A stretch of DNA of 46,468 nt from a virus. Of the stretch, positions 1-46,468 are shown one piece after another. Made by a program: the position numbers and the translations under genes. Under the pieces are notes generated by a model. It made no database searches and had not been told where the DNA came from. It saw nothing but the letters and a program-made list of their open reading frames with translations. How positions within the stretch are numbered: the stretch's first letter is position 1; the number at the start of each line of letters is the position of its first letter. The DNA is taken from positions 29,299 to 75,766 of IMG/VR virus record IMGVR_UViG_3300037961_006532, one strand, 5' to 3'.

Positions 1-1
1 T

Positions 2-376
2 GTAGAAGATACAATTATTTATGAAACTTGGGTATCTGAAACTAATGAAAATAGGGTAGATATTGGGTATGGTATAGTACCGGTTGGTATTAAAGTTGGA
101 TATATTTCTGAAGGTTATGGTTTTGTTCTTAGACCTAAGTCTGGGTTAGGTTTTAAATGCGGGTTACAACCTCATCTTGGAGAGATTGATAATGGTTATA
201 GGGGTGATTGTGGAGTAAAGATGTATAACTTTACAAGTACACCTTATGAGTTTAAAAAAGGTGATAAAGTAGCTCAGATTAAGATTGAAAAGATTTATGA
301 TACTGAAATCGAATGGACTGATGAAGTAGAAGAAGCTCAAAGAGGCGATGCCGGGTTTGGATCATCAGGTAAATAA
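2..376 (+). CDS. dut: dUTP diphosphatase (dUTPase), 5'-truncated by window edge
   Basis: The frame is open from base 2 to a TAA at 374-376 and gives 124 residues with no start, so the gene begins upstream of the window. Trimeric dUTPase motifs are visible in order: RPKSGLGF (uridine/phosphate loop), GEIDNGYRGD (the motif holding the catalytic-site Asp and Tyr), KKGDKVAQ, and the C-terminal Gly-rich arm RGDAGFGSSGK that closes over the substrate. The enzyme hydrolyses dUTP to dUMP and pyrophosphate, which keeps uracil out of phage DNA and feeds dTMP synthesis. The last 29 bases overlap the next reading frame. The motif set is complete apart from motif 1, which would lie upstream of the window. 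Confidence 0.93.
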   Translation, partial: VEDTIIYETWVSETNENRVDIGYGIVPVGIKVGYISEGYGFVLRPKSGLGFKCGLQPHLGEIDNGYRGDCGVKMYNFTSTPYEFKKGDKVAQIKIEKIYDTEIEWTDEVEEAQRGDAGFGSSGK

Positions 377-899
377 GATTGATATCGTTATAGGGTGTTA
401 TGGGGAAGAAGATCTACCAACATCTTTAAATGATAAACATACAACGGTTATTATTGAACCGTTAAAAGAAAATTGTATTAAATTACGAAAAAAATATGAA
501 GTACATAACTACTTTATATCCGACCAAAATGCTAATAAAAGATTATACTATTGTAAATCTATAGATAGTGGTTTAAAATTATTAAAAGAAGCATGGCAGG
601 ATATTGCTGATGATATTACAAACCATTCATTTAAAAAGTCAGAAACATTAAAATATATAGAATCAATAACCCCTGATATTTTTAAATTTGCAACTTTAAA
701 TTATTTTTTAGATAGATATAGCTTTAAAGATAAAGAACTATACATACACATATCTAAAGATGTAGATTTAAGTAAAGTATTTTCCGGAAATGAATTTAAA
801 GATTACAATATAAAAGAAGTTTTTTATAATAATGAAAGTATGTTAAATTTTAAGTCAATAATGAATGTACTTTCAAAGGAACTATACTATAATAAATGA
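348..899 (+). CDS. unknown protein; possible degenerate FkbM-like methyltransferase
   Basis: This 183-residue frame starts at an ATG inside the end of the dUTPase gene; a TTG at 357 is an alternative and no convincing Shine-Dalgarno is seen. I do not recognise it firmly. Residues 27-70 (TTVIIEPLKENCIKLRKKYE and following) and about 115-150 (a TLNYFLDRY stretch, then a hydrophobic strand and KDVD) recall the EP-motif and KIDVEG regions of FkbM-type SAM-dependent methyltransferases. The SAM-binding glycine motif is poor, so activity is doubtful. It sits directly before the clamp loader, but it does not resemble the T4 partner gp62. Its last bases contain the promoter-like element for the next gene. 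Confidence 0.6.
   Translation: MPGLDHQVNKIDIVIGCYGEEDLPTSLNDKHTTVIIEPLKENCIKLRKKYEVHNYFISDQNANKRLYYCKSIDSGLKLLKEAWQDIADDITNHSFKKSETLKYIESITPDIFKFATLNYFLDRYSFKDKELYIHISKDVDLSKVFSGNEFKDYNIKEVFYNNESMLNFKSIMNVLSKELYYNK
876..893 (+). promoter_or_regulatory. early-type promoter GGAAC-N4-CTATAAT before clamp loader
   Basis: AAGGAAC at 876-882, four bases, then CTATAAT at 887-893. The TATAAT (888-893) ends 7 nt before the ATG at 901, so transcription would start at about the start codon. It is one of five copies in the window with the same internal spacing. It lies within the 3' end of the preceding gene. Confidence 0.5.
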
Positions 900-900
900 G

Positions 901-1815
901 ATGTTTAATAACTTATACGTAGAAAAATATAGACCGACTAAATTAGAAGATTTAGTATTATCAGATAGTAATCGTAAATTCTTTGAGTCTGTAGAAGACG
1001 AAATACCTAATCTTTTATTTGTTGGTACGCCTGGTTTAGGTAAAACTACTCTTGCAAGAATCTTAGTTAATGATGTATTGCAGTGTCAATACTTATATAT
1101 TAATGCATCTGATGAAAATGGGATAGATACTATACGCTCTAAGGTTGTCTCTTTTAGTCAGACTATGTCTCTTGATGGGAAACTAAAGGTGGTTATACTT
1201 GACGAAGCTGATGGTATTACCATTGAAGGACAACGTGCTCTGCGTAATACAATGGAAGAGTATAGTAGTAGAACACGTTTTATTTTAACTGCTAATTATA
1301 AGCATAAGATAATCCCTGCTATTCAAAGCCGTACTCAATTCTTTGATTTAGTACCTCCGTTTGATGATGTAGTTAAACGTGCCGTTACTATTGTAAAGCA
1401 AGAAGGTATTAAGATAGAAGAAGATCAAAAGGTAAATTTTGTTAATGTAATAAAGCAAAATTATCCTGATATTCGTAAAGTTATTAATGATATTCAAAAA
1501 GCAACTATTAAAGGTAATTTTGCTATTGATCATAGTTTAGATAGTAAAGAGATAGTTGAAAAAATACATAATAATATTCAATCTAAAAAAGTAATAGAAT
1601 TACGTAAGTATTTGATTGAAAACGAAAATGAGTTTCAAGGTGATTATCATAACTTAATGAAGCAATACTTAAATTATGTTTATGATAGTAATATTGATGA
1701 TAATAAAAAACGTCAATACATAGTTACTATATCTGATCATATGTATAAAGATGTTTTTGTCTTAGATAAAGAAATTAATGCTTTTGCCTGTTGGGTTAAT
1801 CTTGAAAAAATTTAA
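901..1815 (+). CDS. 44: DNA polymerase clamp loader large subunit (T4 gp44-like AAA+ ATPase)
   Basis: This 304-residue AAA+ protein resembles T4 gp44 and the replication factor C small subunits. Visible motifs are the N-terminal KYRP box (residues 9-12), Walker A GTPGLGKTT (42-50), Walker B/DEAD box LDEAD (100-104), a sensor-1 TAN (130-132) and an SRT (143-145) at the place of the SRC arginine-finger motif. It would load the sliding clamp onto primer-template ends using ATP. The ATG at 901 is preferred over one 36 bases upstream because it begins the conserved N-terminus and follows a promoter-like box. T4 gp44 is 319 residues, so the length fits. No gp62 or clamp gene is visible here. The stop overlaps the convergent gene by 4 nt. 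Confidence 0.92.
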   Translation: MFNNLYVEKYRPTKLEDLVLSDSNRKFFESVEDEIPNLLFVGTPGLGKTTLARILVNDVLQCQYLYINASDENGIDTIRSKVVSFSQTMSLDGKLKVVILDEADGITIEGQRALRNTMEEYSSRTRFILTANYKHKIIPAIQSRTQFFDLVPPFDDVVKRAVTIVKQEGIKIEEDQKVNFVNVIKQNYPDIRKVINDIQKATIKGNFAIDHSLDSKEIVEKIHNNIQSKKVIELRKYLIENENEFQGDYHNLMKQYLNYVYDSNIDDNKKRQYIVTISDHMYKDVFVLDKEINAFACWVNLEKI

Positions 1816-2744
1816 GATAACGTGCTGTTATCAATAATAGTAGACGAAAATATATTATTATTAAAAATATCTAAATAATTTTCCACATCTTCTACTTTAG
1901 CTTGCAATTGTAAGAAAGAAGTCTCAGTTCTTTGGTCCCTTAAATTTAAATTTTTATAGAATGATATTATTTTACCCATATCTCTCCCAAATTTAATTAC
2001 TATTTTAGATGTTTTTATATCTTTTAATTCTTCAAAAACACCTCTTGCAAATGCAACATCGGTAAATAGATTAGTTTCTGATATTCCTTGTAAATTCCAT
2101 CTCATTAAACCATCAGTTTTAAGACCTAAAGTCTTAGCTAACGTTTCAGCTTGCTCACTTATTTTATTTCTTACGTTACCTGGTATATAAGTTGGAGGGC
2201 CAAATTCTTCAGTTTCATAAAAATAATCATCTCGTTGAGAATTAAAACAACTTTGTTTTGAACCTTGATCAAGAGTAAAACCTATATCTTCACTGAAATT
2301 TTGAAAAACGCTATCTTCACCAGTTTTTTTCAAAATAAACAACTTTAAAGAATCTTGTAAATTTTTAAAATCTTCAATATATTGGTATATAAAGCTATTA
2401 CTTATAGCTTGCTCCGGCAATGGTTCAAATACAACACCATCTTCTGTATTAGTTTCTTCATTGCCTGGTAGATTTACTGATTCAAACTCTTGTTTTTCAG
2501 TTACTGAATCAACTAATACAAATTTATTTTTACCATTTACTACATCTAATAAAGTATAAGCTTCAGTTAGATCTTTTAAAACATTATCAGAAGTTTTACC
2601 CTTTTCTATTAATAAATTGAATTGAATAACTCCTAATACGTCTTTGAATATATTCAGTAATTCTTTACTATTTTGATAAAATTCTAAATTACCATTAATA
2701 ATAGTATTTGCATATGCTGGTTTATTGTTTAAACTATATGGCAT
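1812..2744 (-). CDS. unknown tail-block protein, 310 aa
   Basis: I do not recognise a family. The protein is acidic and largely helical-looking, with no signal peptide or membrane segment. It is the last gene of the minus-strand tail operon. Its ATG overlaps the stop of the hub-like gene (TAATG), so translation is probably coupled to it. That place suggests a baseplate or hub accessory protein, but this is inferred from position only. Its own stop shares TTAA with the convergent clamp loader gene. Confidence 0.7.
   Translation of the reverse strand: MPYSLNNKPAYANTIINGNLEFYQNSKELLNIFKDVLGVIQFNLLIEKGKTSDNVLKDLTEAYTLLDVVNGKNKFVLVDSVTEKQEFESVNLPGNEETNTEDGVVFEPLPEQAISNSFIYQYIEDFKNLQDSLKLFILKKTGEDSVFQNFSEDIGFTLDQGSKQSCFNSQRDDYFYETEEFGPPTYIPGNVRNKISEQAETLAKTLGLKTDGLMRWNLQGISETNLFTDVAFARGVFEELKDIKTSKIVIKFGRDMGKIISFYKNLNLRDQRTETSFLQLQAKVEDVENYLDIFNNNIFSSTIIDNSTLS
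1816..1832 (-). terminator. weak terminator-like hairpin at end of tail operon
   Basis: GATAAC (1816-1821) and GTTATC (1827-1832) form a 6-bp inverted repeat with a 5-nt loop. On the minus strand it is followed by a T-rich run (complement of 1804-1815). The stem is short and AT-rich, so this is only a possible terminator. It lies inside the last codons of the minus-strand gene. Confidence 0.25.
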
Positions 2745-4312
2745 TAGTTAAGTCCCTCCACATTTTTAATATTATCATTGAAATACGTTTTAACTGCGTA
2801 AATTTTATTAGCATATTTGTTATCACCGTCGAATAAATGATCGCATTTAATAATAAAATACGTGCCTAAAAACTTACTATCAAAATCATTATTAGTATAA
2901 TTATTAGCTCTATCAATAGTTATAAATCTACCAGCTTTTCTTAGTAATTGACCTGGTACTGTTATATCTACTGCCAATCCAGTCATTAATAAATTCTTTA
3001 ATAGTTTGTTTTGACCTTTAGAAAATGCATTATTTTCATCCCCATATAGTGAATAAACATCTTCAAACGACTCATTTGTATCTAAACCGGGGCTTGATAT
3101 AAAACTAGAATATGAGTTTTCACCAAAGACATCAACAAATATAGATTTATATTGTTTTCTTGCAGCTGTCATACTACTATTTCTTTTAAAGATATTAAAC
3201 TCTTTGTTTTCATGATCATAGTTATGAACTATTTTAGTATTAAAAACTTCTTTCTTCTTTTCATACCATGGGTTAAAAAATTTAGCATCAATTATAACAC
3301 TTTTATTATTGAATTCAGCTAAACCTGCTACTTTAACTTTTTTGCTATTTGTATCTTCTGATATACTTGATTCACCAGTAATGGTTAGTTTTTCAAGACC
3401 ATAAGGCCCAGCACCGCCATTAACTATTGCTTTTTTGAACATACTTTCTATACTTTCAAAAGTATATTTTCCAGTAAAATATTCTTTCTTTAAATAACTA
3501 AAAGTTTTATTTGCACCTTCACTAACATGAACATTAACCAAATAATTAATATCATCTAAACTAGTTTTTTTTGAGTCGGAAGTGTAGAAGATTTTATTTA
3601 ACCCTTTTTCAAAATTGTTAATAATTTTAATTCCTGTTTGGTCATAATCAATATTAAACAAATCTTTTTCTGATTTTTTTAAACCAACTGTTAAAATATC
3701 ATATATACTTTCACCGGTATATGATGAACGTTCACTATTACTTTTAAAACTAGTTGGAATAGGTATTTCCCCTTCTTTTAGTGATTGTTTAGTATAAGAA
3801 GAGTTGTATTGTATTTTTCTTTCACTTAATTTTTTTCTATCATAATCTTCCAACTTAATATTTTTATAAGTTTGGCCGTCTACTATTAATGTTTCTTCAT
3901 TAACTACAGCAAATAAATTTTGAAAACTAAAAACTCTGTTATACTCGAAGTTTTCTTGAGTTAAAATTTCTGTTTTATTTTTGATATCTTTTATAGGTAT
4001 TATTTGAAGAAAAAATACATCTTTTCCATCTCCTCTAAAATTAAAACCTTTTATTTCATTAACTCCGCTACCCTGTTTAGTACGCTCAAAACTATTATCT
4101 GTATCCATCATTAGTATTTCAGCATTAACAAATGGTTCGTGGATATTATCATTTATAGTTATACTTCTCAGATTTTGTTTAGTAATTGAAACTTTATCTC
4201 CATTAGGATTAATAAAAATACCTCTTATAAAATATTCATCATTTTCAATTTTAAAGATAAAAGGCTTTACTTCGTTTTTTAGTAACGGGCTATTTTGAAA
4301 ATCTGGTCTCAT
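2744..4312 (-). CDS. baseplate hub protein (gp27/gpD-like)
   Basis: A 522-residue protein. The N-terminal third (about residues 10-110) reads as a beta-rich domain that describes a quantity with a prime derivative set (RSITINDNIHEPFVNAEILMM), as in hub proteins of contractile tails. Further on, DDINYLVNVHVSEG and FSYLKKEYFTGKYTFES match the general pattern of the marine T4-like hub segment that places the needle complex on the baseplate. It follows the gp53-like gene with a 4-nt ATGA overlap and precedes the operon's last gene. No lysozyme domain is visible, unlike T4 gp5. The hub call is moderate, resting on pattern and position. Confidence 0.6.
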   Translation of the reverse strand: MRPDFQNSPLLKNEVKPFIFKIENDEYFIRGIFINPNGDKVSITKQNLRSITINDNIHEPFVNAEILMMDTDNSFERTKQGSGVNEIKGFNFRGDGKDVFFLQIIPIKDIKNKTEILTQENFEYNRVFSFQNLFAVVNEETLIVDGQTYKNIKLEDYDRKKLSERKIQYNSSYTKQSLKEGEIPIPTSFKSNSERSSYTGESIYDILTVGLKKSEKDLFNIDYDQTGIKIINNFEKGLNKIFYTSDSKKTSLDDINYLVNVHVSEGANKTFSYLKKEYFTGKYTFESIESMFKKAIVNGGAGPYGLEKLTITGESSISEDTNSKKVKVAGLAEFNNKSVIIDAKFFNPWYEKKKEVFNTKIVHNYDHENKEFNIFKRNSSMTAARKQYKSIFVDVFGENSYSSFISSPGLDTNESFEDVYSLYGDENNAFSKGQNKLLKNLLMTGLAVDITVPGQLLRKAGRFITIDRANNYTNNDFDSKFLGTYFIIKCDHLFDGDNKYANKIYAVKTYFNDNIKNVEGLN

Positions 4313-4671
4313 AACTGTGATTGAATACTTTCAATTATAATAGGTACAAATTTAGGTTTTACAAACTTAATTTTTCTACCTGAAGGTATATCTTTTATAG
4401 GATTTTGTATTTTATTTACTATTAATATGAGCCACCATAAATTTATAGTTCCATATATATCAAAAGATAAAGATGTTAAAGGTAAATTACTTGGTAAAAC
4501 GAGAGTACTAAAAAATCTATCTTCTAATGTTGAAGGTATTTCTATTTTTTTAGCTATATTATAATAATAAAAATTTTTATCACCCGTTTGATAGACTTTA
4601 AAGATATTTTCATATCTATATTGATCTAAATCGTTTAATGCTAAAATACTTTTTTGATACTTTCCTTTCAT
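4309..4671 (-). CDS. 53: baseplate wedge protein, gp53-like
   Basis: A 120-residue protein whose middle, FDIYGTINLWWLILIVNKI followed by NPIKDIPSGRKIKF, has the LysM-like pattern of T4 gp53-type wedge proteins (YG...LWW.I...N.I.NP...IP.G). gp53 ties neighbouring wedges together during baseplate assembly. It lies 4 bases after the stop of the gp48/54-like gene and overlaps the hub gene by 4 nt. GGAGGG about 13 nt upstream, in the end of the previous gene, may act as its ribosome binding site. The length is shorter than T4 gp53 (196 residues). Confidence 0.7.
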   Translation of the reverse strand: MKGKYQKSILALNDLDQYRYENIFKVYQTGDKNFYYYNIAKKIEIPSTLEDRFFSTLVLPSNLPLTSLSFDIYGTINLWWLILIVNKIQNPIKDIPSGRKIKFVKPKFVPIIIESIQSQL

Positions 4672-4675
4672 TATA

Positions 4676-5974
4676 TTAGACTATCCCTCCATTATAGACA
4701 TTATTATTATTGTTATTAGCTGGAGGTATAGTACTATCACCATCAACGCCACCAGCTGGTAATTTTTCGTTAACTTTTACTATCGGATTACCTAAGGACC
4801 TCATCATAAAATTTCTACTTTCAGGATTTAATCCTTTAATGGTCATTTCAATCATATAAGCATCAGGTATAACTGTTTCTATTTGTCTTCTAGTATTAGG
4901 AACTTCATCAGGGTCTTTCATACTGACCAATATTTCAGGTATATCAACAACCATTTTTCTTCTTGCTCCTAAAAAATCTATATTAATAGATTCCATATAT
5001 GCATACGGCATATATGATACTCCTTCCATAAAGACCTCATAAATACAAGGAACTTCAATTAAAGCTCTATTAACTCGCCCGTGTTTATTTTGATACACTA
5101 AAGCAAAAGCTAATTGCCAATTTCTTTTTATTTCTTCATAAGTACCAGTATTTAATAAAGGAAATTTGACTGTTAATGATCTACCATCATCACCTAAATT
5201 TAACTGTTTACTTTGCTCTATATATGTTCCAGGTTTATCTAATGTGAATATATCCCCTACTTCTTGAACTACTTGTCTAATTTTATCGCCCATGCCGCCG
5301 GCAGCTCCCATACTAACTGACGCTTGTAAATAGTCATTATTTAAATAAGGTAAATTATATCTAAAACCGGTATCTTCAGTAAAATATAATCCTGCATAAG
5401 CTTCAACATATTTTTCACCTTCAAACTTAACAAAACCATTAGCTATTTCTTTAGCTTTTTTAGAAAAAGTACTTAAATTGCCACCTTGTTCTCTAGCAAA
5501 ATCACTTGCTTTACCTATTCCTTTAACCAAAGTATTAAATGGATTTTTCAAGTTATTATCATCGTTAGAGAAAAATTTATCTTCAGCAAAATCAGCTAAG
5601 TCTGAAGCTGTATCATAGATATTAAAAGTATCTTGACCTATTGCAAGATCACCAGATTCAACTCTAGAGCCTACTAAATCACCTACATCTGCTGCTGCTA
5701 ATAAAGTATAAAAAAAGTTAGCTAACGATGAATTATTAATTATACGTTTTTCAATAAGTTGAATTTCAGGTACATCTTCTCGTGATGATTTTGGACTTTT
5801 AGTCCAAGGGAAATCTTTAATAACATTTATACTATCATAGACTTTGTTAAGTTTATTTAAATTACCATAAACTTGACCATCAGTCTGCAAATCAAATGAT
5901 ACACCTCCTGATGATCTTGATAAAAAAGGAAGTCTATTATCTGTATCAAATATAAATTTGTATAGGTCCGACAT
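4676..5974 (-). CDS. baseplate tube-cap/junction protein (gp48/gp54-like)
   Basis: A 432-residue protein. The C-terminal half (about 265-400) includes NRALIEVPCIYEVFMEGV, YAYMESINIDFLG and IPDAYMIEMTIKGLNPESRN, a beta-rich pattern typical of the tube-like domains in T4 gp48 and gp54, which cap the baseplate and start tube polymerisation. The N-terminal half is glycine- and Asp-rich with a small Ala/Gly segment. It ends in a run of Asn. A late-type box lies 7 nt before the ATG. The general class is fairly clear, but whether it is gp48 or gp54 is not. Confidence 0.6.
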   Translation of the reverse strand: MSDLYKFIFDTDNRLPFLSRSSGGVSFDLQTDGQVYGNLNKLNKVYDSINVIKDFPWTKSPKSSREDVPEIQLIEKRIINNSSLANFFYTLLAAADVGDLVGSRVESGDLAIGQDTFNIYDTASDLADFAEDKFFSNDDNNLKNPFNTLVKGIGKASDFAREQGGNLSTFSKKAKEIANGFVKFEGEKYVEAYAGLYFTEDTGFRYNLPYLNNDYLQASVSMGAAGGMGDKIRQVVQEVGDIFTLDKPGTYIEQSKQLNLGDDGRSLTVKFPLLNTGTYEEIKRNWQLAFALVYQNKHGRVNRALIEVPCIYEVFMEGVSYMPYAYMESINIDFLGARRKMVVDIPEILVSMKDPDEVPNTRRQIETVIPDAYMIEMTIKGLNPESRNFMMRSLGNPIVKVNEKLPAGGVDGDSTIPPANNNNNNVYNGGIV

Positions 5975-5981
5975 ATATAAT

Positions 5982-5989
5982 TATTTATG
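5982..5989 (-). promoter_or_regulatory. late promoter CATAAATA
   Basis: CATAAATA on the minus strand, 7 nt before the ATG at 5974, matching the T4 late consensus TATAAATA in seven of eight bases. Confidence 0.65.
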
Positions 5990-6000
5990 TCGAAAAAAAT

Positions 6001-6690
6001 CTACAGAACAAAAAGTTCAGGTCCTATATCTACTTGTTGATCATCTATTGTAACCATAGATTTTTCAAAATCTCTAACTTCTGAAATATAATCATATATA
6101 TCTTTTAAGTTATTTGATTCTAAACTTTCAACAATTTCAAAAGCTTCTTTAACAGATATATCTTTAAAAACAACTACTTTATCAGTATCTTTAATAACAA
6201 TTTGTTTAATAAATTTAACTACTTCATTAACGTATAACTTACCGATTAATTGTTTTTCATCTTTAAATTTTTTCAAAAGATAATCATTTACTGTAATATC
6301 TCTATCTAAAGTAGGTACTGAAACGTTAAATATAAACTCTTTAGTTTCAAATTCTTTTTTATATTCAATACTTTCTAATTTTTCGTTAGCATTAATTACT
6401 TTATCAAGAAATATACCATTATAGTTATTGCTAATATTTTGTCTTAAACTTAATAAGATATTAGGTCTATCAGTTACTAAAATACTACGACTATCTTCAG
6501 TATTTTCTTTTATAATATTAGATGCATTATTAAAAAAATCTATAATGGCAATAGCTGAAGCTTGAATATTATCTAAAATTTGTTTTTGTTGTTTTAGAGT
6601 AAGAGGTCTAAATGATTTTTTACTATGATTTGATGGTATGTATATATCAATATAATTTTTTATATTTTTAAAATCGTCTACTATGCTCAT
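6001..6690 (-). CDS. hub assembly/chaperone-like protein (T4 gp26/gp51-like, tentative)
   Basis: A 229-residue protein. FRPLTLKQQKQIL near residue 30 and DRPNILLSLRQNI near 95 recall the T4 baseplate protein family of gp26 and gp51 (PF12322), in which a conserved PF.....KIL stretch is followed by a D....L..LR segment. These proteins help build the baseplate hub and are not always in the virion. It is flanked by another protein of similar type (6706-7464) and has its own late box 5 nt before the ATG. Nothing else is recognised. The call is tentative and rests on short motif resemblance and position. Confidence 0.55.
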   Translation of the reverse strand: MSIVDDFKNIKNYIDIYIPSNHSKKSFRPLTLKQQKQILDNIQASAIAIIDFFNNASNIIKENTEDSRSILVTDRPNILLSLRQNISNNYNGIFLDKVINANEKLESIEYKKEFETKEFIFNVSVPTLDRDITVNDYLLKKFKDEKQLIGKLYVNEVVKFIKQIVIKDTDKVVVFKDISVKEAFEIVESLESNNLKDIYDYISEVRDFEKSMVTIDDQQVDIGPELFVL

Positions 6691-6695
6691 ACAAT

Positions 6696-6703
6696 TATTT
6701 ACG
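6696..6703 (-). promoter_or_regulatory. late promoter CGTAAATA, 5-nt spacing
   Basis: CGTAAATA on the minus strand followed by ATTGT and then the ATG at 6690. The 5-nt spacing would put +1 on the start codon. Confidence 0.6.
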
Positions 6704-6705
6704 AT

Positions 6706-7464
6706 TTAGTTTTGTTTTCTCAACTTCTCATACCTTTCATTTTCTTTTTTTACATCTTCATTATGGTAGTTAAGTAAAATTCTGCTTTCAGGTAAACTCA
6801 TATTATCGAAATCACTACTGGTAAAATTTAAATTTTTTCTACATATATACTCAAGTTTATATAAATCTAATAAATTAGTATCAAACATTGCTTTTATTAA
6901 ACCTAAACTATTTCCTAGATAAATTTTAGCTTCTAAAAATTTATATTCTATAAATTTACTGTAAAACGTGGTATATATTTTTTCATATAACTCATTAAAC
7001 TCTAAAGCAGGTAAAAGATTAACTATATCGTCTATATCTAAATCTTTAATATCTTTTTCATTAATTTTAGTTAAACTTCTTGCTATAAATTCTAATTTAT
7101 TTAATTTTAAATCTTTAAAATCTTTTACAAAACCAAAATTATAAATATAACCGTTTTTTTCTATTTTTAAATTTTCATGTTCAGTTTCGAATACTTCTAA
7201 GATTTCATTTATATCAATAGCGTATTGTTTCTTTTCTAATTCTAATTCAAATTTATTACCTAATACTAAACCTCTTAGATTTAACAATAATAAAAATTTT
7301 TCTAGTACGTTAGTGCTTTGATTCTTGACATGTTGATTAAGAAAATTTTCAAATACTTCATCTTCATCTGTACTTTGAAGTTGTTTAACTAGATTTTTAT
7401 AATCGTTAAATGATGGTTCTATAATAGTAAATTTTTTATTTAATATAGGTATATCAATTTTCAT
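6706..7464 (-). CDS. baseplate hub chaperone-like protein (gp26/gp51 family, tentative)
   Basis: A 252-residue protein beginning MKIDIPILNKKFTI, a typical opening for phage tail proteins of the T4 baseplate family. A leucine-rich LLLLNLRGLVLG lies near residue 65 and a C-terminal FDNMSLPESRILLNYH near 225, as in the gp26/gp51 group. It directly follows the tape measure gene, the place of tail chaperones in many phages. The ATG at 7464 overlaps the tape measure stop by 1 nt region; an in-frame ATG at 7473 would add three residues. It ends 3 nt or so before the late box of the next gene. Confidence 0.55.
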   Translation of the reverse strand: MKIDIPILNKKFTIIEPSFNDYKNLVKQLQSTDEDEVFENFLNQHVKNQSTNVLEKFLLLLNLRGLVLGNKFELELEKKQYAIDINEILEVFETEHENLKIEKNGYIYNFGFVKDFKDLKLNKLEFIARSLTKINEKDIKDLDIDDIVNLLPALEFNELYEKIYTTFYSKFIEYKFLEAKIYLGNSLGLIKAMFDTNLLDLYKLEYICRKNLNFTSSDFDNMSLPESRILLNYHNEDVKKENERYEKLRKQN

Positions 7465-7465
7465 A

Positions 7466-9379
7466 TTAAGCATATCCTAATGCGTTAGCCTGTATATCTC
7501 TTATTGATGACCGACTTACATTAGATTCAACTGCTCCAGGATTACTACCTAATGGATTAAATGAAATAGTACCTAAAGCATTAATTATACCTTGATTACC
7601 GTTACTATTATCTACTAAAATTTTATTTAGTATAGTATTAGTTTCATCTGCTTTATTAGATAAAGATTGTAATGATGCATTATTAGCTTCTTGCAATGCC
7701 ATTGCTTTATCATCCATTGTAATAGATATTTCTGGAACGCTTTCAGCTATCTTTTGTATATTGTTAGCTGCTATACTTGATGCTTCTGCAAATTCATCAG
7801 TTGCTAATCCCATTTCTACTTCTAAACTCGTTGAAAATGGTATTTTTGCTTCACCACCGAATAATGCAATTTTCATTAATTGAGAAGCTTTAACTATTTT
7901 AGTTGCAGTCATAAAAAATTTATCACCGAATTTATCTAAACCTGAATCTTCAGTACTTAAATTAGTAAAATAATTTAAACCATCTACTATTTTTTTAATT
8001 CCATCGCCTGCGGTCCCTAAAACTTCACTTCTTGCAGCGATATCATACATAAACTGTAATGGATCTTCATCTTTTTTACCTCTAAAGAAATTTACTACAT
8101 CAGTTAAAGCACCTAATACTGCATTACTTAAACCACCTAAACCTGAAACTCCTAATGCTGCTGCAACTGCAGTAGCTGCTGTTGTAATTTTACCGAAATC
8201 TGCCATACTATATTTAGCTACTTTATCAGCCATTGAACCGAAACCTGAAGCTATATTAACCATTAGATCTCTCAATGATGATCCCGGTGAACTATCACCA
8301 GCCATCATATCTAAGATTTTATCCATAGCTCCTAGACCTACAAAGAACCCACCTAATGCAGCTCCTATTGCTGTCATACCTAAAGCTGCGGCCCCAGCAA
8401 CTGCTAAACCACCTGGAACTGCTCCGAATATAGCACCTGCAGCCATAAGACCACCCAATGCAGCTAATCCTGCGCCAGAAAAGGCACCTAAACCTTCAGC
8501 TATATTTTGCATTAAAGTTGAAATTGCTTTACCGGGTTCAGATTCACCCATCATTAAATCCATTAGTTTATCACCTGCTCCTATGCCGAGTATAAATCCA
8601 CCAATACCAGCTCCTATTGCAGTCATGCCTAAAGCTGCTCCTTGAACTGATAGCCCAGGTATATTACCAAATAACGCACCAGCCCCTAATAAAGACCCTA
8701 ATGCTATCATAGAAGAATTATCAAAAGCTCCTAAACCAGTAGCTAGATTACTCATTAACGTTGCAATACTAGCACCTGGATCTGACTCCCCTAACATAGA
8801 TATAAGTTTATCCGAACCAGCTAAACCTAGCATAAATCCTGCTAAACCGACACCTATACCTGCTATTCCTGTAGCTAATTTAACACCTCTTTTTATACCA
8901 AATCCTCCACCGGGTAACATACCGAATAAAGCTCCAGCTCCTAATAAAGCTCCTAAAGGTACTAAAGCAGGTCCAGCAAATGATCCTAAACCTTCAGCTA
9001 AATTTTTCATTAATGAAGCAAGACTTTCACCTCCACCTAATGCACCTATAGCTTTATCTGCTGCACTGAATACTACAGCTAACCCAGCTATACCTACACC
9101 TAAACCTAATATCATTCCCAATGCTGACCCAAGTCCTTTACTTTTACCAGATGTACTAGCTTCTGCACTAGGAGCTACCCTTGCTCCGGATATAGATTTT
9201 AATTTTTCTAAAGCAGGCTTATCAAAGTCTTGAACTACTACTTTTTCAGGACCAGTTTTGAATTGAAATGCATCCTTTTTACCTCCCTCTCCACCTTTCA
9301 TACTTGATGCTTTGGTTAAAGTTGCTAAAACACTTGCATTTAATTTAGTTAAAGCTTCTAATTGTTTACCTACGTCCAT
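7466..9379 (-). CDS. tape measure protein with tandem hydrophobic repeats
   Basis: A 637-residue protein. Residues about 78-390 hold four imperfect repeats of about 82 residues, each with a Gly/Ala-rich hydrophobic stretch (e.g. LGALLGAGALFG), a GMTAIGAGIGG-like stretch, a DK followed by an acidic GES/GDS, and a LM.N.A.GLG stretch; the DK pairs lie at residues 108, 190, 270 and 353. The C-terminal part is helical. Such long, Gly/Ala-rich helical proteins set tail length and are ejected into the cell. Using about 1.5 angstrom per residue, 637 residues would give a tail near 95 nm, close to T4 (gp29 has 590). It sits between tube/junction and chaperone-like genes, the usual place. Confidence 0.72.
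   Translation of the reverse strand: MDVGKQLEALTKLNASVLATLTKASSMKGGEGGKKDAFQFKTGPEKVVVQDFDKPALEKLKSISGARVAPSAEASTSGKSKGLGSALGMILGLGVGIAGLAVVFSAADKAIGALGGGESLASLMKNLAEGLGSFAGPALVPLGALLGAGALFGMLPGGGFGIKRGVKLATGIAGIGVGLAGFMLGLAGSDKLISMLGESDPGASIATLMSNLATGLGAFDNSSMIALGSLLGAGALFGNIPGLSVQGAALGMTAIGAGIGGFILGIGAGDKLMDLMMGESEPGKAISTLMQNIAEGLGAFSGAGLAALGGLMAAGAIFGAVPGGLAVAGAAALGMTAIGAALGGFFVGLGAMDKILDMMAGDSSPGSSLRDLMVNIASGFGSMADKVAKYSMADFGKITTAATAVAAALGVSGLGGLSNAVLGALTDVVNFFRGKKDEDPLQFMYDIAARSEVLGTAGDGIKKIVDGLNYFTNLSTEDSGLDKFGDKFFMTATKIVKASQLMKIALFGGEAKIPFSTSLEVEMGLATDEFAEASSIAANNIQKIAESVPEISITMDDKAMALQEANNASLQSLSNKADETNTILNKILVDNSNGNQGIINALGTISFNPLGSNPGAVESNVSRSSIRDIQANALGYA
8150..9150 (-). repeat. 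four tandem ~82-aa coding repeats in the tape measure gene
   Basis: Four successive repeat units of roughly 240-250 bases code for the hydrophobic 82-residue modules of the tape measure protein. They are recognised at the protein level by the repeated GLGAF, GAGALFG and DK..(D/S)M..(G)ES elements. The last unit is the most diverged. Confidence 0.7.
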
Positions 9380-9382
9380 TTA

Positions 9383-10219
9383 TTAAAATCCAAAGGGGTT
9401 AATACTCTTAATTAATTGCTCAACTGATAGATATAAGTTATTAGAAACTTCATATTTATCATAACAAAAACCGACATTAAAATTTTTAGCTGATTCATCA
9501 TCACCATGATCATAAGTTCTACTATCTAAACTAGTAGGTATACAATTGTAGAATCTCCATGTTTTTCTAGGTATCTGAGATAATCCTTTATCTGATCTTG
9601 TGTATTGTAATATAGTTATATTACATTTCATATCTTTTCTAGCTTCAACTGGATCATCAAAGTTTCTAGCTACATAACCATAATGTGATGCTGCTATTAA
9701 CCAAGGTCTCATAATTACGTCAGTAAATGATGTATTGGTCTCTCTAAAGAATACTTGTAATTGATTTCCGGAAAAACCTGCTCTATTTTCTAGTATAGTC
9801 CCGGGTATAAATCCTCTATTATTATCGATAGTTGCTTCTGAAACACCTAATGATTCACTACCTACTTGAAATCCATTGGCAAAGATACAACCAACAAATA
9901 ATTGGTTTTTAGCTTGTGTTAATAACGATGCAGCTATGTCTATATCAAAACCATTATTCTGAATAGGCTCTAATCTACGCATTGTTTCGGTAGTTAGTGC
10001 AGGTGGGTATCTATCTATTAAAATTATAAATTGAGTATTTAAAGGTATAGAGTTAGTCCATTGATTAAAATTATCTAAAAAATAATCTCTAAAACTAATT
10101 AATGGAGCAAAAGGAATATTAGCTCCGATAATATCTAAACTTGGAGCAGCAGCTAATCCTCCACCTAGAGAGTTAAAGCTACGTATTGCATTATTTATAC
10201 CATTTAAAAACTTAGCCAT
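9383..10219 (-). CDS. tail-tube-like baseplate junction protein (gp54/gp48-like)
   Basis: A 278-residue protein. The C-terminal half (RPWLIAASHYGYVARN, MKCNITILQYTR, KTWRFYNCIPTSL, then FNVGFCYDKYEV) has the tube-protein pattern of an outward-facing strand set ending in an F.V.F.Y.KYEV strand. In T4 the tube-fold proteins gp48 and gp54 join the baseplate to the gp19 tube. It follows the tube gene and precedes the tape measure gene, which fits a tube-initiator role. A late-type box is 11 nt upstream. Which T4 protein it corresponds to is not settled. Confidence 0.55.
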   Translation of the reverse strand: MAKFLNGINNAIRSFNSLGGGLAAAPSLDIIGANIPFAPLISFRDYFLDNFNQWTNSIPLNTQFIILIDRYPPALTTETMRRLEPIQNNGFDIDIAASLLTQAKNQLFVGCIFANGFQVGSESLGVSEATIDNNRGFIPGTILENRAGFSGNQLQVFFRETNTSFTDVIMRPWLIAASHYGYVARNFDDPVEARKDMKCNITILQYTRSDKGLSQIPRKTWRFYNCIPTSLDSRTYDHGDDESAKNFNVGFCYDKYEVSNNLYLSVEQLIKSINPFGF

Positions 10220-10230
10220 CGTATTATTAA

Positions 10231-10238
10231 TATTTAAT
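10231..10238 (-). promoter_or_regulatory. late-type box ATTAAATA
   Basis: ATTAAATA on the minus strand, 11 nt before the ATG at 10219. Spacing is longer than the usual 5 nt. Confidence 0.45.
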
Positions 10239-10257
10239 ACGAATTAACTATTTAGAT

Positions 10258-10803
10258 TTACGCTGTTTGTCTAAAGAAGTGATACGATACTGTTACATCG
10301 AATTCTGCTATTGCACCATCACCTGTGACATCATATTGAATATCACCAACGCTTGTAGGAGCTATACCTACTAATTGGAATTGACTTACTCTATTTAACT
10401 CTTTATCCAATAAAGCTAAGTCTAAAACTGAATTTTGATTAGGAATAAAATAGTTACCAGTTGAATCTGAATCATCAAAGGTATCATTCATTACCTGTAA
10501 AAATCTATTTCTTAAATCATAATTTTCATCACATCTAAATCTTAATGTATAACCTGAACCACCTGGGTATTTAACAACACCAGGTACTCTAAATTCTAAT
10601 CCCATATAGGGTACTGAATTAGAAGTTATTTCTTTATTAGGTAAAGATGCTGTTGTTGCATAAACTAAATCATCTTCATTAAATGAAACATCTGAACCAT
10701 CTCCGAAATCGATATTTAAAACTCTGAAAAGATTAAGCCTTGCAAAGTCTTTTTGCTGGCTCTGCGTATAAAAATTCTGAATTGTTTGTCTAGTCTGTGC
10801 CAT
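10258..10803 (-). CDS. 19: tail tube protein (T4 gp19-like)
   Basis: A 181-residue protein that closely follows the T4 gp19 layout: DFARLNLFRV at residues 19-28 (T4 has DFARPNLFQV), a TTASLPNKEI stretch (T4 TALPAGI), and C-terminal LVGIAPTSVGDIQYDV and EFDVTVSYHFF (T4 WPTNVGELQLDWD and TFEVTLALDYW). It polymerises as stacked hexamers to form the inner tube through which DNA passes. The length fits (T4 163). It is transcribed after the sheath gene, as in T4, with two small genes between. A late box lies 8 nt before the ATG. Confidence 0.88.
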   Translation of the reverse strand: MAQTRQTIQNFYTQSQQKDFARLNLFRVLNIDFGDGSDVSFNEDDLVYATTASLPNKEITSNSVPYMGLEFRVPGVVKYPGGSGYTLRFRCDENYDLRNRFLQVMNDTFDDSDSTGNYFIPNQNSVLDLALLDKELNRVSQFQLVGIAPTSVGDIQYDVTGDGAIAEFDVTVSYHFFRQTA

Positions 10804-10811
10804 ACTATAAT

Positions 10812-10819
10812 TATTTATG
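10812..10819 (-). promoter_or_regulatory. late promoter CATAAATA before tail tube
   Basis: CATAAATA on the minus strand, 8 nt before the ATG at 10803. Confidence 0.65.
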
Positions 10820-10842
10820 CATTCTTAGTTATTTTAGTTTAA

Positions 10843-11703
10843 TTATGTTGCAGATAATAGTAATCTAAAAGTATCTGATCCAATAGTTATAGGAATAAAA
10901 GATATTGAATCTTTTAATGGTCCTAACTCACCGTCATCACGACCAGCAAATGATGCAGTTGGGGTGTTAAATTTCAATGTCGATGTATTTACACCTATAT
11001 TATCAAAAATAGTTTTTATTGTAGTGGCACCACCCATTACTTCACCATTACCTAGAGTCGGGCCTGCGGTTAATGCATGGATACTATCTAACGTGGTCCT
11101 TAATCTTTGAAAACCTGGTAATTCACCTACACTATTTGGTTGAGGAAATGCAGTTAAATTATCACTTGAATTTATTACTGCACTCAATGTACCACCACCG
11201 GCTGTTAATTCATCAGTTAAAGTTGTTATATCCTCTTGAACTTGAAGTTTAGCAGCAGCTAGATCTGACTCGACCGTTACAAAATCAGATTGTAAAGCTC
11301 TCAATGCTATTTGACTGTAAATATCGTTCAATCTACCTGATAGATATTCTAAATTAGTTACAATAGGTGCCATGCCCATTACAGCTCCGTCTCTAACAGC
11401 CCCTGGGTTACCTGCAGCACTACCATCACCATCAACAAATATTGGTGTTGATGAACTAAATGGTCCTCCTACAGCAGCTGATAAGTAATCGATTCTATTT
11501 TTAGCAGATACACTATTTGATAGAGTACCTAAACCAGCGGATACAGTTAAAAAGTTTGTAGATAGTGATTTAAATTTAGTGTTGATTAAGTCGCCGTATG
11601 TTACTTGTAATGATGCATTTAAATCAGGATCGACAATGTATAAAACATCATCATCTGATAATGTGGTAATTGAACCTAAATCTGTTAATTTTTTATTTGC
11701 CAT
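10843..11703 (-). CDS. virion-associated protein with shared N-terminal motif, 286 aa
   Basis: A 286-residue protein rich in Ser, Thr, Ala and Leu. The N-terminus (KLTDLGSITTLSDDDVLYIVD, then a VTYGDL stretch) is the same type of motif as in the neighbouring gene and in many phage fibre or fibritin-type proteins, where it is followed by a variable body. The middle (about 110-190) contains heptad-like helices (e.g. VESDLAAAKLQVQEDI), which suggests a coiled-coil trimer. Its place between sheath and tube is unusual. It could be a whisker or collar fibre or a tail decoration. It starts 1 base after the stop of the paralogue. Confidence 0.6.
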   Translation of the reverse strand: MANKKLTDLGSITTLSDDDVLYIVDPDLNASLQVTYGDLINTKFKSLSTNFLTVSAGLGTLSNSVSAKNRIDYLSAAVGGPFSSSTPIFVDGDGSAAGNPGAVRDGAVMGMAPIVTNLEYLSGRLNDIYSQIALRALQSDFVTVESDLAAAKLQVQEDITTLTDELTAGGGTLSAVINSSDNLTAFPQPNSVGELPGFQRLRTTLDSIHALTAGPTLGNGEVMGGATTIKTIFDNIGVNTSTLKFNTPTASFAGRDDGELGPLKDSISFIPITIGSDTFRLLLSAT

Positions 11704-11704
11704 A

Positions 11705-12160
11705 TTATGTTGTTCCTATTAAAATTCCACTTACAAATGTCATAGTTGTTGTACTACCTAAATTTACTACCACTGGTGATGCTCTTGTACCTAAAGCATC
11801 AATTGAACAAACACTACTTAAACTGTTTATTATTTGTGTTGGGAAAGCTAATGATTCTTTTGTAACATCAAATTCCCCACTCAATACATTTAACTGTGTA
11901 CTTAAGAAACTTATTTCTGTATCTCTATATGCTGTTACTGCGTTGACTGCAGATGATATAGCATGAAAGTCAGTTGTTAAAGATTGAACTTCAGATATAA
12001 CTGCTGGAAACTTAATAGCACCGGTACTATCAGGTCCTTTTAGTAAATTATCAAATGTAATTTTCTTTGAAAGACTGCTACCAGTATCGACGATGTAAAA
12101 GACATCATTGGAATCTGCTTTAGTAAGCTCAGTTAAATTCGAAACTTTAGTATCTGCCAT
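11705..12160 (-). CDS. small virion-associated protein with shared N-terminal motif, 151 aa
   Basis: A 151-residue protein beginning KVSNLTELTKADSNDVFYIV and continuing with SKKITFDNLL, the same motif as the next gene. After it come a helical segment (about 45-95) and a short hydrophobic C-terminus. It looks like a minimal version of the same anchor plus body. A TATAAATA box lies 5 nt before the ATG, so the pair may form its own late transcript within the tail block. Confidence 0.6.
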   Translation of the reverse strand: MADTKVSNLTELTKADSNDVFYIVDTGSSLSKKITFDNLLKGPDSTGAIKFPAVISEVQSLTTDFHAISSAVNAVTAYRDTEISFLSTQLNVLSGEFDVTKESLAFPTQIINSLSSVCSIDALGTRASPVVVNLGSTTTMTFVSGILIGTT

Positions 12161-12165
12161 ACTAA

Positions 12166-12173
12166 TATTTATA
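12166..12173 (-). promoter_or_regulatory. late promoter TATAAATA, 5-nt spacing
   Basis: A perfect TATAAATA on the minus strand followed by TTAGT and the ATG at 12160. Confidence 0.75.
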
Positions 12174-12200
12174 GTCTTTGACTAACTTACCAACTATTAA

Positions 12201-14636
12201 TTAACCAACCAACTCACTAAAGTCTGTACCAGTCTTAGTTGCAAAGAAGTTAACTAAGATAAATTCAGCTGCTCTAGTTGGTTTCAGGTATATATCTACC
12301 TTAAGCTCATTAGCATCGATAACGTCTGGCGTATTGTTTCTTTCATCACATACAATCAAGTAATCAAATACCCCTTCTGTATTTTTAGCGTTATCAAAGA
12401 TTGGTGATATTGTATTTACAACTCTCGTTCTAGTTAATAATGAATTAGGTTCAAATACAAAGAACTTAACTGTATTACGTACACCTTTCTCAAGATTTAA
12501 GAATAATCTTCTAACGTTAATTCTATCAAATGCACTTGGTAACTTCTGTAATGTCTTCTGACCAAATATTACAAAACCTTCACCTGGGAAGAATGCTACT
12601 GGGTTAACATTAACCTTATAAAGCATATCTCTTTGCTTCTGTGTTGGGAATAATGCTAAGTCACTAGCTCCTATAACTCTACCTCTAGTAAATCCTGCTG
12701 GAGCAAACCAAGGTTGGAAGTTAGCATCCGTATTAGCCATTGCCGCTGCTGCATGTCCTGAGAATGGATTATATGCCATTGAGTCTAACACTGGATCATA
12801 TCCTTTAACCCATTGGCCATACGTTGCAACGTAATTACTGTTAATAGTTCTGAATGCTTTAATAGGATTTAAAATATCCTTACTAAAGTTTTTATTAGGA
12901 TCAGATAATGTTAAGAAATCTTCACCTTGTACAAATATTTGTCTTGGTAAGTCACTAATAAACATGTGATCTTTTCTTCTAAACTCTGCAAAGTTAGCAA
13001 ATCTATTAGTTACTTCATTCCAATAACCTCTGAAGTTTCTACCAGCTGTATCACCTGCTGACGAATCTGAACTTGTTTGCGAAGTTCTGAAACTATCAAT
13101 TGCAGTAACTTGAGCTGTATCATCAAACCCATCAGTACCTAACTGCTTACTAGTTGCAAAAATTGTTGATAAACCTCCATCAACTGTAATATCTACATCG
13201 AATAATTCAACGTTTTCAATAGTATCGAATAATCTATCTAATTTCTGAGGTACATTACCAATTACTTTATCACTTAAATTAGCTGTTTGGTAGGTTCCTA
13301 ATGGATAAGCATTATCTGCTGGTGTCAATTTATCATTAGCTGCTGCAATATCAGCTTTCGCAACTGATATTTGACCATCATCTAAACCATTAATTAAGCC
13401 CGCTGATAAATTAACAAATGTCGTATCAATATTACCAGATTTTAAATTCTCATTTGCAACTCTGATCTTAACTTTTGGATTACCTTCCGTATTAAGATAA
13501 GTTTCACCAAGTCTGTGATTTAAAAACTCATTAGTTAAAATCTTAACATTAGGTGATTCTGATTCTTTAGTCTCAATATTAAACGATATAGGTTGACCAC
13601 CTTGTTGTGAATTAATTTGTCTATGGAAATCAAATGATCCAACATAAGATTCTTCTAGATTTACACTCAACTTAATAGTATCTGGCGTAAATGGTGATTG
13701 TCTTAATCTAAATAAACCAATTGAAAGTGTATCATCAAAGTTACGTTGACTAATATCAAATATGCTTAAGTTTTCCATTACTTCAGAAACACTATCATTA
13801 TCTTGACCAAATGTATTAGTGTTATTATCTGACTTAGCTGATAACGATCCATCTATTCTTGCAGCTGGTAGATTAGTAAATGAATTTGTTTTAACAGCAC
13901 TTGCTGTAATTGTTTCTACATTTCGTATGGCATCGAAATCTGTAGCAGGATTTAAATTATTATTATCAGCTATACCGACATAAAAGCCTTCAAACTTCTG
14001 ATTAATAGTTGTTTGACCTTTATTAAGAACTAGTAGAGCAGCTTTACCAAGAGCACCAACACCACTAAATGTTGTTGTCATTGTATCTTCAAAAGCAAAA
14101 GTACCGTCTGATTCACTAGGAAATGCACCTTTAGCTAGAATCGCATCATATTGTTCTTTTGTTAAATCAAAATGTGTTGGTGCACCTAAGAAACATATAC
14201 CATTTGTAGCTGAGGTCGTACCAGTACCAGTACCAACACCAATTTCACTAAATTTTGTTAGTTCAACATCGCCTCCAATGTCATCAGCAAATGTTGCATT
14301 ATAGTTAATACCAGCTGAAGGATATGCTAAAACACCATATCTTGCCCCAAATCCTATTCCTGTACCTTCACCATAAGGTAAACGGTAAGTAAAGATATTT
14401 GCAGGTGAATCTAATAATGGTCTAATTGTTGAACTGAAATAACGTTCAGCAGGCGTGGATGCCTGACCGTAAACGTTTTCATAATCACTGACGCTAGTTA
14501 TTTGAATAACTTCATCAGTAGGTCCTCTGTCAGCAAACCCTGTCACTAAGACGTTAGTTCCAGCCGGTAATACTGGACGTTGTGACCTATCTATTTCTCT
14601 TATTTCTACTCCGGGAGATTGTATTGTACGTGCCAT
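12201..14636 (-). CDS. 18: tail sheath protein (T4 gp18-like)
   Basis: An 811-residue protein. The N-terminus MARTIQSPGVEIREID followed by a GTNVLVTGFADRGPTDEV stretch is the hallmark opening of contractile tail sheath proteins. The C-terminus (INVRRLFLNLEKGVRN, then PTRAAEFILVNFFATKTGTD) is the conserved sheath polymerisation domain that donates strands to the neighbouring subunits. Length exceeds T4 gp18 (659), so the surface domains in the middle are larger. It contracts to drive the tube through the envelope. It follows the terminase and tube-like genes, near the T4 order 17-18-19. Confidence 0.92.
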   Translation of the reverse strand: MARTIQSPGVEIREIDRSQRPVLPAGTNVLVTGFADRGPTDEVIQITSVSDYENVYGQASTPAERYFSSTIRPLLDSPANIFTYRLPYGEGTGIGFGARYGVLAYPSAGINYNATFADDIGGDVELTKFSEIGVGTGTGTTSATNGICFLGAPTHFDLTKEQYDAILAKGAFPSESDGTFAFEDTMTTTFSGVGALGKAALLVLNKGQTTINQKFEGFYVGIADNNNLNPATDFDAIRNVETITASAVKTNSFTNLPAARIDGSLSAKSDNNTNTFGQDNDSVSEVMENLSIFDISQRNFDDTLSIGLFRLRQSPFTPDTIKLSVNLEESYVGSFDFHRQINSQQGGQPISFNIETKESESPNVKILTNEFLNHRLGETYLNTEGNPKVKIRVANENLKSGNIDTTFVNLSAGLINGLDDGQISVAKADIAAANDKLTPADNAYPLGTYQTANLSDKVIGNVPQKLDRLFDTIENVELFDVDITVDGGLSTIFATSKQLGTDGFDDTAQVTAIDSFRTSQTSSDSSAGDTAGRNFRGYWNEVTNRFANFAEFRRKDHMFISDLPRQIFVQGEDFLTLSDPNKNFSKDILNPIKAFRTINSNYVATYGQWVKGYDPVLDSMAYNPFSGHAAAAMANTDANFQPWFAPAGFTRGRVIGASDLALFPTQKQRDMLYKVNVNPVAFFPGEGFVIFGQKTLQKLPSAFDRINVRRLFLNLEKGVRNTVKFFVFEPNSLLTRTRVVNTISPIFDNAKNTEGVFDYLIVCDERNNTPDVIDANELKVDIYLKPTRAAEFILVNFFATKTGTDFSELVG

Positions 14637-14643
14637 ATATTAT

Positions 14644-14651
14644 TATTTATG
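14644..14651 (-). promoter_or_regulatory. late promoter CATAAATA before sheath
   Basis: CATAAATA on the minus strand, 7 nt before the ATG at 14636. Confidence 0.65.
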
Positions 14652-14666
14652 TATCTGAGAGAAAAT

Positions 14667-15278
14667 TTACACCAATTCAACTAGTAATTGTGAAAATGCG
14701 AATTCGAAAGTAGTTTCGATTTCACCGGGCTCTCTATAACTATAACTAATATTACCTAAACTAACAGGAAATGCTTTAGTATACGTAAATTTAATAATAT
14801 TATTATCGAATTCATCTTTACCAAAAATAGTAAAATCTCTAGTATATAAATCGGTAGGAGTCAATGTATCTTTTTCTCTATCTTCAGGAGCTACAGTTGG
14901 TATATTAGCTAATTCTTTCTGATTAAATTTTGAAAACTTCTCATCATTAAGAAAATCTAACCATTTGTATATAGTCCAATAATTATTAAACATGTTATCT
15001 ATAGTAAAATTGACTGAAACATTATCATATGACGGTCTTACATGAGACGATACTTTTAAGGTTTGACCAGCATATCTTAAATCGTTTTCAGGTACGGCTA
15101 TAGTAGGTACCACCGTACCATAAACTGAAAACTGTAGAGATTCTCCAATTAATGAATTATTTTTTCTTCCAGCTAAATCATTTGTAGTAATTTCTTTGAG
15201 AACATCAGGTACATCAGTAACTAAAAGAAACTTATCTAATCTACTTTTATTAAATTGTGACTGGTCTATGGTTGCCAT
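14667..15278 (-). CDS. tail tube-like protein, second tube-fold copy
   Basis: A 203-residue protein with the tube-protein layout: NLTI-type strands in the middle (YDNVSVNFTIDNMFNNYWTI), KWLDFLN, and a C-terminal AFPVSLGNISYSY and TFEFAFSQLLVEL, resembling the FPTSVG...F.V..... pattern of gp19-type proteins. It sits between terminase and sheath with its start inside the terminase 3' end (13-nt overlap), and GGAT 7-10 nt upstream may help initiation. Possible roles are a tail terminator or tail completion protein (T4 gp3 or gp15 type), or a tube variant. The tube-fold reading is moderate. Confidence 0.6.
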   Translation of the reverse strand: MATIDQSQFNKSRLDKFLLVTDVPDVLKEITTNDLAGRKNNSLIGESLQFSVYGTVVPTIAVPENDLRYAGQTLKVSSHVRPSYDNVSVNFTIDNMFNNYWTIYKWLDFLNDEKFSKFNQKELANIPTVAPEDREKDTLTPTDLYTRDFTIFGKDEFDNNIIKFTYTKAFPVSLGNISYSYREPGEIETTFEFAFSQLLVELV

Positions 15279-16951
15279 GGTTTATATCCTTGCTGTATTA
15301 AATCGTCCATCTCAGATTCAACTTTATTAGCATTACCTATAATTGAAGGTAATACATTTCCAAAATTCTCCTTTTCATTAGAATACATTGATGTTGGATT
15401 CATAAAGTATTTAATCCCATAATCGAATTGCGCTAATTCTAAAGGTCTATTATTAGTATCATATCTTGTTACTTCAAAATACTGACTTACCAATTCATCT
15501 ATCAATATAATAAAGTTCCACATCATAGCTGCAACTCTATCATCGTGAAATCCTCTTTTAGCTCCCCATGTACCATTTGGATACTTAATAAAGTTCTTTA
15601 ATTCTTTTACTAAATGTATATCATTTATCTGCACCGCATTTATATCATTAATCCAATATCTCATATTAGTTATACCTTTATACTTTGTATTGGTATGTGA
15701 TACTATACCGAGCTGTTGATTTTTTCTACTAGCAGTAGAAGCACCCCACGATACTATATTTTCATATTGATGGTTGTTTTTTAATCCATCTACTACTTGA
15801 GCACCTGAATTATTTCTTTCTATACAAACTAAAGGATTACCCCAGTGTTGTAATATTTCAAATACCTTTTCAGTAAAATTATAAGGAGATATTTCATTAT
15901 TATGGTAACAAGCAACTTGATTGATATTAGTCATATCAGTATAATCAAATATCTGAATTACTGATGCATCTTTACCTAAACCTTCAGCTGTATCTACGCT
16001 TGCTATATATATACGGTCATGGGTTGGTTCATCCCATAGCAGATATTTACCTTCATCGAATATAAATTTAGGCTCTGATACTTGCATTTTTAACCTATCA
16101 AATAAATCATCATCTATAGTACTTTCACCAGACGTTAAAAACACACAATTAAACTCTTGTTCGAAAGCATCTCTACTGCCTATTGATTTGATAGTATCAT
16201 ATTTCCATTTTTCATTTCTACCTGGAATTTCATTCCATAAAATTTTATCACAAGCCCAATTTGACTCACCAGCTTCAGCTCCGGTATATAACTTATGAAA
16301 CAGGTTATCTGTACCATTAGCAGTAGATGCAATGAATATTTTAGATTTTTTAGAAGATGAAATAATCGGATATACTGATTTCCAAAAATCTTCAACTAAA
16401 TGAGGTTCAATAAACGCAAGCTCGTCTAGTATTAATATATTAACTGATTGTCCTCTTGCAGCGGTACCTGTAGTAGTCGATATACCTATCTTTGTACCGT
16501 TAGCAAATGTTACAGATGTCTTACCATACTCTTTTACCCCTGGTTTCAACCAATTAGGTAATTCTTCATATGCAAGTCTTACCCTATTCATAATTTCAAT
16601 AGCAGTACCTTCTTTATTAGCTACTATTAATATACGTTGATCATTATTAAAGCATGCATTCCATAAAGCATAAATTGTCATCATAGTCGTTTTACCTATC
16701 TGTCTTGATGCTAGCAGTACAAAGAATCTATGATCTCTCATTTTTCTAAGTACTCGTTTTTGACAATAATGAAGTTTAATTTTTTGCTTACCTTCATCCA
16801 ATGATACAATATGAAAATAATTTTCTGCGAAATGCAATATGTTTTTTGTACTTTTTTGTATCTCCTTCACCATCTTGGGAGTGTACTCAAATTCAGCCCC
16901 GACCGTAGGTAGATTAGGGTTATTCATATAATTTTGTTTATTTTTGGTCAT
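15266..16951 (-). CDS. 17: terminase large subunit (T4 gp17-like)
   Basis: A 561-residue packaging motor protein. ATPase motifs are Walker A SRQIGKTT (82-89), Walker B LILDE (173-177) and the coupling STANGT (209-214). The RNase H-fold nuclease is marked by SVDTAEG (Asp 320), CIERN (Glu 378) and FHDDR (Asp 470 and 471). It cuts concatemeric DNA and pumps it into the prohead. T4 gp17 has 610 residues. An in-frame ATG eight codons on is an alternative start. The late-type box lies 11 nt upstream and shares bases with the divergent promoter of the prohead-core-like gene. No small subunit (gp16) is visible. Confidence 0.96.
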   Translation of the reverse strand: MTKNKQNYMNNPNLPTVGAEFEYTPKMVKEIQKSTKNILHFAENYFHIVSLDEGKQKIKLHYCQKRVLRKMRDHRFFVLLASRQIGKTTMMTIYALWNACFNNDQRILIVANKEGTAIEIMNRVRLAYEELPNWLKPGVKEYGKTSVTFANGTKIGISTTTGTAARGQSVNILILDELAFIEPHLVEDFWKSVYPIISSSKKSKIFIASTANGTDNLFHKLYTGAEAGESNWACDKILWNEIPGRNEKWKYDTIKSIGSRDAFEQEFNCVFLTSGESTIDDDLFDRLKMQVSEPKFIFDEGKYLLWDEPTHDRIYIASVDTAEGLGKDASVIQIFDYTDMTNINQVACYHNNEISPYNFTEKVFEILQHWGNPLVCIERNNSGAQVVDGLKNNHQYENIVSWGASTASRKNQQLGIVSHTNTKYKGITNMRYWINDINAVQINDIHLVKELKNFIKYPNGTWGAKRGFHDDRVAAMMWNFIILIDELVSQYFEVTRYDTNNRPLELAQFDYGIKYFMNPTSMYSNEKENFGNVLPSIIGNANKVESEMDDLIQQGYKPWQP

Positions 16952-16956
16952 AATGC

Positions 16957-16970
16957 TATAAATATTTACA
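16957..16970. promoter_or_regulatory. overlapping divergent late promoters TATAAATATTTACA
   Basis: The 18-bp space between the two start codons reads TATAAATA on the plus strand (16957-16964, 5 nt before the ATG at 16970) and TGTAAATA on the minus strand (16970-16963, 11 nt before the ATG at 16951). The two boxes share the TA at 16963-16964 and lie back to back around a palindromic TAAATATTTA core. Confidence 0.7.
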
Positions 16971-17836
16971 TGACACGTGTAAATACTCTAACCGAAATTT
17001 GGAATACATATAATGAAAATGTTATTTCTGAAAAAGCCCCTGCTATGAAAGCAGCTAAATTTGGCACTAAACCAGGAAAAGGTCCAAAAAATTTAAATGA
17101 TAAAAATGCTGGTGCATTTGCTAATGATGATACATCAGGGCCTGGCAATGCAGTTGGTGTAATGGAAGAGCCTTATACAGTAGATGATCCACAAAAAGAA
17201 GGTGGAAAAGAAAAGAAATCAGTAAAAGTTGAACAATTGAATAAAAAAGTTGGAAAAAAGGTCAAGGAGTCTATAAATAATTACATGAAGTCAACATTTG
17301 ATAAATTATTTGAAAACGTAATGAGTGATGAAGAGCAAGGTGAGCTTGAAGCACTCGGAGTAGACACTGAAGAAGTTTCTGAAGAGTCTGGGGATACAAT
17401 CACAGTCACGTTAGATAAAGACATGGCTAAGCAACTTTGCGACCTATTGAAAGATGCAATGGGAGAAGAAGACGACGACGCTGCTGAAGATTATGAAGAG
17501 ATGGAAGAAGTCGATTCAGAATATGAAGAAGATGCTGAAGACGGTGAAGATCACGACGATAAGGAAGACGAAGAGGACGAAGAAGTAGCTCAAGAAGCAG
17601 TAGATGCTGAAGATCATGGGCATGCATTAGTGAATCAAAAAGATTCAGGCTTAACTTCTACTAAAAATAATAAAGTAGGTAGCTTAAAAACATCTAAGAA
17701 GAAAGCAGATGCTAAAGTTAAGAAGCAAGATGATGGCGGATCTGAATTAAGTGATGCAGGAGGACATTCTTTAACATCAACTAAAAATAATAAAGTTGGG
17801 AATTTAAAAGTTGGCGCTGATTTATTTGGTGACTAA
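16970..17836 (+). CDS. acidic prohead-core-like protein (gp67/gp68-like role)
   Basis: A 288-residue protein. The N-terminus has NTLTEIWNTYNE and a basic stretch. Residues about 165-220 are an extreme run of Asp and Glu. The C-terminus carries LTSTKNNKVG twice, 40 residues apart, in a Lys-rich setting, and ends in DLFGD. Acidic, degradable core proteins of this sort (T4 gp67) scaffold the prohead and are removed by the head protease; role here is inferred from composition and from its place next to terminase and neck genes. The ATG at 16970 is preferred because it follows TATAAATA by 5 nt. A strong terminator follows. Confidence 0.6.
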   Translation: MTRVNTLTEIWNTYNENVISEKAPAMKAAKFGTKPGKGPKNLNDKNAGAFANDDTSGPGNAVGVMEEPYTVDDPQKEGGKEKKSVKVEQLNKKVGKKVKESINNYMKSTFDKLFENVMSDEEQGELEALGVDTEEVSEESGDTITVTLDKDMAKQLCDLLKDAMGEEDDDAAEDYEEMEEVDSEYEEDAEDGEDHDDKEDEEDEEVAQEAVDAEDHGHALVNQKDSGLTSTKNNKVGSLKTSKKKADAKVKKQDDGGSELSDAGGHSLTSTKNNKVGNLKVGADLFGD

Positions 17837-17870
17837 GATTTAAATTAGACTTCAAACAACTAAATTTAAG

Positions 17871-17896
17871 AGCTGGCTTTATGCCAGCTTTTTTTT
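17871..17896 (+). terminator. rho-independent terminator
   Basis: AGCTGGC (17871-17877), loop TTTAT, GCCAGCT (17883-17889), then a run of eight T to 17896. It ends the prohead-core-like gene just before the next late promoter. Confidence 0.9.
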
Positions 17897-17897
17897 G

Positions 17898-17905
17898 CTT
17901 AAATA
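17898..17905 (+). promoter_or_regulatory. late-type box CTTAAATA, 5-nt spacing, decides a GTG start
   Basis: CTTAAATA followed by TTTTC and a GTG at 17911. The same 5-nt spacing as at many ATG starts supports GTG over an upstream ATG that lies inside the terminator hairpin. Confidence 0.6.
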
Positions 17906-17910
17906 TTTTC

Positions 17911-18219
17911 GTGGACAGTTTTTCTAAATTTTTTACTAATCATAGACATAGACGTGGGTTTACCGACCATGATAAGCATTATCAACGTAAACATCTTAAT
18001 TTAGTACCGGACTATGTTAAAGCAGATACTTCTAAGAACTCTAAAATAGAGTTGTTAAGAAAGAAAAACGGTAAACATGTATGTGGTACACCTGAATTAG
18101 AATATATACGTAAAGAATATAATGTCGTACCTTTTAAAGGTAAAGTTAAAAAATTAGGTAGTACTGGTATTAAACTTTATTTTGACCCTCAACTTGGAAA
18201 GTTTGTGATTGAACGATGA
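17911..18219 (+). CDS. unknown basic head/neck-region protein, 102 aa
   Basis: A 102-residue protein rich in Lys, Arg and His (DSFSKFFTNHRHRRGFTDHD near the start, KLGSTGIKLYFDPQLGKFV near the end). No family is recognised. It begins with GTG directly after a late-type box and overlaps the neck gene by 4 nt (ATGA), so the two are likely translated together. Position suggests a head completion or neck role, but this is inference. Confidence 0.65.
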   Translation: MDSFSKFFTNHRHRRGFTDHDKHYQRKHLNLVPDYVKADTSKNSKIELLRKKNGKHVCGTPELEYIRKEYNVVPFKGKVKKLGSTGIKLYFDPQLGKFVIER

Positions 18220-19022
18220 GCTCTGGAGATTATACATGCGATTTTCCTGGAATAGTACAGAGTGATGATACTTGTTTCAGATTTACTGATAAGAGTAATG
18301 AAAATTCTGCTAATGAAAGATTATTATTTTCAAATTGGTGGAGAGAGCAAATAAACTTATATGGGGTAAAAGTAAGTTATTTCGTTAATAGATTTAATAC
18401 ATTAAGTGGTGATAACTTATATGGTGAAGATCCTAATAGATCTTATGCAGACCCAGTTGATATTGTGATAGCAGTTACTTTAAATGAAGATGCTATAACT
18501 TTAAGTAGATTCGGTTTTGATAGTGATGATGCTATTACTGGTTATATACATATAAGTTCATTTGAAAGTACGTTTGAAAATTTATCATCTTTTGATTTAT
18601 CAGCTTCTAATATTCATAATTATCCTGTCGAACCTAAAGCAGGTGATGTGTTTCAATTATCAGAATACGGGGATGATAGACCAGCAAATAGACAACCAAA
18701 ATACTTTGAAGTTACAGAAAAGTTAGACCAAGACATTGCTGAAATGAATCAGTTAGGTGGTCATTATGTATTTAAAATAAAAGCTAAGAGATTAGATTAT
18801 AGCTTTGAACCTAATGTACCGTTTAATAACTTAACAAGTAATATATCAGGCAATGCTCAAGTATTTGAAGGGGCGTTTGCAGGTAGAGAAACTGGAGGGG
18901 TAAATGAATCTTCTCAACCAAAACAATCAGAATATGATGCTTATGATATTAATAACATAAGTCAGAATGATGTTTTTGATATGGATAATAATAACGATGA
19001 TGTGTATGGAGATTACTATTAA
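18216..19022 (+). CDS. 14: neck protein, gp14-like
   Basis: A 268-residue protein. The pattern INLYGVKVSYFVNRF, LYGEDPNRSYADPVDIVIAV and FSRFG-like, then PKAGDVFQLSEYGDD and a KYFEVTEKL strand, follows T4-type gp14 (head-closure protein: YG..YY, IFGEDP, FG, EGDLVYFP, FEI). It would join the head to the tail. The C-terminus is a long acidic, Asn-rich tail ending DDVYGDYY. T4 gp14 is 256 residues. It precedes gp25. The family match is moderate. Confidence 0.68.
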   Translation: MSSGDYTCDFPGIVQSDDTCFRFTDKSNENSANERLLFSNWWREQINLYGVKVSYFVNRFNTLSGDNLYGEDPNRSYADPVDIVIAVTLNEDAITLSRFGFDSDDAITGYIHISSFESTFENLSSFDLSASNIHNYPVEPKAGDVFQLSEYGDDRPANRQPKYFEVTEKLDQDIAEMNQLGGHYVFKIKAKRLDYSFEPNVPFNNLTSNISGNAQVFEGAFAGRETGGVNESSQPKQSEYDAYDINNISQNDVFDMDNNNDDVYGDYY

Positions 19023-19025
19023 ATA
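19018..19025 (+). promoter_or_regulatory. late-type box ATTAAATA, 5-nt spacing
   Basis: ATTAAATA overlapping the stop of the neck gene, then ATATT and the ATG at 19031. Confidence 0.6.
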
Positions 19026-19030
19026 ATATT

Positions 19031-19504
19031 ATGCCTATAAAAATTGACATTTTAGAAACTAAAGAAGAATTACAAGATAATATTATCTATAATGATATTA
19101 ACCTTAATATGAAAGTAGGTAAAGTAGTAAGAAATCAATTAGGTGATAATACTAGTAATAAAGATCTTGAAACTGACGTTAACTTCAATGCTATTAAAAA
19201 TTCATTAATAAATTTATTTACTACTTCTCCAGGACAAAAAATTCTTAACCCTGAATTTGGTGTCAGTTTTGGAGATTTATTATTTTTACCTGTATCAAAA
19301 TTAAGAGGTCAAATTATTGGAGATGCAATAGTAGAAGGTATACAACGTAATGAAAATAGAATAACTATTATATCATTAGATATTTTAGCAGACCCTGAAC
19401 AACAACAATATGACGTCACGTTAAATTTTTCAATACCTGATTTTGGAGATAACCCTCTTCAATTAAAAGGTGCTTTAAGTAAAACCGGCTTCTATACTTT
19501 TTAA
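19031..19504 (+). CDS. 25: baseplate wedge protein gp25-like (GPW/gp25 family)
   Basis: A 157-residue protein. FTTSPGQKILNPEFGVSFGD followed by LLFLP, GDAIVEGIQRNENRITI and a C-terminal beta pair is the diagnostic pattern of the GPW/gp25 wedge family. gp25 holds the first sheath ring on the baseplate. T4 gp25 is 132 residues. It is directly before gp6, as expected for wedge genes. The N-terminal 35 residues are an extra acidic extension. Confidence 0.92.
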   Translation: MPIKIDILETKEELQDNIIYNDINLNMKVGKVVRNQLGDNTSNKDLETDVNFNAIKNSLINLFTTSPGQKILNPEFGVSFGDLLFLPVSKLRGQIIGDAIVEGIQRNENRITIISLDILADPEQQQYDVTLNFSIPDFGDNPLQLKGALSKTGFYTF

Positions 19505-19511
19505 TTAAATA
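19504..19511 (+). promoter_or_regulatory. late-type box ATTAAATA, 5-nt spacing
   Basis: ATTAAATA overlapping the end of the gp25 gene, then TTTTA and the ATG at 19517. Confidence 0.6.
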
Positions 19512-19516
19512 TTTTA

Positions 19517-21331
19517 ATGGCGACGAACAACTATACAGATTTCAGACTTACCCAAGATAGTTACGCTGCATTTGATGCGTTATCTATAAAAGAACTTATT
19601 CAAAATAGATTAGAAGACGCTGGGGTATATACAGGTCAATCTTTTGAAGGTAGTAATATGTCGTCCATTGTCGATGTTATTGCCTATTCATATCATTTAT
19701 TATTGTTTTATTTAAATCAAACTTCATCTGAAACAATGTTTACTGATACTAACATATATGAAAATATGAATAGAATAGTAAAACTTATTGATTATAAACC
19801 TAAAGGTTACCAAACTTCATTACTATCTTATAGTGCCACGGCGACTGAAAACTTACCGATTAATACATATACCATTCCTAGATATAGTTATTTAAATGCT
19901 AATGGTGTAGTATATTCATTCATAAATGATGCTACTTTTATTAAATCAAAAGCTGAAGCCGAAACTTTAATTGATTTTTCTGAAGAGAATTTATTAAGAG
20001 AAGGTATATATAAAGAATACCCAATACAAAATGCGTTAGGGGAAGATTTCGAAGTTGTAACATTAGCGTTAAAAGATCCAGTAACTAGTGAACCATTAAA
20101 TATAGATTTAGATTCAATAGACGTCTTTGTTAGAAATGTAGATACAAGCGCTATTGAAAAATATGAATTAACAAATAATATATTTTTAGAATCACCTGGT
20201 GTAAAAAAATATGAAAAACGTTTAAACGAAAATGAATTATATGAACTTAAGTTTGGTAATGGTGTATTTGGTAATAAATTAAACCCTAATGATTCAATTA
20301 TAATTTATTATATTGAAAGTTCTGGAAGACCTGGTAAAGTTTCAGCTAAAGCATTAGATGGTGAAAAATTAAATCTATACAACACTCCTCAGTTTACTTT
20401 AATAAAAAGCTTTATATACGGGCCTAATTTTAATTTAATAACTCCATCAGAAACTCAATTTATTAACTTTACTAACGAAATAGATTCTACTAACCCAATT
20501 GAAAGTGAAGATGTTGATAGTATTAGAGAAAATGCTGCTAAAAACTTTCAATTACAAAATAGATTAGTTACTAAACAAGATTTTTTAAATCATTTAAGAA
20601 TAAATTTTTCTTCGATACTTAAAAGTTTTTCAGTTGCTGATAATAATCAATATGTTAAAGAATATTTAAAATATTTTTATGATATAGGATTAAACAAACC
20701 TAATGATGATTCTAGATTGCTTTTTAATCAAGTTAATTTTTCTACTATAAATCAAGTTAACAACATTTATATGTTTTTAGTACCAGAATTTAGAAATGTA
20801 GATGAAAACAATAATTTATCTTTCTTAAATTCAGCTCAAAAAACAGCTATTATAAATTCAACAGAAGAAAAAAGATTATTTAATATGAATGTTGTTCCTA
20901 TGGATGCAGTTTACACAGCATTTACATTAGGTGTATTAGGAAATGATGATATAGTTAAAGAAGAGTATGAAAAATCTCAATTAGTAATTAAAAGAGATAT
21001 TTTAAGCAATTTAAGTGAAAATAATTTAAAAGAACAAGTTAATAATATTTTTATAAATTACTTTAACACTGCTGAAGTAGGTCAAATAATAAGTTTAGAT
21101 AGTTTAAAAAATAGCATTTTATCTTTAAATGGGGTAAAGGGTATTGCTACAAGAAGAACAGTAGGTGAAGTAGATTATGAAGTTCCAAATATTAGTTTAT
21201 TAGCTTATAATCCTATTTACCCTGAAAATGATATTAAAGTTATAACTGAAGATTTACAACTACCGTTCTTTAAATTTCCTTACTTACAAGATAAGAGTAT
21301 TTTACAAAACATAGTAGTTGAAAATGTCTAA
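19517..21331 (+). CDS. 6: baseplate wedge protein gp6-like (baseplate J family)
   Basis: A 604-residue protein. The N-terminal NMSSIVDVIAYSYHLLLFYL followed by LNQTSSE and NRIVKLIDYKPKGYQTSLL is the typical opening of T4 gp6 and its marine relatives. The middle has LYELKFGNGVFGNKL, the baseplate J-like strand set. The C-terminal half is helical (VKGIATRR near 560). gp6 forms the inner ring of wedges. T4 gp6 is 660 residues. It is followed with an 8-nt overlap by the PKD-domain gene. Confidence 0.9.
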   Translation: MATNNYTDFRLTQDSYAAFDALSIKELIQNRLEDAGVYTGQSFEGSNMSSIVDVIAYSYHLLLFYLNQTSSETMFTDTNIYENMNRIVKLIDYKPKGYQTSLLSYSATATENLPINTYTIPRYSYLNANGVVYSFINDATFIKSKAEAETLIDFSEENLLREGIYKEYPIQNALGEDFEVVTLALKDPVTSEPLNIDLDSIDVFVRNVDTSAIEKYELTNNIFLESPGVKKYEKRLNENELYELKFGNGVFGNKLNPNDSIIIYYIESSGRPGKVSAKALDGEKLNLYNTPQFTLIKSFIYGPNFNLITPSETQFINFTNEIDSTNPIESEDVDSIRENAAKNFQLQNRLVTKQDFLNHLRINFSSILKSFSVADNNQYVKEYLKYFYDIGLNKPNDDSRLLFNQVNFSTINQVNNIYMFLVPEFRNVDENNNLSFLNSAQKTAIINSTEEKRLFNMNVVPMDAVYTAFTLGVLGNDDIVKEEYEKSQLVIKRDILSNLSENNLKEQVNNIFINYFNTAEVGQIISLDSLKNSILSLNGVKGIATRRTVGEVDYEVPNISLLAYNPIYPENDIKVITEDLQLPFFKFPYLQDKSILQNIVVENV

Positions 21332-22127
21332 TAAAAATTACAGTTACGAAACAGAATATGCTCAAATGACGAGCATATATTGCCCTTTTGAAATAAAAAA
21401 TAGATTTGGGGATATAGTTATTAATCCTGATTATTTTGCAGGGTTTACTAATGAACCTAATTATTTATCTAGTATGTATACAGGATCATTTGGCGGGTTT
21501 ACTTTTATTCCTAAATTTTTAAGTGCTGAACAAAGTTTAAGTGATACTAGATTTTTTATTGATTACGGGGACGGTACTATAGTTTATAATACGTTATCAT
21601 CTTTTCACCAATATACTTTACCAGGAGATTATAATGTAACATTAGTGGTATATAATAGTGCAGGTGAAGCATTCAAATCAGACCAACAAACAACTTTAAG
21701 AATAAGAGAAGTAATACCCGATAAAATATTTTTAACATCATCTACTAATAATCAAAATGCCTCTGAAAGTACAATAAGATTTTTTATAACTAGATATAAT
21801 AGCGCTAATACATCTAGAGTATTATCAGCTAATAATTATAAAATCGATTTATCACTTAAAGGAAATCAATCAAGTTTAGTTTCAGAAAGTGATTATTTAA
21901 CTAATAAAAACTTTCAATATTCAGTTTCTAGTTTTTTCTTTAATGCACCTGATAGTAGTTTTAAAGTAATAGATGGAATTGAAACAAGTAGTGGTGATAT
22001 ATATGCTGAATATATTGATAAAGAAATAAAATTTAGTCATTCCCCTACTATTGAAAATACGTTTGTAGGAACATCAGGTCATGGAGAGTTTAGAGTTTAT
22101 GAGCCTACTACTACGAAAACAATTTAA
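21324..22127 (+). CDS. PKD-domain structural protein
   Basis: A 267-residue protein. About residues 75-125 form a clear PKD domain: FFIDYGDGTIVYNTLSSFH, then YTLPGDYNVTLVVYNSAG. PKD domains are Ig-like modules that bind sugars or proteins. The rest is beta-rich, without a known fold. The ATG at 21324 is used rather than a TTG six bases earlier. It lies between the gp6-like and the large gp7-position genes, so it is probably a baseplate decoration. No own promoter is seen. Confidence 0.75.
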   Translation: MSNKNYSYETEYAQMTSIYCPFEIKNRFGDIVINPDYFAGFTNEPNYLSSMYTGSFGGFTFIPKFLSAEQSLSDTRFFIDYGDGTIVYNTLSSFHQYTLPGDYNVTLVVYNSAGEAFKSDQQTTLRIREVIPDKIFLTSSTNNQNASESTIRFFITRYNSANTSRVLSANNYKIDLSLKGNQSSLVSESDYLTNKNFQYSVSSFFFNAPDSSFKVIDGIETSSGDIYAEYIDKEIKFSHSPTIENTFVGTSGHGEFRVYEPTTTKTI

Positions 22128-22130
22128 TCT

Positions 22131-22149
22131 AATAGGACATTAACCTATT
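22131..22149 (+). terminator. weak hairpin after PKD gene
   Basis: AATAGG (22131-22136) and CCTATT (22144-22149) are a 6-bp inverted repeat with a 7-nt loop. It is followed by GTTTAAAC, not a clean T run. It precedes the late-type box of the next gene, so it might be a weak terminator. Confidence 0.2.
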
Positions 22150-22167
22150 GTTTAAACGAATTCTAAA

Positions 22168-22175
22168 ATTAAATA
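22168..22175 (+). promoter_or_regulatory. late-type box ATTAAATA, 6-nt spacing
   Basis: ATTAAATA, then ATATTA and the ATG at 22182. Confidence 0.55.
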
Positions 22176-22181
22176 ATATTA

Positions 22182-25100
22182 ATGGCGTATGAACGTAAAA
22201 ATTTTAATGAATTAAGAGGTCTTAACTTTAACAGTAAAGACGACAAATTCTCTTATAAAAGTGATAAAATTATTACTAATCATGGATTCGAATATCAAAA
22301 GTATGATATGAATCTAAGTGCTAGGGACCTATTAACTAAAAATTATACTTCTAATATTTTAACAAGATTCGTAAACACTAATGAAATATTAAATTTTACT
22401 AAACTTAATATTAAAAATACGCTTAATACTAAACTTACTTTCGGTGCAACTCAAGCTATATCAGGGGAACAAGTCTTAACTACTGCTACTAATAAAAAAG
22501 ATACTGATAGCGTCTGCGTATTTGATATAGATTCTATTAATCAATTTGATAACGGGCAAAGTTTTTTAATTGATTTATTTGATAATGATTTATGTTCTAT
22601 ATCTTTTAATGATGGATTAGCAAGAAAGTATTTATTTAACTATGATGATAAAGACGTTATATTTAAATTTTTAGATAATAATGAATTATTAAATAGAAAT
22701 TTATCTGCAAAATATTTCTTTCAATATAATTATGATTCTAATAATAATATTTTAAAATTATATAATAATAATAAAATTTTAACTACTGGTGTTAGAGTTA
22801 TTTCTTCAACGTATAGAGCTTTCGATGAAGCATCTTCATCATTTGAAACTATAGTAACCACAAAAATTAAAGAAGCACCTGTACTTTCATCAATTAATTT
22901 TAAAACTTCAAGAAATGGTTTAATAAAAGTAGACCCTGCAGTATCATTAACTTTGCCTGAAAATTTAGATCAATATATTTATTATGATTTTGAAGATAAT
23001 TATAAAGTTAGCGATGATTCACTTTCAGGTATTAATTACAATATGATTAATTATTACCCGTATAGTAATATATTATTATCAGCTGTAGATTTAAGTGGTT
23101 CAAATAATAATTTTTATGTAGATTTAGATTTCTTTAATTTAAAAAATCATATATCAAATCATAATTTAATACATGGCGAAAACAAATTAGATGACCCATC
23201 TAAGCAACGTATATACTATTCATTTAGCAATAATAAAAATACCGAAGTAGCTAAAGAAAATTTATCATTAAACTACACGTTTTTTAATAAAGAGTATCAA
23301 ATATTACCTAACAGGATGAATAAGCTAATAATGCCTGATGATATAACTCCTTACAAAAAAATTAATATTAATGATACTACATTAGCTAAAAACGGAGCAT
23401 TTGCAGCTGAATCACCTTATTTTAGTGATAAAGTATTTAAATTAACTGATAAAAATAGAAATAATTTGCAAGATGAATTTACTGAGGTAGAAGATAATTT
23501 AGTTGCTAATCAAGAAGAAAGTTTTATATTACTTCAAAACGATGATATTTTAGGTTTTCAAAATATAAATGAATTACAAAAAAATGATATATTCGGAACT
23601 TATTTATGTACTTGGTTAAAAAGTAATGGTAATGATGAAGGCACATGGTTCGATAGATATTATTTACCTGAAGATAAAAGTTATGTAATATCATTAACCG
23701 GTACTAATTCATCTAATAGTTTTGATACAGTTGCTCAAGCTAAAAAATATTTTGAAAGCAACACGCCTGGCGTTTATTATGCAGATATAAAAAGTAACAT
23801 GACATTTGAACCTAATGCTGAATATTTATATCAAAGAATAGGTAAAGATTATATTAGCAATATGGTAGCTAATCAAAGCGGGTCATTAATTAAACAAAAT
23901 TTTGAAGTTGCATTAAGCGGAAAGCAAGTAGTTTCAACCGATACTATTAACTTCAACGATACAAAAGGCTTTGATAATTTTAAAATAATTGATTTAGATA
24001 GAAAGAATTTTCATATAAGTTTTGATTTATCTCTTGATAGTTTATCATCATTTAATTCATATAATGTTATAGGTAATCAATATAATGATGGGTTTTCATT
24101 AAGAAATAATTTTTATTATACTCCTTTTATTTTTATACCATTTAAGAATACTATATCTATTTTTAACAATGAATTTAATAAAGTTAATACTATTACATTA
24201 CCAGGAGTGTCTGATATATTAGATATTATTTACATTGAACAGAATAATGATATAGTAGTAATTTGTAGTAATAAAATAGTCAAAACAAACGTTTTGGGGG
24301 AAATAATAAGTGAAGTATCATTAGAAGAGAATGATAAATTTTATGCTGATAGTAATGGTCTTAAAGAAATATGCGCAGGTACAAGTGGAAGATATGCTTA
24401 TGGTGCGCAGAATTGTTTATTCTTTACTAATAACTATTATGGATCCAATTCTCAAGTTTTAAATTTAGATCTTAATAGTTTAACTATAACAGATTTAAAT
24501 ATTCCATTTAGAGAAACTTCTGCTTATAAAAGTGCTGTGACACACCCAGTTAGCGGAGTTGTACCATTAGATGGAAGAAGCCCAGTTTATGTAAATGATG
24601 AAACAGCTATAACTTTAGAAAATTCTCAACGATTTATATCTATTCAAAACATACCTGGAGAAGCTTTTGTAGGTACTGCATTACAAGGTACGTATGTATC
24701 AGGTATACCTGCTGGTACTTCATTTACAAAAGAGCAGTATGATCCTATTAATGCAGTTAGAGGTGATCCTACTTCACCTGCTGGTTATGATGAATTTTTT
24801 GTATTTAAAACTGAACGATCTAATAGAATTATATTTGACGTATTTCAGGGTGGAACTGAATTAGATCCTATTATTGATACTATTGATAGTGAGATGGATG
24901 CTATAGGAGGAATTGATAACAGAGTATATGCTATGGTATTTACTGATGGTGTAGGTAAGCTTGATGTAACTACTGATAAAAGATTTAAATTAAGTTCATT
25001 TCCAATCCAAACAGCTGCAATATCTGCAGTTGGTATTGACTTTATTCATGAAGATGGTGATTGGAAAGCATTATGCTTTTCGCAAGATATTACCGGTAAT

Positions 25101-26735
25101 ACTTTATTAGATAAAATTAATACAAATACAGGTGAAATAGAAAAGACTATAGCTTTAAATGTAAGTTCATTTTCACCTAGAGAAACTGTCATAATGAAAC
25201 CTCAAACTAAATTTGAGATGACTTCAGCTGCTTTAGGATTTAGAGCCTTAAGTTCTGTATTCGTACCTTACAATGAAAACTTTTTATCAGCTATGCCTGT
25301 ACCTTTTTCTAGTTATGATATTATAAAAAATCAAAGAATATTATTTAATGAATTTACTCAATTAGTTGCTGGTCCTGTTGATGAAGATGGAGGTAGTATC
25401 CTTACTGTAGATACATTTACAGGTAATACAGGACGTACCCCAGGGTTTTATTTAGAACAAACAGGCACAACTGACAGTGCTGTTAGTCCTAGCCCCATTG
25501 TTGGTACTTTTAAAATACATGTTAGTCAAGCTGGAGAAATATCTGCAGTAGATACATTTGCAGGAAGCTTCCGTAATGCAGTTGGGGATATTATTACTGT
25601 ACCTGATAATACTATAGGCGGTTCAGGAAACTTTACCTTTAGAGTAGCTACCACTACAACTACTAATTCAAAAGGAAATGAAATTAAAAATCACGTACTT
25701 GCAGAATTAACTCAAGCTAATAATAGCTATCTTTCTGCAAATATGTTAAGATCTACTTTTACAGGCGGTACTATAGTACAACATAAATATAGAAATCTTC
25801 AAGATAAATTAACTTTTCAAATGAAAGTTAATAATAATATTGGTATAAGAAATGATTCTATAAATTGGGACTTAGCAGGCCCTCCATTTTCAGCAACTGG
25901 GTTTGATGATTATGAATGGAATTTAAATACAGGTATAAGTCCTTTCAGTGCTTCTGTGACAAAAGCAATAACAGGGTGGTCTGGTAAATTTACTAATATT
26001 GTTACAGGTTCAGCAGCTAATTTTGAAATTAACACACCTGTACCATTTGTAAAACCTGACAATCATTTCAACTTAGATTTCAATTTAAATAATGGGTTAA
26101 TTACATTGTATAATAATGGTTTAATGTTTGGTAAATATTTTCTAAATCCATCTTTATTTCCTATGCAAAGAATATTATCACCGGATGTATTTATTAATTT
26201 ACCAGTTGTAAGAAATGAAAGTTTAAATAACATTCTTTCATCAGTTAAATTTTATTCAGATAAAGGTACAATAAGAAATTTAAAAGTATATGATAGAAGT
26301 TTGAATCAAGATTTAGTTAACTATATTGTATTAAATGATACTGATATGACTGTAGATAATTTATATTTTGACATGTATAATAATACAAGAAATAATATTG
26401 AAGAAATCGATACTATGTTTAATTATAAAATACCTGGTAGTAAAACAAACTATGGTAAAATTAGAATTAAAAATATCAATGTTAATGACGATAATATTGA
26501 AAGTTTAATTAAGTATGTACATTTAAAAATCCAAGAAAAGATTCCATCCAGTGTATTGAATTTAACATATAATGTTAACAAAGAAGATTATCATATTATG
26601 GATAATGGGCGCGTAATGAAGGGAGCAGTCCATGAAGATGAAACAGATTATTTAAATACAATTGATATATCAAATATTGATGTAAATAATATTATCGAAC
26701 AAAATAATACAACAGATAGTGGGGGAGGTTATTAA
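22182..26735 (+). CDS. very large baseplate-position structural protein, 1517 aa
   Basis: A 1517-residue protein at the T4 gp7 position after gp6, but I cannot show gp7 homology. Seen by eye: a beta-rich Asn/Asp-rich N-terminus; about 610-640 a LamG-like stretch (FHISFDLSLDSLSSFN); about 660-900 strands and GLKEI-type turns that suggest a beta-propeller (ITLPGVSDILDIIYIEQNND, VVICSNKIVKTNVLGEI); about 1070-1160 a small domain shared with the next gene (VDTFTG, GRTPGFY, GTFKIHV, ISAVDTF, GSGNFTFRVA); and another LamG-like region near 1340-1400. It is likely a peripheral baseplate or fibre-anchoring protein. It overlaps the next gene by 1 nt (TAATG). Confidence 0.65.
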   Translation: MAYERKNFNELRGLNFNSKDDKFSYKSDKIITNHGFEYQKYDMNLSARDLLTKNYTSNILTRFVNTNEILNFTKLNIKNTLNTKLTFGATQAISGEQVLTTATNKKDTDSVCVFDIDSINQFDNGQSFLIDLFDNDLCSISFNDGLARKYLFNYDDKDVIFKFLDNNELLNRNLSAKYFFQYNYDSNNNILKLYNNNKILTTGVRVISSTYRAFDEASSSFETIVTTKIKEAPVLSSINFKTSRNGLIKVDPAVSLTLPENLDQYIYYDFEDNYKVSDDSLSGINYNMINYYPYSNILLSAVDLSGSNNNFYVDLDFFNLKNHISNHNLIHGENKLDDPSKQRIYYSFSNNKNTEVAKENLSLNYTFFNKEYQILPNRMNKLIMPDDITPYKKININDTTLAKNGAFAAESPYFSDKVFKLTDKNRNNLQDEFTEVEDNLVANQEESFILLQNDDILGFQNINELQKNDIFGTYLCTWLKSNGNDEGTWFDRYYLPEDKSYVISLTGTNSSNSFDTVAQAKKYFESNTPGVYYADIKSNMTFEPNAEYLYQRIGKDYISNMVANQSGSLIKQNFEVALSGKQVVSTDTINFNDTKGFDNFKIIDLDRKNFHISFDLSLDSLSSFNSYNVIGNQYNDGFSLRNNFYYTPFIFIPFKNTISIFNNEFNKVNTITLPGVSDILDIIYIEQNNDIVVICSNKIVKTNVLGEIISEVSLEENDKFYADSNGLKEICAGTSGRYAYGAQNCLFFTNNYYGSNSQVLNLDLNSLTITDLNIPFRETSAYKSAVTHPVSGVVPLDGRSPVYVNDETAITLENSQRFISIQNIPGEAFVGTALQGTYVSGIPAGTSFTKEQYDPINAVRGDPTSPAGYDEFFVFKTERSNRIIFDVFQGGTELDPIIDTIDSEMDAIGGIDNRVYAMVFTDGVGKLDVTTDKRFKLSSFPIQTAAISAVGIDFIHEDGDWKALCFSQDITGNTLLDKINTNTGEIEKTIALNVSSFSPRETVIMKPQTKFEMTSAALGFRALSSVFVPYNENFLSAMPVPFSSYDIIKNQRILFNEFTQLVAGPVDEDGGSILTVDTFTGNTGRTPGFYLEQTGTTDSAVSPSPIVGTFKIHVSQAGEISAVDTFAGSFRNAVGDIITVPDNTIGGSGNFTFRVATTTTTNSKGNEIKNHVLAELTQANNSYLSANMLRSTFTGGTIVQHKYRNLQDKLTFQMKVNNNIGIRNDSINWDLAGPPFSATGFDDYEWNLNTGISPFSASVTKAITGWSGKFTNIVTGSAANFEINTPVPFVKPDNHFNLDFNLNNGLITLYNNGLMFGKYFLNPSLFPMQRILSPDVFINLPVVRNESLNNILSSVKFYSDKGTIRNLKVYDRSLNQDLVNYIVLNDTDMTVDNLYFDMYNNTRNNIEEIDTMFNYKIPGSKTNYGKIRIKNINVNDDNIESLIKYVHLKIQEKIPSSVLNLTYNVNKEDYHIMDNGRVMKGAVHEDETDYLNTIDISNIDVNNIIEQNNTTDSGGGY
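25390..25665 (+). repeat. shared ~90-aa domain, copy 1
   Basis: This stretch codes for about 90 residues that recur in the next gene at 28319-28590. Signatures are VDTFTG, GRTPGFY, QTGTTDS, VGTFKIHV, ISAVDTFA, VGDIITVPD and GGSGNFTFRVA. The DNA is also similar, with identical runs such as AAACTTTACCTTTAGAGT. Confidence 0.8.
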
Positions 26736-29176
26736 TGAGTTATCATAATACAGGTTCCGGATATTCTAACCAATCAAGAAATAATAATGCTAACTTAGCT
26801 AGCAATCAAGAGATTGAAGATATTTTTAAAGCATCTACTATTGTCTCTTCTTTATGTAATAGAATTGTTTATAATAAAAGATTTTATTATACTGACGGTT
26901 TTGATTTTTTATTTGAAGGACGTAACTATATAGGATATGTAAACATAGATGAAAATAATCAAGCTTGGAAGTCAAAATACGATCAAATTTTTAAAGTACT
27001 GCCATTAGAAAATACCTTTAACGATAATATATTTGACGGTAAATATTATGATACAACTATATTTTCTGATTTAGTTTTTGATTTTACATTAGACGATATT
27101 CTTTTTAAACCTAATGAATTAATAAACAAAAATTCAATAAATTATAAATTAGATAAATTATATGACAATTTTCTAAAAATTTATAATTTTTGTAATATGA
27201 GTGACCCTCTATTGCCAGACAATTTTCCAGCTTATGTTGCTTTATCATCAAATGCTTCATTTAAATCACCTAAAGAAGAGCCAGTCTTTAATCCAGGGGG
27301 AGCTGATAACAATACATTCTTTAAAGTAATAAGTACATCAGAACAGTTTTTATCAGCTGGTTCATTAGATACTAATGTTTATCCTCCATTGTCGGTTTTT
27401 GATGTTAGATTTACACATGCAGAAAATACTAGTATCGAATTTCTGAAAAGTGAAAAAGATAATAGTTTATATACTATGTTTATGACTATCAGTTCGGTTA
27501 TATATGCATTTAAATTAGATGATGATCATACAACATTTACTCAAATAGCTAGTACTCTTAACGTTGGAGGAGCTGCTAATCAAATTACTTTTGATAATAT
27601 TACAAGTCTAACAACGGACGGAAAAGATATGCTTTATGTAAATGATAATAGTAAAAATCAAATCCATAAATTATATGTAGGTACTATTATTAATGAAGAT
27701 AGAACAGGGGTAAGAGATTTTCAACATATTGATACAATTGGATCTCCAGGTAAATATAACACTAATTTAAATTCAAATGAAGCAATAGTTTATGGAGATG
27801 ATAGTGTTTATGTTTATAAACCTGATTCTTATAGTATAAGAAAATTTACTAAAGATTTTAAATTTGTTACTGAATATTTTAATGAAAGATTCTTTAAGAA
27901 TAATACTTTTAGAAATATGTCCTATAACAAATATCATAATGAAATTTGGGTTGTAACTGAAAACTTCCAAGTTTTAATATTAGATGGACCGTCGTTAACA
28001 AGATTAGATCAATTTGAATTTAACTCTAATAAGTTTGCATATACTATACCATTGATACCTAACTTTAAAGAGACACCTAGAAAGATTGAATTTTCTTCGA
28101 ATAATAGTAACATATATTATTTAGTTACTAATAAAAACGTATACAAATATTATATCAATAAGCAAAGTGAATTAATTAATAAATTTACTATTGATTTTTC
28201 ATTTGATGATCCTTACCTATGGAATACAATTTTCGATAGATGGGGATTAAGTGCTAACTTTCCTCTTTCTGCTGGTGATGGTATAACGTCTGACGATGCT
28301 AGAATAGGTAATCAATACCCAGGTGGTAGAATTGCAACTGCAGATACATTTACAGGTGCCGGGGGACGTACTCCAGGATTTTACTTTAATCAAACAGGTA
28401 CAACTGATAGCGTTGATGCTAATGTACATGTTGGTACTTTTAAGATACATGTTAATCCATCCGGAACTATATCTGCAGTAGATACATTTGCATATGGTGC
28501 TAATAATAAAGTTGGAGATGTTATAACCGTGCCTGATACTACTATTGGAGGGTCAGGAAACTTTACCTTTAGAGTTGCTTCTAAAGCTGACCCTGTTGAA
28601 TATTACACAGCTTTAGAAGGTACGCAATTATATTGGGATCAATTGCCTAATTATGATAGATTCTTCTTTGTTAACAATCCTATAGTTAGTGTTAATGACG
28701 ATATTAATAATAAAGAAACTTTATTAGTATTAGGTAATACAAGATTATTTAAATTTGTTGAAAAGAATGATAATGCTTCTTTGTTATCTGATAAGTATCC
28801 TAACTTTTATAAGAAGAGTGAGATATTTTTAGATAAAGAATTATTCAATAATATTACATTTAACTTAGCAGTATATAAACATATAACTAATTTAAATATT
28901 TTACTCCAAAATTTAAACAAAAAAGCAACAGCAAGATTTGATCAAAGTGAATATTTATTTTTTGATGATTTTAGTGAAATAAGTTATGACGCAAAGCAAA
29001 AATTTACTATTAAAGACCCAAGACAATTTTTTGTAGGCGTTAATGAAGTATTAACAGGTAATGTATTGAACAGGGTCATATCTAATTTATACAACTACCA
29101 GGAAGGAATATTAAAATTAACAGAGGTAGAAAGGATAGGTCTCCGAATACCTCCTTTATCTACTGTGTTTATTTAA
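26735..29176 (+). CDS. large baseplate-position structural protein with propeller-like region, 813 aa
   Basis: An 813-residue protein. The N-terminal 170 residues are an unknown, acidic, helical region. About 225-470 looks like an NHL-type beta-propeller: repeated ITSLTTDGKDMLYVNDNSKN, SVYVYKPDSYSIRKFTKDFK and NEIWVVTENFQVLILDGP. Residues about 528-620 hold the shared small domain also found in the preceding gene. The C-terminus is helical and conserved-looking (RQFFVGVNEVLTGN). GGAGG at 26724-26728 gives a good Shine-Dalgarno, and the ATG overlaps the previous stop, so it is the second gene of a coupled pair. It sits at the gp8 position, but homology is not shown. Confidence 0.65.
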   Translation: MSYHNTGSGYSNQSRNNNANLASNQEIEDIFKASTIVSSLCNRIVYNKRFYYTDGFDFLFEGRNYIGYVNIDENNQAWKSKYDQIFKVLPLENTFNDNIFDGKYYDTTIFSDLVFDFTLDDILFKPNELINKNSINYKLDKLYDNFLKIYNFCNMSDPLLPDNFPAYVALSSNASFKSPKEEPVFNPGGADNNTFFKVISTSEQFLSAGSLDTNVYPPLSVFDVRFTHAENTSIEFLKSEKDNSLYTMFMTISSVIYAFKLDDDHTTFTQIASTLNVGGAANQITFDNITSLTTDGKDMLYVNDNSKNQIHKLYVGTIINEDRTGVRDFQHIDTIGSPGKYNTNLNSNEAIVYGDDSVYVYKPDSYSIRKFTKDFKFVTEYFNERFFKNNTFRNMSYNKYHNEIWVVTENFQVLILDGPSLTRLDQFEFNSNKFAYTIPLIPNFKETPRKIEFSSNNSNIYYLVTNKNVYKYYINKQSELINKFTIDFSFDDPYLWNTIFDRWGLSANFPLSAGDGITSDDARIGNQYPGGRIATADTFTGAGGRTPGFYFNQTGTTDSVDANVHVGTFKIHVNPSGTISAVDTFAYGANNKVGDVITVPDTTIGGSGNFTFRVASKADPVEYYTALEGTQLYWDQLPNYDRFFFVNNPIVSVNDDINNKETLLVLGNTRLFKFVEKNDNASLLSDKYPNFYKKSEIFLDKELFNNITFNLAVYKHITNLNILLQNLNKKATARFDQSEYLFFDDFSEISYDAKQKFTIKDPRQFFVGVNEVLTGNVLNRVISNLYNYQEGILKLTEVERIGLRIPPLSTVFI
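28319..28590 (+). repeat. shared ~90-aa domain, copy 2
   Basis: Second copy of the domain in the preceding gene, with the same order of signatures (ADTFTG, GRTPGFY, QTGTTDS, VGTFKIHV, ISAVDTFA, VGDVITVPD, GGSGNFTFRVA). Its middle differs by small insertions. Confidence 0.8.
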
Positions 29177-29182
29177 TAAATA
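29175..29182 (+). promoter_or_regulatory. late-type box AATAAATA, 5-nt spacing
   Basis: AATAAATA overlapping the end of the upstream gene, then TTATT and the ATG at 29188. Confidence 0.6.
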
Positions 29183-29187
29183 TTATT

Positions 29188-30030
29188 ATGCCAGATTACG
29201 AATCATATAGAGGTAAAGCAATTGCATTAACGTTTACCAGTGTATTTAAGACAGGAGACAATAAAGAGTTACCTTTTAATACGTCTAACAGAGATGAGCC
29301 TGCGGTTTTTTCTCAAGGGGCTTTAAGATCAGTAGAGCCTAATGCATTAGCAACTATAACCGATGGAGGAGGGGTTCCGTCTTCCTTAGCTATAGGTCAA
29401 CAACATGCTGGGGTTAAAATTTTCGGTCCTACCCATATTTGTAATATAGGTACACCTTTAGGTGAACCAGGTACCGGTTGCACATATCTATGCGTTGATG
29501 GAGGTAAAGCTGTATTTACTAACAATATATCTGTTGGAGGTAATGCTGATGTAACTGGTGATATTACTGTAAATGATATCACTGCATCTGGTTGTATAAT
29601 TGGTGCTAATATATGCTCAACAGCTACTATATGCGCTGATACAACCATACAAGCAACAGGTAATATTACCTCAGGTTCAACAATACAAGGAGTTAATTTA
29701 TGTGCAACAGGCACTATACAATCAAATGGAGATATTATTGCATTTGCATCATCTGATAAAAACCTTAAAAGTAATATTAAAAAGATTCAAAATAGTAATA
29801 ATATTCTTAAAGGTATTAATGGATACACATTTGATTGGAACGAAGAAGCAGAAAGATCCGGAAGTGATTACGGGGTTATAGCTCAAGAAATTCAAGAAGT
29901 TGTACCTGAAATAGTTGTTGAAAGATCTAACGGAACTCTTGCAGTTGATTATCAAAAACTTATTCCGATTTTAATTGAAGAAGTTAAGAGCTTAAATAAT
30001 AGAATAGAAGTATTGGAGGGTAAAAAATAA
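29188..30030 (+). CDS. tail fibre/appendage protein with C-terminal S74 chaperone domain
   Basis: A 280-residue protein. Residues about 75-180 are a beta-helix-like stretch with repeated ICS.ATICADTTIQATGNI-type motifs and several Cys. The C-terminal 95 residues form a peptidase S74 intramolecular chaperone domain: FASSDKNLKSNI with the expected Ser and Lys, GYTFDWNEEAERSGSDYGVI, then AQEIQEVVPEIV and LAVDYQKLIPILIEEVKSLN with a final coiled coil. This domain trimerises the fibre and cleaves itself off. It is the first of two adjacent S74 genes. It overlaps the second by 1 nt. Confidence 0.85.
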   Translation: MPDYESYRGKAIALTFTSVFKTGDNKELPFNTSNRDEPAVFSQGALRSVEPNALATITDGGGVPSSLAIGQQHAGVKIFGPTHICNIGTPLGEPGTGCTYLCVDGGKAVFTNNISVGGNADVTGDITVNDITASGCIIGANICSTATICADTTIQATGNITSGSTIQGVNLCATGTIQSNGDIIAFASSDKNLKSNIKKIQNSNNILKGINGYTFDWNEEAERSGSDYGVIAQEIQEVVPEIVVERSNGTLAVDYQKLIPILIEEVKSLNNRIEVLEGKK

Positions 30031-30932
30031 TGGCCACTTTAGCAGGTAAAGATATAAATCAATCCTATCAAGGTTTAGTTAAAGCTATTGACAATAATGC
30101 ATTTACTGGTAAAGTTGACTTAACTGATGGTACAGGTGGAGCTCTTTCATTACAGTTAGGTAGAAAAGATTTAAATAACGGCGCTTCAGTTACTGGTAGT
30201 TTAGACACAACTGGATCAGTTACAGTAGGTACTAATTTAATAGTTAACAATACTTCGACACATACAGGTGATATTAATGCAGTAAGCGATATACATGTAT
30301 CTAATGATTTAACAATAGCAGGTAATCTTACTGCTAACTCTCCTACCTTCTTAGGTGATATGGTATTTAGAGGGCCAACCACATTATATAATACTTTGAG
30401 TGTAGTAGGTTCAACAACGTTAAGTGGATCGTTAAGTGTTGGTGGAGGTTTTGATGCATCTATTACTGGTAATCTATCATGTGATGGTGATATTATAGCA
30501 TTTGCTTCATCAGATAAAAGACTTAAAGAAAATATACAACCATTAGATTCTAAGATTTATTTTGATGAGCTTAAAGCTTATACATTTGATTGGAAAGAAG
30601 AAGCTCCATTAGCTGGAGAAGGTAAAGGATTTATTGCTCAAGAAGTTGAAAAGGTCGATCCAACATTAATAAAATTAAGCCCTTCTAATCATTTACAAGT
30701 CAATTATATAAGTTTTATTCCTATACTGTTTAATGAAGTTCAAAGTCTTAAAAAAGAAATTGAAGAATTAAAAAATGGAAATATTATTCAGGAGAACACT
30801 CCTAACAATGAAATTGAATTATTAAAGGAAGAAATATCTAATTTGAGTACTGAGTTAAAAGCATTAAAATTATGTTGTTATCCAGTATATCAACCAACTA
30901 AGAAGAGAGTTAATAGTAAGAAAAAATCTTAA
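30030..30932 (+). CDS. second tail fibre/appendage protein with S74 domain
   Basis: A 300-residue protein. The N-terminal half holds short beta repeats (GSLDTTGSVTVGTNLIV, LSGSLSVGGGF). The S74 domain begins at FASSDKRLKENI, then AYTFDWKEEAPLAGEGKGFI, AQEVEKVDPTLI and QVNYISFIPILFNEVQSL; it ends in a long helix with heptad-like Leu/Ile and a Lys-rich tail. GGAGGG at 30015-30020 is its Shine-Dalgarno. It shares the same DGDIIAFASSDK junction with the first fibre gene, including near-identical DNA. Stop shares TTAA with the convergent gene. Confidence 0.85.
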   Translation: MATLAGKDINQSYQGLVKAIDNNAFTGKVDLTDGTGGALSLQLGRKDLNNGASVTGSLDTTGSVTVGTNLIVNNTSTHTGDINAVSDIHVSNDLTIAGNLTANSPTFLGDMVFRGPTTLYNTLSVVGSTTLSGSLSVGGGFDASITGNLSCDGDIIAFASSDKRLKENIQPLDSKIYFDELKAYTFDWKEEAPLAGEGKGFIAQEVEKVDPTLIKLSPSNHLQVNYISFIPILFNEVQSLKKEIEELKNGNIIQENTPNNEIELLKEEISNLSTELKALKLCCYPVYQPTKKRVNSKKKS

Positions 30933-32290
30933 CCTAAATTTAAACTTATATCTTTAATACCCTGACCAACATAATAAGCTGTCTTCATTTGCCTAATAAA
31001 AACATTACTACCAGCAATATCAGCTACGTTAAAAGATATAGGTGGTTTTTTGAAATCAAACGTAGTTTCAGTAAAGTTAAATCCTTTCATAGCATATCCT
31101 AATGCTGTATCTTTTAGATCATCAGGTGCATGTGTTGCAGTACCAATACTGGTCGAGATTATTGAAAAGAATGGGTATGATTGTTCTAAACTTAACCCTG
31201 AAGTTCTAGTAAATCTAATAGTCTCTGAATCTACTTCAGTTAAAGAACCGGCTAATATACCCTCTCCATCTGCTGGATGGTAGAATGTTTGATCAGTAAT
31301 GTCAATATTACCATCAAAAGCGTTTAAGTTTCCACTATATGCAAAACCAATTCTTCCATATCTAGGAAATTTATTTAAGTAAGTTTCTGATGCACCTCTA
31401 CTATTCAAATCAATAGTTGAAAGAGATGCTAAATTAATATACTCTCCTCCGCTAAGTAAATCTACTCTTACGTTAGTTAAAAATGCAGAGAATTTAATTC
31501 TAAAGCTTAAACCTTGACTAAAATAAGCAGCACTTGTGTTAGGCGTGTATGTTACTTTACCAGGTACTTGAGAATAACCTGTAGATAATATAGGTAAAGA
31601 AGCAGTAGTATTACAATGTGTAGCAACTGAAAATGGTTCATCTCTACCTCTTGCTTTAGAACTTAAAGAGTCAGTTAAGATTCTATTTGTAATAGAATAA
31701 GGGGTTAAATAATCATTACCTCCGCTAGTAAAAGCAAAACCTTTTAATCCATATCCTCCTCTACCATCAATAGCAACTGAGGCAATATGATTTAAATAAG
31801 GCCTAACTCTTGTCTTACTAGGATCATAAGTATGTGTAAGTGTTTGGTAATTAGTAGTTGGATCATTATAAGTATTATTAGTAAACCCATCACCCCAGAA
31901 TACTGGTAAAAATTTAGCTCTAGGCAATCCACTAACAGAAACTAAAGTAGTAACCGATGTTGGGTCTGAAAACTGCCATAGTAAAGGTGTACCTGCTCCT
32001 CCAAAAGGAGATAAAGCAACGTTATCATCTAACCCATTTATGTTAGGCAATATACCTAAACCGTAACCTGAAGTCATAGCAGCGAATGAATCTCTAACAA
32101 ACTCATTACTATCATACATATCAGTATCAGATATAAAAATAGCGATTCCTTCTGCACTAGTAATAGGACCAGCTGTAGTAAATGATATATAATTATCTTT
32201 ATATAAATCTAAGTTATTAGATTTAAAATACACCTTACTAGTCTTTTCTGATGCAGATAATGGTACTGTCCATCCTTCGGTTACGCTCAT
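30929..32290 (-). CDS. unknown virion/surface-like protein, 453 aa
   Basis: A 453-residue beta-rich, Ser/Thr/Gly-rich protein. No family is recognised. Strand-like segments repeat (GLSFRIKFSAFLTNVRVDLL, then GYAMKGFNFTETTFDF), and GLKGFAF / AMKGFNF recur, suggesting internal duplication of a jelly-roll or lectin-like unit. A late-type box lies 5 nt before its ATG. It is a single minus-strand gene inserted after the fibre genes, so a fibre, decoration or receptor-binding role is plausible but not shown. Confidence 0.65.
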   Translation of the reverse strand: MSVTEGWTVPLSASEKTSKVYFKSNNLDLYKDNYISFTTAGPITSAEGIAIFISDTDMYDSNEFVRDSFAAMTSGYGLGILPNINGLDDNVALSPFGGAGTPLLWQFSDPTSVTTLVSVSGLPRAKFLPVFWGDGFTNNTYNDPTTNYQTLTHTYDPSKTRVRPYLNHIASVAIDGRGGYGLKGFAFTSGGNDYLTPYSITNRILTDSLSSKARGRDEPFSVATHCNTTASLPILSTGYSQVPGKVTYTPNTSAAYFSQGLSFRIKFSAFLTNVRVDLLSGGEYINLASLSTIDLNSRGASETYLNKFPRYGRIGFAYSGNLNAFDGNIDITDQTFYHPADGEGILAGSLTEVDSETIRFTRTSGLSLEQSYPFFSIISTSIGTATHAPDDLKDTALGYAMKGFNFTETTFDFKKPPISFNVADIAGSNVFIRQMKTAYYVGQGIKDISLNLG

Positions 32291-32295
32291 ATTAA

Positions 32296-32303
32296 TATTT
32301 ATC
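32296..32303 (-). promoter_or_regulatory. late-type box GATAAATA, 5-nt spacing
   Basis: GATAAATA on the minus strand, then TTAAT and the ATG at 32290. Confidence 0.6.
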
Positions 32304-32335
32304 TTATATATTGTTGATTACAATTATTACTACTA

Positions 32336-32341
32336 TATAAT
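32336..32341 (+). promoter_or_regulatory. -10-like TATAAT, 6 nt before ATG
   Basis: TATAAT at 32336-32341, 6 nt before the ATG at 32348, so +1 would be the start codon. No GGAAC box precedes it. Confidence 0.4.
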
Positions 32342-32347
32342 AATATA

Positions 32348-32557
32348 ATGATTAACAAGTTTAATGATATTATGTATAGTACTTTGCATTGGTCATTACC
32401 AAAATATCACGGTAGTATAAATGATATATTTCAAGATATACAAACTAAGAAATTAGAAGATGATTATGTAAAGTTTTATGAAAAATTTTCTGAAAATATA
32501 ATGCCATACGATATACTAGTTGAGTATAAAAATAAAAAATTTAAATATAATAAATGA
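32348..32557 (+). CDS. unknown small protein, 69 aa
   Basis: A 69-residue protein rich in Lys, Tyr and Asp. No family recognised. It overlaps the glycosyltransferase-like gene by 4 nt (ATGA), so the two are probably co-translated. Confidence 0.6.
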   Translation: MINKFNDIMYSTLHWSLPKYHGSINDIFQDIQTKKLEDDYVKFYEKFSENIMPYDILVEYKNKKFKYNK

Positions 32558-33465
32558 AAAAAGATAACTACGTAATTTTTAATCCTGAAGGCGGATTAGG
32601 TAAAATAATTGCATCGACAGCGCTAATAAAATATATACATAAAAAGTATCCTGACCATAAGATCATAGTTGTTACGCCTTGGGCAGAAATATATTTAAAT
32701 AACCCTAATATATATAGAGCATATAAAAATTTTAGTACACCTTATTTTTATAAAGATTATATAGAAGGAAGAGACTCAGTAGTTTTGAAAGGTGAACCGT
32801 ATTTTCAAAATGGTCACATTTATCAAAGAAATCATTTAATACAATCATGGTGTGACTTATTTAACTTAGACTATGATGGTGAAGAACCTAAACCAGAGTT
32901 ATTTTTTAATCAAGTTGAATTTGATGAGTATGCTAAAAACTTTACTTCATTCGATAAACCTGTTTTACTATTTCAAACTAATGGCGGTCCATATGAAGAT
33001 GAAAGAGGCTATTGCTGGACTAGAGACTTTCCTTTAAATCAAGCTCAAATATTAACTGATGAGTTATGTAAAGGTTATTCAGTAGTACAAGTAGCTAAAA
33101 AGAATGCTCCTAGATTACAAAATGCAACTTATATTGATGATGTCCCTAATAAAAGAACTTTTATTGCAATGTTAGCTAGATCTCAAAAACGAATATTAAT
33201 CGATAGTTGTTTGCAACATGCAGCAGCAGCATTTAACTTACCATCAACTGTATGTTGGGTAGGTACTAAACCTGAAGTTTTTGGATATAAGTTGCATAAT
33301 AATATAGTACCTAACTTACCTAAACTAGAACATGGAACTTTAGGAGTTGATAATCAATTTTTTGATTCAGATTTTAATGGACCTGAACATGAGTTTCCAT
33401 ATCCGTCAACAGATATATTTCCCCTACAAGATATATTTGATTCAATAGTTAAAGAAGAAAATTAA
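32554..33465 (+). CDS. glycosyltransferase family 9-like protein (heptosyltransferase fold)
   Basis: A 303-residue protein. The N-terminal GGLGKIIASTALIKYIHKKY and HKIIVVTPWAEIYLNNPNI match the first Rossmann half of GT9 heptosyltransferase-like enzymes. The C-terminal RILIDSCLQHAAAAFNLPST followed by VCWVGTKPEVFGY matches their (D)SG..H.A.A...P....FG.T.P donor-binding region. It would move a sugar from a nucleotide donor onto a glycan or protein, possibly altering cell surface or virion sugars. It is the second gene of a small plus-strand operon. The substrate cannot be read from the sequence. Confidence 0.7.
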   Translation: MKKDNYVIFNPEGGLGKIIASTALIKYIHKKYPDHKIIVVTPWAEIYLNNPNIYRAYKNFSTPYFYKDYIEGRDSVVLKGEPYFQNGHIYQRNHLIQSWCDLFNLDYDGEEPKPELFFNQVEFDEYAKNFTSFDKPVLLFQTNGGPYEDERGYCWTRDFPLNQAQILTDELCKGYSVVQVAKKNAPRLQNATYIDDVPNKRTFIAMLARSQKRILIDSCLQHAAAAFNLPSTVCWVGTKPEVFGYKLHNNIVPNLPKLEHGTLGVDNQFFDSDFNGPEHEFPYPSTDIFPLQDIFDSIVKEEN

Positions 33466-35057
33466 CAGCCATTATTACTGCACATAGTTCCTTCTACTTT
33501 CCCTCTAGTACAAATAAGACCGTCTTGATATCTAACAGCTCTGCAACAAGTACGATTGCTGCTACACCAATCAAAAAATGCAGTAGTAGGTAATTTTATA
33601 CACCAACCACATCCACCTGGAGGAGGGCAAACTAATTTAAAGTAAGCTGCTCCAACGCTTGTACCACATTGACCAGCTGGAGATGCAACAGTAGATGTAG
33701 CATAACAATTTCCAACTCCACCTTTCCATCTATAATTGTTATTAGCAAAAGAACAACTACAATTAACATTTAAGTATGCTGGGGCAAAATTACCTTCAAA
33801 ATTTATACACCCATTTTGAATATTACATCTTACTGCAGTATAACAAATACCAGATAATAAATTTAAAACCTGTATACCGTTCATGTAATTAAATCCAAAA
33901 TCATAACCTGTTACAGCTGGGCCTCCAGTCCACATATGACCACTTAAAGGGTCTCCTGCTATACCTATATTACAGCAATAACCAAATAAAGACCCACCGG
34001 GTCTAGAATTATTACATCTCTTTCTTTGAAAGTTTCTTAATCCAAAGAAATGCATATTAGGAGGACCTCCATATGCTCCTATATTAGGTATCATATTAGC
34101 ACACTCTTGACCTTTTGTTTTACATGAAAAGCTACAACCTTCAAAAAAGATATGCTGCATGCCATTATTTTTACAAATACTGGCGGTAGTTCCTGGTGGG
34201 TGGGTGGGAGAACTACCTAAATAAAACTTCTCCATTGCTGATAAACCATATCTAACGCAATTAGTATTACTATCCATAGGACAATAGCCTGGAGCATTAG
34301 TTACAAAACTTAAAGTTTGTGCATCGTTTCGATTTATTCTTCCTGATAATTCAACTCCGAACAAATTTACAACTTTTAAACATGTACTTGGACCGACACA
34401 ATCACCTGCTGTACTTCCGCAGCTAGTTTTAAAATTAGCTTGCATTGGAGTGAAGTCTGCAGACATACTTGGTACGTGATTAGCTCCACATCCTCCAAAA
34501 AATGTACCGTTACTATTAAATGTTTGTAAAAATCTCATATTAACAGGAAATGCAGACATCATTCCAGATAAAAATGGATTGCCTGATGCAAATAATGACC
34601 TTATATTAGGAGGAAAAGCACCAAAATTTGATCCTGATATACTATTATTTGCAGTAGGTTGATATCCAGCGCCATCATAATTAGGTTTGCAAGTATTTTG
34701 GTTTATGTTTATAGTTTTTACAGTAGACGGCATATTATCAGCATTAACACCTGTATTAATACCGTGAGAGAAATTATAATATTGACCTTTTATAAGATTA
34801 GAACTAATTTGTAAGCACTGAAAGTTTGGTTTATTACCAAGAAAAGGCAAGCATTGTGTTAAACAATTCTTTTTAAAATCAACTGCAGTTAGAGTCGTAT
34901 TATTAGTTAACCCATCTACACAATTTATATTGTTTTCTCCTAATTTTAAATTTTCTAATATAGGAAAGTCATTTACAGTAACGCATCCTCCTAGTTTAGG
35001 ATTAGAGCAACCTATTTGTATAGTTCTAACTTCAGGTGTACCTATTCTTAATTCCAT
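33462..35057 (-). CDS. cysteine-rich LRR-like protein, putative adhesin/receptor-binding protein
   Basis: A 531-residue protein with about 36 cysteines. The N-terminal part (residues about 28-90) shows leucine-rich-repeat steps (LENLKLGENNINCVDGL, TAVDFKKNCLTQCL, FQCLQISSNLIKG), then looser repeats (IRSLFASGNPFLSG, MRFLQTFNSNG). The C-terminal third has clustered Cys in Asn/Gly-rich loops (FFDWCSSNRTCC, CPPPGGCGWC). No signal peptide or membrane segment is visible. Such a disulphide-capable, LRR-like protein would suit an external fibre-tip or decoration. A late-type box is 5 nt before the ATG. No homologue family is identified beyond the LRR-like pattern. Confidence 0.65.
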   Translation of the reverse strand: MELRIGTPEVRTIQIGCSNPKLGGCVTVNDFPILENLKLGENNINCVDGLTNNTTLTAVDFKKNCLTQCLPFLGNKPNFQCLQISSNLIKGQYYNFSHGINTGVNADNMPSTVKTININQNTCKPNYDGAGYQPTANNSISGSNFGAFPPNIRSLFASGNPFLSGMMSAFPVNMRFLQTFNSNGTFFGGCGANHVPSMSADFTPMQANFKTSCGSTAGDCVGPSTCLKVVNLFGVELSGRINRNDAQTLSFVTNAPGYCPMDSNTNCVRYGLSAMEKFYLGSSPTHPPGTTASICKNNGMQHIFFEGCSFSCKTKGQECANMIPNIGAYGGPPNMHFFGLRNFQRKRCNNSRPGGSLFGYCCNIGIAGDPLSGHMWTGGPAVTGYDFGFNYMNGIQVLNLLSGICYTAVRCNIQNGCINFEGNFAPAYLNVNCSCSFANNNYRWKGGVGNCYATSTVASPAGQCGTSVGAAYFKLVCPPPGGCGWCIKLPTTAFFDWCSSNRTCCRAVRYQDGLICTRGKVEGTMCSNNGC

Positions 35058-35062
35058 AATAT

Positions 35063-35070
35063 TATTTAAT
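35063..35070 (-). promoter_or_regulatory. late-type box ATTAAATA, 5-nt spacing
   Basis: ATTAAATA on the minus strand, overlapping the stop of the upstream small gene, then ATATT and the ATG at 35057. Confidence 0.6.
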
Positions 35071-35308
35071 CTTTTAAATCATCTACGTCAATAACGACTA
35101 TCTGACTTATAACAACTGTCACTACTCCTTTTTTTAACCTTTTTACAAATAATATACTAGAATCGTAATTATTCTTTGCTTCTCTTATAACTTCGTCGAA
35201 ATAATCTTCATGCACCTCTAAGAGAATTGATTCTCTCTCATAGTCAACGTATATAGTATTTGTAAATTCTTCTAATCTACATTTAATAGAAGTAAGAAGA
35301 TCGTTCAT
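35066..35308 (-). CDS. unknown small protein, 80 aa
   Basis: An 80-residue protein (MNDLLTSIKCRLEEFTNTIY at the start), with mixed helix and strands and no recognised family. The ATG at 35308 is preferred to one 18 bases upstream because it follows a TAAATA box by exactly 5 nt. It is the first of two minus-strand late genes; the other is the cysteine-rich protein. Confidence 0.6.
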   Translation of the reverse strand: MNDLLTSIKCRLEEFTNTIYVDYERESILLEVHEDYFDEVIREAKNNYDSSILFVKRLKKGVVTVVISQIVVIDVDDLKD

Positions 35309-35313
35309 TAAAA

Positions 35314-35321
35314 TATTTAGG
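35314..35321 (-). promoter_or_regulatory. late-type box CCTAAATA, 5-nt spacing
   Basis: CCTAAATA on the minus strand followed by TTTTA and ATG at 35308. It abuts the early-type GGAAC box of the divergent gene at 35320. Confidence 0.6.
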
Positions 35322-35335
35322 AACATATATATAAT
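35318..35335 (+). promoter_or_regulatory. early-type promoter GGAAC-N4-ATATAAT
   Basis: TTAGGAAC, four bases, then ATATAAT (35329-35335), 5 nt before the ATG at 35341. It has the same internal spacing as four other sites. Confidence 0.55.
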
Positions 35336-35340
35336 ATAGC

Positions 35341-35754
35341 ATGGCTAGAAAGAAAAAATTATATAATTATTCATTTGTAGATTGTAATAAATCTATACCA
35401 AGTTCATTATTCGTTAAATGTACCGAAACTGGTGAGAAGGTAAAGATGTATCATAAACAATTAGTAAAGTTAATTGAAACAAAATATAGTAATAACTGGA
35501 AGCTATTTCAAGCTACTTACATTAAGAAAGGAAATAAAATTAACTACAATCAAATCGATGATTATGATATAAGACCAGAAGGTTATAGGAAATATTTGGT
35601 AACTGCTTATGTAGCAGCTAAAAAAGACGACAGACTATCTGACTTAGATAAGCGTAATAAATTAGCTTTCTTAGAAGATTGCTATCAAAAGAGATGGTCT
35701 GATTCTCTGGAAGATAGAGTTCGTAGTTGGAACTCTGATATAATAGAGGTATGA
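35341..35754 (+). CDS. unknown basic early-type protein, 137 aa
   Basis: A 137-residue, Lys/Tyr-rich protein (MARKKKLYNYSFVDCNKSIP). No family recognised. Its likely early promoter and basic character would suit a nucleic-acid-binding or host-takeover protein, but that is speculation. It overlaps the next small gene by 4 nt. Confidence 0.65.
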   Translation: MARKKKLYNYSFVDCNKSIPSSLFVKCTETGEKVKMYHKQLVKLIETKYSNNWKLFQATYIKKGNKINYNQIDDYDIRPEGYRKYLVTAYVAAKKDDRLSDLDKRNKLAFLEDCYQKRWSDSLEDRVRSWNSDIIEV

Positions 35755-35909
35755 ATAAATTATCATTTGAATTGTTATCAGGGTTTCTAATAATATTATT
35801 ATGGATACCAGTTACATTACTTTTAACATTAAATTTTGCTTTCTGGACTTTTGTTCAATTTCCGGAAAAGATGAATGAAGTGTGCTATAAAATATGGAAC
35901 GAACAATAA
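35751..35909 (+). CDS. small membrane protein, 52 aa
   Basis: A 52-residue protein whose residues 6-35 form one long hydrophobic segment (FELLSGFLIILLWIPVTLLL and on), followed by a short charged tail. The ATG overlaps the upstream stop as ATGA, which supports it as a real gene. Function unknown; it would sit in the host inner membrane. Confidence 0.6.
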   Translation: MNKLSFELLSGFLIILLWIPVTLLLTLNFAFWTFVQFPEKMNEVCYKIWNEQ

Positions 35910-35925
35910 GGAACAGTGATATAAT
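35908..35925 (+). promoter_or_regulatory. early-type promoter GGAAC-N4-ATATAAT before RadA-like gene
   Basis: AAGGAAC (35908-35914), four bases, ATATAAT (35919-35925). The ATG is 24 bases further on, after an AAGGAG ribosome binding site at 35935-35940, so this transcript would have a short leader. Confidence 0.6.
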
Positions 35926-35948
35926 TATTGTATAAGGAGATAAAAATT

Positions 35949-36857
35949 ATGAACTTAAATTACGAAGCAACTCAATTCAAAGCGGTTAAGGAAATTAAAG
36001 TACCTGACCTTTTTTACAGACGTTATAAGTCTGGTATCGAAGTCGTTGATGAATTATTCGGCGATGGAATCTTACCTGGTAGTAGTATTACTTTAACTGC
36101 TCCTGCTGGGTGTGGTAAGACTACTTTCTTACTTCAAATGTTAGAAGGTATGTCAGTAAATGGTTATGAAGTAGCTTATGCTAGTGGTGAAGAAAATACT
36201 TATCAGTTAGCGTTTACTTGTAACCGTATTGGTGTTAAGAACGTTAAGATTGCTAACGAGACTGATATTGATACTTTGTGCGATCGAATGAAAGATTTCG
36301 ATGTAATGGTATTCGATTCGTTTCAAGCTCTAACGTCTCATAAGAAGCTTAATAGTAGAGCTCTTGAAAAGTATGCAGTTAGTAAATTGACTCGTGCAGC
36401 GAAAGATAATGAGTGCACGATCTTTTTCGTAATGCATTTGACTAAAGATGGTAAGTTGAAAGGTAGTACGATCGTTCCGCATACTGTTGATGTGAATATG
36501 GAAATTTCGATCGAAGGTGATATTGCTGATGATGCTCGTAAGATTGGTTTCAGCAAGAATCGTTTCGGTGCTCTGAATGATGTAACGTTGTTCTTAGGAG
36601 CTAAAGGTTATGACTTTGGTAACCCGGTTAAGATTGAAGAGAGTGAAAGTAAAGCTCCTTCTAAGAAGAATCGTAAGAAGGATGAGGAAGATAAGATCAT
36701 GGCAATAAAAGAGCCGCCTCATCTAACTGCTCAAGTAGTTATGGAAGCTTTAGATGTTGATTATCAAAGAGCTTATAACCGATTGAGAGATTTAGTTCTT
36801 AACGGTAAGTTGGTTAAGTTCGGTAAAGGTCAGAACGCAATTTATAAGCATTCGTAA
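35949..36857 (+). CDS. RadA-like RecA-family ATPase with C-terminal winged helix
   Basis: A 302-residue protein. Walker A APAGCGKTT at 51-59, Walker B VMVFDS at 119-124, and the RadA-type KNRFG motif at 203-207. ASGEEN (78-83) and IGVKNVKIANETDI match RadA/KaiC-type ATPases. The N-terminal zinc finger and the C-terminal Lon-like domain of bacterial RadA are missing; instead residues about 256-302 look like a winged helix. It is likely a recombination or branch-migration ATPase that acts in phage DNA replication and repair. The ATG at 35949 follows AAGGAG by 8 nt. Confidence 0.85.
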   Translation: MNLNYEATQFKAVKEIKVPDLFYRRYKSGIEVVDELFGDGILPGSSITLTAPAGCGKTTFLLQMLEGMSVNGYEVAYASGEENTYQLAFTCNRIGVKNVKIANETDIDTLCDRMKDFDVMVFDSFQALTSHKKLNSRALEKYAVSKLTRAAKDNECTIFFVMHLTKDGKLKGSTIVPHTVDVNMEISIEGDIADDARKIGFSKNRFGALNDVTLFLGAKGYDFGNPVKIEESESKAPSKKNRKKDEEDKIMAIKEPPHLTAQVVMEALDVDYQRAYNRLRDLVLNGKLVKFGKGQNAIYKHS

Positions 36858-36910
36858 ATTAAGTTAATCCTAAGCATGATTCAAAACTGCTTAAACTTTT
36901 TATAATTTTT

Positions 36911-36981
36911 AAGGAAAAAGCACTTGAGAAATAAGGAACTTAGATATAATTAATAATATAAATTAAAAGGAAAAAGCACTT
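36911..36981 (+). repeat. 15-bp direct repeat AAGGAAAAAGCACTT flanking an early-type promoter
   Basis: AAGGAAAAAGCACTT occurs at 36911-36925 and again at 36967-36981, the second copy ending directly before the ATG at 36982. The promoter (36933-36950) lies between the copies. AAGG within the second copy may serve as ribosome binding site. Confidence 0.85.
36933..36950 (+). promoter_or_regulatory. early-type promoter GGAAC-N4-ATATAAT before DUF932 gene
   Basis: AAGGAAC (36933-36939), four bases, ATATAAT (36944-36950). The ATG is 31 bases further on, so this gene would have a real leader. Confidence 0.6.
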
Positions 36982-37983
36982 ATGGCACATAATATAACAG
37001 AGAGAGATAGACAGCAAGGCTTAAAGCAAGCCTGGCATGACTTGACGGAAATAATGCCCGTCATTGACGTTAAAGATAATTTCTTATCTACATGGGATGT
37101 AGAAAGGCAACCTTTGACGTATATTAATAAGGAAGGTGAAGAGATTGATACTGGTTATGGTATCTTGGTTGCGACTGACGATGATGAAATCGTTGGACGT
37201 CCTATGAGCCCTACTTACAAACATATTACTAATGAGCAGTTTTTAGATCTTGTTAGTGATGCAATGAAACGTTTACCTAAAGCTAAGCTTGAAAGTATCG
37301 GTTCGGTAGCAAATCGAGGTAAAGTATTTGCCTCAGTTAGTCTTGCAGGAAAGAGTGAATATAAGATTGGAGATAGAGAGTTTCGTGACTATCTAAACTT
37401 CGGTAATGCTCATGATCAGACTTCTAAACTTTGGGTAAATAATACCAATGTTTGTACTGTTTGTGAAAATACTTTTACTTGCAATTTGAATAGTGATCAA
37501 ATTGGATCAGTAGTTCATAAAGGTGATGTAGAGATGAAGTTAGCTGACTTAGGTAATGTTGTAGATGCATTCTTAGGTACGCAAGAAGACTTCAAGAAGA
37601 AGTTCGAAATCTTGAATAAGAAAAGAATTAAGAAGAAAGAAGCTACTGAGTTGTTTACTGGATTCTTAATGCGTAATAATCCTAAAGAAGGTTTAAGTAC
37701 TCGTTGCTTGAATACAGTTGAAACGTTAAATGAACTCTTTGTTAAGGGTGCAGGTAACCGAGGTGAGAGTTATGCAGATGCATTCTCTGCAGTAACTGAT
37801 TACTATACGCATAATAGTACTCGTGGTAAAGGTAAGAATAAAGGTAACCAATACTATTCTTCAGAGCATGGCTTAGGTCGTATGAATAAGTCATCGTTTT
37901 GGACTTTGATTAATAACGAGCAATTAGCCGAACGAACAATAGAACGTGGTAAAAAATTGTTGAAACTAGCTGAATTAGCCTAA
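36982..37983 (+). CDS. DUF932-family phage protein
   Basis: A 333-residue protein. YGILVATDDDEIVGRPMSPT then YKHITNEQFLDLV, FASVSLAG and YLNFGNAHDQTSKLWVNNTN with CTVCENTF match the DUF932 (phage/plasmid-like protein) family. Members are found in phages and plasmids and are thought to be early or host-interaction proteins; no biochemical role is established. It has an early-type promoter and a strong terminator downstream. The CTVC and CTVCENTFTC cysteines are noted. Confidence 0.75.
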   Translation: MAHNITERDRQQGLKQAWHDLTEIMPVIDVKDNFLSTWDVERQPLTYINKEGEEIDTGYGILVATDDDEIVGRPMSPTYKHITNEQFLDLVSDAMKRLPKAKLESIGSVANRGKVFASVSLAGKSEYKIGDREFRDYLNFGNAHDQTSKLWVNNTNVCTVCENTFTCNLNSDQIGSVVHKGDVEMKLADLGNVVDAFLGTQEDFKKKFEILNKKRIKKKEATELFTGFLMRNNPKEGLSTRCLNTVETLNELFVKGAGNRGESYADAFSAVTDYYTHNSTRGKGKNKGNQYYSSEHGLGRMNKSSFWTLINNEQLAERTIERGKKLLKLAELA

Positions 37984-37996
37984 AGATAGAAAGGAT

Positions 37997-38024
37997 AGCC
38001 GAGGGTAAAACCTCGGCTTTTTTT
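37997..38024 (+). terminator. rho-independent terminator
   Basis: AGCCGAGG (37997-38004), loop GTAAAA, CCTCGGCT (38011-38018), then seven T's to 38024. Ends the DUF932 gene. Confidence 0.92.
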
Positions 38025-38030
38025 ATAAAA

Positions 38031-38249
38031 ATGCATATAGAAATAGATAAAGAAAATAATAAATTTAAAACCTCAGTTGATATGGATAAGGTTTTAGATG
38101 ATCCATCCTTTCCAGATTATTACGTTTTACGTGAAATGAACCCACATGAACCTTATACTAAATATGAAAAGAAATATGCAGAGAAGTTAATCTCCTTTGA
38201 ATGCGCTTATCAAAACTTAGTTACAGCACAAGAACAATTAGACGTTTAA
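38031..38249 (+). CDS. unknown small protein, 72 aa
   Basis: A 72-residue charged protein (MHIEIDKENNKFKTSVDMDK) with a C-terminal helix. No family recognised. It starts directly after the terminator with no clear ribosome binding site or promoter, so expression may rely on read-through or a leaderless mRNA. Its stop shares TTAA with the convergent sulfotransferase gene. Confidence 0.55.
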   Translation: MHIEIDKENNKFKTSVDMDKVLDDPSFPDYYVLREMNPHEPYTKYEKKYAEKLISFECAYQNLVTAQEQLDV

Positions 38250-39070
38250 GAATAATCGAACCATTTAGAATAGTCAAGCTCCGGAAATAAGTCTTGGAGC
38301 TCTTTAACTGAATCACTATAATAATTAGTTAAGAATTCTATAGATTGATCGCACAATTCATTTTTATATTCTCTTTTATGAGCTCTAGAAAAGTTTTGAG
38401 ATACATCAAAGTCATCTAAACCTAACCAATTGCAGATCTTATTATACTCTTTTCTTGTATTAGCATTTGTATCTTCTTGAGTTAGTAGATATATTTTTTC
38501 TTTATCAAATAATTCTAAATATTTTTTTAAGTTTTGAGAGTATAAACTCCTAGTAACTAATCTATTAGCCCATGGGTTTTCGATTGATTCAAAAAATGAT
38601 TTACCTATATATTTTTCACCCCAGTATGGTTTATCTTGTTGGACATGATTGTAATGACTAAAAGTTCTTTTAATAGGATCACGTAAAGCGAATATTAACT
38701 TAACATCTGGAACGGCAGCTTTAATTCTATAATGTGTAAGAGGATTTTCATCTAAGTATAGATAATTAGGAGAACATTCTGCTACAACTTTCTGATGAGG
38801 AGGCCACTTTCTAAAAAATTTAAAATAACTATTTAAACCGCAATAATAATTAGAGTCAACATTAAAGAAATCCATTTCACCATTTTTACTTTTTATAGTA
38901 GCATTATCAAACTCATCATATGGATAAGAATCATCAAGTAACTGCGACATTCTTTCTTTACTATGTATATTACACATAAACATCTGCAGATGTCTTGAAA
39001 AATTAACTCTTATTGAAGTGGTGCCGCCTTTCATAGCACCTGCAATAATAAGATCAGGTTTAATAATCAT
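38246..39070 (-). CDS. sulfotransferase (PAPS-dependent)
   Basis: A 274-residue enzyme. GAMKGGTTSI at 11-20 is the 5'-phosphosulfate-binding loop with the catalytic Lys 14, AECSPNYLY at 98-106 is typical, and LIFALRDPIKRTFSHY at 125-140 is the 3'-phosphate-binding motif with Arg 130 and Ser 138. It follows the heparan/glycan sulfotransferase pattern, which uses PAPS to sulfate sugars. In a phage it could modify a virion glycan or host surface. It is driven by a late-type box 5 nt before the ATG. The acceptor is unknown. Confidence 0.85.
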   Translation of the reverse strand: MIIKPDLIIAGAMKGGTTSIRVNFSRHLQMFMCNIHSKERMSQLLDDSYPYDEFDNATIKSKNGEMDFFNVDSNYYCGLNSYFKFFRKWPPHQKVVAECSPNYLYLDENPLTHYRIKAAVPDVKLIFALRDPIKRTFSHYNHVQQDKPYWGEKYIGKSFFESIENPWANRLVTRSLYSQNLKKYLELFDKEKIYLLTQEDTNANTRKEYNKICNWLGLDDFDVSQNFSRAHKREYKNELCDQSIEFLTNYYSDSVKELQDLFPELDYSKWFDYS

Positions 39071-39075
39071 TAAAA

Positions 39076-39083
39076 TATTTAAA
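39076..39083 (-). promoter_or_regulatory. late-type box TTTAAATA, 5-nt spacing
   Basis: TTTAAATA on the minus strand, then TTTTA and the ATG at 39070. Confidence 0.6.
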
Positions 39084-39129
39084 ATAAATTAGTTGAAAAT
39101 CAAATATCAGATAATAAAATAATATATAA

Positions 39130-39336
39130 ATGAAAGCAAAGTATAAAGTAGGAGAGTATATTAGATACAAATGCAAAAATAGTGTTACCGGTGAGGATAA
39201 TATGGCCGGTGGCGGTACAGTACAGTCAGTTAAAGAACAAAACGGTTCATTAGTTTATGTTGTAGCTGAAGGTAATAGCGCTGCTACTTGGGTAGATGTT
39301 CATGAATCTAGAATTATAGAACTTTTAAATGGCTAA
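39130..39336 (+). CDS. small SH3-like barrel protein, 68 aa
   Basis: A 68-residue protein with strands typical of SH3-like barrels (KYKVGEYIRYKCKN, GGGTVQSVKEQNGSLVYVVA, TWVDVHESRIIEL). No family named. Similar small proteins are common in phage early regions. The stop shares CTAA with the convergent gene. No clear promoter box is seen upstream. Confidence 0.6.
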   Translation: MKAKYKVGEYIRYKCKNSVTGEDNMAGGGTVQSVKEQNGSLVYVVAEGNSAATWVDVHESRIIELLNG

Positions 39337-39599
39337 GCATTTATACCGTTTTCATACATCCATGATGAAACAGATGTTACAATCATGCTATCAGTTACTG
39401 AAGCAGAATAATTACTATCTGAATAATCATCTATATCTAATCTTCCTATACCGTCTAGGAAAACAAAAGTCTTTAAACCAGCAGGTTGCTTATTAATACG
39501 ATGAATATGTTGTTCACCAGAAAGTGTAATCCATATGTTACTATTATTTGTTTTCTGATACTTTTTAGCTGGTTCAATTATAACTTTTAATACTGACAT
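39333..39599 (-). CDS. unknown small protein, 88 aa
   Basis: An 88-residue protein with strands in the first half (SNIWITLSGEQHIHRIN) and a Ser/Asp-rich second half. Family unknown. A late-type box is 5 nt upstream. It is a single minus-strand gene between plus-strand genes, like the other late inserts. Confidence 0.55.
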   Translation of the reverse strand: MSVLKVIIEPAKKYQKTNNSNIWITLSGEQHIHRINKQPAGLKTFVFLDGIGRLDIDDYSDSNYSASVTDSMIVTSVSSWMYENGINA

Positions 39600-39604
39600 A
39601 TAAT

Positions 39605-39612
39605 TATTTAAT
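39605..39612 (-). promoter_or_regulatory. late-type box ATTAAATA, 5-nt spacing
   Basis: ATTAAATA on the minus strand, then ATTAT and the ATG at 39599. Confidence 0.6.
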
Positions 39613-39626
39613 CAAATGAAACAAAA

Positions 39627-39634
39627 TATAAATA
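39627..39634 (+). promoter_or_regulatory. TATAAATA, possible late promoter for small-gene operon
   Basis: A perfect TATAAATA 12 nt before the ATG at 39647. AAGGA at 39634-39638 may instead be the ribosome binding site of a longer transcript. Confidence 0.45.
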
Positions 39635-39646
39635 AGGAAATATAAA

Positions 39647-39850
39647 ATGAGTAAAAGCGAAACATATAAAAGAAGTTACAATGGTAAGTACTATACATAC
39701 AGTGAAGGTATTTTATCTATGTTTAACGATGAATTATCTGATGCTCCTATTAGAACGTATGATGTGATTTTAGATTCTGAAAAGAAATTTGAAATGGAAA
39801 TTATGTGGATTTCTGAAAAAATGGATTCAGATAATAGTTGGGGTAACTAA
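39647..39850 (+). CDS. unknown small protein, 67 aa
   Basis: A 67-residue protein (MSKSETYKRSYNGKYYTYSE), Ser/Tyr-rich at the start and acidic at the end. It has AAGGA 8 nt upstream. The next coding stretch continues in the same frame right after its TAA. Family unknown. Confidence 0.55.
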   Translation: MSKSETYKRSYNGKYYTYSEGILSMFNDELSDAPIRTYDVILDSEKKFEMEIMWISEKMDSDNSWGN

Positions 39851-40111
39851 TTGCCTAATCGATCTTTAAAAAGTTACATACAAGAACTATCTAAAGAAAG
39901 ATTAAAGCTTAATAGATATGCAAACAAAATAGAAAAAACGCACGAACAGTCCAAACTTTATTCTGATAGATTAAACAAAGCTATTACTCAAGAAGAAAAG
40001 TGTATAGCTTTGGTAGATAAAATAAATAAAAGACTTCCAGAAACTAAAAAACTATCATCAATAGTCTATAATATATCATCTAAAGATTTAGAGGAACTAT
40101 TATATAATTAA
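39851..40111 (+). CDS. small coiled-coil protein, TTG start or stop read-through product
   Basis: An 86-residue, charged helical stretch (ELSKERLKLNRYANKIEKTH) with heptad-like Leu/Ile. It starts with TTG directly after and in frame with the preceding TAA. There is no ATG or GTG in its frame. GGGG at 39840-39843 lies 7 nt before the TTG and could be its ribosome binding site. It may also be the second half of a longer protein made by read-through. Confidence 0.45.
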   Translation: MPNRSLKSYIQELSKERLKLNRYANKIEKTHEQSKLYSDRLNKAITQEEKCIALVDKINKRLPETKKLSSIVYNISSKDLEELLYN

Positions 40112-40130
40112 ATAAAAAGAAAGAGGTGTT

Positions 40131-40313
40131 ATGGCTAAGTATAAAAATTTTAGACCTAAAAGAAAAAGAAGAGAAACTTTAAACCCTACTGATCGTACTA
40201 GTAAGTTATGGGATCATTATTTAAAATGGAAAAATACTGACCCTGCTATAAGAGGTCTATGGACTAATTATAGACGATTAGGTAAATTTAGTGACGATGC
40301 GATCGGCAATTAA
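40131..40313 (+). CDS. small basic protein, 60 aa
   Basis: A 60-residue Lys/Arg-rich protein (MAKYKNFRPKRKRRETLNPT). AGAGG lies 5-8 nt upstream. Family unknown; basic charge could mean nucleic acid binding. It overlaps the next gene by 17 nt. Confidence 0.5.
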   Translation: MAKYKNFRPKRKRRETLNPTDRTSKLWDHYLKWKNTDPAIRGLWTNYRRLGKFSDDAIGN

Positions 40314-40593
40314 AAATTTTGATAAAAAAAGATTTGTAAAAGGTGTAAACGAAACATGGACGTGTTACGACTATTACACCTTCTATATGACTATAAGAAA
40401 AACTGACCTGCATTATGATAAAATAAAAGGCAGAAATCCTAATGAGTATATGTTACAAACTTCTGCTGCTGAATATTTTTATGGATTTAAAACTCCTCAA
40501 GAAGCAATGGATAAAGGATATGCTAGAGCAAAAGAGTTATATAATATGCGCATAGGTTTTCCATTAGATAGAAAGAGTCCAGATTATGAGTAA
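40297..40593 (+). CDS. unknown small protein, 98 aa
   Basis: A 98-residue protein with several aromatic residues (TWTCYDYYTFYMTIRK) and a C-terminal helix (TPQEAMDKGYARAKELYNMR). The ATG at 40297 is taken rather than a GTG two codons earlier. It overlaps both neighbours, which is usual for this compact small-gene operon. Family unknown. Confidence 0.5.
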   Translation: MRSAIKNFDKKRFVKGVNETWTCYDYYTFYMTIRKTDLHYDKIKGRNPNEYMLQTSAAEYFYGFKTPQEAMDKGYARAKELYNMRIGFPLDRKSPDYE

Positions 40594-40873
40594 AGGAAAG
40601 GAATACGAACCAGGGGGCATTTATTATGTCAATCCTGAGGTACCTGAAGAGTGTAGAGAAGAAATTTCATTAAAAGAACTAAATGTTCGTTCCGGAAAAG
40701 AAGCTTATACTTTCTGTTTAAGCTTAGCAAAAACAACTTGTCGTCGTCTAGATTGGGACGTAAATGCAGCACAGCAAGAAATAAAAGACGCTGCATTACC
40801 GAACGTATCAAAGAAGAAGATTGTAGAAAAATTCAATGAAATATTTTCACCGTGGGTAACATTAATTAAGTAA
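40586..40873 (+). CDS. unknown small protein, 95 aa
   Basis: A 95-residue protein (MSKGKEYEPGGIYYVNPEVP) with several helices and two Cys. Family unknown. It is the last gene of the operon that runs from 39647, before the tRNA pair. Confidence 0.5.
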   Translation: MSKGKEYEPGGIYYVNPEVPEECREEISLKELNVRSGKEAYTFCLSLAKTTCRRLDWDVNAAQQEIKDAALPNVSKKKIVEKFNEIFSPWVTLIK

Positions 40874-40893
40874 ATACTATAGAATTCCAGGTA

Positions 40894-40899
40894 TATAAT
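40894..40899 (+). promoter_or_regulatory. possible promoter -10 (TATAAT) for tRNA pair
   Basis: TATAAT about 97 bases upstream of the first tRNA, in an otherwise gene-free stretch 40874-40995. Nothing else is clear in this stretch, apart from a repeated GATTCTC. Confidence 0.3.
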
Positions 40900-40995
40900 C
40901 AGTTACCTAACATCAAACAAATTGATTCTCCGTTAATCTCACAATGGGGATTCTCAAGAAATCCTTAAAAACATTAAATTTTATGAAAAAACAAC

Positions 40996-41082
40996 GCTCA
41001 TGTGGTGAAATTGGTAAACACAACAGACTTAAAATCTGTCGACTGCAAAGTCTTGCTGGTTCAAGTCCGGCCATGAGTACCA
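40996..41082 (+). tRNA. tRNA-Leu (anticodon UAA)
   Basis: An 87-base tRNA with acceptor stem GCTCATG/CATGAGT, anticodon loop CTTAAAA (UAA), long variable arm as expected for Leu, T-arm with GGTTCAAGTCC, and an encoded CCA. It decodes UUA, the most used Leu codon in this AT-rich phage. Confidence 0.92.
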
Positions 41083-41086
41083 TTAA

Positions 41087-41163
41087 GCGCCAGTAGCTCA
41101 GTTGGATAGAGCAACGGTTTTCTAAACCGTTGGTCGCAGGTTCGAGTCCTGCCTGGCGTACCA
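41087..41163 (+). tRNA. tRNA-Arg (anticodon UCU)
   Basis: A 77-base tRNA with acceptor stem GCGCCAG/CTGGCGT, D-loop CAGTTGGATAGAG, anticodon loop TTTCTAA (UCU), T-arm AGGTTCGAGTCCT, and an encoded CCA. It decodes AGA, common here. The next convergent gene begins at 41164, with no gap. Confidence 0.93.
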
Positions 41164-41907
41164 TTATTTTTCTAATAACATTTTAGTCTTATTTCCTTCC
41201 CAGTTATGGGCTTGAGGAGATAAATGCACACAGTTAATATTATCGAAACACTTTACCGAGTTAAAAAGTTTAGTAAAAAGCAAATCATCAAAGCCTGCAT
41301 TACAAGACATTTCTGGATATACATAAGGTCTTAAACTTTGATAGGTTTGTCTTAAAGCAGTCATATGAAACATTTGAAAATATCCCCAACCTAAATTGCC
41401 TTGTTTGCCTGAATAACCGTGTAAGTTCATATTGTAAAATGCTTCCTTAATACGTTGTCTTGACGTTTCTACATTACCTCCATCACGAGGAAGTGTTACA
41501 TCAAATCTATTCATACAGTAAAGATTTCTTCTAACTAATGTATCTAATTTATAATAATTATAATCATCATTTAACTTAAAATTACCATCAATAAATTCTC
41601 TAAAATTATTAGGTAAAACTATATCAGAATCGATATGAATAAACCATTCATTACAACCCGGAACGTATAAATGATCTAAACCTCTATTGATTGCAGTACC
41701 TTTACGTAACGCACTTCTATATAAATATAATCTTCTTTCATTTGCAAATACATATTCAACACCATGTTCTTTGCATAACTCTATCGTTCTAATATCATTT
41801 TCAACAGTTACAACTACCCATCTATCAAAGTGCTTTTTATTAGCTTCAATACAATATTTGAAGTAATCAGAATAGTCTATACAAACGGAAACTGCATTTA
41901 TAATCAT
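41164..41907 (-). CDS. GT-A fold glycosyltransferase-like protein
   Basis: A 247-residue protein. The N-terminus shows alternating strands and helices, RKGTAINRGLDHL at 69-80, then the DXD metal/donor motif FIHIDSDIVLP at 89-99, and GWGYFQMFH followed by NAGFDDLLFTKLF in the acceptor region. The C-terminal CVHLSPQAHNWEGNK is common in this type. It would transfer a sugar from a nucleotide donor. It is a single minus-strand gene with a late-type box 5 nt upstream. Acceptor unknown; virion or host surface modification is inferred. Confidence 0.75.
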   Translation of the reverse strand: MIINAVSVCIDYSDYFKYCIEANKKHFDRWVVVTVENDIRTIELCKEHGVEYVFANERRLYLYRSALRKGTAINRGLDHLYVPGCNEWFIHIDSDIVLPNNFREFIDGNFKLNDDYNYYKLDTLVRRNLYCMNRFDVTLPRDGGNVETSRQRIKEAFYNMNLHGYSGKQGNLGWGYFQMFHMTALRQTYQSLRPYVYPEMSCNAGFDDLLFTKLFNSVKCFDNINCVHLSPQAHNWEGNKTKMLLEK

Positions 41908-41912
41908 ATAAA

Positions 41913-41920
41913 TATTTAAA
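41913..41920 (-). promoter_or_regulatory. late-type box TTTAAATA, 5-nt spacing
   Basis: TTTAAATA on the minus strand, then TTTAT and the ATG at 41907. Confidence 0.6.
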
Positions 41921-41938
41921 ATTTTTTATAGAGATATC

Positions 41939-41956
41939 AAGGAACTGCTATATAAT
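41939..41956 (+). promoter_or_regulatory. early-type promoter GGAAC-N4-ATATAAT, 6 nt before ATG
   Basis: AAGGAAC (41939-41945), four bases, ATATAAT (41950-41956), 6 nt before the ATG at 41963. Predicted +1 is at the start codon. Confidence 0.6.
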
Positions 41957-41962
41957 ATTAAT

Positions 41963-42211
41963 ATGAGTTACGAAATTATATTCTGTGGATGTGGTAAAGT
42001 TATACCTCCTGAAAGAGCTGAGATGGGTAAGAAGATCTGTGTTAGTTGTGCTGAGAAGTTAGGTACTCCGAAGGTAAAAGGTCGTATGGTATTCGGTCAT
42101 AAGACTGCTGGAAGTATAGAGATAATGAGTGCTGATAGTTGGGATGCGAATAAGAAGTATTTTATTCCGAATGGTCCTCGTAGTAGTGTTAAGAATTTTA
42201 TGAGGGGTTAA
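41963..42211 (+). CDS. small zinc-ribbon protein, DksA/TraR-type finger
   Basis: An 82-residue protein. CGCGKVIPPERAEMGKKICVSC-like spacing (CxC, about 16 residues, CxxC) recalls the C4 zinc finger of DksA/TraR, but the DksA coiled-coil with its acidic tip is absent. The rest (KGRMVFGHKTAGSIEIM and on) is unknown. It might bind RNA polymerase or nucleic acid. It has an early-type promoter. Confidence 0.6.
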   Translation: MSYEIIFCGCGKVIPPERAEMGKKICVSCAEKLGTPKVKGRMVFGHKTAGSIEIMSADSWDANKKYFIPNGPRSSVKNFMRG

Positions 42212-42212
42212 T

Positions 42213-42413
42213 ATGAAACCTGAAGATAGAAAAAGAGCATGGCAAAATTTGCCTGAACCAAGACCACCATGGGAAACGTTTAAACGTATGTTGTATCATT
42301 GCGATTACAATCCGGAAAAAGTTCGTGAAAACTATCTAAAGAATCTTTCAATAGCAGCTGGAAGATTAGATGAAGAAGGTGAACGAGTAAATGGTGGACA
42401 TTCAATAGGCTGA
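42213..42413 (+). CDS. unknown small protein, 66 aa
   Basis: A 66-residue, charged protein (MKPEDRKRAWQNLPEPRPPW). It has GAGGGG a few bases upstream. Family unknown. It follows the zinc-ribbon gene by 1 base and is likely co-transcribed. Confidence 0.5.
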   Translation: MKPEDRKRAWQNLPEPRPPWETFKRMLYHCDYNPEKVRENYLKNLSIAAGRLDEEGERVNGGHSIG

Positions 42414-42416
42414 TGC

Positions 42417-42422
42417 TATAAT
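42417..42422 (+). promoter_or_regulatory. -10-like TATAAT, 6 nt before ATG
   Basis: TATAAT at 42417-42422, 6 nt before the ATG at 42429, matching the leaderless-start spacing. The GGAAC element is not present. Confidence 0.4.
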
Positions 42423-42428
42423 AGATAT

Positions 42429-42686
42429 ATGTTTATTGAATGTTATAGAATTCCGATTAATAGTTGGGATAAATCTGACGAAGAAATAAAAAAGCCTGAG
42501 AATAAAATTCTTATTCCTTTAGCAAGAATAGAATATGTTCAATCAGCACCACATAATAATGCAAGAGCAGAAATACTTCTATCAGCTGATAAAAGAGTTC
42601 ATGTTACGAGCAGTTATGAAGAGATATTATCTAAGATCGAAGACTTAGGTAAAACAACACACATTATGTATAGAGCAAACGATTAA
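42429..42686 (+). CDS. unknown small protein, 85 aa
   Basis: An 85-residue protein (MFIECYRIPINSWDKSDEEI) with mixed strands and helices. Family unknown. It may be leaderless, as the -10 box lies 6 nt upstream. Confidence 0.55.
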   Translation: MFIECYRIPINSWDKSDEEIKKPENKILIPLARIEYVQSAPHNNARAEILLSADKRVHVTSSYEEILSKIEDLGKTTHIMYRAND

Positions 42687-42695
42687 GGGGACATT

Positions 42696-42839
42696 ATGAA
42701 TAAAAATAAAGTATTATTCTATGCGTCGTTACTATCAGTAGTTGCATCAATTGCAATCTTTCAAAGTGATCCTATCAGTGGTATCTTTGTTGGGTTGTGG
42801 GCGCCTACTTTAATGACGCTTTCGAACAGGTATCAATAA
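42696..42839 (+). CDS. small membrane protein, 47 aa
   Basis: A 47-residue protein with two hydrophobic segments (LFYASLLSVVASIAIF and ISGIFVGLWAPTL). AAGGGG lies 7 nt or so upstream, a good ribosome binding site. Function unknown. Confidence 0.55.
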   Translation: MNKNKVLFYASLLSVVASIAIFQSDPISGIFVGLWAPTLMTLSNRYQ

Positions 42840-42894
42840 GATACTGACCTAAGTAAGTCTATAAACTGCTTTTAATTTTTAACGGAGATATTAT

Positions 42895-43032
42895 ATGGTT
42901 ATATTTAAATGGGTAACAGTTGCATTGATAGCAATATCATTGTATATGGATTTAAAATTAGAGTATTGGTCTACTCTTTCAGTAATAAATGTTTGTGCAT
43001 TAGCAGTTATATTAGCGAGTGATCCTAGATGA
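42895..43032 (+). CDS. small membrane protein, 45 aa
   Basis: A 45-residue protein with one or two hydrophobic segments (MVIFKWVTVALIAISLYMDL). ACGGAG precedes the ATG. It overlaps the next gene by 4 nt (ATGA). Function unknown. Confidence 0.5.
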   Translation: MVIFKWVTVALIAISLYMDLKLEYWSTLSVINVCALAVILASDPR

Positions 43033-43193
43033 ATTTTGATGATTGTCTAAAAATAGTAGAGATGTGCGTCAAAGGAGAGATTGAAGTAGTTGAAGCTGAA
43101 GACGGCGCCGGGTGCACAGAAATAAAAATTATTAAACAAGCGTGGAAAAGAATTAAGCGTTCAGCAAAGGATAATGAAGCACAATGGACGTAA
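43029..43193 (+). CDS. unknown small protein, 54 aa
   Basis: A 54-residue protein (MNFDDCLKIVEMCVKGEIEV), with an acidic middle and basic end. It overlaps both neighbours. Family unknown. Confidence 0.45.
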   Translation: MNFDDCLKIVEMCVKGEIEVVEAEDGAGCTEIKIIKQAWKRIKRSAKDNEAQWT

Positions 43194-43303
43194 CTGAACT
43201 AATGATAGATCTTATGACAATAGATAACTATGAATGGATTTGGTTAATTGTTCTTGCTTTACCTGCTTGGTTTTATTACGCTTATATTACGTTTAAAGAT
43301 TAA
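43184..43303 (+). CDS. small membrane protein, 39 aa
   Basis: A 39-residue protein whose second half is a hydrophobic segment (WIWLIVLALPAWFYYAYI). Starts within the end of the previous gene (10-nt overlap), and its stop shares TTAA with the convergent large gene. Function unknown. Confidence 0.45.
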   Translation: MDVTELMIDLMTIDNYEWIWLIVLALPAWFYYAYITFKD

Positions 43304-46300
43304 AGTTCAGTTACTTTACCTTGCGGAGTCACATCTGGAATAGTTACATTAGCAGTTTGTAACTGATATCTAGGAGTACCTGCATTATCACTTAAAGCAT
43401 TCATAGCTGCTTGTATATCATCAAACATTTCTTTTGTAAAAGTTCTAGTTCTCATATTTGTATTAGCATTAATTTGATTAGCATTTTCAAATGTATAATC
43501 ATCAGGTTCCATTGCGTTATTATCATCGTTCATGAACGTTGTAACTCTTCTAAGATTATGTGAATTAGCTTCTGTGTTTCCGTTTAAATATTCAATATCT
43601 GGGTATGTAGATGAAATAAATTCACTGCTTAATAAGTCATTATCTACACCAAATTTTTTAATATAATTAAATTCATCATCAGGTGTTTGTTGAGCTAAAC
43701 CTAAAAATACTAACTCTTTTCCATGTATAGCGAATATAGGTGAACTTGAATCTCCAATTCTGTCCCAATATTCATCAAAGTAAGCCGAACTCCATTTAAA
43801 GTTATCTTGCTTCCATTGAGGGAATTTAGCCCCGGTATTTACTCTATATTGTAATTGATTAGTACTAAAATTGCATTGATTAATATAAACTTTATGTGTT
43901 TTACCTACCATTAATCCCCAGAAATCAAAATCATATTTTATACCTTCATTAAAAGTTGAAATGAACGTGTTATCGATTGATGATGTTGCCTTATCAAATG
44001 TTGCTGTATATTTTCCATCAACATTTAATTTAATTTCAGGTAATAAATCTCTAGGTAAAAATTTTACTGTATCAATTCCACTTAATGTTATTTCTTCATC
44101 TAAATGAAAAATACTGTAATCATTTAATTGAGTAGAGGTATCTTCTAACCCAATAGTATAATTAGTACCGTCGAAAGTAAAAGATCCAGTACCACCTTCA
44201 ATACTATAATAAGCCCCATTTGTTAATTCACTAGATGATAAATCACAATATGAAGTTGTACCTACTATTTGAAATTCGTTATTCATATTCATGAAAGGAA
44301 TTTTTACATCACCGCCATTCCATCTACTATTCGGAAAATCATCTCTTATGTGTTTTACAGTCATAACATGTCTAGGAGATAATAAAACAAATCTTGTTCT
44401 AAATGCTTGGACATTAGCTAATGTCGATACACATGTAATAGGTTGATAATTAAACCACATATCAGGGTTTCTTTTTACATGATATTGAGAGACATGAAGA
44501 TCATCCCAGTAAGGATAACCTTGATTAGATTCATGAGTAGGAGGACTTCCTACTTTACGAGATAAATAGTTAGTTGTAGAATTTATAGGATCAAAATTTA
44601 AAGCACTAACATTTTTATTTTCAGTAGAAGCACTTAATGATAATGCATAACTTCCATTTACAGTTCTTACTAAAGGAGTACCTGCACTTAAACCGTGCAT
44701 AGTAGATGATAAACTTAATAATCCTAATGAAGACCAATCTGCAGTTTTATTATCTAATGCATCCCTTACGATACTATCGTCAAACGGACTATCTACTATC
44801 ATTTTATACCCTTTAGGTTGTCTTTTAGACCACATTGGGTTATCAAATAATCTACGTTTTTCAAGTATAGGAGGGTTACCGACACCTCTATTTCTATATT
44901 CTACATTAGCGTTTTCAAAAAATGTAGTAATGCCTGCAGATAAATTAGTTTCGTCATATTGATAATCACTTATCTGAGGGTTAGTAGTCAATCCATACTT
45001 TACATGTCTTATTCTATCGTCATAAGAATTAGTGCCTATATTTTCAGTATAAAATCCTGTTAAAGGTGCATCATCAGTAAATTGAGTTAATGGAAAATGG
45101 TATAAATCTCCTTTTATATTAGTACCGATTTTCATATCATAAACTTTACCGAAAAAGTCTAATTGATTCTCTGCATAAGGAATTTTAAAAGGTGCATCTC
45201 CAAATGGATTAGTAAAAGGAAATTCAAGACTATTTATACCTGTTATCCAATCAAATGATTTTTTACCATCAGTTCTTAAATTACTTGCTCCCACTGCAGG
45301 GTCATTGGTTGATATAGCGTTTGTATGTGTATAACCGTAAACTATTTTATGATGATCATATACTAATGAATTAGGCCCTCCTGATATATAATGATTAGTA
45401 AGCTCTGACCCATTCATGAAGAGAGATACTATATTACCTTCAGACCCTTCAGGTTTAATAACCGATCTAAAAGTGTATTTATTATTAGATGATTCATCAT
45501 ATAATGCACTTAATCTTAAATAAGTTGTATTACGAAATCTTTCATATAAAAAATATGCAAGTATGCCCCTCGGTATGTCGGGGTTTGCAGATGCTGCTGT
45601 AAACTGAACTGATCTTTGCCTGGGGTTTACAATCATTGAATGTTTACCATATGCAGATAATGAAGGAATATAGTTTACATAATTAAAAAATAAAAAGTTA
45701 GACTCATGATTAGTATCAGGTTCAAATGAAAATTCCCAATAATGTTCATGCGCACTATACGATTCATTAACCATTGATAATGGATATCCTATATCTTTAT
45801 ATTCATTATAAAGTTCTATACTACTCCAATCAGCTGGATTAGGTATTGCTTCACCCCAAGTTTGATTATAAGTCTGATTAAAGTATTTTTTAGAATAAAA
45901 ACTACCTAAAGGATATTGCCCTGTCTTTCTAGCAAAATTAGTACTACTATCATCTGGATAAGCATGACATTGAAACCCTAAATTACTAAACTTTAACCCG
46001 TAATCAGTAGTATTAGCCCCTCCTAGATAAGCAAAATATGGCCCTGGTATTTGTGCATCAGCTGCTCCTGAACCTCCTTCTTCAGTAGTTTCTGGATCAG
46101 GATCAGGATTTCGATCTCTATTTTCTAATAAGACTTTTCTAGATTGAACTGCAGTATTAGTTTTTAAATTATAAAATCTATCATACATTTCATTAGTCTC
46201 TCTATTCATTTCTCTAAACACTAAAACGTTATCATTAATTTGCCATTTAAGTAAATTATGCGTCCATTGAATATTAGTTACGTTCCCATCAGAGGCTCTA

Positions 46301-46468
46301 ACTAATAGTCTATTAGTTTCATAATTAGGTTGAACAGAATAAGTTACGACAGGTTCAGGTTTTAAATCGATAATATTTTCATAAATTAATTTTTTATCTA
46401 TAGTAGTTTTATTATCAATAATAACTTGACGCTCTTTATAATGCTTTTGATCTCTATCATACTTTACT
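43300..46468 (-). CDS. large virion-like protein with trypsin-like protease domain, 5'-truncated
   Basis: The frame is open from the right window edge (46467) through at least 1055 residues to a TAA at 43300-43302, so the N-terminus is missing. A GTG at 46221 is in frame but the 82 codons upstream show no stop, so it is not taken as the start. LSPRHVMTVKHI holds the expected catalytic His (codon 44350-44352), NDYSIFHL the Asp (44119-44121), and GDSSSPIF the Ser (43747-43749), spaced 77 and 124 residues apart, in the order of a chymotrypsin-fold protease. Upstream lies a beta-rich, LamG-like region (KVYDMKIGTNIKGDLYHFPL). It may process virion proteins or cut host surface proteins. The call is moderate; the serine loop GDSSSP differs from the usual GDSGGP. 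Confidence 0.7.
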   Translation of the reverse strand, partial: VKYDRDQKHYKERQVIIDNKTTIDKKLIYENIIDLKPEPVVTYSVQPNYETNRLLVRASDGNVTNIQWTHNLLKWQINDNVLVFREMNRETNEMYDRFYNLKTNTAVQSRKVLLENRDRNPDPDPETTEEGGSGAADAQIPGPYFAYLGGANTTDYGLKFSNLGFQCHAYPDDSSTNFARKTGQYPLGSFYSKKYFNQTYNQTWGEAIPNPADWSSIELYNEYKDIGYPLSMVNESYSAHEHYWEFSFEPDTNHESNFLFFNYVNYIPSLSAYGKHSMIVNPRQRSVQFTAASANPDIPRGILAYFLYERFRNTTYLRLSALYDESSNNKYTFRSVIKPEGSEGNIVSLFMNGSELTNHYISGGPNSLVYDHHKIVYGYTHTNAISTNDPAVGASNLRTDGKKSFDWITGINSLEFPFTNPFGDAPFKIPYAENQLDFFGKVYDMKIGTNIKGDLYHFPLTQFTDDAPLTGFYTENIGTNSYDDRIRHVKYGLTTNPQISDYQYDETNLSAGITTFFENANVEYRNRGVGNPPILEKRRLFDNPMWSKRQPKGYKMIVDSPFDDSIVRDALDNKTADWSSLGLLSLSSTMHGLSAGTPLVRTVNGSYALSLSASTENKNVSALNFDPINSTTNYLSRKVGSPPTHESNQGYPYWDDLHVSQYHVKRNPDMWFNYQPITCVSTLANVQAFRTRFVLLSPRHVMTVKHIRDDFPNSRWNGGDVKIPFMNMNNEFQIVGTTSYCDLSSSELTNGAYYSIEGGTGSFTFDGTNYTIGLEDTSTQLNDYSIFHLDEEITLSGIDTVKFLPRDLLPEIKLNVDGKYTATFDKATSSIDNTFISTFNEGIKYDFDFWGLMVGKTHKVYINQCNFSTNQLQYRVNTGAKFPQWKQDNFKWSSAYFDEYWDRIGDSSSPIFAIHGKELVFLGLAQQTPDDEFNYIKKFGVDNDLLSSEFISSTYPDIEYLNGNTEANSHNLRRVTTFMNDDNNAMEPDDYTFENANQINANTNMRTRTFTKEMFDDIQAAMNALSDNAGTPRYQLQTANVTIPDVTPQGKVTEL

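Follow-up and report, generated by a model that had tools for sequence, protein, structure and literature searches.

What is the large protein encoded at the end of this virus contig, does it carry a trypsin-like protease, and on what would such an enzyme act? The window, the whole stretch of 46,468 nucleotides analyzed here, comprises bases 29299 to 75766 of a 75.8-kb virus contig, and a single open frame of 1,055 aa occupies 43300 to 46467 on the minus strand (stop codon, 43300 to 43302). The frame is open at its N terminus because the contig ends there; judged by a full-length homologue, about 40 N-terminal residues are absent from the window copy, in agreement with the original prediction of a protein longer than 1,055 residues. 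The product, presumably a late protein with a serine protease-like domain, can be divided into four parts on the minus strand: a near-invariant N-terminal module proposed to attach to the virion (aa 1 to 140; 46048 to 46467), a central diverging region with no match in Pfam, PHROGs, or NCBIfam (aa 141 to 660; 44488 to 46047), a proposed chymotrypsin-like protease domain delimited by block profile and conservation (aa 676 to 930; 43678 to 44442), and a C-terminal tail, partly conserved in the homologue as DDIQAAMN.LSD..GT.RY.LQ (43303 to 43443).

Three motifs had been predicted to supply the His, Asp, and Ser of a chymotrypsin-fold protease, and all three are present, in frame, and in the order found in trypsin. 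On the minus strand, the His motif, LSPRHVMTVKHI (aa 696 to 707; 44347 to 44382), holds the proposed catalytic H706 (44350 to 44352); the Asp block, NDYSIFHLDEEITLSGIDTVKFLP (44053 to 44124), opens with NDYSIFHL (aa 782 to 789; 44101 to 44124) and holds the proposed D783 (44119 to 44121); and the Ser motif, GDSSSPIF (aa 905 to 912; 43732 to 43755), holds the proposed nucleophile S907 (43747 to 43749). The order is as predicted, but the spacing is not, since the H-D and D-S distances of 77 and 124 residues are both longer than in classical trypsin. Like the S1 (chymotrypsin/trypsin) peptidases of clan PA, the domain shows the H-D-S order, LxxxxVxTxxH-like, NDxxxxxL...LP, and GDSxxP blocks, and a hydrophobic strand pattern past the Ser motif; unlike them, it has these longer spacings, reads TVKH for TAAH and GDSSSP for GDSGGP, is embedded in a protein of more than 1,055 aa, and has no Pfam trypsin match. 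The PROSITE-type S1 signatures are [LIVM]-[ST]-A-[STAG]-H-C and GDSG[GS]; the window protein instead reads MTVKHI and GDSSSP, where V and K in place of A, and S in place of G, are unusual, and keeps the oxyanion-hole Gly and the catalytic Ser. By strict membership rules it is not filed under S1, and it would be S1-like in its working if the proposed fold holds.

Likeness to trypsin was scored with an ungapped three-block profile (His, Asp, and Ser) put together by hand from S1A trypsins, both bacterial proteins and solved structures, and each protein was scanned for its best ordered triple of blocks. The window protein gave 27.5 bits, exactly at H706, D783, and S907; none of 3,000 shuffled versions scored as high (mean, 11.0 bits; SD, 3.4 bits), which corresponds to a z of 4.9. 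The homologue, designated L001, gave 26.4 bits at H747, D803, and S920, a score equaled by 2 of 3,000 shuffles (z, 5.1). The trypsins that built the profile score high by construction; HtrA proteases, which were left out of its building, mostly gave 15 to 29 bits, the same range as the window protein and L001, and the top ORF without a known protease identity, among 218 ORFs scanned, reached 19.6 bits, below both. The Asp block has the 24-residue ND...LP length of solved trypsins, for example, NDIMLIKLSKPASLNSYVSTVALP. The top local match from hhalign between the two-member profile and trypsins placed LLSPRHVMTVKH over LVTPEWVVTAAH, with catalytic His on catalytic His, at a low probability (<6% whenever the window domain was part of the profile compared with the trypsin sets). 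It is unlikely that the three motifs arose by chance.

L001, from contig IMGVR_UViG_3300030451_005897 (2205 to 5372; 1,055 aa), is 57% identical to the window protein and was the sole full-length homologue found, so that the evidence from conservation rests on two sequences. All three catalytic residues are retained (H747, D803, and S920), the Ser motif as GDSS.P.F. Within the proposed domain (here aa 661 to 930), identity is 76% in the motif blocks and 32% in the other parts; besides IPFMNMNNEF, the longest identical runs are FVLLSPRHVM, DYSIFHL, VKFLPRD, and HIRDDF, all of which lie inside the His and Asp motif blocks. Over the protein as a whole, DNA encoding aa 1 to 140 is 86 to 90% identical and DNA downstream 56 to 72% identical, and aa 81 to 120 are 100% identical in protein sequence. 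A conserved N-terminal anchor followed by a diverging distal part, the arrangement looked for in fibers and spikes, is found in this pair; a nearly fixed N terminus with a diverging remainder resembles the pattern of adsorption proteins.

Other relatives were sought by several routes. No further homologues of the N terminus, middle, or C terminus were found within the proteins' own contigs, a PFMNMN pattern scan of 49 contigs found no relative, and a profile (A3) run against 299 genomes of one phylum, an uninformative sample, gave no match. A tail fiber of marine virus AG-345-F15 (E value, 4) lacked the triad and an Elusimicrobia sequence (L017; E value, 0.0025) contained no protease-like ORF, and both were set aside as chance matches; pattern matches in bacterial genomes (L009 to L012) revealed no trypsin-like protein. 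The window protein did not match Pfam PF00089 (Trypsin) or PF13365 (Trypsin_2), even at an E value of 10, nor protease chains of the PDB in a sequence search. Nothing resembling the large protein was found in Pfam, PHROGs, or NCBIfam, and phage records gave no match. The LamG-like regions of the original prediction were not recovered: neither the window protein nor its homologue matched a LamG or concanavalin family in Pfam, and PHROGs and NCBIfam gave none. AlphaFold models built from two or three aligned sequences had pLDDT values of 27 and 31 and matched no protease, a low confidence that reflects the few relatives available; a Foldseek search with such a model gave no significant match, as expected. 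AlphaFold and Foldseek thus yielded no usable model, and we therefore infer the chymotrypsin-like fold, and with it protease activity, from sequence.

The His motif alone, used as a DNA pattern (SPRHV..A.HV), matched one viral contig, IMGVR_UViG_3300032312_000346 (L008). The matching ORF (9529 to 10815, minus strand; 428 aa) also encodes YDIWVGYL and GGDSGSPTF, which follow the His at distances of 33 and 155 residues, respectively, and lies between major head protein and tail fiber genes, in a virion gene module; its product has no counterpart in Pfam, PHROGs, or NCBIfam. It shares with the window domain the SPRHV His motif followed by Asp and GDSGSP motifs, but it is smaller, it belongs to another type of phage, and the likeness is at the level of motifs only (phmmer E value, 0.48). 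The trypsin-type arrangement of the triad is supported by the block profile, by motif-selective conservation in L001, and by this independent phage protein, although not by a Pfam trypsin match.

The terminase of the window phage is 36 to 38% identical to those of T4-like phages of Sinorhizobium and Synechococcus, with phiM9 as the best match, and sheath, tube-like, neck, and baseplate proteins accompany it. These proteins mark the source as a divergent T4-like myovirus. Three different proteins (9383 to 10219, 10258 to 10803, and 14667 to 15278, minus strand) each match the tail tube family phrog_45 and are possibly tube paralogues or tube-like proteins.

Is the large protein part of the particle, as its description as virion-type implied? 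The gene start in L001 reads ctataaatattcataATG, with TATAAATA, the T4 late promoter, directly before the start codon; the promoter is seen in L001 only, the window copy being without its gene start. TAAATA lies within 26 nt of starts at 17 of 32, 5 of 8, and 8 of 11 genes in stretches with structural genes, compared with 2 of 15 replication-side genes and 2 to 3% of random positions. Across the window, L001, L051, and L052, late genes show strong enrichment over replication-side genes for a T4-type late promoter (TATAAATA or TAAATA) immediately ahead of their starts, a feature that could serve in annotation. The promoter in L001 and the TAAATA enrichment therefore place the large protein in the late set, with the sheath, baseplate, and fiber genes. 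Its gene, however, is outside the structural cluster, about 10 kb from the tail genes and amid small early-type genes, and away from the fiber cluster at 22182 to 30932; no significant PHROG match links the protein to a known fiber family. The virion-type description is favored by the late promoter and by the invariant N terminus with its diverging distal part, and is weakened by gene position; we consider that the protein is probably carried on the virion.

Several other minus-strand features were noted in the window. A sulfotransferase gene (38246 to 39070; Pfam PF13469, E value of 1e-12, and PF00685) has a late-type TAAATA before its start; if made alongside the virion proteins, the enzyme might act on glycans of the virion or of the host surface. 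A 247-aa protein (41164 to 41907) has no family match, a late-type motif upstream, and a DxD-like motif, HIDSDIVLP, recognized by eye, which is suggestive of a GT-A glycosyltransferase. The neighboring ORF at 40913 to 41164 (MVRQAGLEPATNGLENRCSIQLSY...) runs antisense to two tRNA genes, Leu-taa (40996 to 41082) and Arg-tct (41087 to 41163), and is therefore probably not a gene. Two large proteins of 453 and 531 aa (30929 to 32290 and 33462 to 35057) have late-type motifs and no family match; the corresponding part of a related contig encodes a leucine-rich-repeat-like protein (L051, 1262 to 2593).

Trypsin-like proteins have precedents among viruses. Gene 102 of the T4-like Sinorhizobium phage phiM9, which adjoins gp23, is annotated as a trypsin-like serine protease (PMC10783043). 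It resembles the present case as a trypsin-like protein in a T4-like phage, but it is a stand-alone protein of 230 aa beside gp23 with a GMSGG motif, and it has no detectable sequence relation to the window domain (block score, 11.5). In another case (PMC6563490), a chymotrypsin-like domain likewise forms part of a larger structural protein of a virus, but there it is tied to capsid maturation; it is likened here by description only. Our literature search, outside of which subscription papers mostly fell, found no paper on a fiber-type phage protein with a trypsin-like domain.

We propose that the protein is a late, probably virion-borne adsorption protein of fiber or spike type from a divergent T4-like myovirus, with a divergent chymotrypsin-like protease domain (triad H706-D783-S907) that would act most likely on a host surface protein, a reading to which we give about an even chance. 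The conserved N terminus would dock the large protein on the particle, the central region would give reach or binding, and the protease domain would act outside the cell, cutting a host surface protein at adsorption; such clipping may be compared with the action of glycan depolymerases on capsules. The substrate, host surface or fiber, is where the main rival differs. The protease could act on the phage itself, trimming its own chain inside the infected cell as particles are assembled, for example, in C-terminal release or fiber maturation; we regard this as rather unlikely. A single polypeptide contains both the protease and a long accompanying chain, some 120 aa that include the partly conserved tail lie beyond the protease domain, and self-cleaving phage fibers are a known precedent, but comparison of the two sequences identified no conserved cleavage site. 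A role as capsid maturation protease or its helper is less likely and, in our estimate, very improbable. The T4-type prohead protease (S77, PF03420) has no match in the two contigs searched (G000 and G001), but these are fragments also without a recognizable gp23, so its absence says little; moreover, neither the position of the gene, a single late gene remote from capsid genes, nor the fast-diverging distal part of its product suits a maturation enzyme.

The remaining alternatives concern whether the domain is a protease at all. A chymotrypsin fold in which protease function was lost or never present, serving as a binding domain with remnants of the motifs, would accommodate the unusual His and Ser motif variants and the lack of any family match; we think it improbable, given that all three triad residues, with the sequence flanking them, are the best-kept parts of a domain otherwise 32% identical. 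Chance resemblance in a protein of some other fold could appeal to the missing Pfam and PDB matches and to the pLDDT values, but the shuffles rarely or never reached the observed scores in either protein, identical residues were picked in both homologues, and conservation is centered on the motifs, so that we hold this to be quite improbable.

To our knowledge, nearly all of the enzymes with which virions gain access to the host degrade glycan or peptidoglycan. The window gene appears to be turned on with the genes of the virus particle, and the phage may therefore carry a protease on its particle. We also entertain, tentatively and with some doubt, a broader possibility: that a particle-borne chymotrypsin-like protease serves as a protein depolymerase cutting a proteinaceous surface layer or receptor, and founds a family of virion proteases that current libraries do not contain, represented separately in the T4-like lineage and in the L008 phage. 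Because Pfam, PHROGs, and NCBIfam do not detect the domain, similar ones would be missed in routine annotation. A particle-borne protease, if true, would offer a different route across the host surface, and it would account for the way in which some phages handle protein surface layers.
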